Source: Bacteroidota bacterium
GTDB taxonomy: Bacteria; Bacteroidota; Bacteroidia; Bacteroidales; FEN-979
Assembly (NCBI GenBank): GCA_026391835.1
Contig: JAPLDF010000041.1
Location: 62,001-126,000 of the forward strand
Length of the DNA: 64,000 bases
Direction: 5' to 3'
Shown: piece by piece, positions 1 to 64,000 of the stretch
Position numbering within the stretch: position 1 is the first letter of the stretch
Layout of the letters: each line of letters starts with the position of its first letter
Program-made: the position numbers and the translations under genes
Notes under the pieces: model-generated
The model's database searches: none
What the model was told of the DNA's origin: nothing
Seen by the model: the letters and a program-made list of their open reading frames with translations, nothing else

Positions 1-1071
1 CTGTGCATCATTAACACTTCAGGCTCCACAGGTACACCCAAAGGGGTGGTGTTAAATCACAGGAGTTTCATTGATTTTACCGAATGGGCCATCGAAACCC
101 TTAAGATTGGTGATGCTGAAATTATAGGCTCCCTCTCGCCCCTGGTTTTCGATATTTACAGTTTTGAGTTGTGCATGCTCATGGCCAAAGGCAGCACCAT
201 CGTATTGATCCAGGACAATTTATCTGCATTTCCTGCAGCAATATTGCAACTGATGCAGGAGAAACAGGTTTCCTTTATTTTTTGGGTACCCACCATCATG
301 GTCAATGTGGCCAATATGGACCTGCTGCGCAAAATCCCCCTGCCAAGCCTGAAAACAGTATGGTTTGCGGGAGAAGTTTTCCCCACAAAACAATTCAATT
401 ACTGGCAAAAACATCTTCCGGGTGCCATGTTTGTCAACCTGTATGGCCCGATTGAAATAACGCTCGATTGCACCTATTTCATCGTTGACCGCGAATTGAA
501 AGACGAAGAGCCTATCCCGATAGGATTCCCTTGCAGAAACACAGATATCCTGATATTAAACGGGCACAATAAAAAAGCGGCTGTCAATGAAGAAGGAGAG
601 CTTTGCGTGCGCGGAACTTCACTTGCAATGGGGTACTATAACAACCCGGAAAAGACAGCAACTGCCTTTGTGCAGAATCCCCTCAATACGTCCTATCCTG
701 AAATCATTTACCGGACGGGTGACCTCGTTTATAAAAACGAACGAAACGAAATTATTTTTAAAGGGCGAAAAGACACCTTGATTAAACACCTGGGCTACAG
801 GATAGAATTAGGCGAGATTGAGCATGTCATCATCAACACCCTGAAACTGGTCGAAAATGGCTGTATTGTGTATAACTTCACCAAAAAGGAGATCATCCTG
901 TTTTATGAAGCACAACATGACATACCGGTTGCGGAGATTAGAAAAGCTATTGCCATGGCATTTCCCAAGTATATGATTCCAGGTACTTATATCAGGATGG
1001 AGGAACTGCCGCGAAATACAAATGGAAAAATTGACAGGTTGTTCCTGAACAACAAGGTAAACCACAATTAA
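1..1071 (+). CDS. AMP-binding adenylating enzyme, C-terminal part (truncated by window edge)
   Basis: The frame is open from the first base, so these 356 residues are the C-terminal part of a larger ANL-superfamily enzyme; the ATG at 46 lies after the first conserved motif and is not the start. The ATP-site motifs appear in order: TSGSTGTPKG (residues 6-15), LYGPIE, YRTGDL, GYRIELGEIE and finally NGKID, which carries the usual C-terminal catalytic lysine. The family activates a carboxylic or amino acid as acyl-AMP and loads it on a carrier protein; the nearest subtypes by eye are DltA and NRPS A domains. Three free-standing carrier proteins lie downstream, so loading one of them is the likely role (inference). 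It is the first visible gene of a tightly spaced plus-strand cluster. The substrate cannot be read because part of the pocket region is missing. Confidence 0.9.
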   Translation: MCIINTSGSTGTPKGVVLNHRSFIDFTEWAIETLKIGDAEIIGSLSPLVFDIYSFELCMLMAKGSTIVLIQDNLSAFPAAILQLMQEKQVSFIFWVPTIMVNVANMDLLRKIPLPSLKTVWFAGEVFPTKQFNYWQKHLPGAMFVNLYGPIEITLDCTYFIVDRELKDEEPIPIGFPCRNTDILILNGHNKKAAVNEEGELCVRGTSLAMGYYNNPEKTATAFVQNPLNTSYPEIIYRTGDLVYKNERNEIIFKGRKDTLIKHLGYRIELGEIEHVIINTLKLVENGCIVYNFTKKEIILFYEAQHDIPVAEIRKAIAMAFPKYMIPGTYIRMEELPRNTNGKIDRLFLNNKVNHN

Positions 1072-1084
1072 CTTGTTTTCAAAA

Positions 1085-1846
1085 ATGAAAGTTGTTTTTG
1101 TCCAAGAGGAAGATGCCGTTTTGAATCACCATATCAGCCGGATCATAAACCTGAAACCGGTTTTATCAAACTATTTCGTTAAGGATCTGACCGGTTTTGA
1201 ATATTTCATGACTGAGAAAAGCATTATTCTACGAAAAAAGTATGATGATTTTTACAGGGTTTACATTATTACCACGGATATCAGTGAAATTGAAGTAATT
1301 TTATCTGATCTCGACGGAAAGAATGCCATAAATATTCCCGCAAAGGGTGAAATCGATGCGTGGAACAACCTTCTTTCGCTGTGTGGGTATGATCTTATTG
1401 GCGTGTATGAAAGATATTATAATCCGAACACAGAACCCGGAGAAGGGTTTACAGCCAGTTTCGCCGGTCCTGATGATTTTGAAAAGATCAAATCCATGAT
1501 GTACGGATATTTTAATCCAATGACAGACTGGCTGCCGACCGATGACATGTTGCAAAAAATGATACAAAACAACCAGGTTATTGTAAATGTGAAGCATCTT
1601 GAATTATCGGGTTTTTTTATTTATACATTTGAAGGAAAAAAATGCTATTTGAACTGCTGGTACGATAACAGCGGGGACGGTTTATACCTCTTGTACAATG
1701 TTTATGCATTGATGAAGATGAAAGATATCAGGTATTCCTATTTTTGGGTAAATGCCACAAACAATTATGTAACGAAGATTCATACCCTGCTTGGCTCAAG
1801 GCCGGATGGATTGAAAGACTATACCTTTTATAAACAAACTAACTGA
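1085..1846 (+). CDS. GNAT-like protein of unknown function
   Basis: About 253 residues from ATG 1085; a TTG 12 bases upstream is also in frame but less likely. The first 110 residues show nothing recognisable. The second half, beginning near GFTASFAGPDDFEKI, has the look of a GNAT acyltransferase: alternating strands, then a C-terminal WVNATNNYVTKIHTLLGSR segment like the asparagine-containing helix and final strand of that fold. The gene sits 13 bases after the adenylating enzyme and 6 bases before a carrier protein, so it belongs to the same transcription unit. A role as an acyl- or aminoacyl-transferase acting on carrier-bound acids is possible but is inference. No signal peptide or membrane segment is visible. 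Confidence 0.6.
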   Translation: MKVVFVQEEDAVLNHHISRIINLKPVLSNYFVKDLTGFEYFMTEKSIILRKKYDDFYRVYIITTDISEIEVILSDLDGKNAINIPAKGEIDAWNNLLSLCGYDLIGVYERYYNPNTEPGEGFTASFAGPDDFEKIKSMMYGYFNPMTDWLPTDDMLQKMIQNNQVIVNVKHLELSGFFIYTFEGKKCYLNCWYDNSGDGLYLLYNVYALMKMKDIRYSYFWVNATNNYVTKIHTLLGSRPDGLKDYTFYKQTN

Positions 1847-1852
1847 TGTATT

Positions 1853-2077
1853 ATGGAACTGAATGATTTTATTAAGGATTTTGCGGATCAATTTGATGAG
1901 ACCGATTTTTCAGAATTTGCTGCTGAAACAAAATTCCGGGAATTGGAAGAGTGGAGTTCCCTGACGGGCCTTGCCCTGCTGAACATGATTAAGGCCAAGT
2001 ACAAAATTCATGTTACGGCAGAACAATTATTGAAAATCAGCACAATAGGTGAGCTTTTCAACTTCATTCAACAATAG
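1853..2077 (+). CDS. Acyl carrier protein 1
   Basis: A 74-residue acidic helical protein of carrier-protein size. The phosphopantetheine site should be Ser36 in LEEWSSLTGL. The residue before it is Ser where most carrier proteins have Asp (DSL), so the motif is slightly atypical. It starts 6 bases after the preceding gene and ends 7 bases before the reductase at 2085. It would carry the acid activated by the adenylating enzyme or an elongation intermediate, after modification by a phosphopantetheinyl transferase encoded elsewhere. Which of the three carrier proteins pairs with which enzyme cannot be told from sequence; position suggests loading or the first step. Confidence 0.88.
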   Translation: MELNDFIKDFADQFDETDFSEFAAETKFRELEEWSSLTGLALLNMIKAKYKIHVTAEQLLKISTIGELFNFIQQ

Positions 2078-2084
2078 CAGGTAA

Positions 2085-2846
2085 ATGATTTCAGAACAGG
2101 TGTACGCCCCTTTTTCGCTCTGTAACAAGAAAATCCTGGTAACCGGGGCATCTTCCGGGATAGGGCGGGCAGTTGCAATCGAGTGTTCAAAAAACGGTGC
2201 GACAGTGATACTCACAGCCAGGGATAAAGCCCGCCTGGAGCAGACATACAATTCACTGACCGCCGGAGATCATGCCTCTTATTGCGCTGACCTGACAGAT
2301 GAATCGGAAGTTCAGTCCCTAGCAGGCCAGGTACCCCAGGTTGACGGAATTGTTCACTGTGCAGGCATCATGGAAACGTTACTGTTCCAGTTTGTAAAGA
2401 AGGAGCAATTGCAGCAAATCATGGAAGTAAATTTCCTGTCACCTGTTTTACTGACCCAACACTTGCTTGAACAGAAAAAACTAAGGAAAAACTCTTCGAT
2501 AGTTTTTATCTCTTCAATTGCCGGAGTAACATGTTCAGGGATCGGGAATTCGATGTATTCCGCTTCGAAAGGGGCCATCAATGGGATCATCAAGGGGATG
2601 GCGCTTGATCTTGCCCCAAAGAATATCAGGGTTAACAGTGTAATTCCCGGGATGATCGAAACCGGTTTTTTTAAAGAAGGGCTGATATCTGAAAGCCAGG
2701 TCGCCGAAGATAAAAACCGGTATCCGTTAAAACGGTATGGAAAGCCCGAAGAGGTGGCATTTGCTGCCATTTACCTGCTTTCGGATGCAGCAGGCTGGGT
2801 TACAGGTTCAAATTTATTGATCGACGGAGGTTACACTTTATTATAA
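2085..2846 (+). CDS. Short-chain dehydrogenase/reductase, FabG-like
   Basis: 253 residues, the normal length for a classical SDR. The cofactor motif TGASSGIG lies at residues 20-27, the NxAG-equivalent HCAG near 91, the catalytic Ser near 143, and Tyr158/Lys162 in YSASKG. The C-terminal GSNLLIDGGYTLL ending is typical of FabG-type enzymes. The likely reaction is NADPH-dependent reduction of a beta-ketoacyl-carrier protein to the beta-hydroxyacyl form. It is placed between a carrier protein (7 bases upstream) and a KAS III-type condensing enzyme (6 bases downstream), which supports a reduction step after chain extension. No dehydratase or enoyl reductase is present in the cluster, so the hydroxyl would be kept (inference). 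Confidence 0.9.
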   Translation: MISEQVYAPFSLCNKKILVTGASSGIGRAVAIECSKNGATVILTARDKARLEQTYNSLTAGDHASYCADLTDESEVQSLAGQVPQVDGIVHCAGIMETLLFQFVKKEQLQQIMEVNFLSPVLLTQHLLEQKKLRKNSSIVFISSIAGVTCSGIGNSMYSASKGAINGIIKGMALDLAPKNIRVNSVIPGMIETGFFKEGLISESQVAEDKNRYPLKRYGKPEEVAFAAIYLLSDAAGWVTGSNLLIDGGYTLL

Positions 2847-2852
2847 AACAAT

Positions 2853-3851
2853 ATGGGAGCCTATATAAAAGCAATTTCGTATTATTTGCCGGAAACTATC
2901 GTCACGAATGAGGATATTATCAGCCAGTTTCCAGAATGGACCGTTGATAAAATCGCAAAAAAGATCGGGGTTTTCAACCGGCATATCGCAGCTAGCGGAG
3001 AAACTGCAGGTGACCTTGCAGAAAAATCAGCCAACCTGCTTTTTAAAGAGCATGCGGTTGTGCCAGGTGATATAGACTTTATCCTGCTCTGTACGCAAAG
3101 CCCAGACTATTTTTTACCAACAACGGCTTGCCTCCTCCAGGCTAAACTGGGTATTCCCACCAAATGCGGGGCACTCGACTTCAACCTGGGCTGTTCGGGT
3201 TTTGTATATGGACTGGCAATTGCCAAAGGATTGGTTTGCAGCAACATTGCAAAAAACGTACTGCTTATTACAGCTGAAACATACAGCAAGCACATACATC
3301 CGCTGGACAAAGGGAACCTGACCATTTTTGGCGATGCGGCAGCCGCTACATTAATTTCTGCGGATGGTTTCGCAGAAATACTGGACTTCAGTTTAGGCAC
3401 TGACGGAAAAGGAGCTGAAAACCTTATTGTCAGGACAGGCGGCCTTCGGTCGGTTCAAAAAAAGTCGGATATTGTTTTTGATGAGTCCAACAATCCAATC
3501 AGTTCCGATTTCCTGTTTATGAACGGCTCTGAAATTTTCAATTTCACCTGCGAAGCAGTTCCACAACTGGTTAACGACACTTTGGCTGTCAATCACCTTG
3601 ATAAAGCGAATATTGATTTATTTGTTTTTCACCAGGCAAACAAGTACATGATTGATTTTTTAAGAAAGCTTATTGAAATCGAGAAAGAAAAATTTTACTG
3701 CTATCTCGAAAATGTTGGCAACACCGTATCATCTACGATTCCAATCGCTCTTAAGGAAGCTCAAAAAGAGGGAAAACTCCGTGGCAATATTTTACTGGCC
3801 GGATTCGGTGTTGGATATTCATGGGGTGGCGTAATAGTAAAAACCATTTAA
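2853..3851 (+). CDS. KAS III-type 3-oxoacyl-ACP synthase, copy 1
   Basis: 332 residues, as expected for the FabH family. The full catalytic triad is present: Cys114 in LGCSGF, His260 in FHQANK and Asn290 in NVGNTVSS. The C-terminal glycine-rich GFGVGYSWGG is also conserved. FabH-type enzymes condense an acyl thioester with malonyl-ACP by decarboxylation. This is unlikely to be the housekeeping FabH, because it lies among carrier proteins, reductases and sugar genes and a second KAS III gene follows at 4107. It starts 6 bases after the reductase. I infer one chain-extension step of a dedicated acyl group; a non-elongating acyltransferase role, known for some KAS III homologues, is the main alternative. 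Confidence 0.92.
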   Translation: MGAYIKAISYYLPETIVTNEDIISQFPEWTVDKIAKKIGVFNRHIAASGETAGDLAEKSANLLFKEHAVVPGDIDFILLCTQSPDYFLPTTACLLQAKLGIPTKCGALDFNLGCSGFVYGLAIAKGLVCSNIAKNVLLITAETYSKHIHPLDKGNLTIFGDAAAATLISADGFAEILDFSLGTDGKGAENLIVRTGGLRSVQKKSDIVFDESNNPISSDFLFMNGSEIFNFTCEAVPQLVNDTLAVNHLDKANIDLFVFHQANKYMIDFLRKLIEIEKEKFYCYLENVGNTVSSTIPIALKEAQKEGKLRGNILLAGFGVGYSWGGVIVKTI

Positions 3852-3876
3852 ATTTTAAGATATTTTCTATAAAGGC

Positions 3877-4110
3877 ATGGAAACAACAATCATTAATATT
3901 TTATCAGGACTTCGTCCCGAATTTGATTTTTCGGAGGATGTAGATTTTATGGAAGAAGGGATGTTGGATTCTTTTGATATTGTAAACCTGGTAACAGCTT
4001 TGGATACTGAATATGGCATTTCCATTGACGGGATGGATATTCTGCCCACAAATTTTTCCAGTGTTTCTAAAATTGTAGCTTTGTTGCAAAAAAACGGGGT
4101 AAAATCATGA
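3877..4110 (+). CDS. Acyl carrier protein 2
   Basis: 77 residues, acidic and predicted helical, with the phosphopantetheine serine at Ser32 in GMLDSFDIV, a canonical DSF/DSL-type site. The stop codon overlaps the start of the next KAS III gene (ATGA at 4107-4110), so translation of the two is probably coupled and the pair may act together. It lies 25 bases after the first KAS III gene. Of the three carrier proteins this one has the most conventional prosthetic-group site. Confidence 0.88.
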   Translation: METTIINILSGLRPEFDFSEDVDFMEEGMLDSFDIVNLVTALDTEYGISIDGMDILPTNFSSVSKIVALLQKNGVKS

Positions 4111-5171
4111 ATCTGAAATTTCGTCACAAGAAGATAACCGGTATCCTTACAATTTTACCTGAAAATGAGGTGAAGTTTGAGGATGAAATGGACCAGTACA
4201 ACTTTTCTCCTGCCAAGTCGCTGAAGCTTAAAATGGCCATGGGCTATAATACACACCGGGTTGCGAAAGAAGGTGTTTGCGCCTCCGATTTATGCATCCG
4301 TGGTTTGGATTACCTGTTTGAAAAAAAATTGCTGGACAAAAATGAAATTGATGCCCTGATCCTGGTAACCCAGTCACCTGATTATTTCATGCCCCCAACA
4401 AGCAATGTGATCCAGGGGCACTTCGGGTTAAAGCAGGATATGATTTGCATGGATATTAACCAGGGTTGCGCCGGATTTATCATTGGCCTTTTCCAGGCAT
4501 TCATGCTGCTTGAGCAGGATGAAATCAACAAAGTTGTTTTACTGAATGCGGATGTTCTCAGCCCGAAAGTTTCAAAAAGAGACCGGAACAGCAACCCGCT
4601 TATCGGAGATGCGGCTTCTGTTACCATTGTTGAGAAATCGGACGATTCAGGAATAATTTTCGGAAATCTCAAAATGGACGGAACCGGCTTCGACGCGCTG
4701 ATCATCCCGGCCGGCGGATCGAGGTTACCTGCTTCGGCAGACACAGCCCAGTTGCATGAAGATGCGGCAGGAAACTTCAGGTCGCTGAACCACCTGGTGA
4801 TGAAAGGGGACGAAGTATTTAACTTTGTTCAACGCGAAGTTCCCCCGATGATTGAGCAGTTGCTGTCAACCGCAGGTTGTTCACGCGAAGATGTGGATTT
4901 TTACATGTTTCACCAGCCCAATAAATTCATGCTGAATAAACTGGCCGACAAGCTTGGCGTACCACGGGAAAAGATGCCCAGCAACATTGTTGAGAATTTT
5001 GGCAATGCCAGCGGCGTTTCAATACCGACGGCTATCGGTTTTAACCTGGGCACCAGGCTAACCCGCGAATCCTTGCTGATCTGCCTGGCCGGTTTTGGTG
5101 TGGGACTTACATGGGCATCAATTTTAATCAGGCTGGAAAACCTGGATTTTAATGAAATTATCAATTACTAA
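4107..5171 (+). CDS. KAS III-type 3-oxoacyl-ACP synthase, copy 2
   Basis: 354 residues, slightly longer than copy 1 and clearly divergent from it. The catalytic triad is complete: Cys121 in QGCAGF, His269 in FHQPNK and Asn300 in NFGNASG. The TQSPDYFMPPTSN stretch parallels TQSPDYFLPTTAC in copy 1, so the two are paralogues. It overlaps carrier protein 2 by four bases and is followed after 3 bases by carrier protein 3. Two intact condensing enzymes in one operon suggest either two rounds of extension or two different starter specificities (inference). Confidence 0.92.
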   Translation: MNLKFRHKKITGILTILPENEVKFEDEMDQYNFSPAKSLKLKMAMGYNTHRVAKEGVCASDLCIRGLDYLFEKKLLDKNEIDALILVTQSPDYFMPPTSNVIQGHFGLKQDMICMDINQGCAGFIIGLFQAFMLLEQDEINKVVLLNADVLSPKVSKRDRNSNPLIGDAASVTIVEKSDDSGIIFGNLKMDGTGFDALIIPAGGSRLPASADTAQLHEDAAGNFRSLNHLVMKGDEVFNFVQREVPPMIEQLLSTAGCSREDVDFYMFHQPNKFMLNKLADKLGVPREKMPSNIVENFGNASGVSIPTAIGFNLGTRLTRESLLICLAGFGVGLTWASILIRLENLDFNEIINY

Positions 5172-5174
5172 ACG

Positions 5175-5402
5175 ATGGCAATTATGGAGCAATTAAAGGA
5201 AAAATTAAGTGTGATATTTGAGTTGGATAAAATAGATACAACATTAAAATTTGTCGATTTGGAGGAATGGGATTCTTTATCAAGTTTGTCAATCCTGGCT
5301 ATGCTAGACTCAGATTACAATATGGCAATGAGCAATGCCGACCTGTTAACGTATTCGACAATCCAGGACTTTTGCGATTATGTCATTAAAAACAGAAAAT
5401 AG
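5175..5402 (+). CDS. Acyl carrier protein 3
   Basis: 75 residues with the prosthetic-group serine at Ser34 in LEEWDSLSSL. An alternative start at 5184 would shorten it by three residues. It resembles carrier protein 1 around the site (LEEW-S-L) and less so carrier protein 2, so 1 and 3 may be duplicates. Its 3' end overlaps the next reductase gene by 23 bases in another frame, which implies translational coupling and a functional link between the two. Confidence 0.88.
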   Translation: MAIMEQLKEKLSVIFELDKIDTTLKFVDLEEWDSLSSLSILAMLDSDYNMAMSNADLLTYSTIQDFCDYVIKNRK

Positions 5403-6126
5403 CTATATACTGGTCTCTGCTGCCACTTCCGATATAGGCTATGCAACCGTTAATCGTCTGGCTGCAACAAATAACCTGATCCTGCACGGCCGCGACCAGG
5501 TAAAACTTGCATCATTGCTGAACCGGGTAAGCACCAGTCATAAAATCATCCTATGGTGTTATGATTTAAAATTTGTTGACGGCATCCAGGAGAGCTTGAA
5601 AAAAGTACTGGCAGAAAATGACATTACAATTTCAGGATTCGTTCATTGCGCTGGTACGTTGCGGATTTTACCGTTGAAGAATTTCAGGCTTGACTATGCC
5701 AGGGAAATTTTTGATGTCAACTTTTTCAGTGCGGCCGAGATTGTCAAAACGCTTTTGCTTAAGATCAACAAACAGGAATTAGCCTGCATTGTGCTGATCT
5801 CTGCCCTTTTTAGTAAATTTGGCAATAAGGGAAATTCGATGTATGCTGCCAGCAAGGGAGCGCTTGATTCATTTGTCAATTCAATGGCTGTTGAACTTGC
5901 TCCTGCTGTGAGGATCAATTCGGTGTTGCCGGGAGGGCTGAGAACCAGCATGACTGCACATTTGTTTGATTCGGAAGAGCATATGAAGGGGTTCAGGGAG
6001 AAGTATCTTTTAGGGGAGGGGGAGTGTGATGACGTTGCCGCCATGGTTGCATTCCTTATGTCGCAGGATGCAAAATGGATAACCGGCCAGCATTTTACCG
6101 TAGACGGCGGAGCTACCTGTCATTAA
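5380..6126 (+). CDS. Short-chain dehydrogenase/reductase with degenerate glycine motif
   Basis: 248 residues with the SDR fold. The catalytic residues are intact: Ser141, Tyr155 and Lys159 in YAASKG, and HCAG near residue 89. The C-terminal GQHFTVDGGATCH is family-like. The N-terminal cofactor motif reads SAATSDIG where classical enzymes have TGxxxGIG: the first glycine is Ala and the second is Asp. NAD(P) binding may therefore be altered, although TSDIG variants occur among polysaccharide-locus SDRs. It overlaps carrier protein 3 by 23 bases. The likely role is a second beta-keto reduction or another redox step on a carrier-bound acyl chain. Confidence 0.85.
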   Translation: MSLKTENSYILVSAATSDIGYATVNRLAATNNLILHGRDQVKLASLLNRVSTSHKIILWCYDLKFVDGIQESLKKVLAENDITISGFVHCAGTLRILPLKNFRLDYAREIFDVNFFSAAEIVKTLLLKINKQELACIVLISALFSKFGNKGNSMYAASKGALDSFVNSMAVELAPAVRINSVLPGGLRTSMTAHLFDSEEHMKGFREKYLLGEGECDDVAAMVAFLMSQDAKWITGQHFTVDGGATCH

Positions 6127-6136
6127 AACAAACAAC

Positions 6137-6982
6137 ATGAAAGAAACAATATTATTCAACAGCAAAACCGGCAAGGTATCCAATATTGATTTTTTCAATG
6201 CGCTTCTTTCAATAGATGCGGATAAGGCAGATGTATTGTATATCCATACGGCACTTAATTTTGGTGTTCCGGGTGGCCTGATGAAAAAGGAGTTGCTGGA
6301 GTCCATTTACGCCACCTTAAAGGATCTGGGTGTTTCAACGTTGATTTTCCCTGCGTATACATTCAGTTTCTGCAATGGAAACGGGTTTAACCTGCAAACC
6401 TCGAAGACGCCGATGGGCCTGTTAAATGACTTTGTCAGGCAGAAAGATGAAGCTGTCAGGTCAGTTGATCCCCTCATGTCGAATGTTCTCATTGGCAAAC
6501 ATACCAACTTCGTAACGAAAATCGGGAAATGCTCGGTTGGGAAAAATTCCACTTTTGACCTTTTGCATAACACCGATTTAAAGGTGAAATTCCTGTTCCT
6601 CGGTCCGAAAATCGGAGATTGTTTCACTTTCATGCACTATATTGAAGAAAACGAGGAGGTTCCGTACCGGTATAAAAGAATGTTCACCGGGGAAATCACC
6701 GATGGGGCCAAAACATATATTGACAGTTATGAACTTTTTGTGCGCTACAGCAATGTCAATCCTGGCACCGGGTCGTATATTTATGAAAATATCCTCCTGG
6801 AAAAGGGAATCGCTAGAAAACATAAGATCGGCGACAGCGCAATCACCATTCTCGACGAACAACCTGCCTATGCCTGCTATGTCGATTTACTAAAACTTTC
6901 TCCCAGTTTTTATATCAGCGAGCCCTTTGATGCCAGCTCCAAAACCACAAAGTTTGAAGTAAAGAATATGGTTGCCTTATAA
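6137..6982 (+). CDS. AAC(3)-family N-acyltransferase
   Basis: 281 residues matching the aminoglycoside 3-N-acetyltransferase family (Antibiotic_NAT fold). Visible signatures are IHTALNFGVPGG near residue 36, TLIFPAYTFSFC, the AVRSVDPLMSNVLIGK region, then STFDLLH and TFMHYIEE. In drug-resistance enzymes the corresponding segment usually has a His-Pro pair; here it is Asp-Pro, as in homologues found in surface-polysaccharide loci. Together with the aminotransferase downstream this suggests acylation of an amino group on a sugar rather than antibiotic resistance (inference). It starts 10 bases after the reductase. Confidence 0.85.
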   Translation: MKETILFNSKTGKVSNIDFFNALLSIDADKADVLYIHTALNFGVPGGLMKKELLESIYATLKDLGVSTLIFPAYTFSFCNGNGFNLQTSKTPMGLLNDFVRQKDEAVRSVDPLMSNVLIGKHTNFVTKIGKCSVGKNSTFDLLHNTDLKVKFLFLGPKIGDCFTFMHYIEENEEVPYRYKRMFTGEITDGAKTYIDSYELFVRYSNVNPGTGSYIYENILLEKGIARKHKIGDSAITILDEQPAYACYVDLLKLSPSFYISEPFDASSKTTKFEVKNMVAL

Positions 6983-6993
6983 TCAAGTCAGCC

Positions 6994-7641
6994 ATGGGAA
7001 TTAAGATTAAAACAATAAAGAACAACCCGGTTGAATCCAACTGTTATATCATTTCAGCTGACAAGGATCAAAGCTGCATTGTAATCGATCCCGGTGAAAA
7101 AGAGTGCGAACAGCTATTAAGCTACCTGGAAGAGAACTCACTGACACCCGGATTCATCATTTTAACACACGAACATTTTGACCATATCTGGGGCGTTAGC
7201 AAATTAAAAAGCATTTATGATTTTAAATTGATCTGTTCGCGGTACTGTTCAGGGAGGATTACAACGCAAAAAGGAAACCTGTCCGTATTTTACGACCAGG
7301 TCGGGTTTGTTACCAACCCTGCTGACATTACGGTTGAAGAAATGAATTACCTGTTGCCATGGGTTGGCGGAGTTGTAAAATTCATTCCAACACCCGGACA
7401 TACAGGCGGATGTGTGTGTGTTGATGTTGACAACAATTTATTTACCGGTGATTTTATGATCAAAGGAGTAAGGACAAATACAAAATTACCAGGTAGCAGC
7501 ATTGAAAGGTTAAACGAAAGTTTTGAGACTGTGTTGTCGTCTTACCGGGATAACGATCCCTTTGTTTACCCGGGGCATGGCGAACCTTTTTATTTCCATG
7601 AGGTTGTTTCAACATTGAAATCAGCAATTCCTGTAAAATGA
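6994..7641 (+). CDS. Metallo-beta-lactamase-fold hydrolase
   Basis: 215 residues of the glyoxalase II-like branch. The metal ligands are clear: HEHFDH at residues 59-64, His in PTPGHTGG, Asp in FTGDFM and His in YPGHGEP. Such enzymes hydrolyse thioesters such as S-lactoylglutathione, and some act on carrier-bound thioesters. In this operon it could release or proofread the acyl chain, but that is inference; a general glyoxalase II role is equally compatible with the sequence. The gene overlaps the next one by four bases (ATGA at 7638-7641). Confidence 0.85.
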   Translation: MGIKIKTIKNNPVESNCYIISADKDQSCIVIDPGEKECEQLLSYLEENSLTPGFIILTHEHFDHIWGVSKLKSIYDFKLICSRYCSGRITTQKGNLSVFYDQVGFVTNPADITVEEMNYLLPWVGGVVKFIPTPGHTGGCVCVDVDNNLFTGDFMIKGVRTNTKLPGSSIERLNESFETVLSSYRDNDPFVYPGHGEPFYFHEVVSTLKSAIPVK

Positions 7642-8381
7642 AAATCGCAAAACTGGCTGTTGATTCTAAAATACTGAAACGCAGGTTGTTCGAAATTATT
7701 GATTTTGACAACGACTGGATCTCGTTCGAAAAACAGGAACCCGAACTGATCAATTCAAAAGATCCCCACTATATTCAAATACGGATTGAGAGCAAGAACC
7801 TCGACATTATTAATTATTTCGAGGATCATGGATTCCGTTTTGCTGAATTTAAAATTTACAGGAGATTGTCAACCAACAATGATCTGATCAGCAGTGCCGT
7901 ACTTTATCCATTTTCGGTCAGATCCGTCACAGAAAAGAAAAAACTCAACGACGTTCTGAAGATTGCGGCAACAGCTTCTTTTGAGGACCGGTTTTCGATG
8001 GACCATCATTTTTCAGAGGCCCTTTCAAAAGAAAGGAATCTCTCGTTCATTAAACGGTCTTTTAACCGGGATGATGAATTCCTGCTTGAGTATTTCAACC
8101 AACAAAATGACCGGACTGTTGGCTTTCAAACCGGGAAGTTCATCAGCCGGTCAGAGGTAATGTTGCATCTGAATGGCGTTTCCAGCGATCTGGATGGAAT
8201 GAATTACCGCGAACTTTTTGACCATTTGCTTTACAACTGGCTTAAGACAAACAAGATCAAATTTATTTATGCCGTTTCCAGCGGACTGAATATGAATGAG
8301 ATGAATCTGGCTATAAACAGGCAGGGTTACACCATCGAATCAACAAGTGTTATCTTGCGAAAAATATACCGTAATGATTAA
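7638..8381 (+). CDS. GNAT acyltransferase resembling amino-sugar N-acyltransferases
   Basis: 247 residues. The layout (divergent first half, then [11 protein letters not shown] and a GNAT core with [21 protein letters not shown] and a C-terminal [20 protein letters not shown]) resembles WecD/RffC, which acetylates dTDP-4-amino-4,6-dideoxygalactose. It overlaps the upstream hydrolase by 4 bases and the downstream aminotransferase by 8, so all three are translationally coupled. The parsimonious role is acyl transfer to the amino group made by that aminotransferase. Whether the donor is acetyl-CoA or one of the carrier proteins cannot be read from the sequence. Confidence 0.75.
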
Positions 8382-9492
8382 ATTTCTTGACCTTCAATTG
8401 ATCAACAGTGCCTACGAACCTGAGATATCACAGGCTTTATCACGTGTATTGCACTCCGGCTGGTATCTGCTTGGCGATGAGGTCAAAGCATTTGAGACGG
8501 AATACGGCAACTTTATCGGGAGCAGGCACTGTATTGGGGTGGCAAACGGACTGGATGCATTGCGCCTGATCATGAAAGCTTACATTGAAATTGGCACCAT
8601 GAAAGAGGGCGATGAAATCATTGTCCCGGCAAATACCTATATTGCGTCAATACTTGCCATCACCGACAACCGGCTGAAACCTGTCCTGGTCGAACCCGAT
8701 ATCAACACATGCAACATTGATCCTTTTCTTATTGAGCAAAAAATCACAGGCAGGACAAAGGGGATCATGATCGTCCACCTGTATGGCCAAAACTCGATGC
8801 ATCCTGAAATCCAACGCCTGGTTGAAAAATACGACCTGAAGCTGATTGAAGACAATGCCCAGGCACAGGGTTGTTTTTATGGAGAGAGACGAACCGGCTC
8901 GGTCGGCCATGCCGCCGGGCACAGTTTTTACCCGGGAAAAAATCTCGGGGCCCTTGGTGACGCCGGTGCCGTTACAACCGATGATGAGGATCTGGCCGGT
9001 GTAATCAGGGCATTGGGAAATTACGGATCAAGGCAAAAATACATCAATGAATACCAGGGATTGAACTCACGGCTGGATGAAATTCAGGCGGCAGTGCTGC
9101 GTGTAAAACTCAAATACCTTGATGCGGACAATCAACACCGCAGGGAAGTCGCGCAATTTTACGCTGACCATATCACAAATGCTTCGATTATTTTACCCGA
9201 AATACAAAATCTGAAATCTGAAATCCGAAATTACAGGGGCCACATCTGGCATCTCTTTGTAATACGCACACTTGAAAGAGACCGGCTTCAGCGGTACCTT
9301 ACCGAACACGGCATTCAGACTTTGATACATTACCCGGTCCCGCCGCACAAACAGAAGGCCTACCAGGACATGAACGCTATTTCACTGCCAATTACCGAGC
9401 AAATACATGCAGAAGTACTTTCCCTGCCCATCTCCCCTATTCTGGCACAGGAAGAAGTTCATTTTATAACAGATACAATCAATGCATATTAG
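8374..9492 (+). CDS. DegT/DnrJ/EryC1-family sugar aminotransferase
   Basis: 372 residues from ATG 8374, chosen because MIKFLDL matches the family N-terminus; an upstream in-frame GTG at 8347 would add nine residues with no family resemblance. The PLP lysine lies in [14 protein letters not shown]. These enzymes use PLP and glutamate to aminate nucleotide-linked keto sugars. The overall pattern resembles the dTDP-3-amino-3,6-dideoxyhexose (FdtB/QdtB) type, though the sugar cannot be fixed from sequence. The start overlaps the upstream acyltransferase by 8 bases and the end overlaps the GtrA-like gene by 11. No gene for making the keto sugar is seen here. Confidence 0.92.
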
Positions 9493-9883
9493 CAGGACGA
9501 ACAGAATTATCAGGAAATTCGCAGGATTCAGTGTAGTTGGCGTTATTGTAACGTTGCTTTCAATGGTCATCAGTTATGTTTTGTTAAAAATCCTGGCCAC
9601 ACCGCTTTTACTCACTTACATACTTGTTTACGGTGCAACCATCTTTATTTCGTTTAAACTGAACTCGAAACTCATCTTCAAAACAGGCTCCAATGCGCGC
9701 AACCTTGTCATTTACTTCCTGGTTTACGGTGTCGGCATGGTGGTTGGAACAGTTATGTTATGGATACTCAGGATCGTACTTCCGTTTGAAAACTGGATAC
9801 TCCCCTACCTTGTAATTCCCTTTACAATGGCATCAAACTTCACATTATCCTATTATTTTCTAAAACCTGAGAAATCATGCTAA
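9482..9883 (+). CDS. GtrA-like membrane protein
   Basis: 133 residues with four predicted membrane helices (roughly residues 13-35, 40-60, 75-97 and 105-125), which matches the GtrA family. GtrA proteins are proposed to flip undecaprenyl-phosphate sugars across the inner membrane. The gene overlaps both neighbours: the aminotransferase upstream by 11 bases and the glycosyltransferase downstream by 7. Together with that glycosyltransferase it forms the usual GtrA/GtrB pair used to decorate surface polysaccharide in the periplasm. Loss of the Asn-rich or Arg motifs was not assessed. Confidence 0.85.
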
Positions 9884-10815
9884 GCATCATATGTCTCTCA
9901 TATTTCAGCGGCGGTCGGATTGCGGTCGTTTATCAGAAACTGTCCAAACTACTCAGTGAACATTCAATTCCTTTTGAGTTTATCGTAATTGATGACGGAT
10001 CTACCGATAATTCGTTTGAGCTGGCATTGGCGCTTGCCAATGAGCATCCGAATGTCAGGGCCTACCAGCTCAGTAAAAATTACACCTCGCATTACGGCAC
10101 ATTTGCCGGATTATCTGTTTGTACGGGAGATTGCGCGATCGGGGTTCCCGATGATGAACAACAGCCATATGAAATCATTGTTGATGTGTATAAATTGTGG
10201 CAGGCCGGGAATAAGGTCATCATTCCTTACAGGTTAAAACGAAATGACGGGTTTTTCAACAATTTATTCGCCAATTCATATTACAGGATCATCAACGCAC
10301 TTTCAGAAGTCAAATTTCCTCCGGGTGGCGCTGATACTATTTTCATCGACCGGGAAATTATCGATATCATCAATACCAGGATTCATCCGATCAACACGTC
10401 GCTTATGACGGAAATTCTCAGGCTGGGATTTTCCCCCTTCTATTATCCGTTTGAGCGTCCCAAAAGTATCAATGCCAAGTCGCGATGGACATTAAAAAAG
10501 AAGATCAGGCTTTTTAAAGACACCTTTTTTTCCTGTTCCACCTGGCCAATTAAAATGATCACAAGGCTTGGGCTTATTTTTGCAATCGTGGCTTTTGGTT
10601 TAATTGTATTTTACGGGTACCTCGCATTGTTTGGTAACCCAAACTTCTGGGGTGAAAGGTTGCCCGGCTGGACATCGACAGTGATCATCCTCTCCTTTTT
10701 TTCAGGGCTGAACCTCTTTTCGCTGGGGATCATTGCGGAATATATCTGGAGGATCTACGAAGAGGTGAAAAACAGGCCGGGGTACATCATTAAAAAGGGA
10801 CCACCTAAGCCATAA
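9877..10815 (+). CDS. Membrane-anchored GT2 glycosyltransferase, GtrB/DPM1-like
   Basis: 312 residues. The N-terminal GT-A domain carries DDGSTD near residue 38 and DDEQQP near residue 92, the latter a variant metal-binding motif seen in the polyprenyl-phosphate glycosyltransferase group. Two C-terminal membrane helices (about residues 228-250 and 265-290) complete the GtrB/ArnC layout. The likely reaction is transfer of a sugar from a nucleotide donor to undecaprenyl phosphate, giving the substrate for the GtrA-like protein encoded just upstream with a 7-base overlap. Its 3' end overlaps the convergent MFS gene by 11 bases. It closes the plus-strand cluster. Confidence 0.9.
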   Translation: MLSIICLSYFSGGRIAVVYQKLSKLLSEHSIPFEFIVIDDGSTDNSFELALALANEHPNVRAYQLSKNYTSHYGTFAGLSVCTGDCAIGVPDDEQQPYEIIVDVYKLWQAGNKVIIPYRLKRNDGFFNNLFANSYYRIINALSEVKFPPGGADTIFIDREIIDIINTRIHPINTSLMTEILRLGFSPFYYPFERPKSINAKSRWTLKKKIRLFKDTFFSCSTWPIKMITRLGLIFAIVAFGLIVFYGYLALFGNPNFWGERLPGWTSTVIILSFFSGLNLFSLGIIAEYIWRIYEEVKNRPGYIIKKGPPKP

Positions 10816-12046
10816 GGCCTTTTGCCCTGAACCGTTTGGATCGGAATACCAGCAGCAGGTAGACAACAACCAGCAGCACCCCGATACCGGAAATCATAAA
10901 CATCGCCTTTGCCCCTATGGAATACCATAATACACCTGCCAGTGAACTGGCCAGGAGGGTAAAAATGCTGGCCAGGCTGTTGTAGAACCCAATGGCTGTT
11001 GCCGTATCGTTTTTCTGCGCCATATTTGAGATAAGGGCCTTGGATATTCCTTCGGTGCAGGCGGCATAGATCCCGTAAAAGAAGAACAGTATACCGAATA
11101 TGGTAACGGAAGTTGCGAACCCCATGGCCATATAGACGATCGCAAACAAGAACAAACCGATCACCATCATGGTCCTGAGCCCTATGCGGTCTGCCAGAAC
11201 GCCCACAGGGTAGGAAAAAAGAGCATATACCAGGTTGTAAAATATATAGACACCTATCATCATGGTATCCGATAGGTTTTGCTCCTTTAATGCCAGCAGG
11301 AGAAACGCATCCGAGCTGTTGAAAAGGGTAAATGCCAGCAAGCCGGCAACGAGGAACCTGAATCCGGAAGAGGCTTTATTCCAGTATTTCAGATACGAGA
11401 AGAAGCCGATTTTTGGCGGAGAACGGGAGGGCTGGGGGACGGACGGAGCAGGGGAGTGAGATGGCAAGGTTTTTACTTTGTCTTTGAGCAAAAAAGTAAG
11501 GGCGATGGCAACCATGCCCGGGAAAAATGCGATGATAAACATCCATTTGTACTGGCCAGGATAGAGCGACAGGTAGATCAAAGCAAGGATCGGGCCGATG
11601 GCAGCGCCAACAGTATCCATGGAACGGTGAAACCCGAATACTTTTCCCTTGTGCTCCGGGGTGGTTTCATCACTCAGCATGGCATCGCGGGCACTGGTGC
11701 GGATTCCCTTTCCAAACCGGTCGAGGGTGCGGGCAAAGAAAATCCAGACCGGGAATGTCAGTACGGCCATCATTGGTTTGGAGATGGCGCTAAGCATGTA
11801 ACCTGCACGGACAAATGGAACACGGCGTTGCCGCGTATCCGACAGATGCCCGAAATAGCCTTTGCTCAATCCTGCTGTTGCTTCTGCAACCCCTTCAAGA
11901 ATCCCGATCAGCAATACCGAAAAACCAATTGATTTAAGGTAAACCGGCATGATGGGATAGAGCATTTCACTGGCAACATCGGTGAAAAGGCTCACAAAGG
12001 AGACCACCAGGACTGTCCGGGTAAGGATTTTTTTACTGTTAGGCAT
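10805..12046 (-). CDS. MFS transporter
   Basis: 413 residues with about twelve hydrophobic segments in two blocks separated by a hydrophilic loop near residues 190-215 (proline- and serine-rich). The loop after helix 2 carries GHLSDTRQRR, the MFS motif A region, and the RFGKGIRTSARDAMLSD stretch is characteristic of a subgroup found widely in Bacteroidota and Proteobacteria. The substrate is unknown. It converges on the glycosyltransferase with an 11-base tail overlap, so it is not part of that operon. Upstream lies the 12069-12208 inverted repeat. Confidence 0.9.
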   Translation of the reverse strand: MPNSKKILTRTVLVVSFVSLFTDVASEMLYPIMPVYLKSIGFSVLLIGILEGVAEATAGLSKGYFGHLSDTRQRRVPFVRAGYMLSAISKPMMAVLTFPVWIFFARTLDRFGKGIRTSARDAMLSDETTPEHKGKVFGFHRSMDTVGAAIGPILALIYLSLYPGQYKWMFIIAFFPGMVAIALTFLLKDKVKTLPSHSPAPSVPQPSRSPPKIGFFSYLKYWNKASSGFRFLVAGLLAFTLFNSSDAFLLLALKEQNLSDTMMIGVYIFYNLVYALFSYPVGVLADRIGLRTMMVIGLFLFAIVYMAMGFATSVTIFGILFFFYGIYAACTEGISKALISNMAQKNDTATAIGFYNSLASIFTLLASSLAGVLWYSIGAKAMFMISGIGVLLVVVYLLLVFRSKRFRAKGLMA

Positions 12047-12068
12047 GATAGATGGTTAGATGGTTTTA

Positions 12069-12208
12069 GTTTTGTGAACAGGTAGGCCAGTTAAAAGGTA
12101 AACGGGTAAACCGGTGAACGGGTATACCGGTGAATAGTTAAGCAACTAGACCCGGGAGCCTTCCCGCTCACCCGTTTACTCGTTTACTAGTTTACCTGTT
12201 CACAAAAC
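12069..12208. repeat. Inverted repeat with 8-bp-periodic arms
   Basis: A perfect 16-bp inverted repeat bounds this element: GTTTTGTGAACAGGTA at 12069-12084 and its complement at 12193-12208. Inside each arm are degenerate tandem copies of an 8-bp unit close to GTAAACGG, running forward on the left (about 12090-12135) and in complement on the right (about 12165-12200). The right arm runs into the M1 aminopeptidase gene and supplies its last codons and stop codon at 12187-12189. Confidence 0.8.
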
Positions 12209-14571
12209 TTAAGGTATTCCTTTGCAGCGCCACTCAGTTTGTTATTCCAGTGTTTACTGGCAGTTTCGGCATATTTTTTTGTTTGCGGATCGCTGTATTT
12301 CAGTTTTTTCAACAGGCTGAAGGCATTCATCCGGGTCTCAAACTCATATTCCGGGCTGCAATAGCCGATAAGTTCAGGCAGGTGTTCCATTCTCCCATTT
12401 GCAAGGGATACCGCGAGCCACATCATGCGGATGTTTTTACCACGCCAGCCCTCCATATCCTGTGTAAGATCAAGATAGTAGCCAATGCTTTTGGGAAAGG
12501 AGGTACACAGCGCTTCAAGGGCATATTCCACATTCAGGTAACTGGAGTCGTACAACAGGCCTTCCACTGTGGTTTGAAGCAACTCCGGAACCGGGTTCAA
12601 TGCAAGGAGGGCTGTTTTCCTGACATTGGCATCCTTGTCAAGCAAAGCCTGTCGGAATGTCTCAACTGATTCGGGGGAATTATCCTTTGCAAGTTGTTGC
12701 AGGATCTCCGACCTGATCAGCCAAAAAGATTCCCTGTGAAAAGCGGATGCCAGGATTTCGGATTTTTTCGAAACCGGTTCAGGCCGAAGGGCCAGCCATG
12801 CATCATAACGATCAATCATATTCTCTGCCTTCTGTGCCTGTGCGATAAGGTTTTCATAGGGCTGGGTGAATGTTGCCTTTTTCAGGATTTTCCGGTTGGG
12901 GTCGAACAACAAAAAACCGATGGATTTTTTCATGGGGTTCGGCACTGAAACCTCAGTATACTGTTTTTCGATCAAGGTTTTCAGCCGGTCACTTGTACCA
13001 TCCTGGTAATGAACTTCAAATTCCACAGGCATTTTAAAGAGCCCGGTTAATTCGCTGACTTTCTGGACCTGCGACACCTTGAACAGGACGGCCCTTTTCC
13101 CGAGGGAATCTTCGGCAACAGAATCCCTGATGAGGTATTCAGGTTCACCTCCCCGCAAGATCCACTGGTCGAAAAACCAGTTATATGGTTTGCCGGTGGC
13201 TTCATATACACACCGTACGAAATCATTTGTTTCGGCATAACCGAATGCATATTTGCCGAGGTATCGATGAACAGCATTCTGAAACTCCTTATCACCCATA
13301 ACATCCCTGAGCATGCCCAGTACCAGGGAACCCTTTTGATAGATCCGCTGCACGCCACCCTGGCTTCCACCAACCGGAAAATCGTTCTTTTTGGCTGCGT
13401 CGAAAGCAAGATGCAGTTCATCGTTGCGAATGTTCTGGTAATAATCCTCTCCATAGATGCTCTTCTCGAACATCTTTGCATAATAGGTCGCAAAACTTTC
13501 CGTAAGCCATACATCACGGTTTACGAAGTGGGCCACACAATTTCCGAACCACTGATGTGCCAGTTCATGGGCATTCACATTTACATAATTGCGCTGCCAC
13601 CAGGCCCTGGGGGATATCTGCATGTAGTCGCCAAACACCGTGCTGGTGGTGGTTTCCATGGCACCATACATATAATCGATCACAGGTGCTTCCCGGTACT
13701 GGGCATAGGGATAGCTGAATTCAAGTTCCTTTTCAAGGAAATCGAACATCCGTTCAGTATACATATAGGTAGTGCCTAAACGGTCGGGCATGTCGGAGTA
13801 GTACCAGAATTCAAGCGGCACGCCACTGGCTGTTTTTGAACTTTTAAAATTGTAATCGCCAATCACAAGAGAGGTGGAGAAGAAAGGGTGGTCTTTTTTC
13901 ATGGCGTAATGCCAGGTGCTGGTACCATCGCTGTTTGTCTTGGTTTCCAGCCGTTCGCCGTTGGAGAAAACCTTGTACCGGCTATCGAACGTGATGAACA
14001 TGTCGACTGTGATGCGCCCATCCATATATGGGATCCAGCCATGCGGGCGGTGTGCCCATACCTGCTTCCGTTTTCCTGCCTCTTCGGGTTGCCAGCCAAT
14101 AAAGTAGATGGGTCCGGCGTGCGGGGTGGCCGTATAGGTGATCAGGATACGTGATTCGGAGGGCATACGACGCGCAATACCGGATGCCTGATCAGTTATG
14201 GAGTTTGGATCAATAACAAGGTTACTGCCGGTTTGATGGAATTTAACTTTCCTGTCATTTATCAAGACTGATGAGACACTGAAGTCGGGGGCATGAAAGA
14301 GGATTGAATCAATTTGAGGCCGGTTGGGAATAAAAGTGAATTCGGCTGTTCCATTTACAAGGTAATTCCCTGGCTGAAACCCGAGACGGGCTGTGAGGTG
14401 CCTGATCGTTATCGGCAGATCAGGCGGAATTCCTGCAGGATCGTTATAAAAGGTGACGGTTTTTTCCTGAGCTGCCAGCCGGCTCATGTTGAGAAAGATA
14501 CAGCAAACCAAAAAAAGGAGGCATGTGTTCGAAAAAAAATTACGTGTTTCTCTTACATTATGTGACCTCAT
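12187..14571 (-). CDS. M1-family zinc aminopeptidase, secreted
   Basis: 794 residues with an N-terminal signal-like segment (hydrophobic LLFLVCCIFLNMSRLAAQ ending near residue 35). The gluzincin motif is complete: His335-Glu336-Leu-Ala-His339, then Glu358 in WLTESF, 19 residues after the second His. The substrate motif GAMEN is replaced by GAMET. The C-terminal 200 residues look helical and repeat-like (HEAT-type), as in ERAP/TRPM-like M1 enzymes. The predicted role is release of N-terminal amino acids from peptides in the periplasm. The final codons and the stop come from the intergenic inverted repeat at 12069-12208. The gene is transcribed divergently from the histidine kinase at 14649. 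Confidence 0.92.
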   Translation of the reverse strand: MRSHNVRETRNFFSNTCLLFLVCCIFLNMSRLAAQEKTVTFYNDPAGIPPDLPITIRHLTARLGFQPGNYLVNGTAEFTFIPNRPQIDSILFHAPDFSVSSVLINDRKVKFHQTGSNLVIDPNSITDQASGIARRMPSESRILITYTATPHAGPIYFIGWQPEEAGKRKQVWAHRPHGWIPYMDGRITVDMFITFDSRYKVFSNGERLETKTNSDGTSTWHYAMKKDHPFFSTSLVIGDYNFKSSKTASGVPLEFWYYSDMPDRLGTTYMYTERMFDFLEKELEFSYPYAQYREAPVIDYMYGAMETTTSTVFGDYMQISPRAWWQRNYVNVNAHELAHQWFGNCVAHFVNRDVWLTESFATYYAKMFEKSIYGEDYYQNIRNDELHLAFDAAKKNDFPVGGSQGGVQRIYQKGSLVLGMLRDVMGDKEFQNAVHRYLGKYAFGYAETNDFVRCVYEATGKPYNWFFDQWILRGGEPEYLIRDSVAEDSLGKRAVLFKVSQVQKVSELTGLFKMPVEFEVHYQDGTSDRLKTLIEKQYTEVSVPNPMKKSIGFLLFDPNRKILKKATFTQPYENLIAQAQKAENMIDRYDAWLALRPEPVSKKSEILASAFHRESFWLIRSEILQQLAKDNSPESVETFRQALLDKDANVRKTALLALNPVPELLQTTVEGLLYDSSYLNVEYALEALCTSFPKSIGYYLDLTQDMEGWRGKNIRMMWLAVSLANGRMEHLPELIGYCSPEYEFETRMNAFSLLKKLKYSDPQTKKYAETASKHWNNKLSGAAKEYLKFCEQVN

Positions 14572-14587
14572 AGATACTTATTTTTAT

Positions 14588-14595
14588 TATGTTTG
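14588..14595 (+). promoter_or_regulatory. Possible -7 box for the histidine kinase gene
   Basis: TATGTTTG fits the Bacteroidota -7 consensus TAnnTTTG and lies 53 bases before the kinase start codon. No convincing TTTG -33 box is found 19-21 bases upstream, so the call is weak. Confidence 0.3.
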
Positions 14596-14630
14596 CCCTT
14601 GCATCGATTTCCTTTCAGGACAGAGATGGT

Positions 14631-14638
14631 CAAAAGTA
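14631..14638 (-). promoter_or_regulatory. Possible -7 box for the M1 aminopeptidase gene
   Basis: On the minus strand this reads TACTTTTG, a match to TAnnTTTG, about 60 bases before the aminopeptidase start codon. The matching -33 box is not clear. With the box at 14588 it would make a short divergent promoter region. Confidence 0.3.
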
Positions 14639-14648
14639 CTAAAAAACC

Positions 14649-16439
14649 ATGAAGATCGACTCGCTCAGCGAAAAACTCATCTTATACTTCGTGTTGCTGG
14701 GCATCGGTGCAATCATGATCATCAGCACTGTTTCGTTTTACAGTACCAGGGAAGCCCTGATGGGGCGCACCTTTGACCAGCTTATCTCCCTGCGCATTGT
14801 AAAAAAGAACCAGATCGACCAGTTCTATGCCGACCGTGCGAGAGATATCACCTTCATGGCCGGGACGGGATGCTCCGCCAGCGGCCGTGGCCCTTCCCCA
14901 GGTGTGGAGCGTAAAATCACAGGCAGGTTGCGTTCGCCCGGCCAGTACTTTACTGCTTATTATATCCTGGGAAAGGAGCTTGCAGTGGCTCAGGGGTGTT
15001 TTAATGATTCAGCCAGCGCAGGTGCTCCCGCTATTCCCGAACATGTTTTCGCCCTCCTCCGCGACCAGTTGAAGGGCGAGGCGGTTGTGATAAGCGATGT
15101 CAACATTGACAAGCATACAGGGAATCCTTATCAATTGATGGCCACAGAAATTCCCGGCATCGAAACAAAAATAAATTCAGAGAAGGATATCCTCGTGGTG
15201 GCAGTTTCGATGGACGCGATCAATGCCATCATGTTAAACAACGATCCTTTGAGCGGACTTGGACTCAGCGGGGAGACTTACCTGGTTGGCCCCGATCTCC
15301 GGATGCGTTCCATCTCAAGGTTCCAGCCTGCTTCGATCCTTAAGACCAGTGTTAAAACCCAATCCGTTTCCGATGCCCTCGCCGGCAAAACAGGGTGCAT
15401 TACAACCAATGATTATCGCGGCATCCCGGTGCTTTCATCGTATGGAATGATCGGGGTACCCGGTCTGAAATGGGCGATACTGGCCGAAATTGATGTTCAG
15501 GAGGCAATGGTTCCGATTTACGAAACACGGACACGGATTTTGCTGCTGAGCATGATCATGATCGTTGTGTTTTTCGGGTCAGTGCTGTTCGTATCCCGGC
15601 GCATTACCAAACCATTGATCCGGCTCAGGGATGCTACCGTCAACCTTGGAAAAGGTAAGTTCGAAATAGATCTCCCGGTTGAAACACGTGATGAGATCGG
15701 GGCGCTTACTGAATCATTCAATATCATGGCCCGCCAGATCAAGGAGAAGACCACAGAACTGCAGTTGGAACGGTTCGGGCGCATCCGCTCCGTGTTTGAC
15801 GGGGAGGAGATGGAGCGGCAGCGCCTTTCGCGTGAACTGCACGATGGCATAGGACAGTCGCTGATTGCAATAAAACTGCGTCTCGAAAACCTCCTGTACC
15901 AGGACGGGAAAGACATCCGCAATTCAATCCAGGAACTGAAGAACTATTTTGACCAGATCATCGATGAAGTGCGCCGTATCTCGAACAATCTCATGCCATC
16001 CGTGCTTGAGGTGTTCAGCATTCCGATCGCCTTCCGCAATCTTTTTTCTGAAACGGAGGAACACAGCGGGTTGCGCATCCATTTTGAAGCGAAGGGCAAC
16101 TTTGACGACCTCGACAAAAAGATCAAGACCTATATTTACCGGCTCACGCAGGAAGCTCTGAACAATATCGTCAAGCATGCCGAGGCAAATGATGTCAGGG
16201 TTTACCTTACCCGGATTCCTGAACGGCTCACACTGGTGATCCGCGACAATGGCAAAGGTTTTTCGCCGGAGTCTGTCGGAAAGGACGGTGGAAATGGCAT
16301 CCACAACATGCGTGAGCGGGCAAGCCTGCTGCAAGGTCAGATAGATATCCAGTCGGCACCCTCGAAAGGCACAACAATTACTGTAAACGTACCAATAATC
16401 ATCACTTATGTCAAAAATCAGGATTTTCCTCGTGGATGA
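14649..16439 (+). CDS. NarL-type sensor histidine kinase
   Basis: 596 residues. Order of parts: membrane helix at about 9-31, an extracytoplasmic sensor region of roughly 260 residues that looks dCache-like, membrane helix at about 295-315, HAMP at about 316-370, a HisKA_3 dimerisation domain with phospho-acceptor His398 in SRELHDGIGQS, and an ATPase domain ending in GNGIHNMRERASLL and GTTITVNV. It should phosphorylate the LuxR-type regulator whose gene overlaps its 3' end by 32 bases. The signal is unknown. The neighbouring ammonium transporter and porin-like gene are plausible targets, but that link rests only on position. Confidence 0.93.
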   Translation: MKIDSLSEKLILYFVLLGIGAIMIISTVSFYSTREALMGRTFDQLISLRIVKKNQIDQFYADRARDITFMAGTGCSASGRGPSPGVERKITGRLRSPGQYFTAYYILGKELAVAQGCFNDSASAGAPAIPEHVFALLRDQLKGEAVVISDVNIDKHTGNPYQLMATEIPGIETKINSEKDILVVAVSMDAINAIMLNNDPLSGLGLSGETYLVGPDLRMRSISRFQPASILKTSVKTQSVSDALAGKTGCITTNDYRGIPVLSSYGMIGVPGLKWAILAEIDVQEAMVPIYETRTRILLLSMIMIVVFFGSVLFVSRRITKPLIRLRDATVNLGKGKFEIDLPVETRDEIGALTESFNIMARQIKEKTTELQLERFGRIRSVFDGEEMERQRLSRELHDGIGQSLIAIKLRLENLLYQDGKDIRNSIQELKNYFDQIIDEVRRISNNLMPSVLEVFSIPIAFRNLFSETEEHSGLRIHFEAKGNFDDLDKKIKTYIYRLTQEALNNIVKHAEANDVRVYLTRIPERLTLVIRDNGKGFSPESVGKDGGNGIHNMRERASLLQGQIDIQSAPSKGTTITVNVPIIITYVKNQDFPRG

Positions 16440-17067
16440 TCACCAGCTCGTACGGGATGGGATCAAAGCTTTGCTTATCAGTGCCGAAGACCTTATTATC
16501 CTGGGAGAGGCCTCGTCAGGAAAGGAGTGCTTTGAAAAAATCGCACTGGAACCACCCGATATTCTCATCCTCGACATTTCATTGCCCGATACCAATGGCA
16601 TCGAAATCACGAAACGTATTACGAACGAATATCCTGAAACCCGGGTACTGATCCTCTCCATGTACACCAATGAGGATTTCATTTTCAATTCAGTGAAAGC
16701 AGGAGCCCGGGGATACCTGCCTAAAAACACATCACGGGAAGAGCTCCTGAGTGCCATTCATGCAATTTATAACGGAGAGGAGTTTTTCTCCGATTCCATT
16801 TCACGGATCATGTTGAAAAGTTACGTCCGCAAGGCCAAAGAGGATGATCTTGCGCCACAGCGGGGCCCAATTCCCCTCACAACGCGGGAAATCGAGATAC
16901 TGAAGCTCTTTGCTGAAGGTTTTATCAACAAAGAGATCAGTGACAAACTCGACATCAGCATCCGTACAGTCGAAACACACAAGAACCATATCATGAAAAA
17001 ACTCGAGTTGAAGTCGACGGTTGAACTGATCAAGTATGCCATCAGGAATAAGATAGTTGAGATATAG
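16408..17067 (+). CDS. LuxR/NarL-family response regulator
   Basis: 219 residues. The receiver domain has the acidic pair Asp10/Asp11 (LVDDH), phospho-acceptor Asp56 in LILDISLPD, and the Lys in LPKNTS. The C-terminal LuxR-type helix-turn-helix runs from LTTREIEILKLFAEG to HIMKKLELKS. The start overlaps the kinase gene by 32 bases, so the two are co-translated as a cognate pair. It is expected to bind DNA as a dimer after phosphorylation; its targets are not evident. Confidence 0.95.
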   Translation: MSKIRIFLVDDHQLVRDGIKALLISAEDLIILGEASSGKECFEKIALEPPDILILDISLPDTNGIEITKRITNEYPETRVLILSMYTNEDFIFNSVKAGARGYLPKNTSREELLSAIHAIYNGEEFFSDSISRIMLKSYVRKAKEDDLAPQRGPIPLTTREIEILKLFAEGFINKEISDKLDISIRTVETHKNHIMKKLELKSTVELIKYAIRNKIVEI

Positions 17068-17082
17068 AAGGAGAAAGGAATA

Positions 17083-17117
17083 CCGAATATTGAACATTGA
17101 ATAACGAATATCGAAGC
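17083..17117. repeat. AT-rich short tandem repeat between genes
   Basis: Degenerate tandem copies of an 8- to 9-base unit around AATATTGAA / AACGAATATCGAA. Similar strings are scattered between genes in many Bacteroidota. The rest of 17068-17286 holds no gene that I can see. Confidence 0.5.
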
Positions 17118-17286
17118 TGAGGAGGATAGGTAATTTTGCCATTCAGGTTTTAACTTATCATCCCTAAGAAATACACGTAGGCCAACCATCGTATTTAGCT
17201 GACACAATTTCAGTAGTTTACAGGATTGCAGGGGATTTTCAATCGCCCTAACATTGCATGTGAAAATATTAACAAATCACGTTGCA

Positions 17287-18114
17287 ATGAAACGACACTC
17301 TACCCTATCCAAATCACTGGTCCTTACAGGTTTGCTGTTGCTGCTGTTAACACATGGCTTCGCACAGCTGCAGGACGAAAACAAAATGGAAGAAAAGACC
17401 GGCAGCACCGCAGCTTTTAGCGTTGGTGCCGACCTGGTGAGCCGCTACCTTTGGCGTGGCGCCGATTATGGGAATTCTCCGGCCATACAACCCGCACTTG
17501 CCTTTTCTGTTGAAGGCTTCAAGGCAGGTTTCTGGGGTTCGTACGGGCTGGGGCAATATTCAAAGCAAATCAACGACACCACGGTTGCCAACATGGGGCA
17601 TTATTCCGAGTTTGATTTTTATCTATCCTACACTTGGAAAGGATTTACCGTCATGGCGTACGATTATTTCTTCCCGAACTCACTGAATCCCAATTCCGGC
17701 AATAAATATTTCAACTTTAAAAAGAATACCACCGGCCATACTCTGGAAGTCTGCCTTTCCTGGGCGGGTCCGGAAAAGTTTCCACTGCAACTTTATGCCG
17801 GCACCCTGGTGTACGGCGCTGATAAAGACAAGGATTCTGCAGGGGTATATGGAATGGGCAGCGGCAACAACTTTTCCACCTATTTTGAGGCAGCATACCA
17901 ATTCAATATCAAAGGGTTTGGTGTAAAGCCATTTGTAGGAGGGATTCCTTTTGGTTCGGCATGGTATGGGCCATATGGCGGTGTCATAAACACCGGCCTG
18001 ACCGTCTCAAAGTCAATTGTTGTCACCAGGGATTTTTCATTACCTGTATTCGGATCGGTAATTGCCAATCCGCAGGCGGAGAGTGTGTTTTTGGTATTTG
18101 GGATATCACTTTAG
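17287..18114 (+). CDS. TorF-like outer membrane protein, copy 1
   Basis: 275 residues from ATG 17287, chosen because it gives a clean signal peptide (KRHSTLSK, then SLVLTGLLLLLLTHGFAQ); an upstream ATG at 17254 would add eleven residues. After cleavage the protein shows alternating aromatic strands, for example SRYLWRGADYG and YLSYTWKGFTVMAYDYFF, and ends NPQAESVFLVFGISL with a C-terminal aromatic/hydrophobic strand as in outer membrane barrels. It resembles the TorF/CHP02001 family of putative porins. It lies 47 bases before an ammonium transporter. A paralogue is cut by the right end of the window. Confidence 0.75.
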   Translation: MKRHSTLSKSLVLTGLLLLLLTHGFAQLQDENKMEEKTGSTAAFSVGADLVSRYLWRGADYGNSPAIQPALAFSVEGFKAGFWGSYGLGQYSKQINDTTVANMGHYSEFDFYLSYTWKGFTVMAYDYFFPNSLNPNSGNKYFNFKKNTTGHTLEVCLSWAGPEKFPLQLYAGTLVYGADKDKDSAGVYGMGSGNNFSTYFEAAYQFNIKGFGVKPFVGGIPFGSAWYGPYGGVINTGLTVSKSIVVTRDFSLPVFGSVIANPQAESVFLVFGISL

Positions 18115-18161
18115 TGAAATGGCGAAATAGTATAATAAAACAACTAATCTAAACTCTTTTT

Positions 18162-19391
18162 ATGGGAACAATCGATGTAGGTTCAACCGGGTTCATGCTC
18201 TTATCTGCAAGCCTGGTAATGTTAATGACGCCGGCGCTGGCGTTCTTCTATGGTGGCCTTGCCACGAAAAGGAATATCCTGGGGATCATGATCCAGAGTT
18301 TTGCTTCGCTGGGCTGGACGACCGTATTGTGGTTCACGTTTGGATATTCACTTTGTTTCAGCGGGGGTGCCGGTGGGATCTTCGGCAACCTGGACAAAGC
18401 TTTCCTGAATGGGGTAAGCATCGATTCCATGTATGCCGGGAACGGAAAAATTCCTGAAATCGTTTTTATTGTTTACCAGATGATGTTTGCCATTATCACC
18501 CCGGCATTGATCACCGGTGCTTTTGTAAACCGGGTTACTTTCCGTTCATACATGATTTTTCTCACTGTATGGCAGATCATGGTATACTACCCGTTCGTAC
18601 ATATGATCTGGGGAAACGGGCTGCTCGCACAATGGGGTGTTCTTGATTTTGCAGGCGGCATTGTTGTTCATGCAACGGCCGGTTTTGCTGCACTTGCCTC
18701 GGTATTTTATGTTGGTGCCAGGACAGATAAAAATTCAACGCCCAACAGTATCCCACTTGTCGCTATCGGAAGCGGGCTCCTCTGGTTTGGCTGGTATGGT
18801 TTTAATGCCGGAAGTGAACTCCAGGTAGACAAAATCACGGCACTGGCCTTCATCAACACCGATGTTGCCGCATCGTTTGCAACGGCGGCATGGGTTGCCA
18901 TTGAATGGATCCGTGAAGGGAGGCCGAAACTTCTTGGTTTACTTACAGGTTCCATTGCAGGTTTGGCGACCATCACACCCTGTGCAGGGTTTGTCCCAAT
19001 GTGGTCGGCACCCATCATTGGTGTAGCGGCCGGCGTTACCTGTTACCTTGCGGTTCAACTGAAAAACAAGCTGAAATGGGATGATGCGCTTGATGTATGG
19101 GGAGTTCACGGGATTGGAGGTGTACTCGGCACCATCCTGCTGGGGGTATTCGCCACCAAGATGATTAATCCGGCGGTATTGACCGAGGGATTGTGGTTCG
19201 GTCAGAGTTCGTTTTTCTTCAAACAATTGATCACCGTGGTTGCCGCATCTGCCTATGCCTTCATCTTCACGTATATCATGCTTGCCCTTATCAACCTTGT
19301 TACCCGCGTAAGAGTAACACAGGAACATGAAAAAGCAGGGCTGGATGTAGCGCTGCATGGTGAGAAAGCATACGATGAAGGATCACTCTGA
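18162..19391 (+). CDS. amt: Ammonium transporter
   Basis: 409 residues with eleven predicted membrane helices and family-typical segments: PALAFFYGGL near residue 25, DFAGGIVVHATAG near residue 160 with the pore histidine, and DDALDVWGVHGIGG near residue 305 with the second pore histidine. It conducts ammonium/ammonia across the inner membrane. No P-II gene (glnK) follows, unlike many amt operons; instead a terminator closes the unit. It probably shares a transcript with the TorF-like gene 47 bases upstream. The C-terminal tail is short. Confidence 0.95.
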   Translation: MGTIDVGSTGFMLLSASLVMLMTPALAFFYGGLATKRNILGIMIQSFASLGWTTVLWFTFGYSLCFSGGAGGIFGNLDKAFLNGVSIDSMYAGNGKIPEIVFIVYQMMFAIITPALITGAFVNRVTFRSYMIFLTVWQIMVYYPFVHMIWGNGLLAQWGVLDFAGGIVVHATAGFAALASVFYVGARTDKNSTPNSIPLVAIGSGLLWFGWYGFNAGSELQVDKITALAFINTDVAASFATAAWVAIEWIREGRPKLLGLLTGSIAGLATITPCAGFVPMWSAPIIGVAAGVTCYLAVQLKNKLKWDDALDVWGVHGIGGVLGTILLGVFATKMINPAVLTEGLWFGQSSFFFKQLITVVAASAYAFIFTYIMLALINLVTRVRVTQEHEKAGLDVALHGEKAYDEGSL

Positions 19392-19422
19392 TAACACCGG
19401 ATTTCTTTGAATAACCAACCAG

Positions 19423-19456
19423 GCTGTCTTAAAAGTCAATTACCTTTTAAGACAGC
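19423..19456 (+). terminator. Intrinsic terminator after amt
   Basis: A perfect 13-bp stem (GCTGTCTTAAAAG at 19423-19435 and its complement at 19444-19456) with an 8-base loop is followed by TTTTTT. It lies 32 bases after the amt stop. The arm sequence resembles the ends of the palindromic element at 53766-53896 (CTGTCTCAAAAG), so the terminator may derive from a mobile repeat. Confidence 0.85.
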
Positions 19457-19460
19457 TTTT

Positions 19461-19820
19461 TTATTTCAAGGCCTCCAGAATCACAGGGCCCAGTTTATGT
19501 ATCGCATTTTTACTTATAAATGCAGTAGCTCCGGCCTTCAGGCAATCATTGCTGATTTCTTCGCTTGTTGAACCGGTAACCAGGATAAACGGTATATCGG
19601 GGGCCAATTGGATTTTAAGCCTGAGTGCCGAATGCCAGTCAAAGCCCGGTATGCTAAAATCAGAAATGATGATATCGGGTTTAAATTCCACCAGGGCTTT
19701 CAGGAAAGTTTCCTTCTCTTCAACAATTTGAAATTCACAAGGTTCAAGTACTTTTTTTATTTCCCGGCTAACCAGATAAGCATCAGATGGAAGATCTTCT
19801 ATTTGTAAAATTCGATACAT
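19461..19820 (-). CDS. Single-domain response regulator, CheY-like
   Basis: 119 residues from the ATG at 19820, where MYRILQIED begins the receiver fold; the open frame extends 13 codons further but has no family resemblance there. Acidic Glu8/Asp9, phospho-acceptor Asp54 in IIISDFSIPG, Thr in LVTGS and Lys in FISKNA are all in place. There is no output domain, so it acts by protein contact or in a phosphorelay. No kinase gene adjoins it. It converges on amt, with the terminator at 19423-19456 between them. Confidence 0.88.
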   Translation of the reverse strand: MYRILQIEDLPSDAYLVSREIKKVLEPCEFQIVEEKETFLKALVEFKPDIIISDFSIPGFDWHSALRLKIQLAPDIPFILVTGSTSEEISNDCLKAGATAFISKNAIHKLGPVILEALK

Positions 19821-20019
19821 TTTTTTGAATGAGTAAAAACCATTCGTTAAACACTTCACCTGGCAAAGTCTGAAAATTTCTCAAACTCACCACCAAACCT
19901 TGTTGTTTAAGTTCAGTCAACAGATATTTTTTTTAGCAATTATGCTAATATACGACAAAATTAAAGAATAAAGAAATATAAAACACGAGGCGGCTTTCAT
20001 ATGACTGTCAAATTCACTT

Positions 20020-20027
20020 TATCTTTG
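20020..20027 (+). promoter_or_regulatory. Likely -7 box for the panC operon
   Basis: TATCTTTG matches TAnnTTTG, and a TTTC resembling the -33 TTTG lies at 19995-19998 with a 21-base spacer. This is 73 bases before the panC start. Nothing else is visible in the rest of 19821-20100. Confidence 0.45.
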
Positions 20028-20100
20028 AAGTAAAATGGACAAACCTGTTATACCCGTATTTCTCTTTTAACAATTATTCAGGATATCATGATACAATAAA

Positions 20101-20955
20101 ATGATGAAGCAATTCAGCAGTATTCCGGAAACGGCAGAATATCTCAGGAATGAAAGAAACCAAGGACTGACGATCGGGTTTGTTCCGACCATGGGGGCGT
20201 TGCATGAAGGTCATCTCGACCTCATACGGCGCTCAAAACGGGAAAACGACCTGACGGTATGCAGTATTTTCGTTAATCCGATACAGTTTAACAATAAGGA
20301 AGACCTTGCAAAATACCCGCGGTCGCTGGCCCGGGATTCAATATTGCTGGAAGAGTCGGGATGTGACCTGGTTTTCGCTCCGGAGGCCGAAGAGATGTAC
20401 CCCGACCAGGAACCGGCAAGCCTGAACCTGTCATTCGGCATGCTTGACAAGGTCATGGAGGGGAAATTCCGTCCCGGGCATTTTAACGGAGTTGCCATCG
20501 TGGTCAAAAAATTATTTGATATTGTACAGCCAACCTGCGCCTATTTTGGCAAAAAGGATTACCAGCAACTTGCCATCATCAGGTATATGGTGAACACATT
20601 GGGATTGCCTGTGAAACTCATTCCCTGTGAAACCATCAGGGATGCTGACGGCCTTGCCATGAGCTCGCGAAATGCACGGCTTACCGTTAAGGAACGCAGC
20701 CTTGCACCGGAAATTTATGCGGTACTGCTGCAGGTAAAAAAAGCAGCCGGAAACATGAATGTCAATGAGTTAAAGGAATGGGCAATTAACAAACTGCAGG
20801 AACATACCGGGTTTCGTGTCGAATATTTTGAAATCGGCGACAAAGATAGCCTTATGCCTTTGGCAGACTGGGACAACAAGAACAAGGCAGTCGCCTTTAT
20901 TGCTGTTTTTCTGGGAGATGTGAGACTGATCGACAATGTTGAACTTTTTTTGTAA
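20101..20955 (+). CDS. panC: Pantothenate synthetase
   Basis: 284 residues, the usual length. The nucleotidyl-transferase signature is plain: PTMGALHEGH near residue 29, IFVNPIQF, the GKKDYQQ stretch and MSSRN, the KMSKS-like loop. It joins pantoate and beta-alanine with ATP to make pantothenate, the precursor of coenzyme A and of the phosphopantetheine arm used by the carrier proteins at 1853-5402. A second ATG three bases on (20104) could be the start. panD follows after a 12-base gap, so both halves of the final step are coexpressed. Confidence 0.97.
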   Translation: MMKQFSSIPETAEYLRNERNQGLTIGFVPTMGALHEGHLDLIRRSKRENDLTVCSIFVNPIQFNNKEDLAKYPRSLARDSILLEESGCDLVFAPEAEEMYPDQEPASLNLSFGMLDKVMEGKFRPGHFNGVAIVVKKLFDIVQPTCAYFGKKDYQQLAIIRYMVNTLGLPVKLIPCETIRDADGLAMSSRNARLTVKERSLAPEIYAVLLQVKKAAGNMNVNELKEWAINKLQEHTGFRVEYFEIGDKDSLMPLADWDNKNKAVAFIAVFLGDVRLIDNVELFL

Positions 20956-20967
20956 TTTTGCAGCATG

Positions 20968-21333
20968 ATGCAGATTCAAGTATTAAAATCGAAGATCCAT
21001 CGTGCCATCGTCACCGATGCCGACATCAATTATATAGGTAGTATCACCATTGACGAAGCCTTGATGACTGCCTCGAATCTCATTGAATTTGAGAAAGTGC
21101 AGGTATTGAACATCAACAATGGCGAACGGATCGAAACATACGTAATAAAAGGAGAGCGGGGAAGCGGCACCATTTGTTTGAACGGGGCGGCAGCCCGTAA
21201 ATTTTTACCCAACGACCTCGTAATAATTGTTTCTTATGCCTTGATGGATTTTGAAGAAGCAAAGTCGTTTATTCCCAGTATTGCCTTCGTGGATTCAAAA
21301 AACAAATTGGTCAAGGGTAAAAAAGTACGTTAA
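20968..21333 (+). CDS. panD: Aspartate 1-decarboxylase (pyruvoyl enzyme)
   Basis: About 121 residues. The proenzyme cleavage site Gly-Ser is visible in YIGSITID near residue 24; self-cleavage there creates the pyruvoyl group that decarboxylates aspartate to beta-alanine for panC. LKSKIHRA near the start, [16 protein letters not shown] and NGAAAR are family hallmarks. An ATG three bases upstream (20965) is equally possible; [11 protein letters not shown] matches the common N-terminus, so 20968 is preferred. The stop codon overlaps the next start (TAATG), implying coupling. Confidence 0.96.
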
Positions 21334-22376
21334 TGGCCGACTTTCCTACAGCTGAAACACCCCGGACCAACCGGGCAACTACCTTTATTAAATTTGCACT
21401 TTTCCTGGGACTGGGAATCCTGATCATCTGGCTATCCCTGAGAGGGCTCTCGCCAGCTGAAAGAACCCAGATCCTTCACTCCTTCAGGATTGCAAATTAC
21501 AATTGGGTAATCCTTACCATCGCCCTTGGAATAACCAGTCACCTGCTTCGTGCTTTGCGATGGATGCTCTTTTTTGAGCCACTCGGATACAATCCTTCGT
21601 TAAAGAATACTTTTTTTGCGGTGATGGTAGGTTATTTCGCAAACATGGCCTTCCCGAGGCTGGGCGAGGTGACACGCTGCGGCATTCTTGCCCGCTATGA
21701 GAAAATTCCTTTCAACAAGTCATTTGGCACTGTTATCACCGAACGGGCAATTGACATGATCATATTCATCTTTCTGTTCTTTTTAATGATTTTCACCCAG
21801 GCCGGCACAATCGGGCATTATCTCAACACCAACATATACCCGAAACTGGCAGAAAAATTCAACAACCCGATATTCAGCAGGGTTTTTATTTTTTCCTCGG
21901 CTGCACTTGGAATTATTTTCATTGCCGTGGTTTACCTGATGCGCAGGAGAATTGCCTCCTCATCCCTGTTTACCAAGATCAGGAACCTGATCCTTGGCTT
22001 CTGGGAAGGGCTTAAATCACTCAGCCAGATCAGAAAGCCAGGCCTCTTCATTTTTTATTCACTGGCAATCTGGGCACTCTATTTTTTCATGCTCTATGTC
22101 TGTTTTTTCTGTTTCACGGATACCTCGTCTTTGAGTCCGGGGGCTGCACTTTCAGGATTGGTCCTGGGCAGTGTCGGAATAATGGTCACCCCGGGTGGCA
22201 TCGGCTTATATCCTGCGATCATCCAGGAAACGATGCTCCTTTATGGAATTGTTCGTACGACCGGCCTGGCACTTGGATGGATCTCATGGACAGCCCAAAC
22301 CAGCATGATCCTCGCGTTAGGTGGCATTTCGCTTATTTTACTTTCATTCAACAAACAAACAAATGGAAAGGCTTAG
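21333..22376 (+). CDS. Flippase-like membrane protein of the LPG synthase/UPF0104 family
   Basis: 347 residues with about seven to eight membrane helices. The segment FANMAFPRLGEVTRCGILARYE near residues 105-128 is the signature of the lysylphosphatidylglycerol synthase transmembrane-region family, also called AglD or UPF0104. The C-terminal GIMVTPGGIGLYPAIIQE is likewise conserved. The catalytic domain of MprF is absent. The substrate is unknown; a lipid or lipid-linked substrate is expected. It overlaps panD by one base and rfaE2 by 14 bases. Confidence 0.88.
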   Translation: MADFPTAETPRTNRATTFIKFALFLGLGILIIWLSLRGLSPAERTQILHSFRIANYNWVILTIALGITSHLLRALRWMLFFEPLGYNPSLKNTFFAVMVGYFANMAFPRLGEVTRCGILARYEKIPFNKSFGTVITERAIDMIIFIFLFFLMIFTQAGTIGHYLNTNIYPKLAEKFNNPIFSRVFIFSSAALGIIFIAVVYLMRRRIASSSLFTKIRNLILGFWEGLKSLSQIRKPGLFIFYSLAIWALYFFMLYVCFFCFTDTSSLSPGAALSGLVLGSVGIMVTPGGIGLYPAIIQETMLLYGIVRTTGLALGWISWTAQTSMILALGGISLILLSFNKQTNGKA

Positions 22377-22860
22377 CATCATAAAGTCGAAAATTTACAA
22401 CTGGGATCATATCAGGAGACAAATTGCGATATGGCGGTTCAAAGATAAAAAGATCGTTTTTTCAAACGGCTGTTTTGATGTGCTTCATCTTGGGCATGTT
22501 GAATATTTGTCGAAAGCCCGCGACCTCGGCGACATTTTGATCGTGGGTCTTAACTCCGACGACTCAGTGCACCGGATCAAAGGTTCCCACCGCCCGGTTA
22601 ACAACCAGGAGGCCCGTGCCGTCATCCTTGCGGCATTGTCGTTTGTTGACGGGGTTGTCCTGTTTGGCGAAGATACTCCTCACGAATTGATCAGGCTTAT
22701 CCAGCCGGACATCCTTGTGAAGGGTAAGGACTATGAAGGAAAAGATATTGTTGGAAGTGATGTGGTGAAAGCACGGGGCGGCCAGGTGGTGACCATTGAA
22801 CTTACAAAAGGATATTCGACAACCCACACCATTGAACTGGCGCAGAAAGTACACCTCTAG
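22363..22860 (+). CDS. rfaE2: D-glycero-beta-D-manno-heptose 1-phosphate adenylyltransferase
   Basis: 165 residues from ATG 22363; the frame is open 14 codons further upstream but that part overlaps the flippase-like gene. The nucleotidyltransferase motif SNGCFDVLHLGHVEYL lies near residues 32-47, followed by VGLNSDDSV and KGKDYEG. It corresponds to the C-terminal domain of E. coli HldE and makes ADP-heptose precursor from heptose 1-phosphate for lipopolysaccharide core. It is a separate protein here, so the kinase half must be elsewhere. Confidence 0.88.
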   Translation: MERLSIIKSKIYNWDHIRRQIAIWRFKDKKIVFSNGCFDVLHLGHVEYLSKARDLGDILIVGLNSDDSVHRIKGSHRPVNNQEARAVILAALSFVDGVVLFGEDTPHELIRLIQPDILVKGKDYEGKDIVGSDVVKARGGQVVTIELTKGYSTTHTIELAQKVHL

Positions 22861-22890
22861 GATTTTCGATTTACGATTTTTGATTTACGG

Positions 22891-24258
22891 ATGACGAAAC
22901 TTAAAACTGCATTTTTTTGTCAGAATTGTGGTGTCCAGGCACCCAAATGGATGGGGAAATGCAATGCCTGCGGGGAGTGGAACACGTTTGTGGAGGAGGT
23001 AATCCAGCGTGAAGAGAAGGGAACCCCGGGATCTGCTGTCCGCGATCCGAGGTCGGTTGCTCCCGTGCGAATTTCGGACGTTACGTTCAGCCATGAAGCC
23101 CGTATCAATACCCACGACCAGGAACTGAACCGTGTACTGGGTGGCGGCCTGGTGCCGGGATCACTGACACTGATCGGGGGTGAGCCGGGAATAGGCAAAT
23201 CAACCCTGATGCTCCAGGTGGCCATCAAGTGTTACGGTCAGAAAATTTTATACATCACCGGAGAAGAGAGCGACCAGCAGATCAGGATGCGGGCTGAGCG
23301 ATTGGGAATCAAAAACGACAACTGCTTCATTCTTACCGAAACCAACACCCAGTCAATCTTCCAGCACCTTGAATCCCTGAAGCCGGGGATCATCATTGCA
23401 GATTCAATTCAAACCCTGCAAACCGACCTCATTGAATCATCGGCAGGCAGTGTTTCCCAGATCAAGGAGTGTGCGGCAGAAATGCAGAAGTATTCAAAGC
23501 ATACCAACACCCCGGTTTTCCTGATCGGGCATATCACCAAAGATGGCAGCCTTGCCGGCCCGAAAATCCTGGAACACATGGTTGATACCGTGTTGCAGTT
23601 TGAGGGTGACCGGAACTATGGTTACCGCATCCTCCGTTCGCTGAAAAACCGTTTCGGGTCTACTTCCGAACTGGGGATCTACGAGATGAACGACGCGGGG
23701 CTCCGCGAGGTATCCAATCCCTCGGAGATCCTGCTCAGTCAGCGTGACGAAGCGGTGAGCGGCATTGCGATTGCGGCAATGATGGAGGGGCAGCGTTCAA
23801 TGCTCATCGAAACCCAGGCCCTTGTAAGTACTGCCGTGTATGGCACACCACAACGTTCAACCACCGGCTTCGATGCACGGCGGCTTAACATGCTGCTGGC
23901 TGTTCTTGAAAAACGCAGTGGCTTCAGGCTGGGGCACAAAGATGTATTTCTCAACATTGCCGGGGGAATCAAAGTGGAAGATCCGGCAATCGACCTTGCC
24001 GTGGTTGCTGCGGTGCTTTCATCAAACCAGGACACCCCGATAGACTCCAAGACCTGCTTTGCCGCAGAAGTCGGCCTCAGTGGCGAGATCCGGCCCATCA
24101 ACCGCGTGGAACAGCGAATTTCGGAGGCAGATAAACTCGGGTTTGACCGTATTTTCATCTCCCGCTACAACACAAAGGGGCTCGATTTCAAGCGGTATTC
24201 CATTCAAATTGTTCCGGTTGCGAAAATTGAGGAGGTCTACGGAAAACTTTTTTCGTGA
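22891..24258 (+). CDS. radA: DNA repair protein RadA
   Basis: 455 residues with the full RadA layout. The zinc finger has two CxxC pairs (FCQNCG and KCNACG, residues 9-27). The Walker A site GGEPGIGKST is near residue 93, the RadA-specific KNRFGST near residue 252, and a Lon-like C-terminal domain ends VEEVYGKLFS-like. It is a branch-migration ATPase that processes recombination intermediates. A short A/T-rich spacer with repeated GATTT strings (22861-22890) separates it from rfaE2. It converges on xseB. Confidence 0.96.
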   Translation: MTKLKTAFFCQNCGVQAPKWMGKCNACGEWNTFVEEVIQREEKGTPGSAVRDPRSVAPVRISDVTFSHEARINTHDQELNRVLGGGLVPGSLTLIGGEPGIGKSTLMLQVAIKCYGQKILYITGEESDQQIRMRAERLGIKNDNCFILTETNTQSIFQHLESLKPGIIIADSIQTLQTDLIESSAGSVSQIKECAAEMQKYSKHTNTPVFLIGHITKDGSLAGPKILEHMVDTVLQFEGDRNYGYRILRSLKNRFGSTSELGIYEMNDAGLREVSNPSEILLSQRDEAVSGIAIAAMMEGQRSMLIETQALVSTAVYGTPQRSTTGFDARRLNMLLAVLEKRSGFRLGHKDVFLNIAGGIKVEDPAIDLAVVAAVLSSNQDTPIDSKTCFAAEVGLSGEIRPINRVEQRISEADKLGFDRIFISRYNTKGLDFKRYSIQIVPVAKIEEVYGKLFS

Positions 24259-24308
24259 CACACCGGGAAACGTGCCCGGTCGTGCCAAAGCCATATTGGA
24301 TTTAGCCC

Positions 24309-24518
24309 CTAAAGGCCGTCATTGGCTTCGAGTTCCTTCAGGATCCGGGTTACATCTTCTTCAGTTGAGGTCAGCTTGTGCCTGCAAATCCTGATTAAAA
24401 GCGCAGCCCGCTTCACTTTTCCGGATAATTCATCAACGGAGATCTCCCCTCTTTCTATTTCAGAAACGATTTCCTGGAGTTCTTCATAAGCTTGTGTATA
24501 ATCAGGCTCTTTCGTCAT
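24309..24518 (-). CDS. xseB: Exodeoxyribonuclease VII small subunit
   Basis: 69 residues from the ATG at 24518 (MTKEPDYTQAYEEL); the frame is open 31 codons upstream, but that part lies inside xseA in another frame. The YEELQEIVSEIERGEISVDEL core is the family signature, two helices that bind the large subunit XseA. Exonuclease VII degrades single-stranded DNA from both ends. It overlaps xseA by 17 bases, so translation is coupled. The 50-base gap to radA holds a 6-bp hairpin (24262-24280) without a T tract. Confidence 0.92.
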   Translation of the reverse strand: MTKEPDYTQAYEELQEIVSEIERGEISVDELSGKVKRAALLIRICRHKLTSTEEDVTRILKELEANDGL

Positions 24519-25851
24519 TGTTTTTAGTTTTATTGACCGATTGTGCAGTGCTGAATATGTTGCCATCCGCCAGGATGGTTTGCAAAATTGTTCCTTCGCC
24601 GGCATCACCAACTGTTTTCAACGTCTTGCCGTTGACCAGCGTTATGCTGTATCCCCTTTTCAGTATGTTCGCTGGATCCAGGAGTTTGATGTTCCTTTCA
24701 ACATTTGTGATGTCTTTCAGTTGCACCTGTATGAAATTGATGGACCTGGAATACAGGCTGACCTGCTGGCCGAGATACTGCTCCTGCTTCCGTTGAAAGA
24801 AATAAACCGACTGCTGCTTAAGGGCTTTTCCTTCCTGCTGAATTTCGTTCCTGCTTTGTGCAAGCCTCGACAATGATACCGATTTAAAGTACCTGGCTGT
24901 ATTCAGGATTTTCGCTTGTTCATCCAGGAGCAACCTGGTCATTTTATTGACGATGGTATCCTGTGCGTTTTTCAGAGGGACCGAGAAATTATGAAATTTC
25001 TGGATCAGGTAGTCTGCAAGTTCCGACGGGGTGATGGCGTTGGTGAAAGCCACCATTTCGGCAACCGTTTCATTGGTTGAATGCCCGATGCCGGTGATGA
25101 CGGGCAGCGGGAATAAGGCAATTGCCTTTGCAAGTTCATAGTTGTTGTAACAGGTCAGCCCGACATCTCCCCCTCCTCCCCTGATGATCGCCACCGCATC
25201 GAAGTGGTCCTGGACACTGCTGATCCGTTCCAACTGGTTCAGGATTGAATGAACTGCATTTTCGCCCTGGAGCAATGCAGGGAACAACATGTAAAAAAAC
25301 GCGTATCCCCAGCTGTTGCCATCGATGATCTTGCAAAAATCGGCATAGCCTTTACTGGTTTCAACGGAAACGATTGCTATTCTCCTTGGGAGCAACGGCA
25401 AAGTCAAGGACCTGTTTGTGTTGAAAATCCCTTCCTTTCTGAGTTTTTCGATGGTTTGCTGCTTCTCCTTTTCGAGTTCGCCAAGCGACCACGACGGATC
25501 TATGTCGAGGATCCGCAGGCTCAACCCATAAACCGGATTGTAGGAGACCTTTGCGCAAAACAGGATTTTGCTCCCGCTTTTCAACTGTTCATGTAAAACA
25601 TTCAGGAAGTTGTCGTTAATTCGCTGAAAATCATCCTTCCAGATGATGGACCTCATTTCGGCGACAATTTTACCATCGGTTTTTTCAACAAGGTCGGGAT
25701 AGCAGTGCCCCGACTGGGGATAATGGTTCAGTTTGTTCATTTCGGCTTTTATCCAAAACGAACTCGTGTATCGATCCGCCATTGTTTTTTGGATGCTCCG
25801 GGCTACCTCCAGCAACGAAAATATTGTGCGGTCATTTAGTTTATCAGGCAT
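24502..25851 (-). CDS. xseA: Exodeoxyribonuclease VII large subunit
   Basis: 449 residues, the usual length. An N-terminal OB fold (SFWIKAEMNKLNHYPQSGH) is followed by the catalytic region with RRIAIVSVETSKGYADF, IRGGGGDVG and GIGHSTNETV, then a long helical stalk that binds XseB. It cuts single-stranded DNA without needing a metal ion in known homologues. It lies 15 bases after the DEDDh exonuclease gene and overlaps xseB, so the three likely form one DNA-metabolism operon on the minus strand. Confidence 0.96.
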   Translation of the reverse strand: MPDKLNDRTIFSLLEVARSIQKTMADRYTSSFWIKAEMNKLNHYPQSGHCYPDLVEKTDGKIVAEMRSIIWKDDFQRINDNFLNVLHEQLKSGSKILFCAKVSYNPVYGLSLRILDIDPSWSLGELEKEKQQTIEKLRKEGIFNTNRSLTLPLLPRRIAIVSVETSKGYADFCKIIDGNSWGYAFFYMLFPALLQGENAVHSILNQLERISSVQDHFDAVAIIRGGGGDVGLTCYNNYELAKAIALFPLPVITGIGHSTNETVAEMVAFTNAITPSELADYLIQKFHNFSVPLKNAQDTIVNKMTRLLLDEQAKILNTARYFKSVSLSRLAQSRNEIQQEGKALKQQSVYFFQRKQEQYLGQQVSLYSRSINFIQVQLKDITNVERNIKLLDPANILKRGYSITLVNGKTLKTVGDAGEGTILQTILADGNIFSTAQSVNKTKNNDERA

Positions 25852-25866
25852 CTTTACACTCCAAAA

Positions 25867-26436
25867 CTATATAATGTCAAGGCGCTTAAGTTCCCAGAAA
25901 CATTTCGCAGTTGCTGAAATATCAACGGCAGCGTTGTGGGCCTCATCAAAACCTGTTTTGAACAACTTATAATGCAATTCCGAAAGTTTCGGCCATTTAT
26001 AACCATACGGTCCTTTGATGGCGCAGAAATTCGTTGTGGAATGCATGGTGCATATCTTCTTTTTTGCTGCAGTGTGATCCGGCATTTTTTTGCGTAAAAA
26101 TTCAGCTCCGACAATTTTCTCATCAAAACTCATGTTGTGTGCAACAAGATATTCTGACTCATCTATCAGCGACAGGAAATTCAGCAAAACACCCGACAAT
26201 GGCTTTCCGTCTTCCATGGCCCGTTCGGTGGTAATCCCGTGAATTCGTGCAACATCAGCCGGAATCGTAAATCCTTCGGGTTTGATGATGTAATCGCCTC
26301 CTGAAATTTTATTTCCGTTCTTATCATAAAGCAAAAATGCCAGCTGAACCATACGGGGCCAGTTATTCAGGTCGGAAACCGGGGCTTTCCAGTTCCGCGG
26401 GAGACCCGTGGTTTCGGTGTCGAAGAAAAGATACAT
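25867..26436 (-). CDS. DEDDh 3'-5' exonuclease, DnaQ-like
   Basis: 189 residues with the DEDDh nuclease motifs: FDTETTG at residues 5-11 (Asp and Glu), HNMSFDEKI near residue 98 (Asp), and HNAAVD near residue 166 (His and Asp). It is a free-standing exonuclease domain, like DNA polymerase III epsilon or RNase T, without a polymerase-binding tail that I can identify. Nucleic acid substrate is unknown. Downstream is xseA with a 15-base gap. The first codon is preceded by an A/T-rich spacer of 69 bases to thrA's stop. Confidence 0.9.
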   Translation of the reverse strand: MYLFFDTETTGLPRNWKAPVSDLNNWPRMVQLAFLLYDKNGNKISGGDYIIKPEGFTIPADVARIHGITTERAMEDGKPLSGVLLNFLSLIDESEYLVAHNMSFDEKIVGAEFLRKKMPDHTAAKKKICTMHSTTNFCAIKGPYGYKWPKLSELHYKLFKTGFDEAHNAAVDISATAKCFWELKRLDII

Positions 26437-26505
26437 AGGTTTAATGTTTTTATTTTGAAATCCGGTGCAATCCGTTTATTCCAGCTAAATTAAGCATTTT
26501 GCTTA

Positions 26506-28950
26506 TCAAACTCTTGCTGCACGGATAATATCGGCAAAAATTCCGGATGCGGTTACATCCGCGCCGGCACCGGCACCTTTTATAACCAAAGGCTGCTGCA
26601 CATAACGGTTTGTATAAAACAGCACCACATTGTCCTTTCCATACAGATGGAAAAGATCGTGATCCTTGCTGATATGCTGCAGCCCTACCGATGCTTTCCC
26701 ATTCTCAAGGCTGGCAACGAACTTCAGTTTGCAACCCGCTTCACCAGCTTTGCGGTAAAGGGCCAGGAAGTGATCTTCATGTTTCTCCATCTCCCTGTAA
26801 AAACTGGCAACATCGCCAACCATGCATGATTCCGGAAGAAAAGAGGTACTTGCGATCTCCGCCATTTCCATCCTGTATCCTGCTTCGCGTGAAAGGATAA
26901 GGATCTTCCGCATCACATCGGTACCTCCAAGGTCGACACGGGGATCAGGTTCAGCATATCCTTCGTCCTGGGCTCTTTTCACAATCGTTGCAAAGGAAAC
27001 AGTACCATCGTAATTGTTGAATACGAAATTCAGGGTACCGGAAAGCACTGCCAGGATCCTGTTCACCTTGTCTCCGCTGCGCATCAGGTCGTTCAGTGTT
27101 CCGATGATCGGTAAACCGGCGCCGACATTGGTTTCAAACAGGTAGGAGGTATTGTATTCCCGGGCAAGATGTTTCAGCAGTTCAAAGTTCTCGTATGATG
27201 ATGAACTGGCTATTTTGTTGCAGGCCACTACCGCCACACTTTTTCTCAGCAATGATTCATAACACCTGGTCACGGGTTCGCTTGAGGTAACATCCACAAA
27301 CACGGGGTTGCGCAGTTTTCTTTGTTCAATAAATGCGGTGAATTCAGCCAGGTCCATGGGAGTACCCTGCGCCAGCTGTTCATGCCAGTTCTGCAGGCTG
27401 ATCCCATCTTCATCCAGGACCATTTTCCTACTGTTGCACATTCCGACAACCCGCAGTTGCAGGCGCAGGTGATCGAGAAGGTATTGCTGCTGCTCCTGCA
27501 ACTGGGCCATCAACCGGCTGCCAACATTCCCGATACCGGTCACAAAGAGGTTCACCTGTTTGAAAGCCGTTTCGAAAAACTCTTCGTGCAGCACATTGAT
27601 TGCCTTTTTCACATCAGCGGTGCTGATAACTGCCGAAATGTTTTTTTCGGAAGACCCCTGCGCAATGGCACGGATGTTTACACTGTTGCGCCCCAGCGCC
27701 CCAAACATTTTCCCACTGATACCTGTGTGGTTTTTCATATTATCGCCAACAAGTGCAATGATGGAAAGCCCGGTTTCAAGTTGCAGCGGTTCAACTTTCC
27801 CGGCAAGGATCTCATTGGCAAACTCCTCATCCACCGCATTCCTGGCCCTGGCGGCATTTACTTCGTCAATTGCCGCACATATCGAATGTTCCGAAGAACT
27901 TTGGGTAATCAGGATGACATTGATTTTCTCTTCTGAAAGTGCCCCGAACAACCGTCTCGAAAAGCCCGGGATTCCAACCATGCCGCTGCCTTCAAGGCTG
28001 ATGAATGCCATTTTCCCGACACTTGAGATACCCCTTGCCGTGTTTTTATTTTCCATTACGCTGCTTTCGATCAGTGTGCCATAATCGTCGGGCGAAAACG
28101 TGTTTTTTATCCAGACCGGGATTTCCTTTTTCATTACAGGCTGGATGGTTGGCGGGTAGATCACCCGTGCACCGAAATGTGAAAGTTCCATGGCCTCTTT
28201 GTAAGAAATGTACGGGATTGCCTTTGCGTTTGGCACCAGCCGCGGATCGGCAGTCATCATACCGCTGACATCGGTCCATATTTCAAGCACTGTTGCATCT
28301 GTGGCGGCTGCAATGATGGCAGCCGAATAGTCCGAACCACCACGCCCGAGCGTTGTAGTCACACCATTTGCATCCGAAGCAATAAAACCGGGAATGATAT
28401 AGAGGTGCGACGGCCTTTGGGCAAGATAGTCACCAAGCAATGCTGTGATGACATCAAAGTCAGGTGCTGCAAAGCCAAACGTCGAATCGGTATGAATAAT
28501 TTCCCGGGCATCAAGCCATCGGTTACTGATCAGGAGCGCATCAAATGCTGCAGAAACGATCATGGACGAAAGCAATTCGCCATAACTGACAATGTTGTCC
28601 TGCGTGCGGGGAGAAAGTTCCCTGAGCAAAAAAACAGCCTCACAGATACTTTCGAGTTCACTGCATTTTTCCTTTACCAGTTCAGGCAAGCTGTCCTGCC
28701 GGCCGGCCGGGATCAGGTCCTGTACAGCCACGTGATGCCGGACGCAGAATTGCCTTAGTTTTTCCTTATATGCCAAATCGTGCGCTGCAGCAAGCCTGCC
28801 TGCATCAATCAGCATATCGGTGGCACCTCCCAGTGCCGAAACCACTACGATTGTCTGATCCTTCAGGCATGCTTTCCGGACAATGCCAATTACTTTACTG
28901 ATATTTTCGGAATTGGCAACCGAAGTACCTCCAAATTTTAATACCTGCAT
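26506..28950 (-). CDS. thrA: Bifunctional aspartokinase/homoserine dehydrogenase
   Basis: 814 residues, matching the fused enzyme. The aspartokinase domain opens with KFGGTSVANSENI and has GRGGSDYSAA near residue 212; two ACT-like regulatory segments follow (about 310-460). The homoserine dehydrogenase half starts with GIGNVGSR near residue 470 and ends near VIKGAGAGADVTASG. It catalyses the first and third steps from aspartate to threonine and methionine; ACT domains suggest feedback control by threonine (family knowledge). No thrB or thrC follows in this window, and no threonine leader peptide was seen upstream. Confidence 0.97.
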   Translation of the reverse strand: MQVLKFGGTSVANSENISKVIGIVRKACLKDQTIVVVSALGGATDMLIDAGRLAAAHDLAYKEKLRQFCVRHHVAVQDLIPAGRQDSLPELVKEKCSELESICEAVFLLRELSPRTQDNIVSYGELLSSMIVSAAFDALLISNRWLDAREIIHTDSTFGFAAPDFDVITALLGDYLAQRPSHLYIIPGFIASDANGVTTTLGRGGSDYSAAIIAAATDATVLEIWTDVSGMMTADPRLVPNAKAIPYISYKEAMELSHFGARVIYPPTIQPVMKKEIPVWIKNTFSPDDYGTLIESSVMENKNTARGISSVGKMAFISLEGSGMVGIPGFSRRLFGALSEEKINVILITQSSSEHSICAAIDEVNAARARNAVDEEFANEILAGKVEPLQLETGLSIIALVGDNMKNHTGISGKMFGALGRNSVNIRAIAQGSSEKNISAVISTADVKKAINVLHEEFFETAFKQVNLFVTGIGNVGSRLMAQLQEQQQYLLDHLRLQLRVVGMCNSRKMVLDEDGISLQNWHEQLAQGTPMDLAEFTAFIEQRKLRNPVFVDVTSSEPVTRCYESLLRKSVAVVACNKIASSSSYENFELLKHLAREYNTSYLFETNVGAGLPIIGTLNDLMRSGDKVNRILAVLSGTLNFVFNNYDGTVSFATIVKRAQDEGYAEPDPRVDLGGTDVMRKILILSREAGYRMEMAEIASTSFLPESCMVGDVASFYREMEKHEDHFLALYRKAGEAGCKLKFVASLENGKASVGLQHISKDHDLFHLYGKDNVVLFYTNRYVQQPLVIKGAGAGADVTASGIFADIIRAARV

Positions 28951-28973
28951 ATTTATGAGACTGAAATGAGATA

Positions 28974-28981
28974 CAAATATA
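28974..28981 (-). promoter_or_regulatory. Possible -7 box for thrA
   Basis: The minus strand reads TATATTTG, matching TAnnTTTG, 23 bases before the thrA start codon. No clear TTTG is found 19-21 bases upstream. The divergent 292-base spacer (28951-29242) otherwise holds only A/T-rich sequence. Confidence 0.4.
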
Positions 28982-29242
28982 GAAATATTAATATGTGTCT
29001 GAAAAATCTTCCGCCAATGATCCTCCGGGATGTACGTTTATATTTGCAAAAACGCATGTCCGATATCGGAAACAGGCATATACAGATAATCCTATATATT
29101 CTTTTTTAGTATTTTACACATTTTTGCCTTATGTAAATGATCAGGTAACAGGACAATATATAAAAATAATATTTCCTTTACTTTCATCGGTTTTTATTAA
29201 ATTTAATGCCCAATACACGCATGGTCCTATACCTTTCTGCCA

Positions 29243-32173
29243 ATGAAAACTCTCATGATGTGCATGTTGCTGGCCATCGGGATGGCCTTCGCCCAGAACC
29301 AAAGAAAAACCGACAGTCTTGAAAAGCAACTGACCTGCAGGATCCCTGACACTACAAGGTGCCGCATCATGAGTATCCTGTGCGAGGAGTATATGCGGAT
29401 CGACAAGAAAAAAGCGCGCTATTACAATAACCAGTCAATGCTATTGTCTGTTTCCTGTGGGTATAAAAGAGGTATTGCATCCGGATTTTATGATAAGGCC
29501 ATCCTGATGAAATATATGGGCAGGAACGACAGTGCAATTAAGTTGCTGAAAACCTCGGGCACATTGTATCTTCAGTTGCCGGATACCCTGAACTACCTTA
29601 ATTGCCGCGCCGAAACCGGCGCAGTCTGCCTGGCCGGCCAGGATTACCAGCAGGCCATGGAATGTTTTCTTGAAGCCGAAAAAGGGTATGCACGGATCAA
29701 ATCACGCCAGAACCTTGCAAGAATTTACAGCCAGCTGGGCAGTTTGTATAAAGCTCAAAAACTGACGGATGAGGCATTGAAATATCATCAGAGATCTCTC
29801 ATGATCAATAAGGAGCTCAACTTTAAACTGGGCATTTCGGTCAACCTGAACAATATCGGGAATATTTTTGATGAGAGGAAAAACTATGACAGCGCCCGAT
29901 ATTATTACCACAAAGCCCTGGAAATAAAAGAATTGCTCAAGGACAACCTTGGAATTGCCAGGACCCTCAACAACCTCGGGATGGTTTTCCTGAACATGGG
30001 GGATGTGAAAAATGCGCTGCAGTATCACCTCAAAGCGCTTGTAATCAACCAGGAGGCGAACAATAAAAAGGACCTGGCCATCAACTATGCCAACCTGGGG
30101 TATGATTACCTGAAGGCCAATGAATTTCCCAGGGCGGCATACAATGCATCCCAGAGTCTGAAACTGGCGACCGACATCCATGATCTTACCTTGTTGAGTG
30201 AATCATATAAGATACTGAACGAAGCCGCAGCAGGGACTGGTGAATATAAAAAGGCGCTCAGGTATTACCAGTTGCACAAGCAGTATTATGACAGTGTTAT
30301 AAATGAAAAGAACCGGAATGCGATTGCAGAAATCAGGGCCAGGTATGATGTGGTCAAAAACGAAACAATGATCGCTGAACTGAACTCCTTAAAAAAGGAC
30401 CAGGAACTCAGGATGGAAACCATCAAAGCGAACAGGAACCTATATCTGAGCCTGCTTATTGGAGTCATGTTCATTTTGCTGGCATTTTATATGTGGATCC
30501 GCAGCAGGAAAAAGATTGAGCTGCACCTGCAGGAAGTAAACCATGTGAAATCGAAGTTTTTTGCAAACCTTTCACACGAGTTCCGCACGCCCCTGTCATT
30601 GATGCTGGGCCCGGTTGAAAAACTGCTCGAAAATGCAGATGCTGAAGAGCGCGTGTTGCTGGAAATTATCAGGCGGAATGCAAAGCGGGTGCTTACACTC
30701 GACGAACAACTGCTCGAACTTACCCGCCTTGAAACCGGCAACCATAAACTAAAACTCACCCAAGGGGAGATTTCGCTCGTCATAAAAGGTATTGCAGGGT
30801 CTTTCCAGTCGCTGGCAGAACGAAAAAGCATCAACTATACCTGCGAAATTCTGCTGAATGACACCACCGCAATATTTGATGCCGATATTCTTGAAAAGGT
30901 GATCAATAACCTTCTTTCGAATGCGTTCAAATATACACCAGGGGGTGGAAACATCTCTGTCAGTGCAACGTTTGTCAATTCCAGCGATGTCTCCGGGATG
31001 AAAGTTTTCCAAAAGAAAATTCGCAGCCGGTATATCCGGATCGATATTCAGGACAGCGGCATTGGCATCCCGGAGAAGTACCATGATAAAATATTTGACC
31101 GGTTTTTCCAGATATCAGACGGTAAGGAATATGGCCGTGAAGGCACAGGCATCGGCCTTGCGCTCACAAAGGAACTTGTCGAACTCAGTCACGGAGTGAT
31201 AACATTGAACAGCCGGGAGGGGCAGGGAAGCCTGTTCACCGTATTTCTCCCGGTTGAAAAGGAAGTATTTTCCCCGAACGACACAGCAGAGATCACTGCT
31301 TACAAAGAAACGCCCGCAATGGCACTTCAACCGACAGTTTATCAAGGCCATTCGCCTGTTAAACCGCCGCATGATCCCATTGAAAAAACGGGGGAACAAA
31401 CAGTTGCGCAGGTCCTTGTCGTTGAAGATAATCCGGATATGCGCAGGTATCTGAGGGTGCTGTTATCAGGTATTTATAGCGTGGCTGAAGCCGCAGAAGG
31501 AGCTGAAGGGTTCAGAATGGCCTGTGAAAACCATCCCGACCTGATCATCACAGACCTGATGATGCCTGGCATTGACGGAATGGAGTTTTGTGCAAAAATC
31601 AAGGGCGAAGTATGCACAAGTCATATCCCGCTGATCATGCTTACTGCGCTGGCATCCACCGAAGATAAAATTACGGGGCTTGAGACAGGTGCGGATGATT
31701 ATATCGGCAAGCCGTTCAGTAATTCAGAATTGCTGGCCAGGATCAGGAACCTGATATCCCAGCGTGAACATTTGCGCAATTTGTTCTGCACCGAGATGAG
31801 GCTTCAGCCGGGCGATGTAACCGTAACACCTGTAGATGAGCGATTTTTGCAACGGCTTATCAAATCGATCGAGGATCATATCGAGAACCCTGAAATCGAT
31901 ATCGATTTTCTTACAAAGAGCGCCAGCATGAGCCGGTCGCGACTTCATATGAAACTGAAAGCACTCACAGGCATGTCGGCAACCGGATTTGTCAAAATAA
32001 TCCGGCTTAAGCGGGCAGTCAACCTCATGGATCAGCATTACGGCAACGTTTCCGAAATTGCTTATGCCGTAGGGTTTACCAATCTGTCATACTTTACAAA
32101 ATGTTTCCGGGAGGTTTATGGTGAGTTGCCATCCGATTATTTAAAAAAACGGATGATCGGTTGCAGCACGTAA
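29243..32173 (+). CDS. Hybrid two-component sensor/AraC regulator with TPR sensor
   Basis: 976 residues. Order: signal peptide (MKTLMMCMLLAIGMAFAQ), tetratricopeptide repeats over about 60-340 with typical A-x-x-Y-H-x-A-L spacing, a coiled segment, a membrane helix at about 398-416, HisKA with phospho-acceptor His445 in NLSHEFRTPLS, ATPase domain with DSGIGIP and GTGIGLALTKEL, a receiver domain with Asp771 in LIITDLMMPG, and a C-terminal AraC-type helix-turn-helix (about 870-970). This is the hybrid two-component layout common in Bacteroidota, but with TPRs instead of the usual beta-propeller sensor. It would bind DNA while membrane-anchored. The S74 repeat proteins downstream are candidate targets. 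Confidence 0.93.
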   Translation: MKTLMMCMLLAIGMAFAQNQRKTDSLEKQLTCRIPDTTRCRIMSILCEEYMRIDKKKARYYNNQSMLLSVSCGYKRGIASGFYDKAILMKYMGRNDSAIKLLKTSGTLYLQLPDTLNYLNCRAETGAVCLAGQDYQQAMECFLEAEKGYARIKSRQNLARIYSQLGSLYKAQKLTDEALKYHQRSLMINKELNFKLGISVNLNNIGNIFDERKNYDSARYYYHKALEIKELLKDNLGIARTLNNLGMVFLNMGDVKNALQYHLKALVINQEANNKKDLAINYANLGYDYLKANEFPRAAYNASQSLKLATDIHDLTLLSESYKILNEAAAGTGEYKKALRYYQLHKQYYDSVINEKNRNAIAEIRARYDVVKNETMIAELNSLKKDQELRMETIKANRNLYLSLLIGVMFILLAFYMWIRSRKKIELHLQEVNHVKSKFFANLSHEFRTPLSLMLGPVEKLLENADAEERVLLEIIRRNAKRVLTLDEQLLELTRLETGNHKLKLTQGEISLVIKGIAGSFQSLAERKSINYTCEILLNDTTAIFDADILEKVINNLLSNAFKYTPGGGNISVSATFVNSSDVSGMKVFQKKIRSRYIRIDIQDSGIGIPEKYHDKIFDRFFQISDGKEYGREGTGIGLALTKELVELSHGVITLNSREGQGSLFTVFLPVEKEVFSPNDTAEITAYKETPAMALQPTVYQGHSPVKPPHDPIEKTGEQTVAQVLVVEDNPDMRRYLRVLLSGIYSVAEAAEGAEGFRMACENHPDLIITDLMMPGIDGMEFCAKIKGEVCTSHIPLIMLTALASTEDKITGLETGADDYIGKPFSNSELLARIRNLISQREHLRNLFCTEMRLQPGDVTVTPVDERFLQRLIKSIEDHIENPEIDIDFLTKSASMSRSRLHMKLKALTGMSATGFVKIIRLKRAVNLMDQHYGNVSEIAYAVGFTNLSYFTKCFREVYGELPSDYLKKRMIGCST

Positions 32174-32331
32174 ACCGTGAATCATTTAATTCCATCCTGT
32201 TCGCCTGTTTCAGGTTATATGCTGACTCCCTGCTTCCCTCCCATTCATTGACAGTGTAGTATCATTAATTCAAAAAGACATTTGTGTTAAAAGTTAGCAC
32301 ATGCTTGTTAACACATGCGCTGCGATTGATA

Positions 32332-32339
32332 TAATTTTG
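32332..32339 (+). promoter_or_regulatory. Possible -7 box for the first S74 repeat protein
   Basis: TAATTTTG fits TAnnTTTG and lies about 90 bases before the start codon. A direct repeat of CACATGC (32298-32304 and 32312-32318) lies just upstream and could be a regulator site. The -33 box is not clear. Confidence 0.35.
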
Positions 32340-32428
32340 GCACTTGTGTTCATGTCAGGTATTACATGATTTTTATTTTCGCATCATACCATTACAAATA
32401 TAAATCAGCCACCTTAATTTACGACAAA

Positions 32429-34825
32429 ATGAAAACCATGAAAAAAGTTTACATGTTCATCATTCTGATGATTGCAGTGATTTCGCCGGCACTATCACAG
32501 GTAGCGGTCAACACAGATGCATCACTGCCCGATGCCAGCGCAATGCTGGATGTTCAAAGCACCTCAAGGGGATTTCTTGTTCCCCGTATGACTGACACGC
32601 AACGGATCGGGATATCCAGTCCTGCCATCGGACTGATGGTTTACCAACTCAACGGAATCACGGGGTACTATTATTACAACGGCACCGCATGGTTACTGCT
32701 CAATGCAGGAGCATTGCCGGCAGGTACCGGCGGGCAGACCCTCAGGCATGACGGCACCGGGTGGATTGCCAACAGCCTCCTGTTCAACAATGGCACCAGT
32801 GTCGGGATTGGCACAACCGCTCCGGCTTTCAAACTCGAGGTTACCGGCGCAGATGCAAGCTTCAACGGGATCCGTGTAGGACGGGGAGGCGGCAACGGTG
32901 GGTCAAATACCGCTGTCGGCTTTGAAGCCATGAATCTCAGCACAAATACAGGTGATTATAACTGCGCCAACGGATACCGGGTGCTTAAAAATATCAGCTC
33001 GGGTGATAACAATACCGGGCTGGGCTACGCAGCGCTGATGAGCCTGACTAAAGGAACAGGTAATACAGCCATCGGATTTAAAACGTTATACAATGATACC
33101 AATGGGAATCACAATACAGCCCTTGGGTATGCATCATTATACTTTAACCGCTCCGGTGATTTTAATACCGCCGGCGGCTTGCGGGCACTGTATAACAATA
33201 CCGAAGGATATTCCAATGTTGCCCTGGGTGCGCATGCTTTGTATTTAAGCACCGACCGGAGTAACCTTGTCGCCATTGGCGATTCCGCGCTTTATAACAA
33301 CGGGTTTGGCGCCACCGGGAGTACCTATGGGTCAGCCAATACAGCAATTGGTTCTAAAAGTTTGTATACCAACACAACAGGGTATCAAAATACGGCGACC
33401 GGTTACCAGGCCTTATATTCAAACACGACCGGAAGGCATAACAATGCGTCTGGATATCAGGCACTTTATACCAATTCAACCGGGTTTGACAACACGGCAT
33501 ACGGCTACACGGCACTGTATTCAGGCAATGGTTTAAATAACACGGCTGTTGGAAGCGCAGCGTTAAATAACAATACCGGCAGCAACAATACCGGAATCGG
33601 GTACTATGTTCTGGGCGACAACCTGGAAGGTTCTTACAATACAGGCAGTGGCAATGAAGCGCTCAGCAACAATACGACCGGTTCTTATAACACGGCAAGT
33701 GGTTACAGGTCACTTCAGTTCAACACCACCGGTTCCAACAATACAGCATATGGCAGTGGCGCTCTTTACAACAATAAAGCAAACAGCCGTGCAACCGCGA
33801 TCGGATACCATGCATTGTATTATGCCAATTCCACAACCACCGGCATTGAGACAAAAAACACAGCTGTAGGATATGAAGCATTAAGGGGCAGTGCCACTCC
33901 TTCAAATAACACGGGCTCTGAAAATACTGCAATCGGTGATATTGCGCTGTTTTCAAATACATCCGGAGATGACAATTCAGCCATGGGATACGATGCTCTC
34001 TACAGCAATACCACAGGATCGAATAATCTTGCCAGCGGGGCATATGCAGCATCGCACAATACAACTGGTCATGACAATACGGCTGTCGGATATCACGCTA
34101 TGAGAGTTAATTCAACAGGCAGTAATAATACGGCCATCGGTTCCGGGGCCCTGGTTGATGGGGTTTTGACTGGCACCAACTCCAGTTACAATACCGCCGT
34201 TGGCTTTTCTGCTGGTTATTATTCCGATTTCAACAATCTTGTAGGTCCAGGGTGTACCATGGTGGGGAGTTATGCAACTACCAATGGCGACAGCTCTACA
34301 TTTATCGGGTATGATGCAGGACCCAAGCCACTAACCTCCGGAACATGTGCTGAAACCAACAACTCTGTTGGCATTGGGAACAACACCAAGGTTAGCGGGA
34401 ACAACCAGGTAAGATTGGGCAATTCAGCCATTCAGACATTTTATTGCCAGGGCGCCTATGTGGGAACGGTGGGTACTACCAACCGTGACCTTTATGCTGA
34501 CAATACCGGGAAAATCGGCTACCTGGCCTCATCTGCAAGGTACAAGGATAATATTCGTGACCTGGACAACCTGCACTGGCTCTATGATCTCAGGCCAGTC
34601 ACGTTTACCTACAAATCCGATCAACGCAATGTCAGGCAATATGGGTTGATCGCGGAAGAGGTGGAAAAAGTCAACCCCGATTTTGTGAGCTACAACGAAG
34701 AAGGAATCCCTGAGACAGTTTCATATTCGGCACTGTTAGCACCCTTGTTAAAGGCAGTCCAGGAGCAAAAGGCACTGATTGAAAAGCTTCAGAAAGAGAT
34801 TGATCAGCTGAAATCTAAAAAGTAG
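32429..34825 (+). CDS. Repeat protein with C-terminal S74 chaperone domain, copy 1
   Basis: About 798 residues from ATG 32429; ATG 32438 gives the same N-terminus as the paralogue at 36388 and may be the true start. Parts: signal peptide (MIAVISPALSQ end), a conserved stretch with LDVQSTSRGFLVPRMT, then about 480 residues of a 17-residue repeat with consensus N-T-A-x-G-Y-x-A-L, which should form a trimeric beta-helix like YadA heads or tail fibres. The C-terminus is a peptidase S74 intramolecular chaperone (SARYKDNIRDLDN, GLIAEEVEKVNPDF) ending in a coiled coil. In known proteins S74 helps trimer folding and then cuts itself off. A surface fibre or adhesin is likely (inference). Confidence 0.85.
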   Translation: MKTMKKVYMFIILMIAVISPALSQVAVNTDASLPDASAMLDVQSTSRGFLVPRMTDTQRIGISSPAIGLMVYQLNGITGYYYYNGTAWLLLNAGALPAGTGGQTLRHDGTGWIANSLLFNNGTSVGIGTTAPAFKLEVTGADASFNGIRVGRGGGNGGSNTAVGFEAMNLSTNTGDYNCANGYRVLKNISSGDNNTGLGYAALMSLTKGTGNTAIGFKTLYNDTNGNHNTALGYASLYFNRSGDFNTAGGLRALYNNTEGYSNVALGAHALYLSTDRSNLVAIGDSALYNNGFGATGSTYGSANTAIGSKSLYTNTTGYQNTATGYQALYSNTTGRHNNASGYQALYTNSTGFDNTAYGYTALYSGNGLNNTAVGSAALNNNTGSNNTGIGYYVLGDNLEGSYNTGSGNEALSNNTTGSYNTASGYRSLQFNTTGSNNTAYGSGALYNNKANSRATAIGYHALYYANSTTTGIETKNTAVGYEALRGSATPSNNTGSENTAIGDIALFSNTSGDDNSAMGYDALYSNTTGSNNLASGAYAASHNTTGHDNTAVGYHAMRVNSTGSNNTAIGSGALVDGVLTGTNSSYNTAVGFSAGYYSDFNNLVGPGCTMVGSYATTNGDSSTFIGYDAGPKPLTSGTCAETNNSVGIGNNTKVSGNNQVRLGNSAIQTFYCQGAYVGTVGTTNRDLYADNTGKIGYLASSARYKDNIRDLDNLHWLYDLRPVTFTYKSDQRNVRQYGLIAEEVEKVNPDFVSYNEEGIPETVSYSALLAPLLKAVQEQKALIEKLQKEIDQLKSKK

Positions 34826-34867
34826 GGTTTGTCCTAAAATTAACTCACAATACAAAAATCGTGATTT

Positions 34868-36328
34868 ATGAAAACGAAACTTATTTACTTCACCTGTTCC
34901 ATTGTGCTGATTTTTCTCATTGGGGTACAGGTATGCGCCCAGACAACCATCACTGGGGGGTCCTGGCTGGTAATCGCTGACGGCGGCAAACTGGTTTCAA
35001 CTAAGAATGTTGTTGTGCAGAACGGAGGCGGAATTTATGGCAATGGCAACAGTTCCCTCATCCTGAAGAAGGACCTGATCAACCAGAATATTGGCAGTAT
35101 CAACTGGATTTCTGTCAATAACGTGGAATTTTCGGGGAGTGAGAATCAGCACATCACCGGAAGAAGCAGTTTTTTTAATGTTGCCGTAAACAATCCTGCC
35201 GGACTGACCCTTGACGGGAATACCTATGTCGAAAATGGGCTGGTCCTGTCCCTTGGCCATTTGATGCTTGAAAACAATGACTTAACCCTGGGACATAATG
35301 GCGTGTTTGGCGGGACACCATCCGTGTCGGCCATGGTTGTTCCGACCGGTACCGGACATCTTTTTAAAAATGTCATGGAGGGTTATTCAACGACCTTTAC
35401 CTTCCCGGTTGGCAGCAACACCGGAACCGCGTCATATTCCCCGGCAACACTGAATTTCACAAGCTTTCCTTTGACATATGCCATCAAACAGGTCGGAATC
35501 AACCTTGCAAATGTAAAATATCCCGACCCGGCGATAACCGGAAATTATCTAAACCGCTACTGGAGCCTGGCAGAATCCGGTTTTACAAGTTTTACCTGTA
35601 ACGCAACCTTTCAGTATGTGCCCGCCGATGTGACAGGAAGCGAAACTGTGTTATCCTGCACCCGCGTGAACCCGTTGCCATGGATTACCTACGGCCTGAC
35701 TGATGCAACAACCCACATGCTTGTGGCTACAGGCATCACATCCTTTGGTTCATACACCGGGTTAAAAAGCACAACAACTCCTGCCAACCAGGAATTAGTC
35801 AATATTAACATTCCCGATGGTGTCTCCAGTTGTTATGATGCTACGCAAACAATAACAGTTGCCGGGAATGGTAAAACATTTATGGTAAACTATGGAGGCA
35901 GCGCCATTCTGGTTGCAGGACAGAAAATTTCCATGCTGCCCGGCACACAGGTTTCGCCTGGCGGTTACCTGCATGGCTATATTGCAGACAATGGCAACTA
36001 TTGTGTCAGTCAGCCTCCTGCTTTGATGAACAGCGTAGCAATGGGAATGGATGCAGTGAGTGTTTTCCGTGGAACAACCGGCGAACACCAGGTCAGGGTA
36101 TACCCGAACCCTGCTTCAGGGATGTTCACCGTTGAAGTTAACGGGAATGACAACACTGGTTTAACTGCGATAGAGATATACAGTATGACCGGTATCAGGC
36201 TGACAAGGGAAAATCTCCATGGAGAACAGAGTCATCTGAGCTCAGTGACCGGTTTCATGCCAGGCCTCTATTTCATCAGGGTTTACACAGAAAACCAGGT
36301 TACAACGGTGAAATTAATTAAAAATTAA
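34868..36328 (+). CDS. Secreted T9SS cargo protein
   Basis: 486 residues. An N-terminal signal peptide (MKTKLIYFTCSIVLIFLIG...CAQ) is followed by beta-rich sequence without a recognised enzyme domain (VVVQNGGGIYGNGNSSLIL and similar). Near residues 315-380 is a module with SSCYDATQTITVAGNG, GGSAILVAGQKISMLPG and GGYLHGYI, shared with the two giant proteins at 40592 and 45827. The last 80 residues (VRVYPNPASGMFTVEV to TTVKLIKN) form a T9SS type A sorting domain, so the protein is exported and held at or released from the cell surface. It sits between the two S74 paralogues, 42 bases after one and 59 before the other. Confidence 0.88.
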   Translation: MKTKLIYFTCSIVLIFLIGVQVCAQTTITGGSWLVIADGGKLVSTKNVVVQNGGGIYGNGNSSLILKKDLINQNIGSINWISVNNVEFSGSENQHITGRSSFFNVAVNNPAGLTLDGNTYVENGLVLSLGHLMLENNDLTLGHNGVFGGTPSVSAMVVPTGTGHLFKNVMEGYSTTFTFPVGSNTGTASYSPATLNFTSFPLTYAIKQVGINLANVKYPDPAITGNYLNRYWSLAESGFTSFTCNATFQYVPADVTGSETVLSCTRVNPLPWITYGLTDATTHMLVATGITSFGSYTGLKSTTTPANQELVNINIPDGVSSCYDATQTITVAGNGKTFMVNYGGSAILVAGQKISMLPGTQVSPGGYLHGYIADNGNYCVSQPPALMNSVAMGMDAVSVFRGTTGEHQVRVYPNPASGMFTVEVNGNDNTGLTAIEIYSMTGIRLTRENLHGEQSHLSSVTGFMPGLYFIRVYTENQVTTVKLIKN

Positions 36329-36387
36329 GTGGCGAACCATCCAATATTAACTCAATCAAACAAATCAACTCTAAAAAGAAGAAGATC

Positions 36388-38577
36388 ATGAAAAAAGTTT
36401 ACTTGTTCATCATTCTGATGATTGCGGTGATTTCGCCGGCACTTTCACAGGTAGCGGTCAACACAGATGCATCACTGCCCGATGCCAGCGCAATGCTGGA
36501 TGTTCAAAGCACCTCCAGGGGATTTCTTGTTCCACGTATGACCGATACGCAACGGACCGGCATAGCCAGCCCTGCCATTGGACTGATGGTTTACCAAACC
36601 AACGGAACCCAGGGGTATTATTATTACAATGGCACAGCATGGTTACTGCTCAATGCAGGAGCGTTGCCGGCGGGTACCGGCGGGCAGACACTTCGGCATG
36701 ACGGCGCCGGCTGGATTGCCAGCAGCTTCCTGTTTAACAATGGCACCAGTGTCGGGATTGGCACAACTGCTCCTGCCTTCAGACTTGAAGTGTACGGCCA
36801 GGATGCCGGCATGAACGGTCTCCGGGTCGGCAGGGGGGCTGGCAACAGGGTTACCAATACAGCCATTGGCTATCAATCACTGAACGCCAACACGACGGGA
36901 GATTACAATTGCGCAAACGGGTATGCGGTACTGACCGATAACACAACTGGTGATTACAATACCGGGCAGGGGTATGCAGCCCTGACAAACCTTACCAAAG
37001 GAACAGGAAATACCGCCACCGGCTTTAAATCACTTTTTAATGATACCACAGGTGGCTATAACACAGCCATTGGCTATGCTGCACTTTACATAAACCGTTC
37101 GGGAAGTTACAATACGGCCGGCGGGCTGCGTACACTGTACAACAATTTAACCGGGTACTCGAATGTAGCTTTGGGAGCAAGCGCCCTTTTCAACAATACC
37201 GATCTAAGCAACCTGGTGGCTATCGGGGATTCAGCCTTGTATAACAATGGGGTAGGTGCATCCGGAAACCAGGGGAAAGCGAATGTGGCAGTTGGCTCAA
37301 AAACTCTGTATACCAACACGACCGGATATTTTAATACGGCAACAGGCCACCAGGCTCTTTTTTCAAATTTATCAGGTTGTTACAATACCGCGGCAGGATT
37401 TAATGCACTTTATTCCAACGAAAGCGGGTCAAACAACACAGCTTTTGGCTATAAGTCGCTGATTTTAAATACCGGGTCATATAATACTGGTATAGGTTCC
37501 TATGCAATGCAGTCCAATGAAGCCGGCGAGTACAACACTGCAACCGGGTACCTGTCTCTTACCTCAAATACTACCGGGAATAATAATACTGCGGATGGTT
37601 ACCGGGCGCTTAACTCGAACACTACCGGGTCGGAGAATACTGCATGCGGCACCAGGGCGCTTTATAGCAACAAGGCGAACAGCCGAAGCACAGCGATCGG
37701 CTACCAGGCCATGTCCAATGCCAATTCTACAACGAGCGGAATCGATACTTACAACACTGCGGTGGGATATGAAGCATTAAAGGGAGGGGCAACACCTTTA
37801 ACCAACACAGGTGGCTATAATACAGCTGTTGGCGACCAGGCCCTTTATTCCAACACCACCGGCCTGGTTAATACTGCCGTGGGAAGAATGGCGCTGTACA
37901 GCAATACATCAGGGTCACACAACATTGCAGTCGGAAATGGCGCACTGCAGTTAAATACCGGGGGAATTGGCAACGTTTGTGTCGGTTTTTCGGCCTATTA
38001 TCAAAATCATACCGGGAACTACAATACAGCAATCGGCAATTCGGCCAACGGAAGTGGTATGGACAAAGACAATACCACGGCTATTGGTCATGGCAGCTAT
38101 GTTTCGGCAGATAACCAGGTGCGCATCGGGAACTACGATATCACAAGCATTGGCGGCTATGCCGGGTGGACGGATATTTCTGACAAACGAGTCAAGAAAG
38201 ATGTGAATGAAAGTGTACCGGGAATCGCATTCATCATGAAGTTGCGCCCGGTGACTTACCACCTCGATATGGAAGCCATTGCCAGGTTCCAGCATACCCC
38301 CGACAATTTAAGATCAAAAAAATCCGAAGCCATAAAAGGAGGAATGTTGCAAACCGGGTTTATCGCCCAGGAGGTTGAAAAAGCGGCAAATGACCTTGGG
38401 TACGATTTCAGTGGCGTGGATAAACCAAAAAACGAAAACGATTTTTACGGTCTGCGGTATGGTGAGTTTTCAGTACCCCTTGTAAAAGCAGTACAGGAGC
38501 AGCAGGCAACTATTGAACAATTGGGCAGGATGATAGAACAACTTCAGAAGGAGATAGAGTTGCTTAAATCAAGGTAG
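36388..38577 (+). CDS. Repeat protein with C-terminal S74 chaperone domain, copy 2
   Basis: 729 residues. The N-terminal 140 or so codons are almost identical to copy 1 at the nucleotide level, including the signal peptide and LDVQSTSRGFLVPRMT. The middle again consists of 17-residue N-T-A-x-G-Y-x-A-L repeats, but fewer and in a different order. The S74 tail differs strongly: DISDKRVKKDVNESVPG, then LRPVTYHLDMEAIARF and GFIAQEVEKAANDLGY, with an insertion absent from copy 1. It therefore looks like a modular paralogue with a shared start and a swapped tail. It should likewise form a trimeric surface fibre. Confidence 0.85.
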   Translation: MKKVYLFIILMIAVISPALSQVAVNTDASLPDASAMLDVQSTSRGFLVPRMTDTQRTGIASPAIGLMVYQTNGTQGYYYYNGTAWLLLNAGALPAGTGGQTLRHDGAGWIASSFLFNNGTSVGIGTTAPAFRLEVYGQDAGMNGLRVGRGAGNRVTNTAIGYQSLNANTTGDYNCANGYAVLTDNTTGDYNTGQGYAALTNLTKGTGNTATGFKSLFNDTTGGYNTAIGYAALYINRSGSYNTAGGLRTLYNNLTGYSNVALGASALFNNTDLSNLVAIGDSALYNNGVGASGNQGKANVAVGSKTLYTNTTGYFNTATGHQALFSNLSGCYNTAAGFNALYSNESGSNNTAFGYKSLILNTGSYNTGIGSYAMQSNEAGEYNTATGYLSLTSNTTGNNNTADGYRALNSNTTGSENTACGTRALYSNKANSRSTAIGYQAMSNANSTTSGIDTYNTAVGYEALKGGATPLTNTGGYNTAVGDQALYSNTTGLVNTAVGRMALYSNTSGSHNIAVGNGALQLNTGGIGNVCVGFSAYYQNHTGNYNTAIGNSANGSGMDKDNTTAIGHGSYVSADNQVRIGNYDITSIGGYAGWTDISDKRVKKDVNESVPGIAFIMKLRPVTYHLDMEAIARFQHTPDNLRSKKSEAIKGGMLQTGFIAQEVEKAANDLGYDFSGVDKPKNENDFYGLRYGEFSVPLVKAVQEQQATIEQLGRMIEQLQKEIELLKSR

Positions 38578-38606
38578 TTCGCATTAACATCCGGGAACTT
38601 GTTACT

Positions 38607-38632
38607 GGGGGCCATATTGTATCATGGCCCCC
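38607..38632 (+). terminator. Hairpin after S74 copy 2
   Basis: A 9-bp perfect stem (GGGGGCCAT at 38607-38615 and its complement at 38624-38632) with an 8-base loop follows the stop codon by 29 bases. The following TTACTGTGTTGT is only weakly T-rich, so termination may be partial. Confidence 0.55.
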
Positions 38633-38693
38633 TTACTGTGTTGTGCAATTTCATTACCTTTGTAAAAGACAGTTTTCTGATAAATCGTTCGCT

Positions 38694-39053
38694 ATGCCTT
38701 TTTTCCCAAAACTCCTGTTGACTTCGGTCGCCATCCTGATTTCAGGCTACCTTTTACCGGGAATACATGTCAGTACCTTCTGGACGGCTTTGCTCGTTGC
38801 GCTGGTGCTGAGTTTTCTGAATGTCTTCCTGAAACCATTCATGGTGATTCTCACTATTCCCTTTACTGTGATCACCTTTGGGTTGTTTTTACTGGTCATA
38901 AATGCCCTCCTCATCATGATCGCCAGCGCCTGGGTGACCGGCTTTAAGGTTGACGGTTTCTGGTGGGCAATGATTTTCAGCATCATCCTGTCTGTGATAT
39001 CTTCATTTTTGGAAAGCTTAGTAAAACACGATGAGAGCACGCGCAATTTCTGA
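38694..39053 (+). CDS. Small membrane protein of the phage-holin-like PF04020 family
   Basis: 119 residues from ATG 38694; an open frame extends 17 codons upstream, but MPFFPKLLLTSVAILISGYLLPG is the family's N-terminus. Four hydrophobic helices are visible, with conserved PFTVITFGLFLLVINALLI near the middle. Despite the family's holin name, these proteins are widespread chromosomal membrane proteins of unknown function and do not indicate a prophage. A TACCTTTG at 38655-38662 could be a -7 box. It overlaps the next gene by 23 bases. Confidence 0.85.
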   Translation: MPFFPKLLLTSVAILISGYLLPGIHVSTFWTALLVALVLSFLNVFLKPFMVILTIPFTVITFGLFLLVINALLIMIASAWVTGFKVDGFWWAMIFSIILSVISSFLESLVKHDESTRNF

Positions 39054-39492
39054 GAAAAGAGAACTCGTTGATGTGATTCAACGGAGCCAGTATTGCCATC
39101 TTTCCATGGTGGACCAGGGAGGAAAGCCTTATGTCCTCCCGATGAATTTCGGGTTTAACAACGACGTGATATACCTGCATGGTGCACAACATGGCAAAAA
39201 GATCGATATCCTGAAACAGCACCCTGATGTGTGTATTAATTTCACGACGGATCACATCTTAAGATACCAGAATGAAGAAGTGGCATGTTCCTGGAGCATG
39301 AAATACCGGAGCGTCCTGTGTTATGGGAAGGCCGAATTCATCACCGAACCCGAAGAAAAAATTTCAGCTTTCCATACTGTCATGGCCCAATACACAAAGG
39401 GTGAATTCAAATTCAACCCGCCGTCCATCCGTGAGGTGTGTGTATGGAAGGTGAAGGTGGATAAAATTGAAGGAAGAGCCTACGGGTATTAA
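39031..39492 (+). CDS. Pyridoxamine 5'-phosphate oxidase-like flavin-binding protein
   Basis: 153 residues of the split-barrel fold. The N-terminal YCHLSMVDQGGKPYVLPMNFG and IYLHGAQHGKKIDILKQHP match the NimA/PNPOx-like group that binds FMN (or F420/heme in relatives). Members include nitroimidazole reductases and proteins of unknown redox function. It overlaps the small membrane protein gene by 23 bases, so the two are probably translated together. The substrate cannot be inferred. Confidence 0.85.
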   Translation: MRARAISEKRELVDVIQRSQYCHLSMVDQGGKPYVLPMNFGFNNDVIYLHGAQHGKKIDILKQHPDVCINFTTDHILRYQNEEVACSWSMKYRSVLCYGKAEFITEPEEKISAFHTVMAQYTKGEFKFNPPSIREVCVWKVKVDKIEGRAYGY

Positions 39493-39495
39493 AAA

Positions 39496-40332
39496 CTAAC
39501 GGGCACTTTTCATTACAACGATCTCCCTTATTTCACTTCCTTGCTGGGTGAAGACCAGGCGTCGCTTGTCAAAATAATATTCATAGGTGTTGCCACTGAG
39601 GAAAACTCCGATCTGAACGCCCTTTTCCATTCCGGGGCAGGCCATCTTCGTGCCGGACAATGGTGAGAAGGTAATGGTCGTGTTCGTTGCGGTAAAGGTA
39701 CCGCCTATGTTGTTGCAGCCATCGTGACCTGTAATCTTTTGCTGTTTAACCAGAATTTCGAGGTTTGGCAGGCCTTTGGCATAATCTCCGGGGATTAAAG
39801 GTGTTCCGTTTACCTTCTCCACAACCCATGTGTTTTGGAGCCTTGTGTCGGCATTTGCACCCATACTGAGTGAATCTATTGTTGAAGCAGCACTTTCAGA
39901 AGCACCCGCTTCCATGTTTACCCGCAGGAGGATATACTTGCCAGCCAGTGCACCCTTTATTTTTTTCCCTTGCGCATCAAGCATCAGCAGCCCATTGGGC
40001 TGCCGGATAAAGTACCTGAAACCCTGCGCATTTTTATCAAGGGCAATGACTCCGTCTTTTCTAATTGTAAATTTCCCCTCAGCCTTAACCGGGGTTTCCG
40101 ACTTCCCTGCATAGACCATGCTTGCGAAGTAGGTTGAATCCGTGTTGAGCCTGAGTTTATAGCTGATTTTTTCGCAGTCGGCGCATGGAATATTCCCCAT
40201 ATACGCACCAGTCACATCTTTATCTTCGATGCCCCGGGATTGCCCGCCAGCGGTAGTTGTTGTTTTTGTCGATGAGCATCCTGCTCCCAAAACAAGCAAG
40301 GTTGCAAGAATTAATATAAAGAATTTGTTCAT
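39496..40332 (-). CDS. NlpE-META domain lipoprotein
   Basis: 278 residues. The lipobox LVLGAGC at residues 13-19 marks a lipoprotein anchored by Cys19. Residues about 42-130 match the NlpE N-terminal domain, including GNIPCADCEKI with its CxxC. Residues about 165-275 form a META (HslJ-like) domain with LQNTWVVEKVNG, ITGHDGCNNIGG and MACPG. NlpE is linked to envelope stress sensing in E. coli and META domains to heat-shock/novobiocin resistance proteins. This fusion is common in Bacteroidota; its role is not established. It converges on the flavin-binding protein with a 3-base gap. Confidence 0.87.
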   Translation of the reverse strand: MNKFFILILATLLVLGAGCSSTKTTTTAGGQSRGIEDKDVTGAYMGNIPCADCEKISYKLRLNTDSTYFASMVYAGKSETPVKAEGKFTIRKDGVIALDKNAQGFRYFIRQPNGLLMLDAQGKKIKGALAGKYILLRVNMEAGASESAASTIDSLSMGANADTRLQNTWVVEKVNGTPLIPGDYAKGLPNLEILVKQQKITGHDGCNNIGGTFTATNTTITFSPLSGTKMACPGMEKGVQIGVFLSGNTYEYYFDKRRLVFTQQGSEIREIVVMKSAR

Positions 40333-40443
40333 GGATGCAGGATGTCAGGAAAATTATAATTTTGGTTGTTTGAACTAATCTGTCAAGGTGATAAAACTAC
40401 AAAAAATACCCATTGCATCAGTACAATTTTGCATTTATCCCTG

Positions 40444-40472
40444 AAAAAAACCGCCCCGGTTTCCCGGGACGG
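40444..40472 (-). terminator. Intrinsic terminator of the first giant T9SS gene
   Basis: On the minus strand a 9-bp stem (CCGTCCCGG with CCGGGGCGG, one G-U pair) closes a GAAA loop and is followed by seven T. It lies about 120 bases after the stop at 40592. The same hairpin recurs at 45701-45729. Confidence 0.9.
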
Positions 40473-40528
40473 CCTAACCAAACACAACATCATTTCTATT
40501 TCCCTCGGTTCCCAGGGTGGAACCTTCT

Positions 40529-40552
40529 CCCCTTCTCCCTGAGGAGAAGGGG
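40529..40552. repeat. CCCCTTCTCC hairpin repeat, copy 1
   Basis: A perfect 10-bp stem with a four-base loop (CTGA), followed by two GGGGGATGAGG strings (to 40585). It lies between the gene end and the terminator and recurs at 45787-45810, so it was carried along with the gene end. Similar hairpins are scattered widely in Bacteroidota intergenic DNA. Confidence 0.75.
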
Positions 40553-40591
40553 TCTGGGGGATGAGGTTCCCAAAAGGGGGATGAGGTGGTA

Positions 40592-43500
40592 TTACAATTT
40601 AACCAGCTTCATTGTCTCCACATACCCGTCGGCCACAACTTTTACGAAGTACATTCCGGCAGCCATGTCAGGGAACCTGAAATCATGCGATTTCTCCCCG
40701 ATCATGTTTCCCGTCATTACTTTTTCACCGCGGATGCTGAACACTTCAATTTTTACATTGTTGTATTGAGCACCGGTTTTCTGCACCAGAGTGAAATTCC
40801 CGGTTGTGGGATTCGGGTAAATATTGAAATTGACCTGTTGGGAGCCTGGCACGCTCTCCTGCGATCCGCCTGCACCGTCAACCATTGGAGCATCCTTGGC
40901 ACCGCAGTAGGATCCGGTTGAAATGTAACCGTGCATATAACCACCTGCCTCCACACGCGTCCCCAGCAGATAGAGGATATTCTGCCCGGCCACCATGGTT
41001 GCACTGCCGCCATTCAGGACTACAAAAGTATCGTCCCCTCCGGCAACCGTGACTGTATTGGTAGCATTGTAACAGGTATCGGTTATGCCGGAAACCGTTC
41101 CGGCAACAGTTGTGTTTTCAGGAATGGAGCCAGGCGTTGTAAAAGTCATATCGTTTCCATAGATAATGCTGTTGGCAAAAGTTACTGCCCTCAGGCGGAA
41201 GTGATATGGAGTATTTCCTGAAAGTCCGGTTAAGGAGGCAGTTATCGGCTGGGGAGTACCTCCCGTTAAGGTAGAGGGTGTTCCTGAAACGGTATTGCCG
41301 TATGCTGCAGAAGTTCCATAGTCAAAATAGAGACTTAAGTTCTCGCCGGCAGGGGTTGCAATACCATTGAGCGTTGCTGCAGTTGCCGAAACACCGGTGG
41401 CAGGATTGGTAACAAGCGACGGACCCGGGGTGAATTCATAAGCTCCCATGTCGGGAGGATCGGTTCTCAGCACACCGGCAATATCCGATGGTAAAGAAGG
41501 AAGGTAGTACCCGGCTTTGGGAAAGGATCCAGATGTTGGAAGCAAATACGTTGGGGATGTGAAAGCCGGGTCAAAACCTGTGGAATGAATATCCTGCCCG
41601 GTGGCTGCCTTCCAATCAGGAAGTGAAAGAAAAGTGGAACCGTTCATCACCCCGATGTGGTGGGCGCACCCATCAACATAATAATCGTTGTAGTCGATAA
41701 TTGAAAAATTTGCCGCATTGCTTGCAGTCGTTGCAATCGCATAGGTTTTACCGTCTAAAGGACATGTTCCGGTTAATCCCATCATGGAATTTTTCAGGAT
41801 GTTGTTCCTTATCTCGATGTTATTTGAACGGACTCCGTCCTGATATATCCCGATGCATGAAGACGAAGCATCACGTACATCGGTCGGAGAGAGCACGTTT
41901 CCATACAGATATATAGAATTATGTATAATCTTGATGTTTCCGCCGCTGTAAATGTAAATACCGTAAGGATTATTCGGTGACACCCCGGGTGCGGCACCCG
42001 ATGATTTGATGCCATAAATTGCGTTGTCGGAAATTTCCGTTTCAGTATTGCCCTCCGCCTGGTACCAGATCCCATAAGCCCCGGACCCGTCGTCAACATT
42101 CCTGTAGAAATCATGGATCAAATTCTTTCGGATCTTGGTAAAAGTTGTATAACCAAGGATATATACCCCTCCATGGAGCGGCACACCGTTCCCGAATTCT
42201 GATCCCATGATGTTGTTTCCCGAAATCAGGGTATTATCGCAGTATTGCAGCAGAATTCCCTTGGCAACGATATAGTCTGAAGGATTTGACGAACCGATCA
42301 CATTTCCCGTGATCTGCCCGTTCGTGGTGATCCAGCTAAAGTTACCTGTGAACTGGATCCCGGTGTTGGCAGCACAGATAGAGTCATCCATGATGACAAT
42401 ATCGTCGTACCCCCCGCTCACCGAACTTAGCAGAATGCCATAGTTCGTAACCGTTGTTGAGCTTACGCCCTTGATGACTGAATTCCTGATGATATTGTGT
42501 GAAGCAGGATCGGTTCCACCTTTATTGAACATACCGATCACATAGGCACCTGTGGTTTCACTGGTATTTTTAAAAGTCAGGCTTTTATCGGAACCACCAT
42601 TGACAGAACCATCGATGATGAGGTAATCGAAGCCATTTACCTTTATCAGTCCACTGGATACACTGGCGTCTGCCAGCACAGGGTGCACACCGGTATTGGG
42701 TTTTATGGTGAGGGTATTGGTACTGCTGCTTCCGCCATTAGGCTCCAGTATGATCGGGAAGGTTTCGGCCGGATAGGCATTGTCGGTAAGCACGAGGGTG
42801 ACCGGGCAGGTAATGCCTTTTGAATTGATATCGCTGATGGCGGCAGTAAGCGTCGGATAAGCCCCTCCTGATCCTACATTGAACGTTCCGCATATCGATG
42901 AAACAATCACATAACTGGCAGGTGCGGATGGATAGGTTGCGACTGCCGGAGGGTTGGCTGTAAACCCGGCAGCACCGGCAAAGGGAAATGAGTTGACATT
43001 TGGGGAGGCCCACAAATCCTGTGCTAAAATGAAGTAATACACTGAATCTCCCAATGCCGTTCCGGCACCGAAGCTAAAGGAATACTGGTTGCTGCCCAGT
43101 GATGTACCGGTAACGTATGTCCAGGTACCGCCAAAATTTTTCTTCCAGCAAACACGGGGCAACCCAGTTCCCGTAACGGGCACACCATGGATGTCGGTGA
43201 TGGTTGCAACCAGTGTGCGGTCGCCGGTGGTAGCGACATTGGCAAGCGGGGAATAGGTAATAAGGGGCGGGGTAAGGTCGGCAGGGATCCCTCCGAATTC
43301 ATCTGCACCAATATCCGGGGCATTTGCCGGAAAGGTAGGATGAACAGGATATCCCGGGTTCGGATAACGGGGATTATCGTCGAAATCTGTCGTTATTTTC
43401 ATCGGAACTGCCACGATACTTCCTCCGCTTTCACATTGGGATGGAACCGCATTGCTGACATGAAGGTCGCAGGGGGTCGTTGTTGAAATAAAAGGGGTAT

Positions 43501-45520
43501 TTTCTGTGACCGAAAGGTATTCGCGCGGGCTCATCCGGATTTTATATTGCAGCAGGGTTGAATCACTGTTGGTTCCATCGCTGAATATCAGCCTTTGTGA
43601 GGAGGGAGTTCCCGCATAGTAATTGTTGTTATTTGAGGTTGTGGAAAGGTTTCCGAAATTCAGGGAATCTGTCAGTACGGCTATGGTCTTTCCGGTCCCG
43701 TTCGGCGTTGATGTATTGATGATGATGTTGTTCCGTGTATCCAGCACCTGGATGTATTTTGTGACCATAAGCCCGGTTGTACCAAAATTGGCCCCTATTG
43801 AAGTCGAATTCAGGTAGACCGTGTTGTTGTATAGTCCTGTTGAGATGGAATTGAACCCGAACAGGTATATTCCCTTGATGGCAGATACAGATGACGTTGT
43901 ACCGGCCTTGAGGTCGCCGACAATGTTGTTATAGATATAGATGCTTCCGGCCCCGGTTAGGTTGCCAAGATATATCCCTGTTATAAGGCTGGCAGTACCC
44001 GGCCCGCTGATGTTCTGGACCCTGTTGTTGTAGATATTCCAGTTATAGCCGGCATCAATGTTGATCCCGTAAGTTGTTCCTTTTGCTTCTGAAAGATTGG
44101 TGAAAGAGTTGTTATAAAAGTTTTTGGTGATTGGCCGGTTGACGTTGCAATATATTCCATACACCGTCCCGGTAGTTGTCGAGGTATTGTTGTCGCAAAT
44201 ATTTCCGTAACAGTTCAACGTGTAACACTGAATACCAAGCTGCATATAGGTTGTTGTTCCTCCCACACCTGAAGGGGATTGGATCCTGGTATTGTTACTG
44301 ACTGTATTGTTATAAACATCAGAAGTTCCCAATACTGTTGGCAGGGCACTGGTAACGATATAAGTCACCGCCCCCTGGGAGGTGGTTGTGGAAGAGCCAT
44401 ACTGATTCCCTGTAACCAAGTTGTTATAGATGCTGACACTTGGGCCGCCATGGGAAATGTTCAGATAATTACAATTGCTGGAGGTAGCGGTTGGATAAGT
44501 GCAGTTGGTTATAACATTATCATGAATACTTATGATATTTGTTGTCGAGGTCGTACCCATGGTTTCCCAGATACCATAAAACACCCCTGTACCGTTGTAT
44601 TGAACACTCACAGTATCGCCGTAAACATAGACACTGGCATTGCTGGTACTTTGGAATTGCATCCCGTAACAAGCACTTCCACCGGGCACCGACCCGCTGA
44701 TCTTGTTTTTGGCAACCGTCAGGTTATTCTGGTACTGGCAATAGAATCCACTTGGAGATCCTGTGGTAGTCCCGAAATTCGATATCTTGTTTCCTGCCAC
44801 AGACCCGAAATCGTTGTATTGGTCATAGTTTGTATATGGGGCAACAGAAGCAACTCCCATCGCATAGATCCCGTTGAAACAATTTGTTATCACATTTCCC
44901 TGGAATGAGTTGTAGGAGTTGGCCTGGAGCACATTTTTGATACCCCTGTTAGTCCCGGGAGTGTCACTTCTCCATGATCGGAGATTGATCCCAACAGTAC
45001 CGGTATTGGTACGATTCAACGAAATACTGCAGTTTTTAATGGTTGCATGCTGCGTCCCACTGGTATCAGCGACAGCTTTCATCAGCAGATAACCGCTCTC
45101 GGTTTGTGTCGTTGCAGTTACATGTGCAGCATTATCAATCACATCAATCCCGTCGAAGGTCACATAGTCGGTACCGGCTATGGCAAATACATAATCAGCG
45201 GTGCCTGTCCCGTTGGCGGAGGTAATTAACGGATTGGACCCGGTGCCATCCTTTTGAAAAATAATCGGACTTGATGCCAGGCTGTTGGCGCATGTTATCA
45301 ATCCGGCTGAGGCACTTGAAAACGTCTCGGTATACCCTGCAGCCACTTTAAAGGTAACCCCGGGGGCTGCAACGCCCTGGCTGTTCAACGCAGCTATGGC
45401 GGCAGTGATCGTCGGGTAATTGGGCGAGCCGTCAGGAATATAATAGGTTCCGGATAACTGCCCAAAAGACAATTGACAGAACGTTATTCCCAGGAACAAC
45501 GTAATAATGATTTTTTTCAT
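40592..45520 (-). CDS. Giant secreted T9SS beta-helix protein 1
   Basis: 1642 residues. Signal peptide MKKIIITLFLGITFCQLSFGQ; then a first beta-helix-like region with many N-x-I/V-x-N-N repeats (roughly 60-700), a middle fibronectin/Ig-like region (about 760-870), a second beta-helix region (about 890-1330) and a fibronectin III-like segment (NGIATPAGENLSLYFDYG) near 1400. A Cys-Tyr...GGYMHGYI module precedes a T9SS type A sorting domain (FNIYPNPTTGNF to METMKLVKL). It is expected to be displayed or released at the cell surface; beta-helix proteins often bind or cleave polysaccharide, but no catalytic motif is evident. It is a paralogue of the next gene. Confidence 0.88.
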   Translation of the reverse strand: MKKIIITLFLGITFCQLSFGQLSGTYYIPDGSPNYPTITAAIAALNSQGVAAPGVTFKVAAGYTETFSSASAGLITCANSLASSPIIFQKDGTGSNPLITSANGTGTADYVFAIAGTDYVTFDGIDVIDNAAHVTATTQTESGYLLMKAVADTSGTQHATIKNCSISLNRTNTGTVGINLRSWRSDTPGTNRGIKNVLQANSYNSFQGNVITNCFNGIYAMGVASVAPYTNYDQYNDFGSVAGNKISNFGTTTGSPSGFYCQYQNNLTVAKNKISGSVPGGSACYGMQFQSTSNASVYVYGDTVSVQYNGTGVFYGIWETMGTTSTTNIISIHDNVITNCTYPTATSSNCNYLNISHGGPSVSIYNNLVTGNQYGSSTTTSQGAVTYIVTSALPTVLGTSDVYNNTVSNNTRIQSPSGVGGTTTYMQLGIQCYTLNCYGNICDNNTSTTTGTVYGIYCNVNRPITKNFYNNSFTNLSEAKGTTYGINIDAGYNWNIYNNRVQNISGPGTASLITGIYLGNLTGAGSIYIYNNIVGDLKAGTTSSVSAIKGIYLFGFNSISTGLYNNTVYLNSTSIGANFGTTGLMVTKYIQVLDTRNNIIINTSTPNGTGKTIAVLTDSLNFGNLSTTSNNNNYYAGTPSSQRLIFSDGTNSDSTLLQYKIRMSPREYLSVTENTPFISTTTPCDLHVSNAVPSQCESGGSIVAVPMKITTDFDDNPRYPNPGYPVHPTFPANAPDIGADEFGGIPADLTPPLITYSPLANVATTGDRTLVATITDIHGVPVTGTGLPRVCWKKNFGGTWTYVTGTSLGSNQYSFSFGAGTALGDSVYYFILAQDLWASPNVNSFPFAGAAGFTANPPAVATYPSAPASYVIVSSICGTFNVGSGGAYPTLTAAISDINSKGITCPVTLVLTDNAYPAETFPIILEPNGGSSSTNTLTIKPNTGVHPVLADASVSSGLIKVNGFDYLIIDGSVNGGSDKSLTFKNTSETTGAYVIGMFNKGGTDPASHNIIRNSVIKGVSSTTVTNYGILLSSVSGGYDDIVIMDDSICAANTGIQFTGNFSWITTNGQITGNVIGSSNPSDYIVAKGILLQYCDNTLISGNNIMGSEFGNGVPLHGGVYILGYTTFTKIRKNLIHDFYRNVDDGSGAYGIWYQAEGNTETEISDNAIYGIKSSGAAPGVSPNNPYGIYIYSGGNIKIIHNSIYLYGNVLSPTDVRDASSSCIGIYQDGVRSNNIEIRNNILKNSMMGLTGTCPLDGKTYAIATTASNAANFSIIDYNDYYVDGCAHHIGVMNGSTFLSLPDWKAATGQDIHSTGFDPAFTSPTYLLPTSGSFPKAGYYLPSLPSDIAGVLRTDPPDMGAYEFTPGPSLVTNPATGVSATAATLNGIATPAGENLSLYFDYGTSAAYGNTVSGTPSTLTGGTPQPITASLTGLSGNTPYHFRLRAVTFANSIIYGNDMTFTTPGSIPENTTVAGTVSGITDTCYNATNTVTVAGGDDTFVVLNGGSATMVAGQNILYLLGTRVEAGGYMHGYISTGSYCGAKDAPMVDGAGGSQESVPGSQQVNFNIYPNPTTGNFTLVQKTGAQYNNVKIEVFSIRGEKVMTGNMIGEKSHDFRFPDMAAGMYFVKVVADGYVETMKLVKL

Positions 45521-45608
45521 GTTTTTAGGTTTTTAGTTAATACTCTTTTTATCCCTGCATATTGACTGTAAAAATACCCACTCCATATAAAGCATATCGT
45601 TAAACACC

Positions 45609-45649
45609 TATTACATAAACTGTACAGCCTTATTACAAAACCTGTACAA
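45609..45649 (-). promoter_or_regulatory. 22-bp-phased direct repeats upstream of giant T9SS gene 1
   Basis: Two copies of TATTACA-N5-TGTACAG (plus-strand reading; the second ends in A) start at 45609 and 45631, exactly 22 bases apart, 88 bases before the start codon of the gene at 45520. The same pattern lies upstream of the second giant gene. Direct repeats two helical turns apart are typical of sites for tandem-binding regulators such as LytTR proteins. The remainder of 45521-45700 contains no gene. Confidence 0.6.
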
Positions 45650-45700
45650 GCAGGTAACCGAAAAACAACACATCTGACTTTAAGGCACTTACACTTTTAC

Positions 45701-45729
45701 AAAAAAACCGCCCCGGTTTCCCGGGACGG
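45701..45729 (-). terminator. Intrinsic terminator of the second giant T9SS gene
   Basis: Same hairpin as at 40444-40472: a 9-bp stem around a GAAA loop and seven T on the minus strand, about 100 bases after the stop at 45827. The sequence from here to the gene end is nearly the same as at the first copy. Confidence 0.9.
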
Positions 45730-45786
45730 CCTAACCAAACACAACATCATTTTCTTTTTCCCTCAGTTCCCAGGGTAGATCCTTCT

Positions 45787-45810
45787 CCCCTTCTCCTTGA
45801 GGAGAAGGGG
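45787..45810. repeat. CCCCTTCTCC hairpin repeat, copy 2
   Basis: A perfect 10-bp stem with loop TTGA, followed by GGGGGATGAGG. Counterpart of 40529-40552, in the same place relative to its gene. Confidence 0.75.
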
Positions 45811-45826
45811 TCAGGGGGATGAGGTA

Positions 45827-48800
45827 TTACAGTTTAACCAGCTTCATTGTCTCCGCATACCCATCGGCCACAACTTTTACAAAGTACAGCCCGGTTGCCA
45901 TGTCGGAGAAGCTGAAATCGTGCGACTTCTCGCCGATCATGGTTTCGGTCATCACCTTGTCGCCGCGCATGGTGAACACTTCAACTTTAACATTGCCATA
46001 GAGTTTGTCGCCCTTCTGAACCAGCGTAAAGTTTGCGCTGGCAGGATTCGGGTAGATGCTGAAGTTAGCATTCTGCAGGGTATTCGGTGTGGTCATTTCT
46101 CCCGCAGCTACAGCCGGCATGGCCGGAGGATTGCAGTATGTGCCCGGCGAAATATAGCCATGCATATACCCTCCATTTTGTACAATGGTACCCGGCAAAA
46201 AGGATATCTTCTGCCAGGCGATAAACGTCGCACTGCCCCCGCTCTGAACCTCAAAAGTAGTTCCACCACCGGCAACAGTGATCATGTTTGAAGCATTGTA
46301 GCAGTTGCTGACCGTTTCCCCAATCGTACCTGTAACAGTGATGTTTTCAGGGATTCCGCTTGCCGTGGTAAAGGTCATGTCGTTGCCATAGACTGTAATG
46401 CCGCCGAAAGTGACCGCCCTGATCCTGAAATGATAGGTGGTGTTTGCTGTAAGACTGGCTATTGCAGCATTAATGTTCAGCAGAAGGCCTCCGTTAACTG
46501 TAAACGGGTTTCCATTGACCGATGTACCATATGCAGTGGTAAGTCCATAATCAAAATAGACATTTACATCCAGGGATGTGGGATTGATTGTTCCGTTCAG
46601 GGTTGAGGAATTTACAAGGATGTCTGTTGCAGCGGTTGTGGCTATTGCCGGAATTGGGGAGAACTCGAATGCTCCCATGTCCGGCGGATTTGTGCGGGCC
46701 ACACCTGCATAGTCAATTGGCAGGGCAGGAATGTAAATCCCGGCTTTCGGCATGGCAGTGGAAGTAGGCAACAGGTTGGTAGCGGATGTAAATACCGGGT
46801 CAATATTTTTTGCGTGTGCATCCATGGAGGTTATTGTCTGCCAGTCTAGCAGTGTTGGTTTGTCGACACTGTTGTACGAAGCAAGAACAGCTCCGACCCC
46901 ATCGCAAAAATAATCGTTGTAGTCAAGTGTGGTGAAAGCCGAAGGGCTTATTCCGACTGCGATGCAATAGGATTTGGATGCTGCCGTACCGCCGGGAAGA
47001 AGCTGGGAGGAATTTTTCAGGATATTGTTCCGGAAATCGACAAGAGTGATGCTGTTCCTGAAATAAACACAAGCCGAAACAGCAGCGGTTGTCGTATTCA
47101 GGTAGCTACCTTCCATCCAGATCGAATTGTGCTGAATCTTAAAATTGGTTCCTGAATTGACATATAAACCGATGGCATTTGGTCCATTAAAAGCGAGGCT
47201 TGATCCAGTACTTTTGATATTGTATATGAGGTTATTTGAAATTTCCGTCACTGTTGGTGTATTCGAACTATAAAAGATCCCTGTTGATGGGACTGCTGCA
47301 TCCAATGAGTACAGGTCATGAATGGTATTGTGTTTGATGGTTAAAAGGGTCACACCGCTGGTAATATTGATACCAATCGGCTGGCCAAGATAAAACCCAC
47401 TCATTCCTGCAGGTGGACCAAGAATCTCATTGTCCTGGATAAGCACATTATTTGTATAGCCTACTGAAATTTCAAGAGCGGTAATCGCTTGCGATGGATC
47501 TGATGAGCCAACAATGTTGTTGGTAACCACTGCATTGTTGCATGGATTTGAGGTGATACCGGCAATCTGGATACCGAATTTACCAGCTTTCACCTCATTA
47601 TTTGTGAATAAAAGGTCGTGGTAGCCCGCATTTCCTACGATTGTAAAGCATACAATTCCCTGTTTGTTTCCGACATAATCGGTAAATGCCTTCACAATAC
47701 AGTTCCTGATGGTAATATTTCCGGCACCTGCAAGGCCGTTATTATGCAAACCGATAACAGCAGACCCTCCAACTCCGGAAAAATAGTTGCTGAAGGTCAT
47801 GCTCCGGTCGCTGCCGCCGCTGTTCGATCCGTCGAAGATCACATACTGGCATCCGTTCAGACTGATCATGCTGTAATAATATGGACCAACAGTAGCAATC
47901 GACGTCTCAATCAATGGTGTTTTACCGGCAGCCGGGCGAAGGGTCACCGTATTCACTGCACTGGTACCCGGGATCGGGTTGATGATCATTGGCCAGGTTT
48001 CGGTTGGGTAGGTGTTGTCTGTGAGTTCGAGGACAACCGGGCAATTGACCCCTTCTGCCGCCAGATCATTGAATGCCTGGGTAATGGTCTGGTAAAACTT
48101 GCCAACACCAACCGTCAGGGTGCCGCACCTTCCTGCAATGACTTTGTAAGCGCTGGTAGCAGTTGGTGGAACGGAGGCTGCCGGGGGGGAAACTGAAAAT
48201 CCGCCTGAGCCGATCAAGGGATAGGTTCCAACATTGGGCGTGGTAAACTGGTCCTGTGCCAGGACATAATAATAAACACTGTCGCCCGAACTCACACCGG
48301 CACCGAATGTGAAAGTGTACTGGCTGCTGCCAATAGAAACCCCGTCAACATAATTCCAGGTTCCGGTATAAAACTTTTTCCATGCCAGGCGTGGCATACC
48401 CAAACCGGAGGTCGGCACTCCATGAGCATCTGCGATGGTGGCAGTCAGAATGCGGTCATCTGTCGAAGTGGAGTTTGCCAGGGGTGTGTAGATGATCACC
48501 GGGGCAAGCCTGTCATCAGGTATCCCTGCCAGTTCATCCGCCCCCATATCGGGCGCAACAGCCGGATAAGTGGGATTTTCAGGATACCCGGCATTTGGAT
48601 ATCTTGCATCATAGTCAAAATCGTTCACAATGCTCACCGGTGTAGAAACAACTGTACCGGCACTTTCACATTGAGTAGGAAGTGAGGTGCTTAAATGAAG
48701 GTCGTAAGGTGAAGTAGTCACATTAACAAATGGTGTGTTCTCAGAAACAGAGTAACACTCCTTTGGCCATTCTCTCGTTTTGTAGTCATTCAGTGTCATA

Positions 48801-50785
48801 TCAGTGACAAAGTTTGTTCCGTCGGTAATATAGGCGATCAGGTGTGTTGAAGATGGAGTTCCGGCAAAGTAATTGTTATTGTTGACAGCTGGGCTGAAAT
48901 TTTGCACCCCGGGGAAAAACAAACTGTATTTATTCGATTTCATGGCTATCGCAAGGCCGGTACCGGTAGGAGTGGTATTGTTTACAATGATATTGTTGCG
49001 TACGTCGATCGAGGCAGGTGCTGATCCAAGATAGAGACCTACGGTGCCAAACCCGGAACCGGTTGAAGTACCATCCAGGTAAACGGTGTTATTAAAGATG
49101 CCAAGTGTGGCAAGACCGCTACCAAACCCATAAATACCATAAAGTGCATTTGGCGAGGTAGAGTTGGGCGCTTTTAATTCGGAGATCATGTTATTGTAGG
49201 CGTATAATGGGCCTCCTGAGCTTGAACCCTGGAGCCATAAACCATATACGATGGAGGAGGCAGCGACACTGCCTAACGTTTTCATATTCTGAACTTTATT
49301 GTTATATACAGATTGGTTGTTCCCCTCCGACATATACACACCGATAACCTGGCCATTGGCCTGGTGAATGTTCCTGATGGTGTTGTTGTAGCAGTTTTTC
49401 ACCAAAGAGCCGTTATTCAGATACAGACAATAGGTAATACCGACCCCAACTGTGTTATTCGTGTCATTGGCAACGAGATTGTCGTGAACGTTGATCATGG
49501 CCTGGGTTCCGCCAGCGACGAGGTACATGTAGTAGGTTGACCCGGTTCCTCCGGCAGCCGATTGTTTTCGGACAATACCGGATATTGTATTTCCATAGTT
49601 ATTTGTAGTTGACTGAGTTGTCGGACCTCCTCCTGTATACATGCCATAGATCGCTCCTGTTGCGGCAACTGCAGATGAACCATATGTATTGTTGGTGATC
49701 TGGTTGTTGTAATGGTTTATGGTAACAGCAGAGTTGGTGTTATACATATAGTAGCAACTATTGGAGGTTGCATTGGGGTATGTACAATTCGTAACGATGT
49801 TGTTGTAAAAATTGTACGTGTTGTTTGTACAAGTCGATCCCATGTTATTGTAGAAACCATAGAAATTTGCAACACCGTTATAGGCGATGGTCACTGTATT
49901 GCTATAGACGTTTACATTTGCATTGTTTGCAGTATTCAACTGGATACCGGCGCAGGTCCCCGCACCGTTGCTGTTTACGGTACCGTTCACCAGGTTATTC
50001 GCGATGGTCAGGCGGTTCTGGTAGGAGGTGAAGATTCCATAGCATGCAGTTGAGTTTCCCCCGGGTCCTGTAACGGTGTTCCCGCCATCTTTACCGAGCT
50101 CATTCGACTGATCATAGTATGTATAAGGAGAAACCGCATCAGCAAATCCGTTGACAACGATGCCGCTGTAACAACCAGAGATCGTGTTACTGAAAAATTT
50201 ATTATTTGAATTTGACCCGGCAACATCCGTTACAGTGAGTTGTGCGGCAGGTAAAGTTCCGGGCAGAATATTTGCTGAATAGATCCCTACCGTGTTGGCA
50301 TTTGACTGCTTCAGGGTGATATTGCAGTTTTTAATGGTTATAAACTGTGAACCGTTTGTAGCCGAACCCTTCAGAACGGCATAGCCCCATTCAATTGAAC
50401 CGGTTGCATCGGCAACATCAATTCCATCGAAGGTAATATAATCGGCTCCCTGCAGTCCGAATACATAATCGAATGCATTGGGGCCTGCTGTGCAGCCGCT
50501 GATTACCGGGTTGGCTCCGCCGACACCGCGCTGGAACACGATTGGATTGGCCGCTGTACCAGTTACAGTAATCAATCCGGAGTTGAGGGCAGGCAGGGTT
50601 TCTGCATAGCCTCCGGCAATCACGAAGGTCACCCCTCCGGTGCCAACACCCAATCCATTGAGTGCGAAAATTGCATTGCTGACAGTCGTGTAGTCGCCCG
50701 GGATATTTTTTGTACCCGTTAACTGCCCGAAAGACAACACACTGATAATCATAACAAAAATGATGGTAACAATTGTTCTTTTCAT
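45827..50785 (-). CDS. Giant secreted T9SS beta-helix protein 2
   Basis: 1652 residues from the ATG at 50785, where MKRTIVTIIFVMIISVLSFGQ gives a signal peptide; the frame is open 28 codons further upstream, inside the small gene at 50802. The domain order copies protein 1: beta-helix, Ig-like middle (DDRLAPVIIYTPLANSTSTD), second beta-helix, fibronectin III-like segment (LNGTINPTSLDVNVYFDYG), Cys-Tyr...GGYMHGYI module, and T9SS sorting domain (FSIYPNPASANF to ETMKLVKL). The last 80 residues of the two are almost identical, the rest clearly diverged. No catalytic motif was recognised. It probably shares a transcript with the small gene upstream. Confidence 0.88.
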   Translation of the reverse strand: MKRTIVTIIFVMIISVLSFGQLTGTKNIPGDYTTVSNAIFALNGLGVGTGGVTFVIAGGYAETLPALNSGLITVTGTAANPIVFQRGVGGANPVISGCTAGPNAFDYVFGLQGADYITFDGIDVADATGSIEWGYAVLKGSATNGSQFITIKNCNITLKQSNANTVGIYSANILPGTLPAAQLTVTDVAGSNSNNKFFSNTISGCYSGIVVNGFADAVSPYTYYDQSNELGKDGGNTVTGPGGNSTACYGIFTSYQNRLTIANNLVNGTVNSNGAGTCAGIQLNTANNANVNVYSNTVTIAYNGVANFYGFYNNMGSTCTNNTYNFYNNIVTNCTYPNATSNSCYYMYNTNSAVTINHYNNQITNNTYGSSAVAATGAIYGMYTGGGPTTQSTTNNYGNTISGIVRKQSAAGGTGSTYYMYLVAGGTQAMINVHDNLVANDTNNTVGVGITYCLYLNNGSLVKNCYNNTIRNIHQANGQVIGVYMSEGNNQSVYNNKVQNMKTLGSVAASSIVYGLWLQGSSSGGPLYAYNNMISELKAPNSTSPNALYGIYGFGSGLATLGIFNNTVYLDGTSTGSGFGTVGLYLGSAPASIDVRNNIIVNNTTPTGTGLAIAMKSNKYSLFFPGVQNFSPAVNNNNYFAGTPSSTHLIAYITDGTNFVTDMTLNDYKTREWPKECYSVSENTPFVNVTTSPYDLHLSTSLPTQCESAGTVVSTPVSIVNDFDYDARYPNAGYPENPTYPAVAPDMGADELAGIPDDRLAPVIIYTPLANSTSTDDRILTATIADAHGVPTSGLGMPRLAWKKFYTGTWNYVDGVSIGSSQYTFTFGAGVSSGDSVYYYVLAQDQFTTPNVGTYPLIGSGGFSVSPPAASVPPTATSAYKVIAGRCGTLTVGVGKFYQTITQAFNDLAAEGVNCPVVLELTDNTYPTETWPMIINPIPGTSAVNTVTLRPAAGKTPLIETSIATVGPYYYSMISLNGCQYVIFDGSNSGGSDRSMTFSNYFSGVGGSAVIGLHNNGLAGAGNITIRNCIVKAFTDYVGNKQGIVCFTIVGNAGYHDLLFTNNEVKAGKFGIQIAGITSNPCNNAVVTNNIVGSSDPSQAITALEISVGYTNNVLIQDNEILGPPAGMSGFYLGQPIGINITSGVTLLTIKHNTIHDLYSLDAAVPSTGIFYSSNTPTVTEISNNLIYNIKSTGSSLAFNGPNAIGLYVNSGTNFKIQHNSIWMEGSYLNTTTAAVSACVYFRNSITLVDFRNNILKNSSQLLPGGTAASKSYCIAVGISPSAFTTLDYNDYFCDGVGAVLASYNSVDKPTLLDWQTITSMDAHAKNIDPVFTSATNLLPTSTAMPKAGIYIPALPIDYAGVARTNPPDMGAFEFSPIPAIATTAATDILVNSSTLNGTINPTSLDVNVYFDYGLTTAYGTSVNGNPFTVNGGLLLNINAAIASLTANTTYHFRIRAVTFGGITVYGNDMTFTTASGIPENITVTGTIGETVSNCYNASNMITVAGGGTTFEVQSGGSATFIAWQKISFLPGTIVQNGGYMHGYISPGTYCNPPAMPAVAAGEMTTPNTLQNANFSIYPNPASANFTLVQKGDKLYGNVKVEVFTMRGDKVMTETMIGEKSHDFSFSDMATGLYFVKVVADGYAETMKLVKL

Positions 50786-50801
50786 CGTTTTGGTTTTTTG
50801 G

Positions 50802-50993
50802 TTAAGACTCTTTTTCCTGTTCATTCTTATTTTCAGCACCCGGATTACCGGTATCGCCCTGGTGATCATCAGGAATACCGGTGATTCCCTGGAGTTTCTT
50901 TAGCAGTTCGTTCTCCGCCTTCTTTCTCCTGATCAGTTCTGAGAGATCATCCAGCCAGGAAGCGGGTTTTTCATTTTCATTCAGTTCATCCAT
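50802..50993 (-). CDS. Small charged protein upstream of giant T9SS gene 2
   Basis: 63 residues, highly charged: MDELNENEKPASWLDDLSEL, then a helix-prone IRRKKAENELLKKLQG, then a Gly/Asp/Asn-rich tail. I do not recognise a family. Support for a real gene is contextual: a full TTTG-N20-TAGATTTG promoter lies 38-69 bases upstream, and the 22-bp-phased repeats sit just beyond that. The stop is 16 bases before the start of giant gene 2. It has no signal peptide, so it would stay in the cytoplasm. Alternatively the region is a leader for the giant gene. Confidence 0.5.
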   Translation of the reverse strand: MDELNENEKPASWLDDLSELIRRKKAENELLKKLQGITGIPDDHQGDTGNPGAENKNEQEKES

Positions 50994-51030
50994 GGTGCAG
51001 TGCAGAAATTCAGATTGGACATTTCACCGG

Positions 51031-51062
51031 CAAATCTATTCCCCAAACAACACATAGTCAAA
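51031..51062 (-). promoter_or_regulatory. Bacteroidota-type promoter of the small gene/giant T9SS gene 2
   Basis: Minus strand: -33 box TTTG at 51059-51062, a 20-base spacer, and -7 box TAGATTTG at 51031-51038. This is an exact fit to TTTG-N19-21-TAnnTTTG. The start codon at 50993 follows 37 bases later. Confidence 0.65.
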
Positions 51063-51070
51063 TAATACCA

Positions 51071-51111
51071 TATTACAAAAGCTGTACAGGCATATTACAT
51101 TGCATATCGAG
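51071..51111 (-). promoter_or_regulatory. 22-bp-phased direct repeats upstream of the second giant gene's promoter
   Basis: TATTACA-N5-TGTACAG at 51071-51089 and a weaker copy (TATTACA exact, second half 4 of 7) at 51093-51111, again 22 bases apart. They end 8 bases before the -33 box of the promoter at 51031-51062, the place expected for an activator that touches RNA polymerase. Confidence 0.6.
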
Positions 51112-51159
51112 CTTGATTTTCTGATAGTTACAGAGATGGAGGTAAGTTAAGGACAACGT

Positions 51160-51285
51160 CTTTTGAGACCTTCCAAAGATGACCTTTGTGCCCTTTGTGA
51201 AAAATCTTCGTGCCTTTGTGGTTAAAAAAAGCTAACCACAAAGGCACAAAGGAGGCACAAACGACACAAAGGGGGTTTTGGAAAG
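51160..51285. repeat. Palindromic CACAAAGG element
   Basis: A perfect 15-bp stem (GTGCCTTTGTGGTTA at 51210-51224 and its complement at 51233-51247) with an 8-base loop, flanked on both sides by further CTTTGTG/CACAAAG copies that can extend the hairpin. It lies beyond the 3' end of the TPR-LuxR gene and holds no reading frame. The remainder of 50994-51300 is the operator and promoter described separately. Confidence 0.75.
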
Positions 51286-51300
51286 TGATGGTATGTCTGC

Positions 51301-53076
51301 CTACAATTGAGAAAGGAAGATCACCAGGTTTTCATCCTTGCTAATGCCAAGTTTTTGCCGCAGGCGGGATCGTGCGACCATAAGGCTGTTCTGTGACTGG
51401 TAGGTGATGGCGGAAATCTCCTTGGTACTCATGTTTAACCTGAGAAAAGCGCACAATTTCAACTCATTCGGGGTAAGATCGGGAAACTGGTCCCCAAGTT
51501 TTTTGTAAAAATCGGTATGTACCTGCTGAAACCTCACTTCAAAATCTTTCCAGTTATCCGGGTTCGAAGCACGTTCCAGTTCACCGATGATTGATTTTAT
51601 GATTCTCGCATTTTCTGAGTCGTTGGCGAGATCCATTTTCTTCAGTTTTTCGGCCAGAACCAATACAAGTTCATTCATCCTGGTGAGATACATTACATTG
51701 GTAGTCAACTCCTTATTTTGAAAATCAAGTTTTTCATTCAGGCCCTGCTTTTCAATTTCGAATTTTTGCTTTTTCTGTTTTTCCAGTTTCAGCATCAGGA
51801 AAAGGATCAGGATTACCGCGAGCAAAACAATCCCGCTTGCAATATAAACGATCAAAATGGTACGTTTTGACGATTTGGCCATGGCCATGCTCAACTCGTC
51901 ATCCTGGCGTTTTTTCTCGTATTCCTGCCTGACTTCCATCAGTTTAACTGCCTTGATATTCCCGGATTTTGCAAGACTGTCGGCCTGGGCCATGAATATC
52001 TTGTAGTAGAACAATGCCGAATCAAGTCTTGACCGATGCTCGTGGACCTGGCTTAGCTGCTGGGCGGAGACCATGATCTGCCTTACCTGCTTCATCGACC
52101 TGGCGACCGAATACCCTTCCAGGTTATATATCAAGGCTTTATGCATATCTCCCATTTGATACCAGGTGTCGCCCAGTCTTGCCAGCAATTCAGAATACTG
52201 AATGTTCGGTGGTCCGGGATGGATGCTGGCATGTTTTCTTTGGAGTTCAAGGCTTTTGTTGAGCATTGTTATTGCGCCGGGCAGATCAAGCTGTTTGCTC
52301 TGGATCATTCCATGAATCATCAATCCGCGTGATTCCATGATATTGTCCTTTGCCTTGTTTGCAACCTCAATGGATTGCCGCGCATAATCCTTCGCCATAT
52401 CCAGGTTGCCGAGGTAAAAGTAGCATTCACTCAGGTTCAGAAGCGGGTAAGCGACATTGACTGTATCGCCGATCTTCCGGAACAGTTGAAGTGCCCTGAT
52501 AAAGTACCCGAGCGCCGTGTTAAAATCATCGGAATCCATATAAATGTTCCCGACATTGTTGAGGACATGCGGTAAGATTTTATATAACTGCAGCTTTTCG
52601 GAAAGATCGATTACCTCCATGTAATAGGTCATGGCTTCGGCAATATTGTCCCTGACAAGACAGATGCTCCCCATCATCGATTTCATACGGGCATAAAGAA
52701 CCTGATCATTTGAATTTCTGTAATATTTTGCGGCGAGGGTGAAATTCAGAAATGCCTGGTCAAGCTGGTTCTTCTTCAATGCATAGAAAGCTGCCTGTGC
52801 ATACACATCCGCAAGCGGCTTTTCAGATTTCAGACGCCAGGCAAGGTTTTGGGCCTCCTTCCAGAAAATCTCGGCGGAATCAGGGTTGGCAGTCTCGTAA
52901 ACCTTTGAAATCGCAAGGTACAGTTCGATCTTTTTTATGACGTCGTCTGTTCTGAAGAGTTCCCGATGGAGACTGTCTGCCCTTGGTATGCCAGCGAATG
53001 AAACATTGAATGGCAGGATTGCCGTACAGACAAGAAAAAGGACGTAAAATAATATTTTTATATAAGAGCCTGACAA
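51301..53076 (-). CDS. Membrane-tethered TPR-LuxR-type regulator
   Basis: 591 residues. Order: signal/anchor helix (about 6-28), tetratricopeptide repeats over about 60-370 (for example HVLNNVGNIYMDSDDFNTALGYF), a membrane helix at about 410-430 (VYIASGIVLLAVILILFL), a coiled coil, and a C-terminal LuxR-like helix-turn-helix (LTPNELKLCAFLRLNMSTKEIS to RLRQKLG). There is no kinase or receiver domain. Such proteins in Bacteroidota are thought to act as one-component regulators held in the membrane, with periplasmic TPRs sensing a protein or peptide. It lies next to the giant T9SS genes and the repeats upstream of them, so it is a candidate regulator; this is inference. Confidence 0.87.
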   Translation of the reverse strand: MSGSYIKILFYVLFLVCTAILPFNVSFAGIPRADSLHRELFRTDDVIKKIELYLAISKVYETANPDSAEIFWKEAQNLAWRLKSEKPLADVYAQAAFYALKKNQLDQAFLNFTLAAKYYRNSNDQVLYARMKSMMGSICLVRDNIAEAMTYYMEVIDLSEKLQLYKILPHVLNNVGNIYMDSDDFNTALGYFIRALQLFRKIGDTVNVAYPLLNLSECYFYLGNLDMAKDYARQSIEVANKAKDNIMESRGLMIHGMIQSKQLDLPGAITMLNKSLELQRKHASIHPGPPNIQYSELLARLGDTWYQMGDMHKALIYNLEGYSVARSMKQVRQIMVSAQQLSQVHEHRSRLDSALFYYKIFMAQADSLAKSGNIKAVKLMEVRQEYEKKRQDDELSMAMAKSSKRTILIVYIASGIVLLAVILILFLMLKLEKQKKQKFEIEKQGLNEKLDFQNKELTTNVMYLTRMNELVLVLAEKLKKMDLANDSENARIIKSIIGELERASNPDNWKDFEVRFQQVHTDFYKKLGDQFPDLTPNELKLCAFLRLNMSTKEISAITYQSQNSLMVARSRLRQKLGISKDENLVIFLSQL

Positions 53077-53124
53077 CGCAAAAAGTGTTTGACCCTGTAA
53101 AAGTAATTCAATTTTTAATTGAAT

Positions 53125-53691
53125 CTACTTCAGTTTGAACACCACGCCGATGTTGGCATAGGTTGAATTATATCCCACCTCGCCGTTGACACCAAATGTT
53201 TTGGTAAAAAAGTACGAGGCGCCGAAGAAGATACCGCCATAAGGATATACAGGTGTATACCCGTAGTTCCCGGCATGATGGTCCCATCCATGGGCACAGA
53301 ACCCGATGCCAAGCGGGATTCCGCCATAGGTATCCAGCCCCTCTACATTCCAGCCATAGTGGTAGGCTCCCCGCGCACCAAAAATAAAATTAACCCAGGA
53401 TTCGTTCCAGTTGTCAATACCATAATGCTGACTGAAAAAGGAGATCGTCGCTTCGCCGCCAAGGGTGATCACCCCCGGCCCAAGATCCCACATGCCTGTT
53501 TCAAATGAACCCTTCAGGGCAGGACCCACGCCAACCCCGTTGCCAAAGAAATGAGTGCCCGATCCTGCACCTGCATTCACAATCCAGGTCCCCAGCCGTA
53601 CAGGGTCAAGCGGCCCCTGGGCAACGACACCCCTGGGGCTGACAAATACAAAAATAACCATGATCACTATGATTTTCAATAACTTATTCAT
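53125..53691 (-). CDS. Small outer membrane beta-barrel-like protein
   Basis: 188 residues with a signal peptide (MNKLLKIIVIMVIFVFVSPRGVVAQ). The mature part has alternating strands rich in Gly, Tyr, Phe and Trp, such as ISFFSQHYGIDNWNESWVNF and YPYGGIFFGASYFF, and ends in NIGVVFKLK, consistent with an eight-strand barrel. No specific family is recognised. Its gene is 48 bases upstream of the TPR-LuxR gene in the same direction, so the two may be cotranscribed, which would link the regulator to the outer membrane. Confidence 0.7.
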   Translation of the reverse strand: MNKLLKIIVIMVIFVFVSPRGVVAQGPLDPVRLGTWIVNAGAGSGTHFFGNGVGVGPALKGSFETGMWDLGPGVITLGGEATISFFSQHYGIDNWNESWVNFIFGARGAYHYGWNVEGLDTYGGIPLGIGFCAHGWDHHAGNYGYTPVYPYGGIFFGASYFFTKTFGVNGEVGYNSTYANIGVVFKLK

Positions 53692-53750
53692 GTTTTATTG
53701 GTTTTTATGAACTACTTAGATTACTTTAAGAACCAAATAAACAGACCTTA

Positions 53751-53769
53751 CCTCATCCCCCTGATGAGG
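53751..53769. repeat. CCTCATC/GATGAGG hairpin
   Basis: A perfect 7-bp stem with a five-base loop, overlapping the left end of the 53766-53896 element. It shares GGGGGATGAGG-like sequence with the repeats at 40555-40585 and 45812-45823. Confidence 0.55.
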
Positions 53770-53896
53770 TTGTCTCAAAAGTCAAATTTCACCGCTAAGA
53801 CGCAAAGACGCGAAAAATAAAACTATTGATAATCAATTCTTTGCGTCTTGGCGTCTTCGCGGTGAACATAGGGCTTCATGCTTTTGAGACAGCCTC
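53766..53896. mobile_element. Nested palindromic element, MITE-like
   Basis: Outer inverted repeats of 16 bases (GAGGTTGTCTCAAAAG at 53766-53781, complement at 53881-53896, 15 of 16 matching) enclose a second inverted repeat (53788-53814 and about 53840-53866) built from TTCACCGC and AAGACGC units. No reading frame of coding character is inside. The ends resemble those of insertion-sequence-derived repeats common in Bacteroidota, so a non-autonomous element is likely. No target-site duplication was seen. The rest of 53692-54042 holds nothing that I recognise. Confidence 0.7.
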
Positions 53897-54042
53897 TAGA
53901 AACTGGTTCCTCCTGTTTAAGGCGGGGCTGAATACTGGATTCATTCTAAAAACGTCACTCTTATATAAAATGATATATCAACCGACACTTTTTTTCATGA
54001 GCCGGTGCAACATCATTGGGAACAAACACTTAGCTACTGGTA

Positions 54043-54603
54043 CTATACCGGTTTCCTGATAAACCATCCGCACAGCTGGCCAAAACCCCAGCCGATCAGT
54101 CCGCCTGCAATCCATCCGGCCAGGATATCACCCGGGTAGTGGACGCCAAGATAAATCCTGGTATAGCTTATGAATATGGCCCATATAAGCATCAGCATCG
54201 GGAAAAACCGGAACGGTCTTTCAAGCAGGATGATGAGATACACTGCAATGGCCAGGTTCGTCGAAGCATGGGCCGAATAAAAACCATGCTGACCACCAAG
54301 GTATCCGTTTACGGTATGCACCCCTTTGAGCCCTGGTTCATAAGTGGGACGGGGTCTTTCAATAAAATCTTTGAAAAAATTCGAGAGCTGGTCGCTGACA
54401 ATAATCATGAGTATTGCAAAAAGAACGATCCAGATTGCCTGCCACTTATACCTCCTGATCACCAGGTATAACATCAAAACATATAACGGGAGCCATGTGA
54501 GGGAGTTGGTACCCCAGAACATGATGGCATCAAAAAAAGGGGTATGCAGTCCGTTTAAGAAGAGAAATAAACCCTGGTCAATTGATTTTAATGTTTCTAG
54601 CAT
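54043..54603 (-). CDS. PAP2-family membrane phosphatase
   Basis: 186 residues with five to six membrane helices. The three phosphatase motifs are present: KDFIERPRP near residue 74, YSAHAS near residue 112 (usual form PSGH) and TRIYLGVHYPGD near residue 150, with the catalytic histidines. Members dephosphorylate lipid phosphates such as undecaprenyl pyrophosphate or phosphatidic acid. The gene stands alone, with a palindromic element downstream and obgE upstream on the same strand. Substrate is not predictable. Confidence 0.9.
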   Translation of the reverse strand: MLETLKSIDQGLFLFLNGLHTPFFDAIMFWGTNSLTWLPLYVLMLYLVIRRYKWQAIWIVLFAILMIIVSDQLSNFFKDFIERPRPTYEPGLKGVHTVNGYLGGQHGFYSAHASTNLAIAVYLIILLERPFRFFPMLMLIWAIFISYTRIYLGVHYPGDILAGWIAGGLIGWGFGQLCGWFIRKPV

Positions 54604-54714
54604 CTATTCAGGCAGATAACAATGCCGCTCATGAAAATGTAAAACGCTTATTGGCAATATACTGAAAAGGTCTCTCAGCATCCGTATTTCGTAATTTTTA
54701 ATTTTTAATTCATT

Positions 54715-55710
54715 TCAAATCTGCCGGTTAAGTTCCGTCCACAACGTCTTTTTCAGTTTCTCAAGCCCTGTTTGCTGATGTGAGGAGATAAAAACTGTCG
54801 GGATTCCTGGCAAATCCTTTTGAAGTTCATGCAGGATTTCATCGTCGGCAAGATCAGATTTTGTTACAGCCAGGACCCGCGTTTTGTCCAGGAGTTCAGG
54901 GTTGTATTGTGCCAATTCATTCAGCAGGATCTCATACTCCTTGCGGATATCCTTTGAATCAGCCGGAACCATGAACAAAAGGGTGGAATTCCGCTCAATG
55001 TGGCGCAGGAACCGCAATCCCAGGCCCTTCCCTTCGTGGGCACCTTCAATGATCCCCGGGATATCAGCCATGACAAATGATTTGTTGTCGTGATACCGCA
55101 CAATTCCAAGGTTCGGGACAAGCGTGGTAAACGGGTAATCGGCTATCTGTGGCTTTGCAGCAGAAATTACCGAAAGCAGTGTCGATTTGCCTGCATTTGG
55201 AAAACCAACCAACCCGACATCGGCCAAAAGTTTCAGTTCAAGAACTTTCCAGAACTCAAGTCCAGGTTCGCCGGGTTGCGCAAACTTCGGAGCCTGGCGG
55301 GTTGGCGTTTTAAAGTGATCATTTCCAAGGCCTCCGCGACCACCGGGAACAATAATATAGGTTTGCCCGTCTTCGGTGATTTCGCATTCAAATTCGTTGG
55401 TTTCGGCATCGCGCGCAACTGTTCCCAGTGGCACATCAATAATCACATCTTTTCCGTTTGCGCCATGCATAAGTTGCTTGGATCCGGCTCCGCCGTGATC
55501 GGCCTTGAGGTGTTTTGTGAACTTAAGATGCAGCAAAGTCCAGAACTGGCTGTTCCCTTTGAGGATGACATGCCCTCCCCGGCCGCCGTCGCCGCCGTCG
55601 GGTCCGCCATGTGCATTGGTACGGGTGCGCATAAAGTGTCGTGAACCTGCACCACCATTCCCGGAAGCACAATGGATCTTTACATAATCAACGAAATTTG
55701 AATCAGACAA
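54715..55710 (-). CDS. obgE: GTPase Obg
   Basis: 331 residues. The N-terminal glycine-rich Obg fold ([15 protein letters not shown]) spans about 1-158; the GTPase domain has [11 protein letters not shown] near residue 166, the DIPG switch and TKSD. The C-terminal OCT domain found in some species is absent, as in most Bacteroidota. Obg binds the 50S ribosome and is needed for ribosome maturation. The upstream neighbour on the same strand is adk, 123 bases away. Confidence 0.97.
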
Positions 55711-55795
55711 AATGGATTTACGATTAAATGAATTAAGATTAACGAATAATGGTAATGTATGCTAAGTGTTTTGTTTTCAAACTATTCTGCCGGAA

Positions 55796-55816
55796 TCTGC
55801 GGAAATTATCCGCAGA
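55796..55816. repeat. TCTGCGGA palindrome between obgE and adk
   Basis: A perfect 8-bp stem (TCTGCGGA, loop AATTA, TCCGCAGA), followed by AATCAGCGTGAAAAAAATCACG, itself a small hairpin that overlaps the adk stop. The string is a common intergenic repeat in Bacteroidota. A T tract is lacking, so terminator function is doubtful. Confidence 0.55.
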
Positions 55817-55833
55817 AATCAGCGTGAAAAAAA

Positions 55834-56400
55834 TCACGGTTTGATTTGCAGACAAAGCTGGCTAAAAATATCTTCAATGGTTCCTACTCCGTGAACCTCC
55901 TGGTATAAATTTTGATCTGTGTAGTAATCAATCAATGGCTTGGTATGGTGATGATACTGAACAAGACGGTTTTTTATCACCTCCTCGCCATCATCCTTAC
56001 GCCCCTGGTCCAGCGCCCGTTTCAGCAGACGGGAAACCAGTTCCTCCTCATCAACTTCAAGTGCCAGTACAAGTGAAACTACCTCGCCGTGCCGCAGAAG
56101 CATCTTATCAAGTTCCTGCGCCTGGTTCAGCGTTCGCGGGAATCCGTCAAGGACAAACCCCTTGACAGTATTGTTGTTGACAAACACCGACTCCATGATT
56201 TCGATCAGCAATTCATCCGAAACCAGGTGGCCGGCATCCATGACCGATTTGACTTTCAGCCCAAGGGGAGTTCCCTGGTTTACTTCGGCACGGAGAATAT
56301 CACCGGTAGAGACATGTTTCCAGCCAAATTTTTCAGCAATTTTAACAGCCTGGGTTCCTTTCCCGGCACCCGGGGGACCAAATAGGATCAGATTGAACAT
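55834..56400 (-). CDS. adk: Adenylate kinase
   Basis: 188 residues. The P loop FGPPGAGKGTQ is at residues 5-15, DGFPRT near residue 85, and the short LID region around KRALDQGRKDD lacks zinc cysteines, so this is the short form typical for the phylum. It catalyses ATP + AMP = 2 ADP. The gene is followed at 55796-55816 by a palindrome and preceded by an 8-bp repeat array at 56420-56507. Confidence 0.97.
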   Translation of the reverse strand: MFNLILFGPPGAGKGTQAVKIAEKFGWKHVSTGDILRAEVNQGTPLGLKVKSVMDAGHLVSDELLIEIMESVFVNNNTVKGFVLDGFPRTLNQAQELDKMLLRHGEVVSLVLALEVDEEELVSRLLKRALDQGRKDDGEEVIKNRLVQYHHHTKPLIDYYTDQNLYQEVHGVGTIEDIFSQLCLQIKP

Positions 56401-56419
56401 TACGGTAGGGTTTTAAGGA

Positions 56420-56507
56420 GTAACATAGTGACAAGGTAACAAGATAACAAGGTAACAAGGTAACAAGGTGACAAAGTGACGAGTTACGAGTGACAAGTGA
56501 CAAGGTG
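56420..56507. repeat. 8-bp tandem repeat array (ACAAGGTA units)
   Basis: About ten degenerate copies of the 8-base unit ACAAGGTA/ACAAGGTG between adk and hpt. The period is the same as in the arms of the 12069-12208 element, with a different unit. No reading frame crosses it. The remainder of 56401-56550 is featureless. Confidence 0.75.
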
Positions 56508-56550
56508 ATAAATCATAGGCACGTGGGCACTTCATCAAATCAGTTATTAA

Positions 56551-57087
56551 TCATTTGACAATTTTGTAAATATCGGGCAGGTTCCTGCCATAACCATTAT
56601 AATCAAGACCGTATCCGACAATAAAATCATTGGATATTGTCAGGCCAACGTAGTCAATTGCAAAATCTTTCTGAAATGCTTCCGGTTTAAAACAGAAACA
56701 GGCAACCTTAACTTCAGCAGGCTTTTTCTCATTGACATCGCCCAGGAGTTTCTGCATGGTGATCCCGGTATCAACAATATCCTCAACAATGATCACATGC
56801 CTGCCGGTTAAATCTTCATCAACACCGATAAGTTCCTTTACGACGGAGGTTGTGGTTGTTCCGGCGTATGAAGCAAATTTCACAAAGGTAATTTCACACG
56901 GAATGGTAATTTTTCGCATGAGGTCGGAGGCAAAGATAAATGCACCATTCAGGATTGCCAGCAACAATGGATTCTTTCCCTCAAAATCGCGGTTGATCCC
57001 ATCGGCTACCTTTTGTACGGCCACATCAATATCTTCCTTGCTGATAAACTTCTCGAAAACCAGTTCCCTCACCTGTACCTTTGTCAT
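56551..57087 (-). CDS. hpt: Hypoxanthine phosphoribosyltransferase
   Basis: 178 residues from the ATG at 57087 (MTKVQVRELVF); nine more codons are open upstream but extend through the promoter. The PRPP-binding motif VIIVEDIVDTGITMQ lies near residues 100-114, and LAILNGAFIFASDL and YGLDYNG are also conserved. It salvages hypoxanthine (and guanine) to nucleotide monophosphates. It diverges from purE, with which it shares a 77-base promoter region, so salvage and de novo purine genes are arranged back to back. Confidence 0.95.
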   Translation of the reverse strand: MTKVQVRELVFEKFISKEDIDVAVQKVADGINRDFEGKNPLLLAILNGAFIFASDLMRKITIPCEITFVKFASYAGTTTTSVVKELIGVDEDLTGRHVIIVEDIVDTGITMQKLLGDVNEKKPAEVKVACFCFKPEAFQKDFAIDYVGLTISNDFIVGYGLDYNGYGRNLPDIYKIVK

Positions 57088-57111
57088 AATCAGTGATATG
57101 TTACTTTCGCA

Positions 57112-57140
57112 CAAAGGTAGTTAAAATATTTCTACTTTTG
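57112..57140. promoter_or_regulatory. Divergent -7 boxes for hpt and purE
   Basis: On the minus strand TACCTTTG (57112-57119) faces hpt, and on the plus strand TACTTTTG (57133-57140) faces purE. Both match TAnnTTTG and lie 24 bases before their start codons. The -33 boxes are poor, so positions need mapping. Confidence 0.45.
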
Positions 57141-57164
57141 CGACGTCACAATAAAACACCCCTC

Positions 57165-57671
57165 ATGGAAGCCAGAGTCAGCATCATCATGGGCAGTACT
57201 TCCGACCTCCCGGTCATGGAGGCAGCTGCCAAATTCCTGAATGAAATGCACATCCCTTTTGAGATGAACGCCCTTTCAGCCCACAGGACACCCGAAAAAG
57301 TCGAAGAGTTTGCCCGGAATGCCCATAAACGCGGGATACGTGTCATCATTGCCGCTGCGGGCATGGCTGCACACCTTCCCGGTGTCATTGCTGCAATGAC
57401 GACACTTCCTGTGATCGGTGTTCCAATCAAGGCCTCGCTCGAAGGCCTGGACGCCCTCCTGGCCATCGTCCAGATGCCCCCGGGAATACCGGTAGCCACG
57501 GTGGGGATCAACGGCGCACTGAACGCTGCCATCCTTGCTGCCGAAATCCTTGCGACAAGCGATGACCGACTTCACGACAAACTGGCCGGTTTCAAGGAAG
57601 ACCTGAAAAAGAAGATCATCAAAGCCAACGAAGAGCTGGAAGCGGTGAAGTTTGAATACCGTGTAGGTTAA
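57165..57671 (+). CDS. purE: N5-carboxyaminoimidazole ribonucleotide mutase
   Basis: 168 residues from ATG 57165, chosen because MEARVSIIMGSTSDLPVM matches the family start; 24 further open codons lie upstream across the promoter. IIMGSTSDLP, SAHRTPE and AAGMAAHLPGV are the class I PurE signatures. It moves the carboxyl group of N5-CAIR to give CAIR in purine synthesis. No purK follows; the next gene is on the opposite strand after a 74-base gap. Confidence 0.96.
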   Translation: MEARVSIIMGSTSDLPVMEAAAKFLNEMHIPFEMNALSAHRTPEKVEEFARNAHKRGIRVIIAAAGMAAHLPGVIAAMTTLPVIGVPIKASLEGLDALLAIVQMPPGIPVATVGINGALNAAILAAEILATSDDRLHDKLAGFKEDLKKKIIKANEELEAVKFEYRVG

Positions 57672-57745
57672 TGGCCCCTGAAGGGAACCAAGGGCCTTCC
57701 GGCAACACTCAAGTATCTTACCGGAAATGCACGATCAACCTGGCT

Positions 57746-59149
57746 TTACTTTTTGGTGGAAAAATCCAGGCTATAGGTTTCTTTCATAAAAAAGCCATTC
57801 TCATCCATGAAAAACTGTGCCGGAAAGACCAATGAATACTGGTGATCCGGTTCCAGTTCCCACGATACAACCAACTCGTTCTTTTTGTCAGGTGCCCATT
57901 TTACCGAAGTAATTTTGGGCCAGCACCTGTCGCCACATTTACCTTTGCTCATCCCATAAGGTCGCGCCATCATGGGTTTGTCAAAAGTCAGGATCAGTTC
58001 CCTTGTTGCCGGATCAACATCCTTACGGTTGTTTGAAATTGAAAAAGAGACAAGTTTTGGCCGGTTTTCTTCTGTCATTTTTAACTCCTCTCCGGGTGAT
58101 AATGAGTTCTGCAACCTGACAATTTCGGGCATGTATTTGTCCAGTGTCGAGTATTCTTCACGGGAGTTCTCGTACTTTGCCATCGAGTTTACAAGCTTTG
58201 AAATCCAGATAAACCCGTTTGCCTGTTCAGCCCCGGTCATTCGTTTAATTTTCATTTCAGTCGCCGCATGGTCCTGGAAATACCTGATAACAGAAGCACG
58301 CACCAGCATTTCATTTACCATTGTCTGAGAATTGGCATATGCCTGCCTCCGCATGTTATCCCCGACAAGGTTGAAAAACACATCGGCAACGGTTTTCATT
58401 TCGGGATAATATTTCACACCAAGCCTGTTGCAGAATGAATGACCGAATTCATGAATGATAGTTTCAGATATTTCTGCTGAATACACCGGATTTCCAACAC
58501 TATCTGCTTCCCACGACCCGATTATGGAGTACATTTCCTCTTTGCCATCCAGGTACCTGACCTTGACACCGTAATTACCCCCGCCATTTGTAAGGCTTAT
58601 TATCAGATTGTAGCTGCCTTCGGGCTTTTCACCATAAAAAGTTTTAAACCACCCCAGGTCGATTTCCTTGACAACTTCAGAAACCCGTTTTTCCGCAATT
58701 GAGAAAAGTGGATTATGAGCGGAATAGAATCCGGGAAAATCAGTTTTCTGACAAAAACTGTTTAACAAGGCGATGAATTGTCCCGGATATTTTCCCCAGC
58801 GGCTGTCCAGGCTGTTCTTCTCAACATTGTTTTTCAACCTGTACGATCCGTTATCAAGTTCAATATGAACAGCCATCGACATCACCGCATCATATGAAAC
58901 GCCGTTCTTTTTCCGGATCTTTTTTACAAATTTTATCAGCGCATCATCTTTGTACGGGTTGAAATATTTGTCAATCGCATCCGTATAATTCTTCATCTCG
59001 TTGTTAATGTATTCCTCTGCCCCAGCCAGTCTGAATACGATACTCAACAGTTCCGTCTTTTCATCAACTACCGGATTAATTATTAATGACTGCGAAAAAG
59101 CTGATGAAGTTAATAAACTGATAAAAAATATTCCGGGAAGGATTTTCAT
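57746..59149 (-). CDS. Secreted DUF4932-like metalloprotein
   Basis: 467 residues. Signal peptide MKILPGIFFISLLTSSAFSQ. The middle carries a zincin motif, His233-Glu-Phe-Gly-His237 in IIHEFGHSFCNRLG, as in the DUF4932 family, with a possible third ligand in VNEMLVRAS. The C-terminal 110 residues (LVSFSISNNRKDVDPATREL...) look like an Ig-type (Big_5) domain. No T9SS sorting domain is visible, so it is probably periplasmic. It is a likely but unproven protease. It lies 56 bases from the O-methyltransferase gene in the same direction. Confidence 0.8.
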   Translation of the reverse strand: MKILPGIFFISLLTSSAFSQSLIINPVVDEKTELLSIVFRLAGAEEYINNEMKNYTDAIDKYFNPYKDDALIKFVKKIRKKNGVSYDAVMSMAVHIELDNGSYRLKNNVEKNSLDSRWGKYPGQFIALLNSFCQKTDFPGFYSAHNPLFSIAEKRVSEVVKEIDLGWFKTFYGEKPEGSYNLIISLTNGGGNYGVKVRYLDGKEEMYSIIGSWEADSVGNPVYSAEISETIIHEFGHSFCNRLGVKYYPEMKTVADVFFNLVGDNMRRQAYANSQTMVNEMLVRASVIRYFQDHAATEMKIKRMTGAEQANGFIWISKLVNSMAKYENSREEYSTLDKYMPEIVRLQNSLSPGEELKMTEENRPKLVSFSISNNRKDVDPATRELILTFDKPMMARPYGMSKGKCGDRCWPKITSVKWAPDKKNELVVSWELEPDHQYSLVFPAQFFMDENGFFMKETYSLDFSTKK

Positions 59150-59205
59150 TGCTCAACTGTTTTAAGAATGGACCAATCAATAACAAGGATAATATCCGGA
59201 TAAGT

Positions 59206-59913
59206 TCAATCTAAGGCGACATCAATTTTCCTGATCACCATAAGCCCGTCCCTCACCGGCAGTATAAGGTTTTCAACCCTGGGGTCCTGGTGCACAAACT
59301 CAGTGAATTCAACAATTCCGCAGGTATCCTTATCCATTTTTGCCGGATCGCCGGTCACCTTTCCGTCCCACAGAACGTTATCGGCTATCACAAACCCGCC
59401 GGGGCGAACCCGTGGCAACACCATGTTGTAATAGTTCAGGTAATTCGGCTTATCGGCATCGATGAATACCAGGTCCCAATCTTCAGACAGTGCCGGTATG
59501 ATTTCAAGGGCACTCCCGATATGCAGTATGATATGCTCCTCAAGTCCTGCCTCTTTGATGAATTTCCGGATTCCATCCTCCTGTTCCGGATTCACCTCAA
59601 TGGTATGCAACAACGCACCTCCCCTCCCTGCAGGAGTACCAGGGGGTACGGCAATCCTATCGGGAGAAGCCGTGGGTGTTATCAACCCCAACCCCATCGC
59701 AATGGCCGAATAGCCAGTAAATGTCCCTATTTCAAGTACCCGTTTGGGCCTGATCATCTGCACGAACATACGGAGCAGGGCTCCCTGAAGGTGCCCCGAC
59801 AGCATCTGCGGGTAAACCTGTGTAAGGTGGGTTTCGCGGTTCAGTTTGGCGAGCAACGGGGTTTCCGGGGTGGTGTGGGCTTCGGAATACTCAAGGAGGA
59901 GGTCGGTAATCAT
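59206..59913 (-). CDS. SAM-dependent O-methyltransferase with an insertion
   Basis: 235 residues of the class I (COMT-like) O-methyltransferase family. The SAM site VLEIGTFTGYSAIAMG lies near residue 62; FIDADKPNYLNYY near residue 150 and ADNVLWDGKV near residue 178 bind metal and substrate. Between the SAM site and HTIEVNPE there is an extra Pro/Thr/Gly-rich stretch of about 22 residues (ITPTASPDRIAVPPG and on) that other members lack; its DNA (about 59617-59690) is partly palindromic. The insertion falls in a surface loop by homology. The substrate is unknown. Confidence 0.88.
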   Translation of the reverse strand: MITDLLLEYSEAHTTPETPLLAKLNRETHLTQVYPQMLSGHLQGALLRMFVQMIRPKRVLEIGTFTGYSAIAMGLGLITPTASPDRIAVPPGTPAGRGGALLHTIEVNPEQEDGIRKFIKEAGLEEHIILHIGSALEIIPALSEDWDLVFIDADKPNYLNYYNMVLPRVRPGGFVIADNVLWDGKVTGDPAKMDKDTCGIVEFTEFVHQDPRVENLILPVRDGLMVIRKIDVALD

Positions 59914-60022
59914 GGGCGATGTTATATGGATGCAAAATACAAAGATTCTTGAAAATCTTCAATAATTATCATTTCCCCGCGTTTTCCTATTGTCTTGTCA
60001 TACAATAAAGAACATTTGAAAC

Positions 60023-60472
60023 ATGCGCAAACTTGAATTCAGGCAGTTTTTACCGATGACTGCAAGCGAAGCCTGGAAATTTTTCAGCAACCCGGCCAAC
60101 CTTAGCAGGATTACACCCAAAAAGATGAACTTTGTAATTACATCAAACCTCCCGGAAAAAGTTTATCCCGGGTTGATCATCACCTATAAAGTATCGCCGT
60201 TGTTGAATATCCCCATGACCTGGGTGACTGAGATCACCCAGGTTAATGAACCGTTTTATTTTGTTGACGACCAGCGTTCAGGACCATATTCCATCTGGCA
60301 TCATGAGCATCATTTCGAAAGTGTCGAAAATGGGGTGATGATGACAGATAAACTTTTTTATAAAGTTCCGTTTGGTTTATTTGGGGATATGCTCGACAGG
60401 ATGTTCATTCACAGGCAGGTGAAAGGAATTTTCAAATACCGCGAAATATTCCTTGAAGAAAATACTATTTGA
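60023..60472 (+). CDS. SRPBCC-family ligand-binding protein
   Basis: 149 residues of the START/Bet v 1-like fold: RQFLPMTASEAWKFFSNPANL at the start is the usual opening, and the C-terminal half has IWHHEHHFESVENGVMMTD and a final long helix. Members bind hydrophobic ligands or act in cell-division-inhibitor-like roles; nothing specific can be assigned. It diverges from the O-methyltransferase and its last 8 bases overlap the convergent M16 peptidase gene. Confidence 0.85.
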   Translation: MRKLEFRQFLPMTASEAWKFFSNPANLSRITPKKMNFVITSNLPEKVYPGLIITYKVSPLLNIPMTWVTEITQVNEPFYFVDDQRSGPYSIWHHEHHFESVENGVMMTDKLFYKVPFGLFGDMLDRMFIHRQVKGIFKYREIFLEENTI

Positions 60473-61685
60473 AAGTCAACATGCTTAACTGCCTTTCGTC
60501 AAAGATTTCGTTTGCAATGTCAATCAGTTCTTCGGCTGTGGTAGCCCAGATGCGTTCAATAATCATCTCCGTCGGTTCAAACCGGTTCTGCAACAGGTAA
60601 CTTTTGCCGATTGCCAGCATGGCCGCCAGGTTCGACTCCTGCGCAATGGCCAGTTGGCCGACAATCTGTTTTTTAATGTTATGAAGCTGGACCCTTGTCA
60701 GCTTTTCTTCACGCAGGCGTTTCAACTCCTGGTGCACAATTGCCAGGGCCTTTTCATATTGAACCGGATCGGTGCCAAAATAAATATGAATAATTCCTGC
60801 ATCGGAATAGGCGGTATAATTCGACTCATTGTGATAGGTCAGCCCATTGCGTTCACGCAGGGCCAGCGACAGCCTTGAATTCATCACAGCCCCCCCGAGC
60901 ATGTTGTTGAGCAGTGCCAGCGGGATCCTCCTGCCATGTCCAAATTTATAAGCAGGGGCCCCAACAAGGCAATGGACCTGTGAGCACTTTTTTTTCAGGG
61001 TGGTGATGAAAGGCTGGTAGTTCTGAAATGCGATCCGTGGATGGCTTTGCCCGCGACGAGGCTGTTCACTGAAGTATTTGCCGACCAGCCTTACCAGCTT
61101 TTTAAAGTCAATTTTTCCCACAGATGCAATGACCACTTCGTTGAACCGGTAATTCCGGTGGATAAAATCCAGGATATCGGCCTGTTTGAATTTTTTAAGG
61201 CTCTTTGCCGTACCCAGGATATTTTTGCCAAGCGGGTGCCCGGCAAAAACCATGTCTTCGAAATCATCAAATATCTGCTCATCGGGGGTATCCTGGTATG
61301 ACCTTATCTCATCCATAACGACCTGTTTTTCACGCTCCAGTTCCTTTTCAGGAAAAACCGAATGAAAAAAAATGTCCTGGAAGAGTTCGAGGGTACGGTC
61401 GTAATACTCGCTGAGAAAAGAGGCATAAATGCAGGTCTCCTCTTTGGTGGTATAAGCATTCATGTCGGCACCGACATTTTCGAGGCGGTTCAGAACCTGG
61501 AAAACACTGCGTTTTTCCGTGCCTTTGAATATGGTATGCTCAATAAAATGGGCGATGCCATGTTCGGCATCCGTTTCATCGCGGGAGCCGGCATGAATGA
61601 ACAGACCGCAATGGGCCACCTGGTTCTCAATGGGATGGTGAACCAGGCGGATTCCGTTGGGCAGCGTAAAAGTTTGCAGCTCCAT
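60465..61685 (-). CDS. M16-family zinc peptidase
   Basis: 406 residues, a single M16 unit. The inverted zinc motif HFIEH is at residues 46-50 (His46, Glu49, His50), with the distal glutamate expected near EETCIYASF. The second half, with RNGLTYHNESNYTAY near residue 285, is the usual partner domain. Such peptidases resemble mitochondrial processing peptidase beta and the E. coli PqqL type; there is no signal peptide, so it is cytoplasmic. It follows scpA with a 3-base gap, so they are cotranscribed. Confidence 0.93.
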   Translation of the reverse strand: MELQTFTLPNGIRLVHHPIENQVAHCGLFIHAGSRDETDAEHGIAHFIEHTIFKGTEKRSVFQVLNRLENVGADMNAYTTKEETCIYASFLSEYYDRTLELFQDIFFHSVFPEKELEREKQVVMDEIRSYQDTPDEQIFDDFEDMVFAGHPLGKNILGTAKSLKKFKQADILDFIHRNYRFNEVVIASVGKIDFKKLVRLVGKYFSEQPRRGQSHPRIAFQNYQPFITTLKKKCSQVHCLVGAPAYKFGHGRRIPLALLNNMLGGAVMNSRLSLALRERNGLTYHNESNYTAYSDAGIIHIYFGTDPVQYEKALAIVHQELKRLREEKLTRVQLHNIKKQIVGQLAIAQESNLAAMLAIGKSYLLQNRFEPTEMIIERIWATTAEELIDIANEIFDERQLSMLTFK

Positions 61686-61688
61686 GAA

Positions 61689-63839
61689 TTATTTCCTGCT
61701 TTCGATCAGGATCTCAAGCAGTTTGATCCCAGCTTCCGAAACCACGGTCCCCGGCCCGAAAATGGCAGCGGCACCGGCTTTATAGAGGAAATCATAATCC
61801 TGCGGGGGGATCACACCGCCCACGATCACCATGATATCTTCGCGGCCAAGTTTTTTAAGTTCCTCGATCACCTGCGGAACCAGGGTTTTATGGCCTGCGG
61901 CCAGGCTTGAAACTCCAAGGATATGCACATCATTTTCAACGGCCTGTTTTGCAGATTCTGCCGGTGTCTGGAACAAAGGGCCGATATCAACATCAAAACC
62001 AATGTCGGCATACCCGGTAGCCACCACTTTGGCACCCCGGTCATGGCCATCCTGCCCCATTTTAGCAATCATGATGCGGGGGCGGCGGCCTTCCATTTCA
62101 GAAAACTTGTCGGCCAGTTCCCTCGCCTTTGCGAAAGCTTCATTATCCTTTGATTCGGAGGAATATACTCCTGAAATGCTTCGTATCACAGCTTTGTACC
62201 TCCCGTATATCTTTTCCAGTGCAAATGAAATCTCACCAAGCGATGCCCGTTTGCGCGCTGCATCGATTGCCAGTGCCAGCATGTTGCCCTCGCCGGATGC
62301 TGCTGCAGCAGTTAAGGCATCCAGGGACAGCTGAACATCTTCATTGTTACGGTTGGCCCTCAATTGCTGCAATCTCTGCACTTGCGATTCGCGCACGGCC
62401 GCATTGTCCACATTCAGAATTTCGATCGGATCTTCTTTTTCAAGCCTGTTGAGGTTGACTCCAACGATCTTGTCTTTCCCCGAGTCGATTCTTGCCTGTT
62501 TCCGGGCCGAAGCTTCTTCAATGCGCATCTTGGGAATCCCTGTTTCGATCGCTTTTGCCATGCCGCCAAGAAGTTCAACCTCCTCGATCAAAGCCCATGC
62601 TTTGTGCGCGATTTCATGGGTGAGCATCTCCACATAATAAGATCCGGCCCATGGATCGAGGGACCGGCATATCTGGGTCTCTTCCTGCAGAAAGATCTGG
62701 GTGTTGCGCGCAATGCGGGCGGAGAAATCAGTTGGCAACGCAATGGCCTCATCGAGTGCATTGGTGTGCAACGACTGTGTATGCCCAAGAGCCGCAGCAA
62801 GCGCTTCTAGACATGTACGCGCCACATTGTTGAAAGGATCCTGCTCGGTGAGGCTCCAGCCTGATGTTTGTGTATGGGTGCGCAGCGCCATCGACTTGGG
62901 ATTCTTCGGGTTAAACTGTTTGACTATTTTCGCCCAGAGGATCCTTGCGGCGCGCATTTTGGCAATCTCCATGAAATGGTTCATCCCGGCCGCCCAGAAA
63001 AATGACAGGCGGGGTGCGAAAGTATCGATGTCCATCCCCGTGTTGATCCCGGCACGCAGGTACTCGAGACCATCCGCGAGCGTGTAAGCAAGTTCAATAT
63101 CTGCGGTTGCTCCGGCCTCCTGCATGTGGTAGCCGCTGATCGAGATCGAATTGAATTTCGGCATGTTTTTCGACGTAAACTCGAAAATATCGGCAATGAT
63201 CTTCATCGAAGGGGTGGGCGGATAGATATAGGTATTACGCACCATGAATTCCTTCAAAATATCATTCTGGATTGTCCCGGTGAGCTTCGCCATGGGAACG
63301 CCCTGTTCTTCGGCAGCGACTATGTAAAACGCCAGGATGGGCAGCACCGCACCATTCATGGTCATGGATACCGACATGATGTCGAGCGGGATCTGGTCGA
63401 AAAGAACATTCATATCCAGGATGGAATCAATCGCCACCCCCGCCTTTCCTACATCCCCGGTAACCCGTTCATGATCGGAATCATATCCCCGGTGTGTGGC
63501 AAGGTCAAAGGCGACAGACAGTCCCTTCTGCCCTGCTTTCAGGTTCCTGCGGTAAAAGGCATTGGATTCTTCGGCCGTTGAAAACCCGGCATACTGGCGG
63601 ATGGTCCATGGATTCATCACATACATGGTGGAGTATGGCCCCCTGAGGAATGGCGGCAGTCCGGCTGCATAGTTGAGATGTTCCATATCCTGCAGGTCAC
63701 TGTCGCCAAATACCGGCTTTACCGGGATCTGCTCTGGTGTTTTCCAACTTTTTTCAATCCCAGCCGCTTTCTCCCATTCGGTAAAAGATTCACGCGCCTG
63801 CGTTCCCTTTAGTTCAACATTCTTAAAATCTGGTCTCAT
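61689..63839 (-). CDS. scpA: Methylmalonyl-CoA mutase, large (catalytic) subunit
   Basis: 716 residues. The N-terminal TIM barrel has [17 protein letters not shown] and [13 protein letters not shown], and the C-terminal cobalamin-binding domain has DGHDRGAKV (the DxHxxG motif that ligates cobalt) near residue 605. It interconverts methylmalonyl-CoA and succinyl-CoA with adenosylcobalamin, part of propionate formation or use. The small subunit mutA normally lies just upstream in Bacteroidota, but here the next gene upstream is a TorF-like protein. Downstream, the M16 peptidase follows after 3 bases. Confidence 0.96.
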
Positions 63840-63866
63840 CGTTCTTTGTATAGTTGTTGTAGGTTT

Positions 63867-64000
63867 CTAAAATGAAATTCCAAAAATAAAAAACACACTC
63901 TGGGCCTGCGGGTTGGTGACGAGCGAAACCTGCACAGGCAGTGAATACTGTGCACTCAACGGAATCTCCTTTTTCGCCATCAAACCAAGGTTGGTCACCC
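63867..64000 (-). CDS. TorF-like outer membrane protein, copy 2 (C-terminal fragment)
   Basis: The minus strand is open from the window edge to a stop at 63867-63869 and encodes 43 residues: VTNLGLMAKKEIPLSAQYSL and on to NPQAQSVFFIFGISF. This lines up with the C-terminus of the TorF-like protein at 17287 (VINTGLTVSKSIV... NPQAESVFLVFGISL): the last 15 residues agree at 11 positions and both end in a hydrophobic barrel strand. The N-terminal part lies outside the window. It is the gene immediately upstream of scpA, 28 bases away. Confidence 0.75.
   Translation of the reverse strand, partial: VTNLGLMAKKEIPLSAQYSLPVQVSLVTNPQAQSVFFIFGISF

Follow-up and report, generated by a model that had tools for sequence, protein, structure and literature searches.

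Two S74 fibre genes with a near-identical basal module on either side of a T9SS cargo gene in a Bacteroidota genome

Why should two neighbouring genes begin almost identically and end in unlike S74 tails, with the gene of a T9SS cargo protein between them? The question is raised by a stretch of 64,000 nucleotides from a Bacteroidota genome (the window, hereafter), on the plus strand of which three intact genes, named here A, B and C, follow one another with intergenic gaps of 42 bp (A–B) and 59 bp (B–C). A first-pass annotation made from the letters had described two S74 genes around a T9SS gene, and domain searches (Pfam, NCBIfam) bear this out, since A and C are intact and flank a type A cargo gene. 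The features of the locus, in window positions, are as follows.

32308..32335, plus strand: promoter-like site 5' of A, with 11 of 12 consensus matches (the scan gave 26 sites, against 17.8 in shuffles)
32438..34825, plus strand: gene A, S74 tailspike-like fibre (alternative start at 32429; the ORF finder starts upstream)
32438..32823, plus strand: shared 5' module of A (signal peptide, by eye, and N-module), 92% DNA identity with C
32801..32842, plus strand: VGIGTTAP..LEV motif of A, at the exchange boundary (by eye; it resembles the motif that aligns the sister protein L152 with the MAT protein bd2133)
32864..34507, plus strand: array of 17-residue (51-nt) repeats of A (limits approximate)
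34529..34687, plus strand: Peptidase_S74 domain of A, S-S-x-R-x-K motif (Pfam)
34868..36328, plus strand: gene B, T9SS type A cargo (Pfam, NCBIfam)
36098..36319, plus strand: Por_Secre_tail sorting domain of B (Pfam)
36388..38577, plus strand: gene C, S74 tailspike-like fibre (Pfam, PHROG)
36388..36773, plus strand: shared 5' module of C (alignment with A)
36751..36792, plus strand: VGIGTTAP..LEV motif of C, at the exchange boundary (by eye)
38179..38400, plus strand: Peptidase_S74 domain of C, S-D-x-R-x-K motif (Pfam)
38607..38632, plus strand: 9-bp hairpin 3' of C, possible terminator of a putative A-B-C transcript (by eye; without a T run and absent from the scanner's list)

The sorting domain of B scores well above the cut-offs of both models (TIGR04183: 50.5 bits for a cut-off of 23; PF18962: 45.9 bits for a cut-off of 27), and Peptidase_S74 (PF13884; curated cut-off 22 bits) is recognised in A (48.7 bits) as in C (33.9 bits). 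Both fibre genes match PHROG tail spike families (best E-values of 6e-65 for A and 1e-84 for C). In Pfam searches of A and C that allowed E-values up to 10, S74 was the only domain matched, with no C-terminal membrane anchor domain of the kind found in YadA-type trimeric autotransporters; C ends in S74 followed by a predicted long helix. No T9SS signal was matched in the two fibres, which both begin with a signal peptide recognised by eye and would thus be exported by the Sec pathway.

When A and C are aligned, their identity drops in a single sharp step. The change point is best placed at codon 129 (window position 32824 for A and 36774 for C), with DNA identities of 92.0% across the 128 codons 5' of this edge and 63.2% 3' of it (tails excluded), and its dlnL of 70.5 was reached by none of 2000 codon shuffles, the largest shuffle value being 12.0. 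The statement that the first 140 or so codons are almost the same at the DNA level therefore stands as regards the likeness, while the extent has to be corrected to 128 codons at 92%. Upstream, the similarity reaches the start codons or goes beyond them by no more than about a dozen bases, and the edge falls inside the VGIGTTAP..LEV motif (seen by eye in A and C), at the junction of the basal module and the repeat shaft. The step is just as visible at synonymous sites: among codons of identical residues, third positions are identical in 93 of 112 before the edge vs. 124 of 289 after it (p = 1.1e-13), and dS per 30 codons takes the values 0.10, 0.26, 0.29 and 0.39 over the first 120 codons, then ranges from 0.79 to saturated. 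In the shared module, dN is 0.01–0.08, as expected under purifying selection. A gradient of dS within the module was considered and dropped, for it corresponds to 2, 5, 5 and 7 synonymous changes per 30 codons, too few for such a claim; GC-biased conversion was likewise rejected, the GC3 of the N-module (0.555) being close to that of the rest (0.548) over 55 genes (p = 0.25).

Beyond the edge, the central repeats had been described as related but rearranged. Related they are, and their proximal half runs collinear, interrupted by gaps of one residue and a single gap of 15 residues; out of 29 windows of 34 residues along A, 17 match C best, without gaps, at the position expected from collinearity, eight of the 12 misses being distal, where A has 62 extra residues compared to C. 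When the parts of the two fibres are searched one by one against ORFs from the retrieved loci, a graded picture emerges. The basal modules share 92–93% of their amino acids, the next matches by score reaching 48–49% (up to 53% over shorter stretches); the proximal repeats are 64–68% identical and reciprocal best matches, with 53–56% for the next best; the distal repeats are 54–55% identical, and other genomes provide matches that are equal or better by score.

The S74 tails differ, as already stated in the first-pass annotation, and they belong to separate clades. The nearest relatives of the A tail are five genes of four congeners (56–63%), with which it forms a clade in the S74 tree (support 100/99), whereas the C tail has its nearest matches in a genome from a different family (70%) and in an Ignavibacteriae genome (71%). 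Forcing the two tails together costs 92 log units and is rejected by the AU test (p = 2.5e-61), in a tree of 38 of the 115 S74 rows, picked after viewing the larger tree so as to remove long branches; the S74 tree leaves aside sequences that are short, duplicated or contain unknown letters. Both tails keep a Ser-Lys pair five residues apart (S-S-A-R-Y-K in A, S-D-K-R-V-K in C), which is found in 110 of the 115 S74 domains examined, A and C included. According to the account given in PMC8326128, S74 domains are trimeric and cleave themselves at a Ser-Lys dyad (S587/K592 in MyRF, S911/K916 in endoNF), while the motif reported for the MAT superfamily of Bdellovibrio bacteriovorus is SDxxxK (PMC10769870), A having an S where this motif has a D. 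S74 domains are present in 37 of the 61 genomes searched (this genome counted), and in the present assembly (96.7% complete) they were found on A and C only. An adjacent S74 pair of another genome (L091, G045 C270) has N-modules with 84% DNA identity, alike tails and unlike sequences just past the module, a pattern that differs from that of A and C.

Whole-gene duplication with uniform divergence, the outcome that the first-pass annotation had set against exchange, is ruled out by the identity step, the partition of dS and the tail tree. With uniform divergence excluded and the tails not being sisters, exchange is supported: judging from the sequences, the 5' module has evidently been exchanged or homogenised by recombination, either because the 5' end was copied or because the 3' end was replaced, after the tails had parted, and since the modules are near-identical while the tails lie in different clades, the basal module was shared long after that parting. 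From the suggestion of a recent duplication or gene conversion with tail exchange, we thus retain the exchange and take the word recent in a relative sense only (dS 0.10–0.39). Regarding the end that moved, the closer likeness of the proximal repeats would favour a 5' end copied onto an old A/C pair. The rival course would be a recent tandem duplication of the whole fibre gene, after which the shaft and tail of one copy were replaced from another S74 gene, with B functionally unlinked to the fibres; in its favour, the 5' modules are clearly sisters when the tails are not, and the edge sits at a module boundary. Yet the proximal repeats, though far more diverged than the 5' modules, are reciprocal best matches, so that the shafts of A and C seem to have an older common history, which a wholesale 3' replacement would have erased, and no further S74 gene able to act as donor was found in this genome (assembly 96.7% complete); we consider this course possible, if unlikely. 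Strong selection alone, preserving the basal module of an old duplicate pair in the absence of any exchange, would agree with the purifying selection acting on the module, but the synonymous positions are partitioned as sharply as the amino acids and the other adjacent N-module pairs of the genome are far less alike, which leaves this explanation with hardly any credence. Exchange at the module edge, by a copied 5' end or a replaced 3' part, is the reading that we carry forward.

The N-module itself, about 125 residues in all (a signal peptide recognised by eye and about 100 further residues), recurs throughout this genome, at 71 matching places and in 57 genes with a near-complete module, to which the N-module pair counts were restricted (60 genes being reduced to 57). 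No model of Pfam or NCBIfam covers the N-module of A and C, and a comparison of 25 N-module stretches with Pfam gave weak matches in a few of them and one strong Collar match in one member. Among the other 55 N-module genes, the tips (last 300 residues or less, E-values up to 0.001) match FISUMP in 25 genes (NCBIfam), Lcl_C in 20 and Fib_succ_major in 18 (Pfam), three sets that may overlap and in which cut-offs were applied to part of the matches; at least 25 of the 55 thus carry C-type-lectin-like FISUMP/Lcl tips. In phages, the N-module was matched in three of 50,697 records, with a coverage of 38% at most. Adjacent N-modules of this genome resemble each other more than shuffled pairs do (28 pairs, equalled by none of 10,000 shuffles; the same result for the 27 pairs without A/C), and adjacent pairs with unrelated tails, taken from several genomes, have a median identity of 0.579 (13 pairs) vs. 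0.524 (706 pairs; p = 0.007), while the other adjacent pairs of this genome reach 0.79 or lower. A general rule of homogenisation between neighbours was nonetheless rejected, because tandem duplicates inflate the likeness and the pairs are non-independent. A diversity-generating retroelement was rejected as well: the two RVT_1 places of the genome are on contigs 1 and 32, and A and C on contig 5. A reverse transcriptase ORF lies directly downstream of an N-module/FISUMP-like gene at L165:1854-4620 (G000 C32); its product resembles a group II intron protein, which we presume it to be, and no pair of template-like and template-variable repeats was found at this locus.

Structure models, computed for single chains, are weak, with a mean pLDDT of 63 for the basal module and 69 for the C tail. 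In the latter, several 17-residue repeats form short paired strands, followed by S74 and by a long C-terminal helix, the best PDB neighbours being MyRF and phage intramolecular chaperones, at E-values of 0.12 or worse. The basal model is good for residues 46–90 only, and the Foldseek matches listed all have E > 1; VIA-align recovers N-terminal residues of phage Mtd (Z of 5.9 over 43 residues), tailspikes and the trimerisation domains of collagens XV/XVIII, where Z-values below 8 may reflect a common arrangement only. In sequence searches of the PDB, no chain was matched by A (E up to 0.1) or by C (E up to 1), and a likeness of the N-module to the lectin 1xi0 was abandoned, a weak sequence match (E = 0.0014) that vanished when a profile was used. 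Three sister proteins encoded beside B were compared with known fibres: two of them match the MAT fibre bd2133 (8ond; E = 2.5e-8 and 1.4e-9), the alignment of one (L152) running through the VGIGTTAP..LEV-type motif, and all three match the trimeric C-terminal domain of Lcl. These matches make MAT-like trimeric fibres with exchangeable tips the likeliest nature of the family.

Gene B, for its part, is a recurrent neighbour of N-module genes. There are 20 close relatives of B (E < 1e-90) when the query is counted, of which 17 have a co-oriented N-module gene within 144 bases (16 of 19 if the query is set aside). These numbers come from at most 30 B candidates scored per genome, the 20 being made up of 19 places with an E-value under 1e-90 and a further place in this genome, which passed in a second comparison, and the 17 to 16 from the near-complete-module count plus L102, whose partner gene is cut and was removed by this filter from one of the two neighbour counts. 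For the three others (L254, L258, L262), the examined stretch contains no N-module neighbour, two of the contigs being short or cut beside B. Within this genome, an N-module neighbour is found for all three B-type genes vs. two of the 147 remaining T9SS cargo genes (p = 1.8e-5; two of two without the query B, p = 5e-4), based on 150 scored sorting-domain places from 342 candidates. Partners of B with an S74 domain occur in the window (twice), L132, L129, L112 and L102, and also in L089, a locus of a congener with a more distant B relative and the order S74-B-S74-S74; ten other partners or cluster members divide into six with FISUMP or Lcl tips above the Pfam cut-off, one (L263) with FISUMP above the NCBIfam cut-off and three with neither. 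The first-pass idea that A, B and C act together in a single surface structure is thereby backed as far as gene order goes, the physical complex being putative.

The association has its limits. N-module pairs around B elsewhere share just 0.52–0.74 of their DNA positions, so the near-identity of A and C may be incidental to it, and B-type genes accompany three clusters only in this genome, which leaves most N-module proteins without a B neighbour. Moreover, the position next to B weakly follows the N-module tree (17 changes vs. 20.8 in shuffles, with three of 500 shuffles as low), and as it is just slightly clustered, the adjacency of B and N-module genes seems to have been gained or lost repeatedly. 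Several of the more distant B relatives are about 3 kb away from an N-module gene, and others have none in the examined stretch. In L267, L271 and L273–L278, such distant relatives are found downstream of an N-module gene (about 500 residues) at a distance of about 3 kb, an order conserved in several congeners. The two T9SS cargo genes that touch an N-module gene without being of B type are located at G000 C72:111522-114215 and C19:48388-49404.

The three genes are part of a larger block, delimited as follows.

28997..38645, no strand assigned: block with sensor, A, B and C (9.65 kb; edges by blastn of the flanks)
29243..32173, plus strand: TPR-histidine kinase-receiver-AraC hybrid sensor, within the block (Pfam)

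The block is located between thrA (aspartokinase-homoserine dehydrogenase) and a holin-like gene; these names, like PNPOx and META, rest on Pfam. A close relative of thrA (78–83%) is present in six of 18 congeners, and its distance to the holin-like gene is 87–147 bp in four of them (G017, G018, G002, G014) and 856 bp in G001, where an unrelated ORF intervenes, vs. 9.69 kb in the window. Hence, the block is absent at this site from all five readable congeners, the contig of the sixth ending there. The simpler reading of this distribution is that the block was inserted here rather than lost elsewhere; its G+C and GC3 do not stand out. The hybrid sensor may regulate A-B-C, which is a guess, given that similar sensors near other S74 genes are only 20–36% alike. 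Close to the block, the minus strand of the window carries a tandem pair of very large T9SS cargo genes (40592-50869), of which one is kept near the site in L217, L218 and L219, and none lies between the neighbour genes in L215 and L216. An NlpE/META-domain gene at 39496-40332 is matched in one of the 18 congeners searched (G017, partial).

A holin-family gene at the edge of the block, the strong PHROG tail spike matches of A and C, the 100 phage records similar to C and the occurrence of S74 in eCIS operons (mentioned in PMC8213781) all invite the view that the two fibre genes are left over from the tail of a phage or of a contractile injection system, with B as an unrelated neighbour. The congeners, however, keep the holin gene without the block, and a Pfam scan of 16 neighbouring genes of the window revealed no other phage or baseplate domain. 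Added to this, A and C have signal peptides (by eye), the N-module is matched in three phage records but in 57 genes here, and the association with B exceeds the background of the other cargo genes. Altogether, we deem a phage or contractile-injection origin of this kind quite improbable.

Our preferred explanation, to which we assign a probability of about 0.6, is that A and C are MAT-like fibres encoded by the cell, with a shared base, B being displayed along with them and representing the best docking candidate. Both fibres would be Sec-exported, trimeric, tailspike-like mosaics in which a basal N-module is followed by a 17-residue repeat shaft and a C-terminal S74 domain, and the latter, by analogy, would help the three chains to fold before cutting itself off. 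They would belong to a repertoire of 57 genes that combines one basal module with varied tips and probably works like the MAT set. Recombination at the module edge would have homogenised the basal modules or joined them to different 3' ends, and a common base would allow two fibres with different ends to use one socket. B, presumably expressed from the same putative operon, would be displayed with A and C at the cell surface and is a candidate docking element for the N-module, a plausible one insofar as type A cargo is described as being held at the surface via A-LPS (PMC9143113). A bolder version can be put forward tentatively at best: B would be a T9SS-exported, lipopolysaccharide-anchored receptor for a MAT-like basal domain, conversion would keep neighbouring plugs alike, so that fibres, perhaps including mixed A/C trimers, share an anchor, and cassettes of the type sensor-fibre-socket-fibre would move between genomes.

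Several known systems resemble parts of this arrangement. Phage tailspikes and fibres with an S74 chaperone share with A and C the S74 domain and its Ser-Lys pair at the end of a repeat shaft, along with the PHROG tail spike families; unlike them, A and C are cellular genes that begin with a signal peptide (by eye) and have a basal module that is itself cellular, and no virion genes were seen alongside. The collagen-like adhesin Lcl of Legionella is reported to be a trimeric surface adhesin (PMC11162425), and its C-terminal domain forms the tip of many sister proteins with an N-module, whereas A and C end in S74 and no collagen shaft was matched. In the SprB-SprF pair, as presented in PMC9143113, a type B T9SS cargo is anchored at the surface with a PorP-like barrel partner. 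Here too, a T9SS cargo would have a partner, as suggested by gene order, but B is a type A cargo and adjoins fibres without a matched T9SS signal.

The closest parallel is the MAT superfamily, whose members are all described as having a signal peptide and the same conserved basal domain (about 130 residues), then a long fibre and an S74 or other tip, including the C-type lectin fold, with many members per genome (PMC10769870). The genes with the N-module of A and C follow the same plan (signal peptide by eye, common base, fibre, S74 or lectin-like tips), a likeness that concerns the plan of the two bases, the one MAT chain encountered in the PDB searches (8ond) being a distal part. The differences lie in numbers (57 genes here vs. 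21 in Bdellovibrio), in the frequency of FISUMP/Lcl tips and in the T9SS cargo gene as a recurrent neighbour. Among the best-ranked matches of our literature searches, no paper dealt with such fibres in such bacteria, and the word stem "bacteroid" is absent from the main text of PMC10769870, the supplementary tables of which may list such fibres or name such genomes. The authors of the MAT paper propose that tips are swapped, and as far as the text of PMC10769870 goes, the surface element that holds the basal domain is left open. The present locus bears on both points, with a concrete case of exchange at a module edge, dated by synonymous sites, and with a candidate surface partner for the basal domain suggested by gene order; it would also suggest a role for many proteins that are named after their tips only (FISUMP, Lcl, tail fibre). 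As far as our searches reach, what is new compared to the MAT set is an even larger fibre repertoire on one base in a T9SS genome, an exchange whose position and timing are read from synonymous sites, and a T9SS partner gene.

Follow-up and report, generated by a model that had tools for sequence, protein, structure and literature searches.

The window analysed here is a stretch of 64,000 nucleotides from the genome of a Bacteroidota bacterium (contig JAPLDF010000041.1, positions 62,001 to 126,000), and all coordinates below refer to it unless another contig is named. Its minus strand carries two giant genes, identified as open reading frames (ORFs) and by domain search: giant gene 1 (40592–45520), encoding 1642 amino acids (aa), and giant gene 2 (45827–50785, with its start ATG at 50785), encoding 1652 aa. 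Both products end in a T9SS sorting tail, with the C-terminal sorting domain (PF18962/TIGR04183) scoring above cut-off in each, and the two proteins are 45% identical. A small ORF of 63 aa (50802–50993, minus strand), of a kind that recurs in such cassettes, lies between giant gene 2 and its promoter, and directly upstream of this promoter is the gene for a TPR-transmembrane-LuxR-type regulator of 591 aa (51301–53076, minus strand). Giant gene 1 has neither an adjacent regulator nor a small ORF of its own. A terminator-like hairpin with a T-run, read from the sequence after gene 2 (45701–45731, minus strand), would leave gene 1 with its own promoter.

The promoter of the gene 2 operon has a −7 box, TAGATTTG (51031–51038, minus strand), assigned from sequence and geometry, and a −33 element, TTTG (51059–51062, minus strand), recognized from its sequence. 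The −7 box fits the Bacteroidetes sigma-A consensus TAnnTTTG (PMC9723704), while the corresponding box of gene 1, TATTTTTA (45569–45576, minus strand), is one base off. The gene 1 box was placed by the 39-nt rule described below and is not independent evidence for it.

Upstream of these promoters, the initial annotation had described the word TATTACA-N5-TGTACAG at four positions, as one pair with exact 22-bp spacing ahead of each giant T9SS gene. Both pairs indeed lie upstream of the two T9SS-tailed genes of the minus strand, the exact 22-bp spacing is seen at both sites, and the motif at 51071 stops 8 nt ahead of the TTTG-N20-TAGATTTG promoter, as had been claimed. The word itself holds up less evenly. 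It is exact at 45609 and 51071 and has one mismatch at 45631 (TGTACAA), whereas at 51093 the TATTACA half alone is kept (TATTACATTGCATATCGAG, three mismatches), which makes the second site a half pair.

The true repeat unit is shorter than this word, and its pitch is 11 bp; the 22 bp noted originally correspond to two rungs of a ladder. Read on the gene strand, the ladder of gene 1 is TGTACAG-N4-TGTAATA-N4-TGTACAG-N4-TGTAATA, and that of gene 2 is TGTAATA-N4-TGTACAG-N4-TGTAATA. The starts of the TGT trinucleotides of gene 1 precede the −7 box by 39, 50, 61 and 72 nt, placing the rungs, by sequence and ladder geometry, at 45609–45615 (TGTAATA), 45620–45626 (TGTACAG), 45631–45637 (TGTAATA) and 45642–45648 (TGTACAG), all on the minus strand. 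Gene 2 has TGT at 39, 50 and 61 nt before its −7 box, with minus-strand rungs assigned in the same way at 51071–51077 (TGTAATA), 51082–51088 (TGTACAG) and 51093–51099 (TGTAATA). The fourth half-site of gene 2, expected as a rung at −72, is degenerate or missing.

The regulator gene was defined by its ORF, a domain search and a structure model. Its product begins with a TPR solenoid and has no N-terminal receiver domain of the type found in NarL response regulators. An AlphaFold2 model of the C-terminal domain (HTH residues about 485–591) has a NarL/LuxR-type HTH of four helices with a long recognition helix, and structure comparison matched this model to DosR (Z 9.7) and then to VpsT, LiaR, VraR, RcsB and NarL, with Z scores of 7.5 to 9.7. 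The Pfam GerE model aligns over its full length but weakly, at 13.8 bits against a gathering score of 23.5, and a search of the sequences of solved structures with an alignment of the HTH returned weak matches, DosR among them. The predicted fold of the DNA-binding domain is like that of the GerE-type proteins LiaR, VraR, DosR and RcsB, although a TPR solenoid and a transmembrane helix here take the place of their receiver or ligand-binding domain, and the GerE match lies below the Pfam cut-off.

A genome-wide set of targets for the originally noted word, as envisaged in the initial annotation, did not emerge from a scan of the genome. With one mismatch or fewer the word has four matches, three of which are at the window locus. 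Since hardly any exact copies are found elsewhere, there is no genome-wide regulon of the exact word, also by the test of a random-like distribution set in the initial annotation. Across 60 relatives, the exact word was only modestly more frequent than its reversed control, and a single further exact match came to light, in a same-genus genome at the orthologous locus, where the copy of the motif is kept. This orthologous locus was found in same-genus genomes, and in another species it retains the regulator, the rungs, the small ORF and the giant gene. At the orthologous locus in one genome (G014), the giant gene is broken into two reading frames (2988–4805 and 4815–7931 of locus L095).

A search for the rungs themselves gave a different picture from the search for the word. 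Three-rung TGTA ladders with 11-bp pitch occur seven times in 5.35 Mb, compared with once for the reversed control; three are in the window, one is at another pair of TPR-LuxR and giant genes on contig 40, and three are in 11-bp tandem repeats. The noted word is one instance of a recurring class of putative operators, one per TPR-LuxR cassette. Tandem repeats of TGTATAAGCTT, with a period near 11 bp, are present on two other contigs (C47:106331–106367 and C65:283–308); these are ladder-like, and no cassette was seen alongside them.

Paralogous regulators found elsewhere in the genus usually have a large secreted gene downstream on the same strand, at a distance of some 300 to 550 nt, and this gene usually has T9SS features. 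Fifty same-genus promoters were aligned at their −7 boxes, which in 49 cases had been chosen without reference to TGT. In this alignment, TGT is found at −39 (±1) in 39 promoters, against a background of 2.0 per position, and the same position is occupied in 21 of 32 non-redundant promoters. Further TGT peaks appear at −50, −72 and −83, and the 11-bp periodicity has a power of 52 in the non-redundant set, compared with a maximum of 21.5 for random sequences. Direct-repeat statistics that make no use of the −7 box likewise peak at lags of 11, 21 and 33. Word identity is highest for direct repeats, at offsets of 11, 33 and 44, while inverted repeats leave a weak signal at 8 and 19. About one-fifth of the same-genus promoters lack the −39 TGT; some of these appear either to use other words or to have had their −7 box mis-assigned. 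On one same-genus contig (G003:C20), four cassettes are found within about 20 kb, an arrangement that suggests tandem expansion.

The same geometry was sought in an independent set of loci from Bacteroidales, Flavobacteriales and other groups, collected by a scan of named genomes. Across 37 non-redundant regions, the count of TGT-TGT pairs at lag 11 is 44 over a background of 5.0, and there are additional peaks at lags 21–22, 32 (a count of 30) and 43. At the same lag of 11, the complementary trinucleotide ACA scores 8 in these 37 regions over a background of 4.5, and TGT in the sequence preceding the regulator genes scores 6 over 5.4, so that no ladder is seen there. Rungs at −39 and −50 are kept in several Flavobacteriales promoters. 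Outside the genus, too, the order is that of a TPR-transmembrane-LuxR regulator, a TGT ladder, commonly a small ORF, and a large secreted gene that in most cases belongs to the T9SS; the cultured Winogradskyella aurantiaca and Hanstruepera flava are among the carriers of the cassette.

T9SS genes that have no TPR-LuxR neighbor provide a further control. In a set cleared of genes that had lost a neighboring regulator through truncation of the locus, 15 of 16 such genes have no ladder, the sole exception being giant gene 1 of the window. A T9SS-tailed gene elsewhere in the window (34868–36328, plus strand), which has no adjacent TPR-LuxR regulator and served as a control, is without a ladder. 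On this distribution, the ladder goes with the regulator and not with the cargo. The words in the ladder of gene 1 are those of the neighboring operator of gene 2, and the best reading of the exception is that gene 1 would share the operator of the regulator of gene 2.

Small ORFs are a regular component of these arrangements. One of 45 to 78 aa is located just ahead of the secreted gene in most cassettes of the genus, and a small ORF with many charged residues was found in 32 of 42 cases from the independent set. The 63-aa product encoded in the window is charged and helix-prone; it has no Pfam or NCBIfam match, and eight other cassette small ORFs had no Pfam match above cut-off. In nine orthologous pairs there are 82 changes at third codon positions, compared with 41 and 29 at the other two; by codon, 69 of the changes are synonymous and 65 non-synonymous. 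The putative small gene is changing mostly at third codon positions, as coding sequence does. Feedback from the small protein onto the regulator is possible.

The closest precedent for such an array is that of BvgA, a NarL homologue that binds with one monomer per helical turn, in dimers spaced at 22 bp, and with the array abutting the −35 element (PMC7250471). The arrangement described here is similar in its predicted NarL-type HTH, in having one site per 11-bp turn, in the 22-bp repeat and in the placement of the array beside the −35 or −33 element, a likeness of sequence geometry. However, BvgA is a soluble, phosphorylated response regulator that forms head-to-head dimers, whereas the repeats here are mainly direct and the regulator is a predicted membrane protein with no receiver domain. 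Regulation linked to type IX secretion is also known from the PorXY-SigP system of Porphyromonas gingivalis (PMC7712824). There, two-component signalling together with an ECF sigma factor controls the secretion machinery, and the cassettes differ from it in pairing a private regulator with each cargo gene.

We consider it likely that the motif is the operator of the adjacent membrane one-component regulator (51301–53076), which would activate giant genes 2 and 1. From the HTH fold model and the fit of the ladder to a BvgA-like array, the regulator can be expected to bind its own downstream ladder. The N-terminal TPR solenoid, predicted to be periplasmic, would sense a signal, and the transmembrane helix and a coiled coil would lead to the cytoplasmic NarL/LuxR-type HTH. 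HTH monomers would then form a head-to-tail row along a single face of the DNA, with one monomer for each 11-bp turn, such that the promoter-proximal monomer is just upstream of the −33 element and able to recruit RNA polymerase. The operon of the small ORF and giant gene 2 would be switched on from the −7 box at 51038, and giant gene 1, with matching rungs in an identical register, from that at 45576.

In the initial annotation, the repeats were said to fit a tandem-binding activator such as a LytTR protein, and the TPR-LuxR protein was named beside LytTR proteins for footprinting. A helically phased, shared operator next to a promoter, probably for a tandem-binding activator and with the adjacent TPR-LuxR protein as a candidate, is supported, while the LytTR assignment is not. 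LytTR/AgrA-type operators are direct repeats about two turns apart, and both the 22-bp repeats with their TACAG-like words and the 13 LytTR proteins of the genome are compatible with binding to repeats some 21 to 22 bp apart. Against this, none of the 13 genes is on the contig of the window, the real unit pitch is one turn of 11 bp, and the ladder tracks TPR-LuxR genes, a different class of regulator, across the Bacteroidota and is missing from 15 of 16 T9SS genes that lack such a neighbor. A LytTR protein as the binder is consequently highly improbable. The association with cargo could also be read as that of a general T9SS promoter element under a global regulator, with the nearby TPR-LuxR genes incidental, since the genes downstream mostly resemble secreted cargo of the T9SS type. 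This is very unlikely given the 15 ladder-free T9SS genes noted above, and the words differ between cassettes of one genome.

The similarity of the two sites in the window might alternatively be a mere relic of local gene duplication, as the paralogy of the giant proteins would allow. However, the rungs hold an identical register to the −7 box although much of the surrounding sequence has diverged, and unrelated promoters show the same geometry, leaving this explanation barely credible. A less distant variant keeps the TPR-LuxR protein on the ladder but has it repress, or act as a switch that does both. The rungs do extend close to the −33 element, yet every one is upstream of it, and sites upstream of the −33 element are in the usual position for an activator. 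Repression or dual action is unlikely, and it is from this placement relative to the promoter that we infer activation by the TPR-LuxR regulator.

Covariation between the recognition helix and the words of the ladder was considered as proof of a recognition code and set aside. Significant at first (r=0.29, p=2e-4), it is lost once related promoters are removed, and a spacer control correlates too, making the signal inseparable from common descent; across distant sets covariation is weak and lacks specificity for the recognition helix. Because it fails these controls, no such code is demonstrated by the data.

Searches of the open-licence literature brought up no account of T9SS cargo being controlled by a TPR-LuxR regulator. 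The NarL/LuxR HTH, the TPR sensor, the sigma-A promoter and the T9SS cargo are each of known kinds, and what appears new is their combination and its fixed geometry. More probably than otherwise, the cassettes represent a phylum-wide, undescribed set of private switches in Bacteroidota, each comprising a membrane TPR-LuxR regulator, an operator ladder with a rung for every helical turn and a fixed distance to the −7 box, a conserved small protein and a large secreted surface protein, with many duplicates per genome so that a cell can address each member of its panel of surface proteins separately. Little is established about how T9SS cargo genes, many of which encode giant surface proteins with no known function, are individually regulated, and for many of them the TGT ladder with its 39 nt to the −7 box predicts the promoter, the operator and the cognate regulator from sequence, cultured marine Flavobacteriia included. 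The cassettes also flag a family of small proteins easily missed in annotation, and their parallel regulator-operator pairs are natural sets for studying the specificity of paralogues.

Another repeated element is present in the space between regulator and operator. Imperfect inverted repeats of CTTTGTGCCTTTGTGGTTA are found there at 51130–51280, and CACGAAG-type repeats occupy a similar place in other cassettes (loci L121 and L126).
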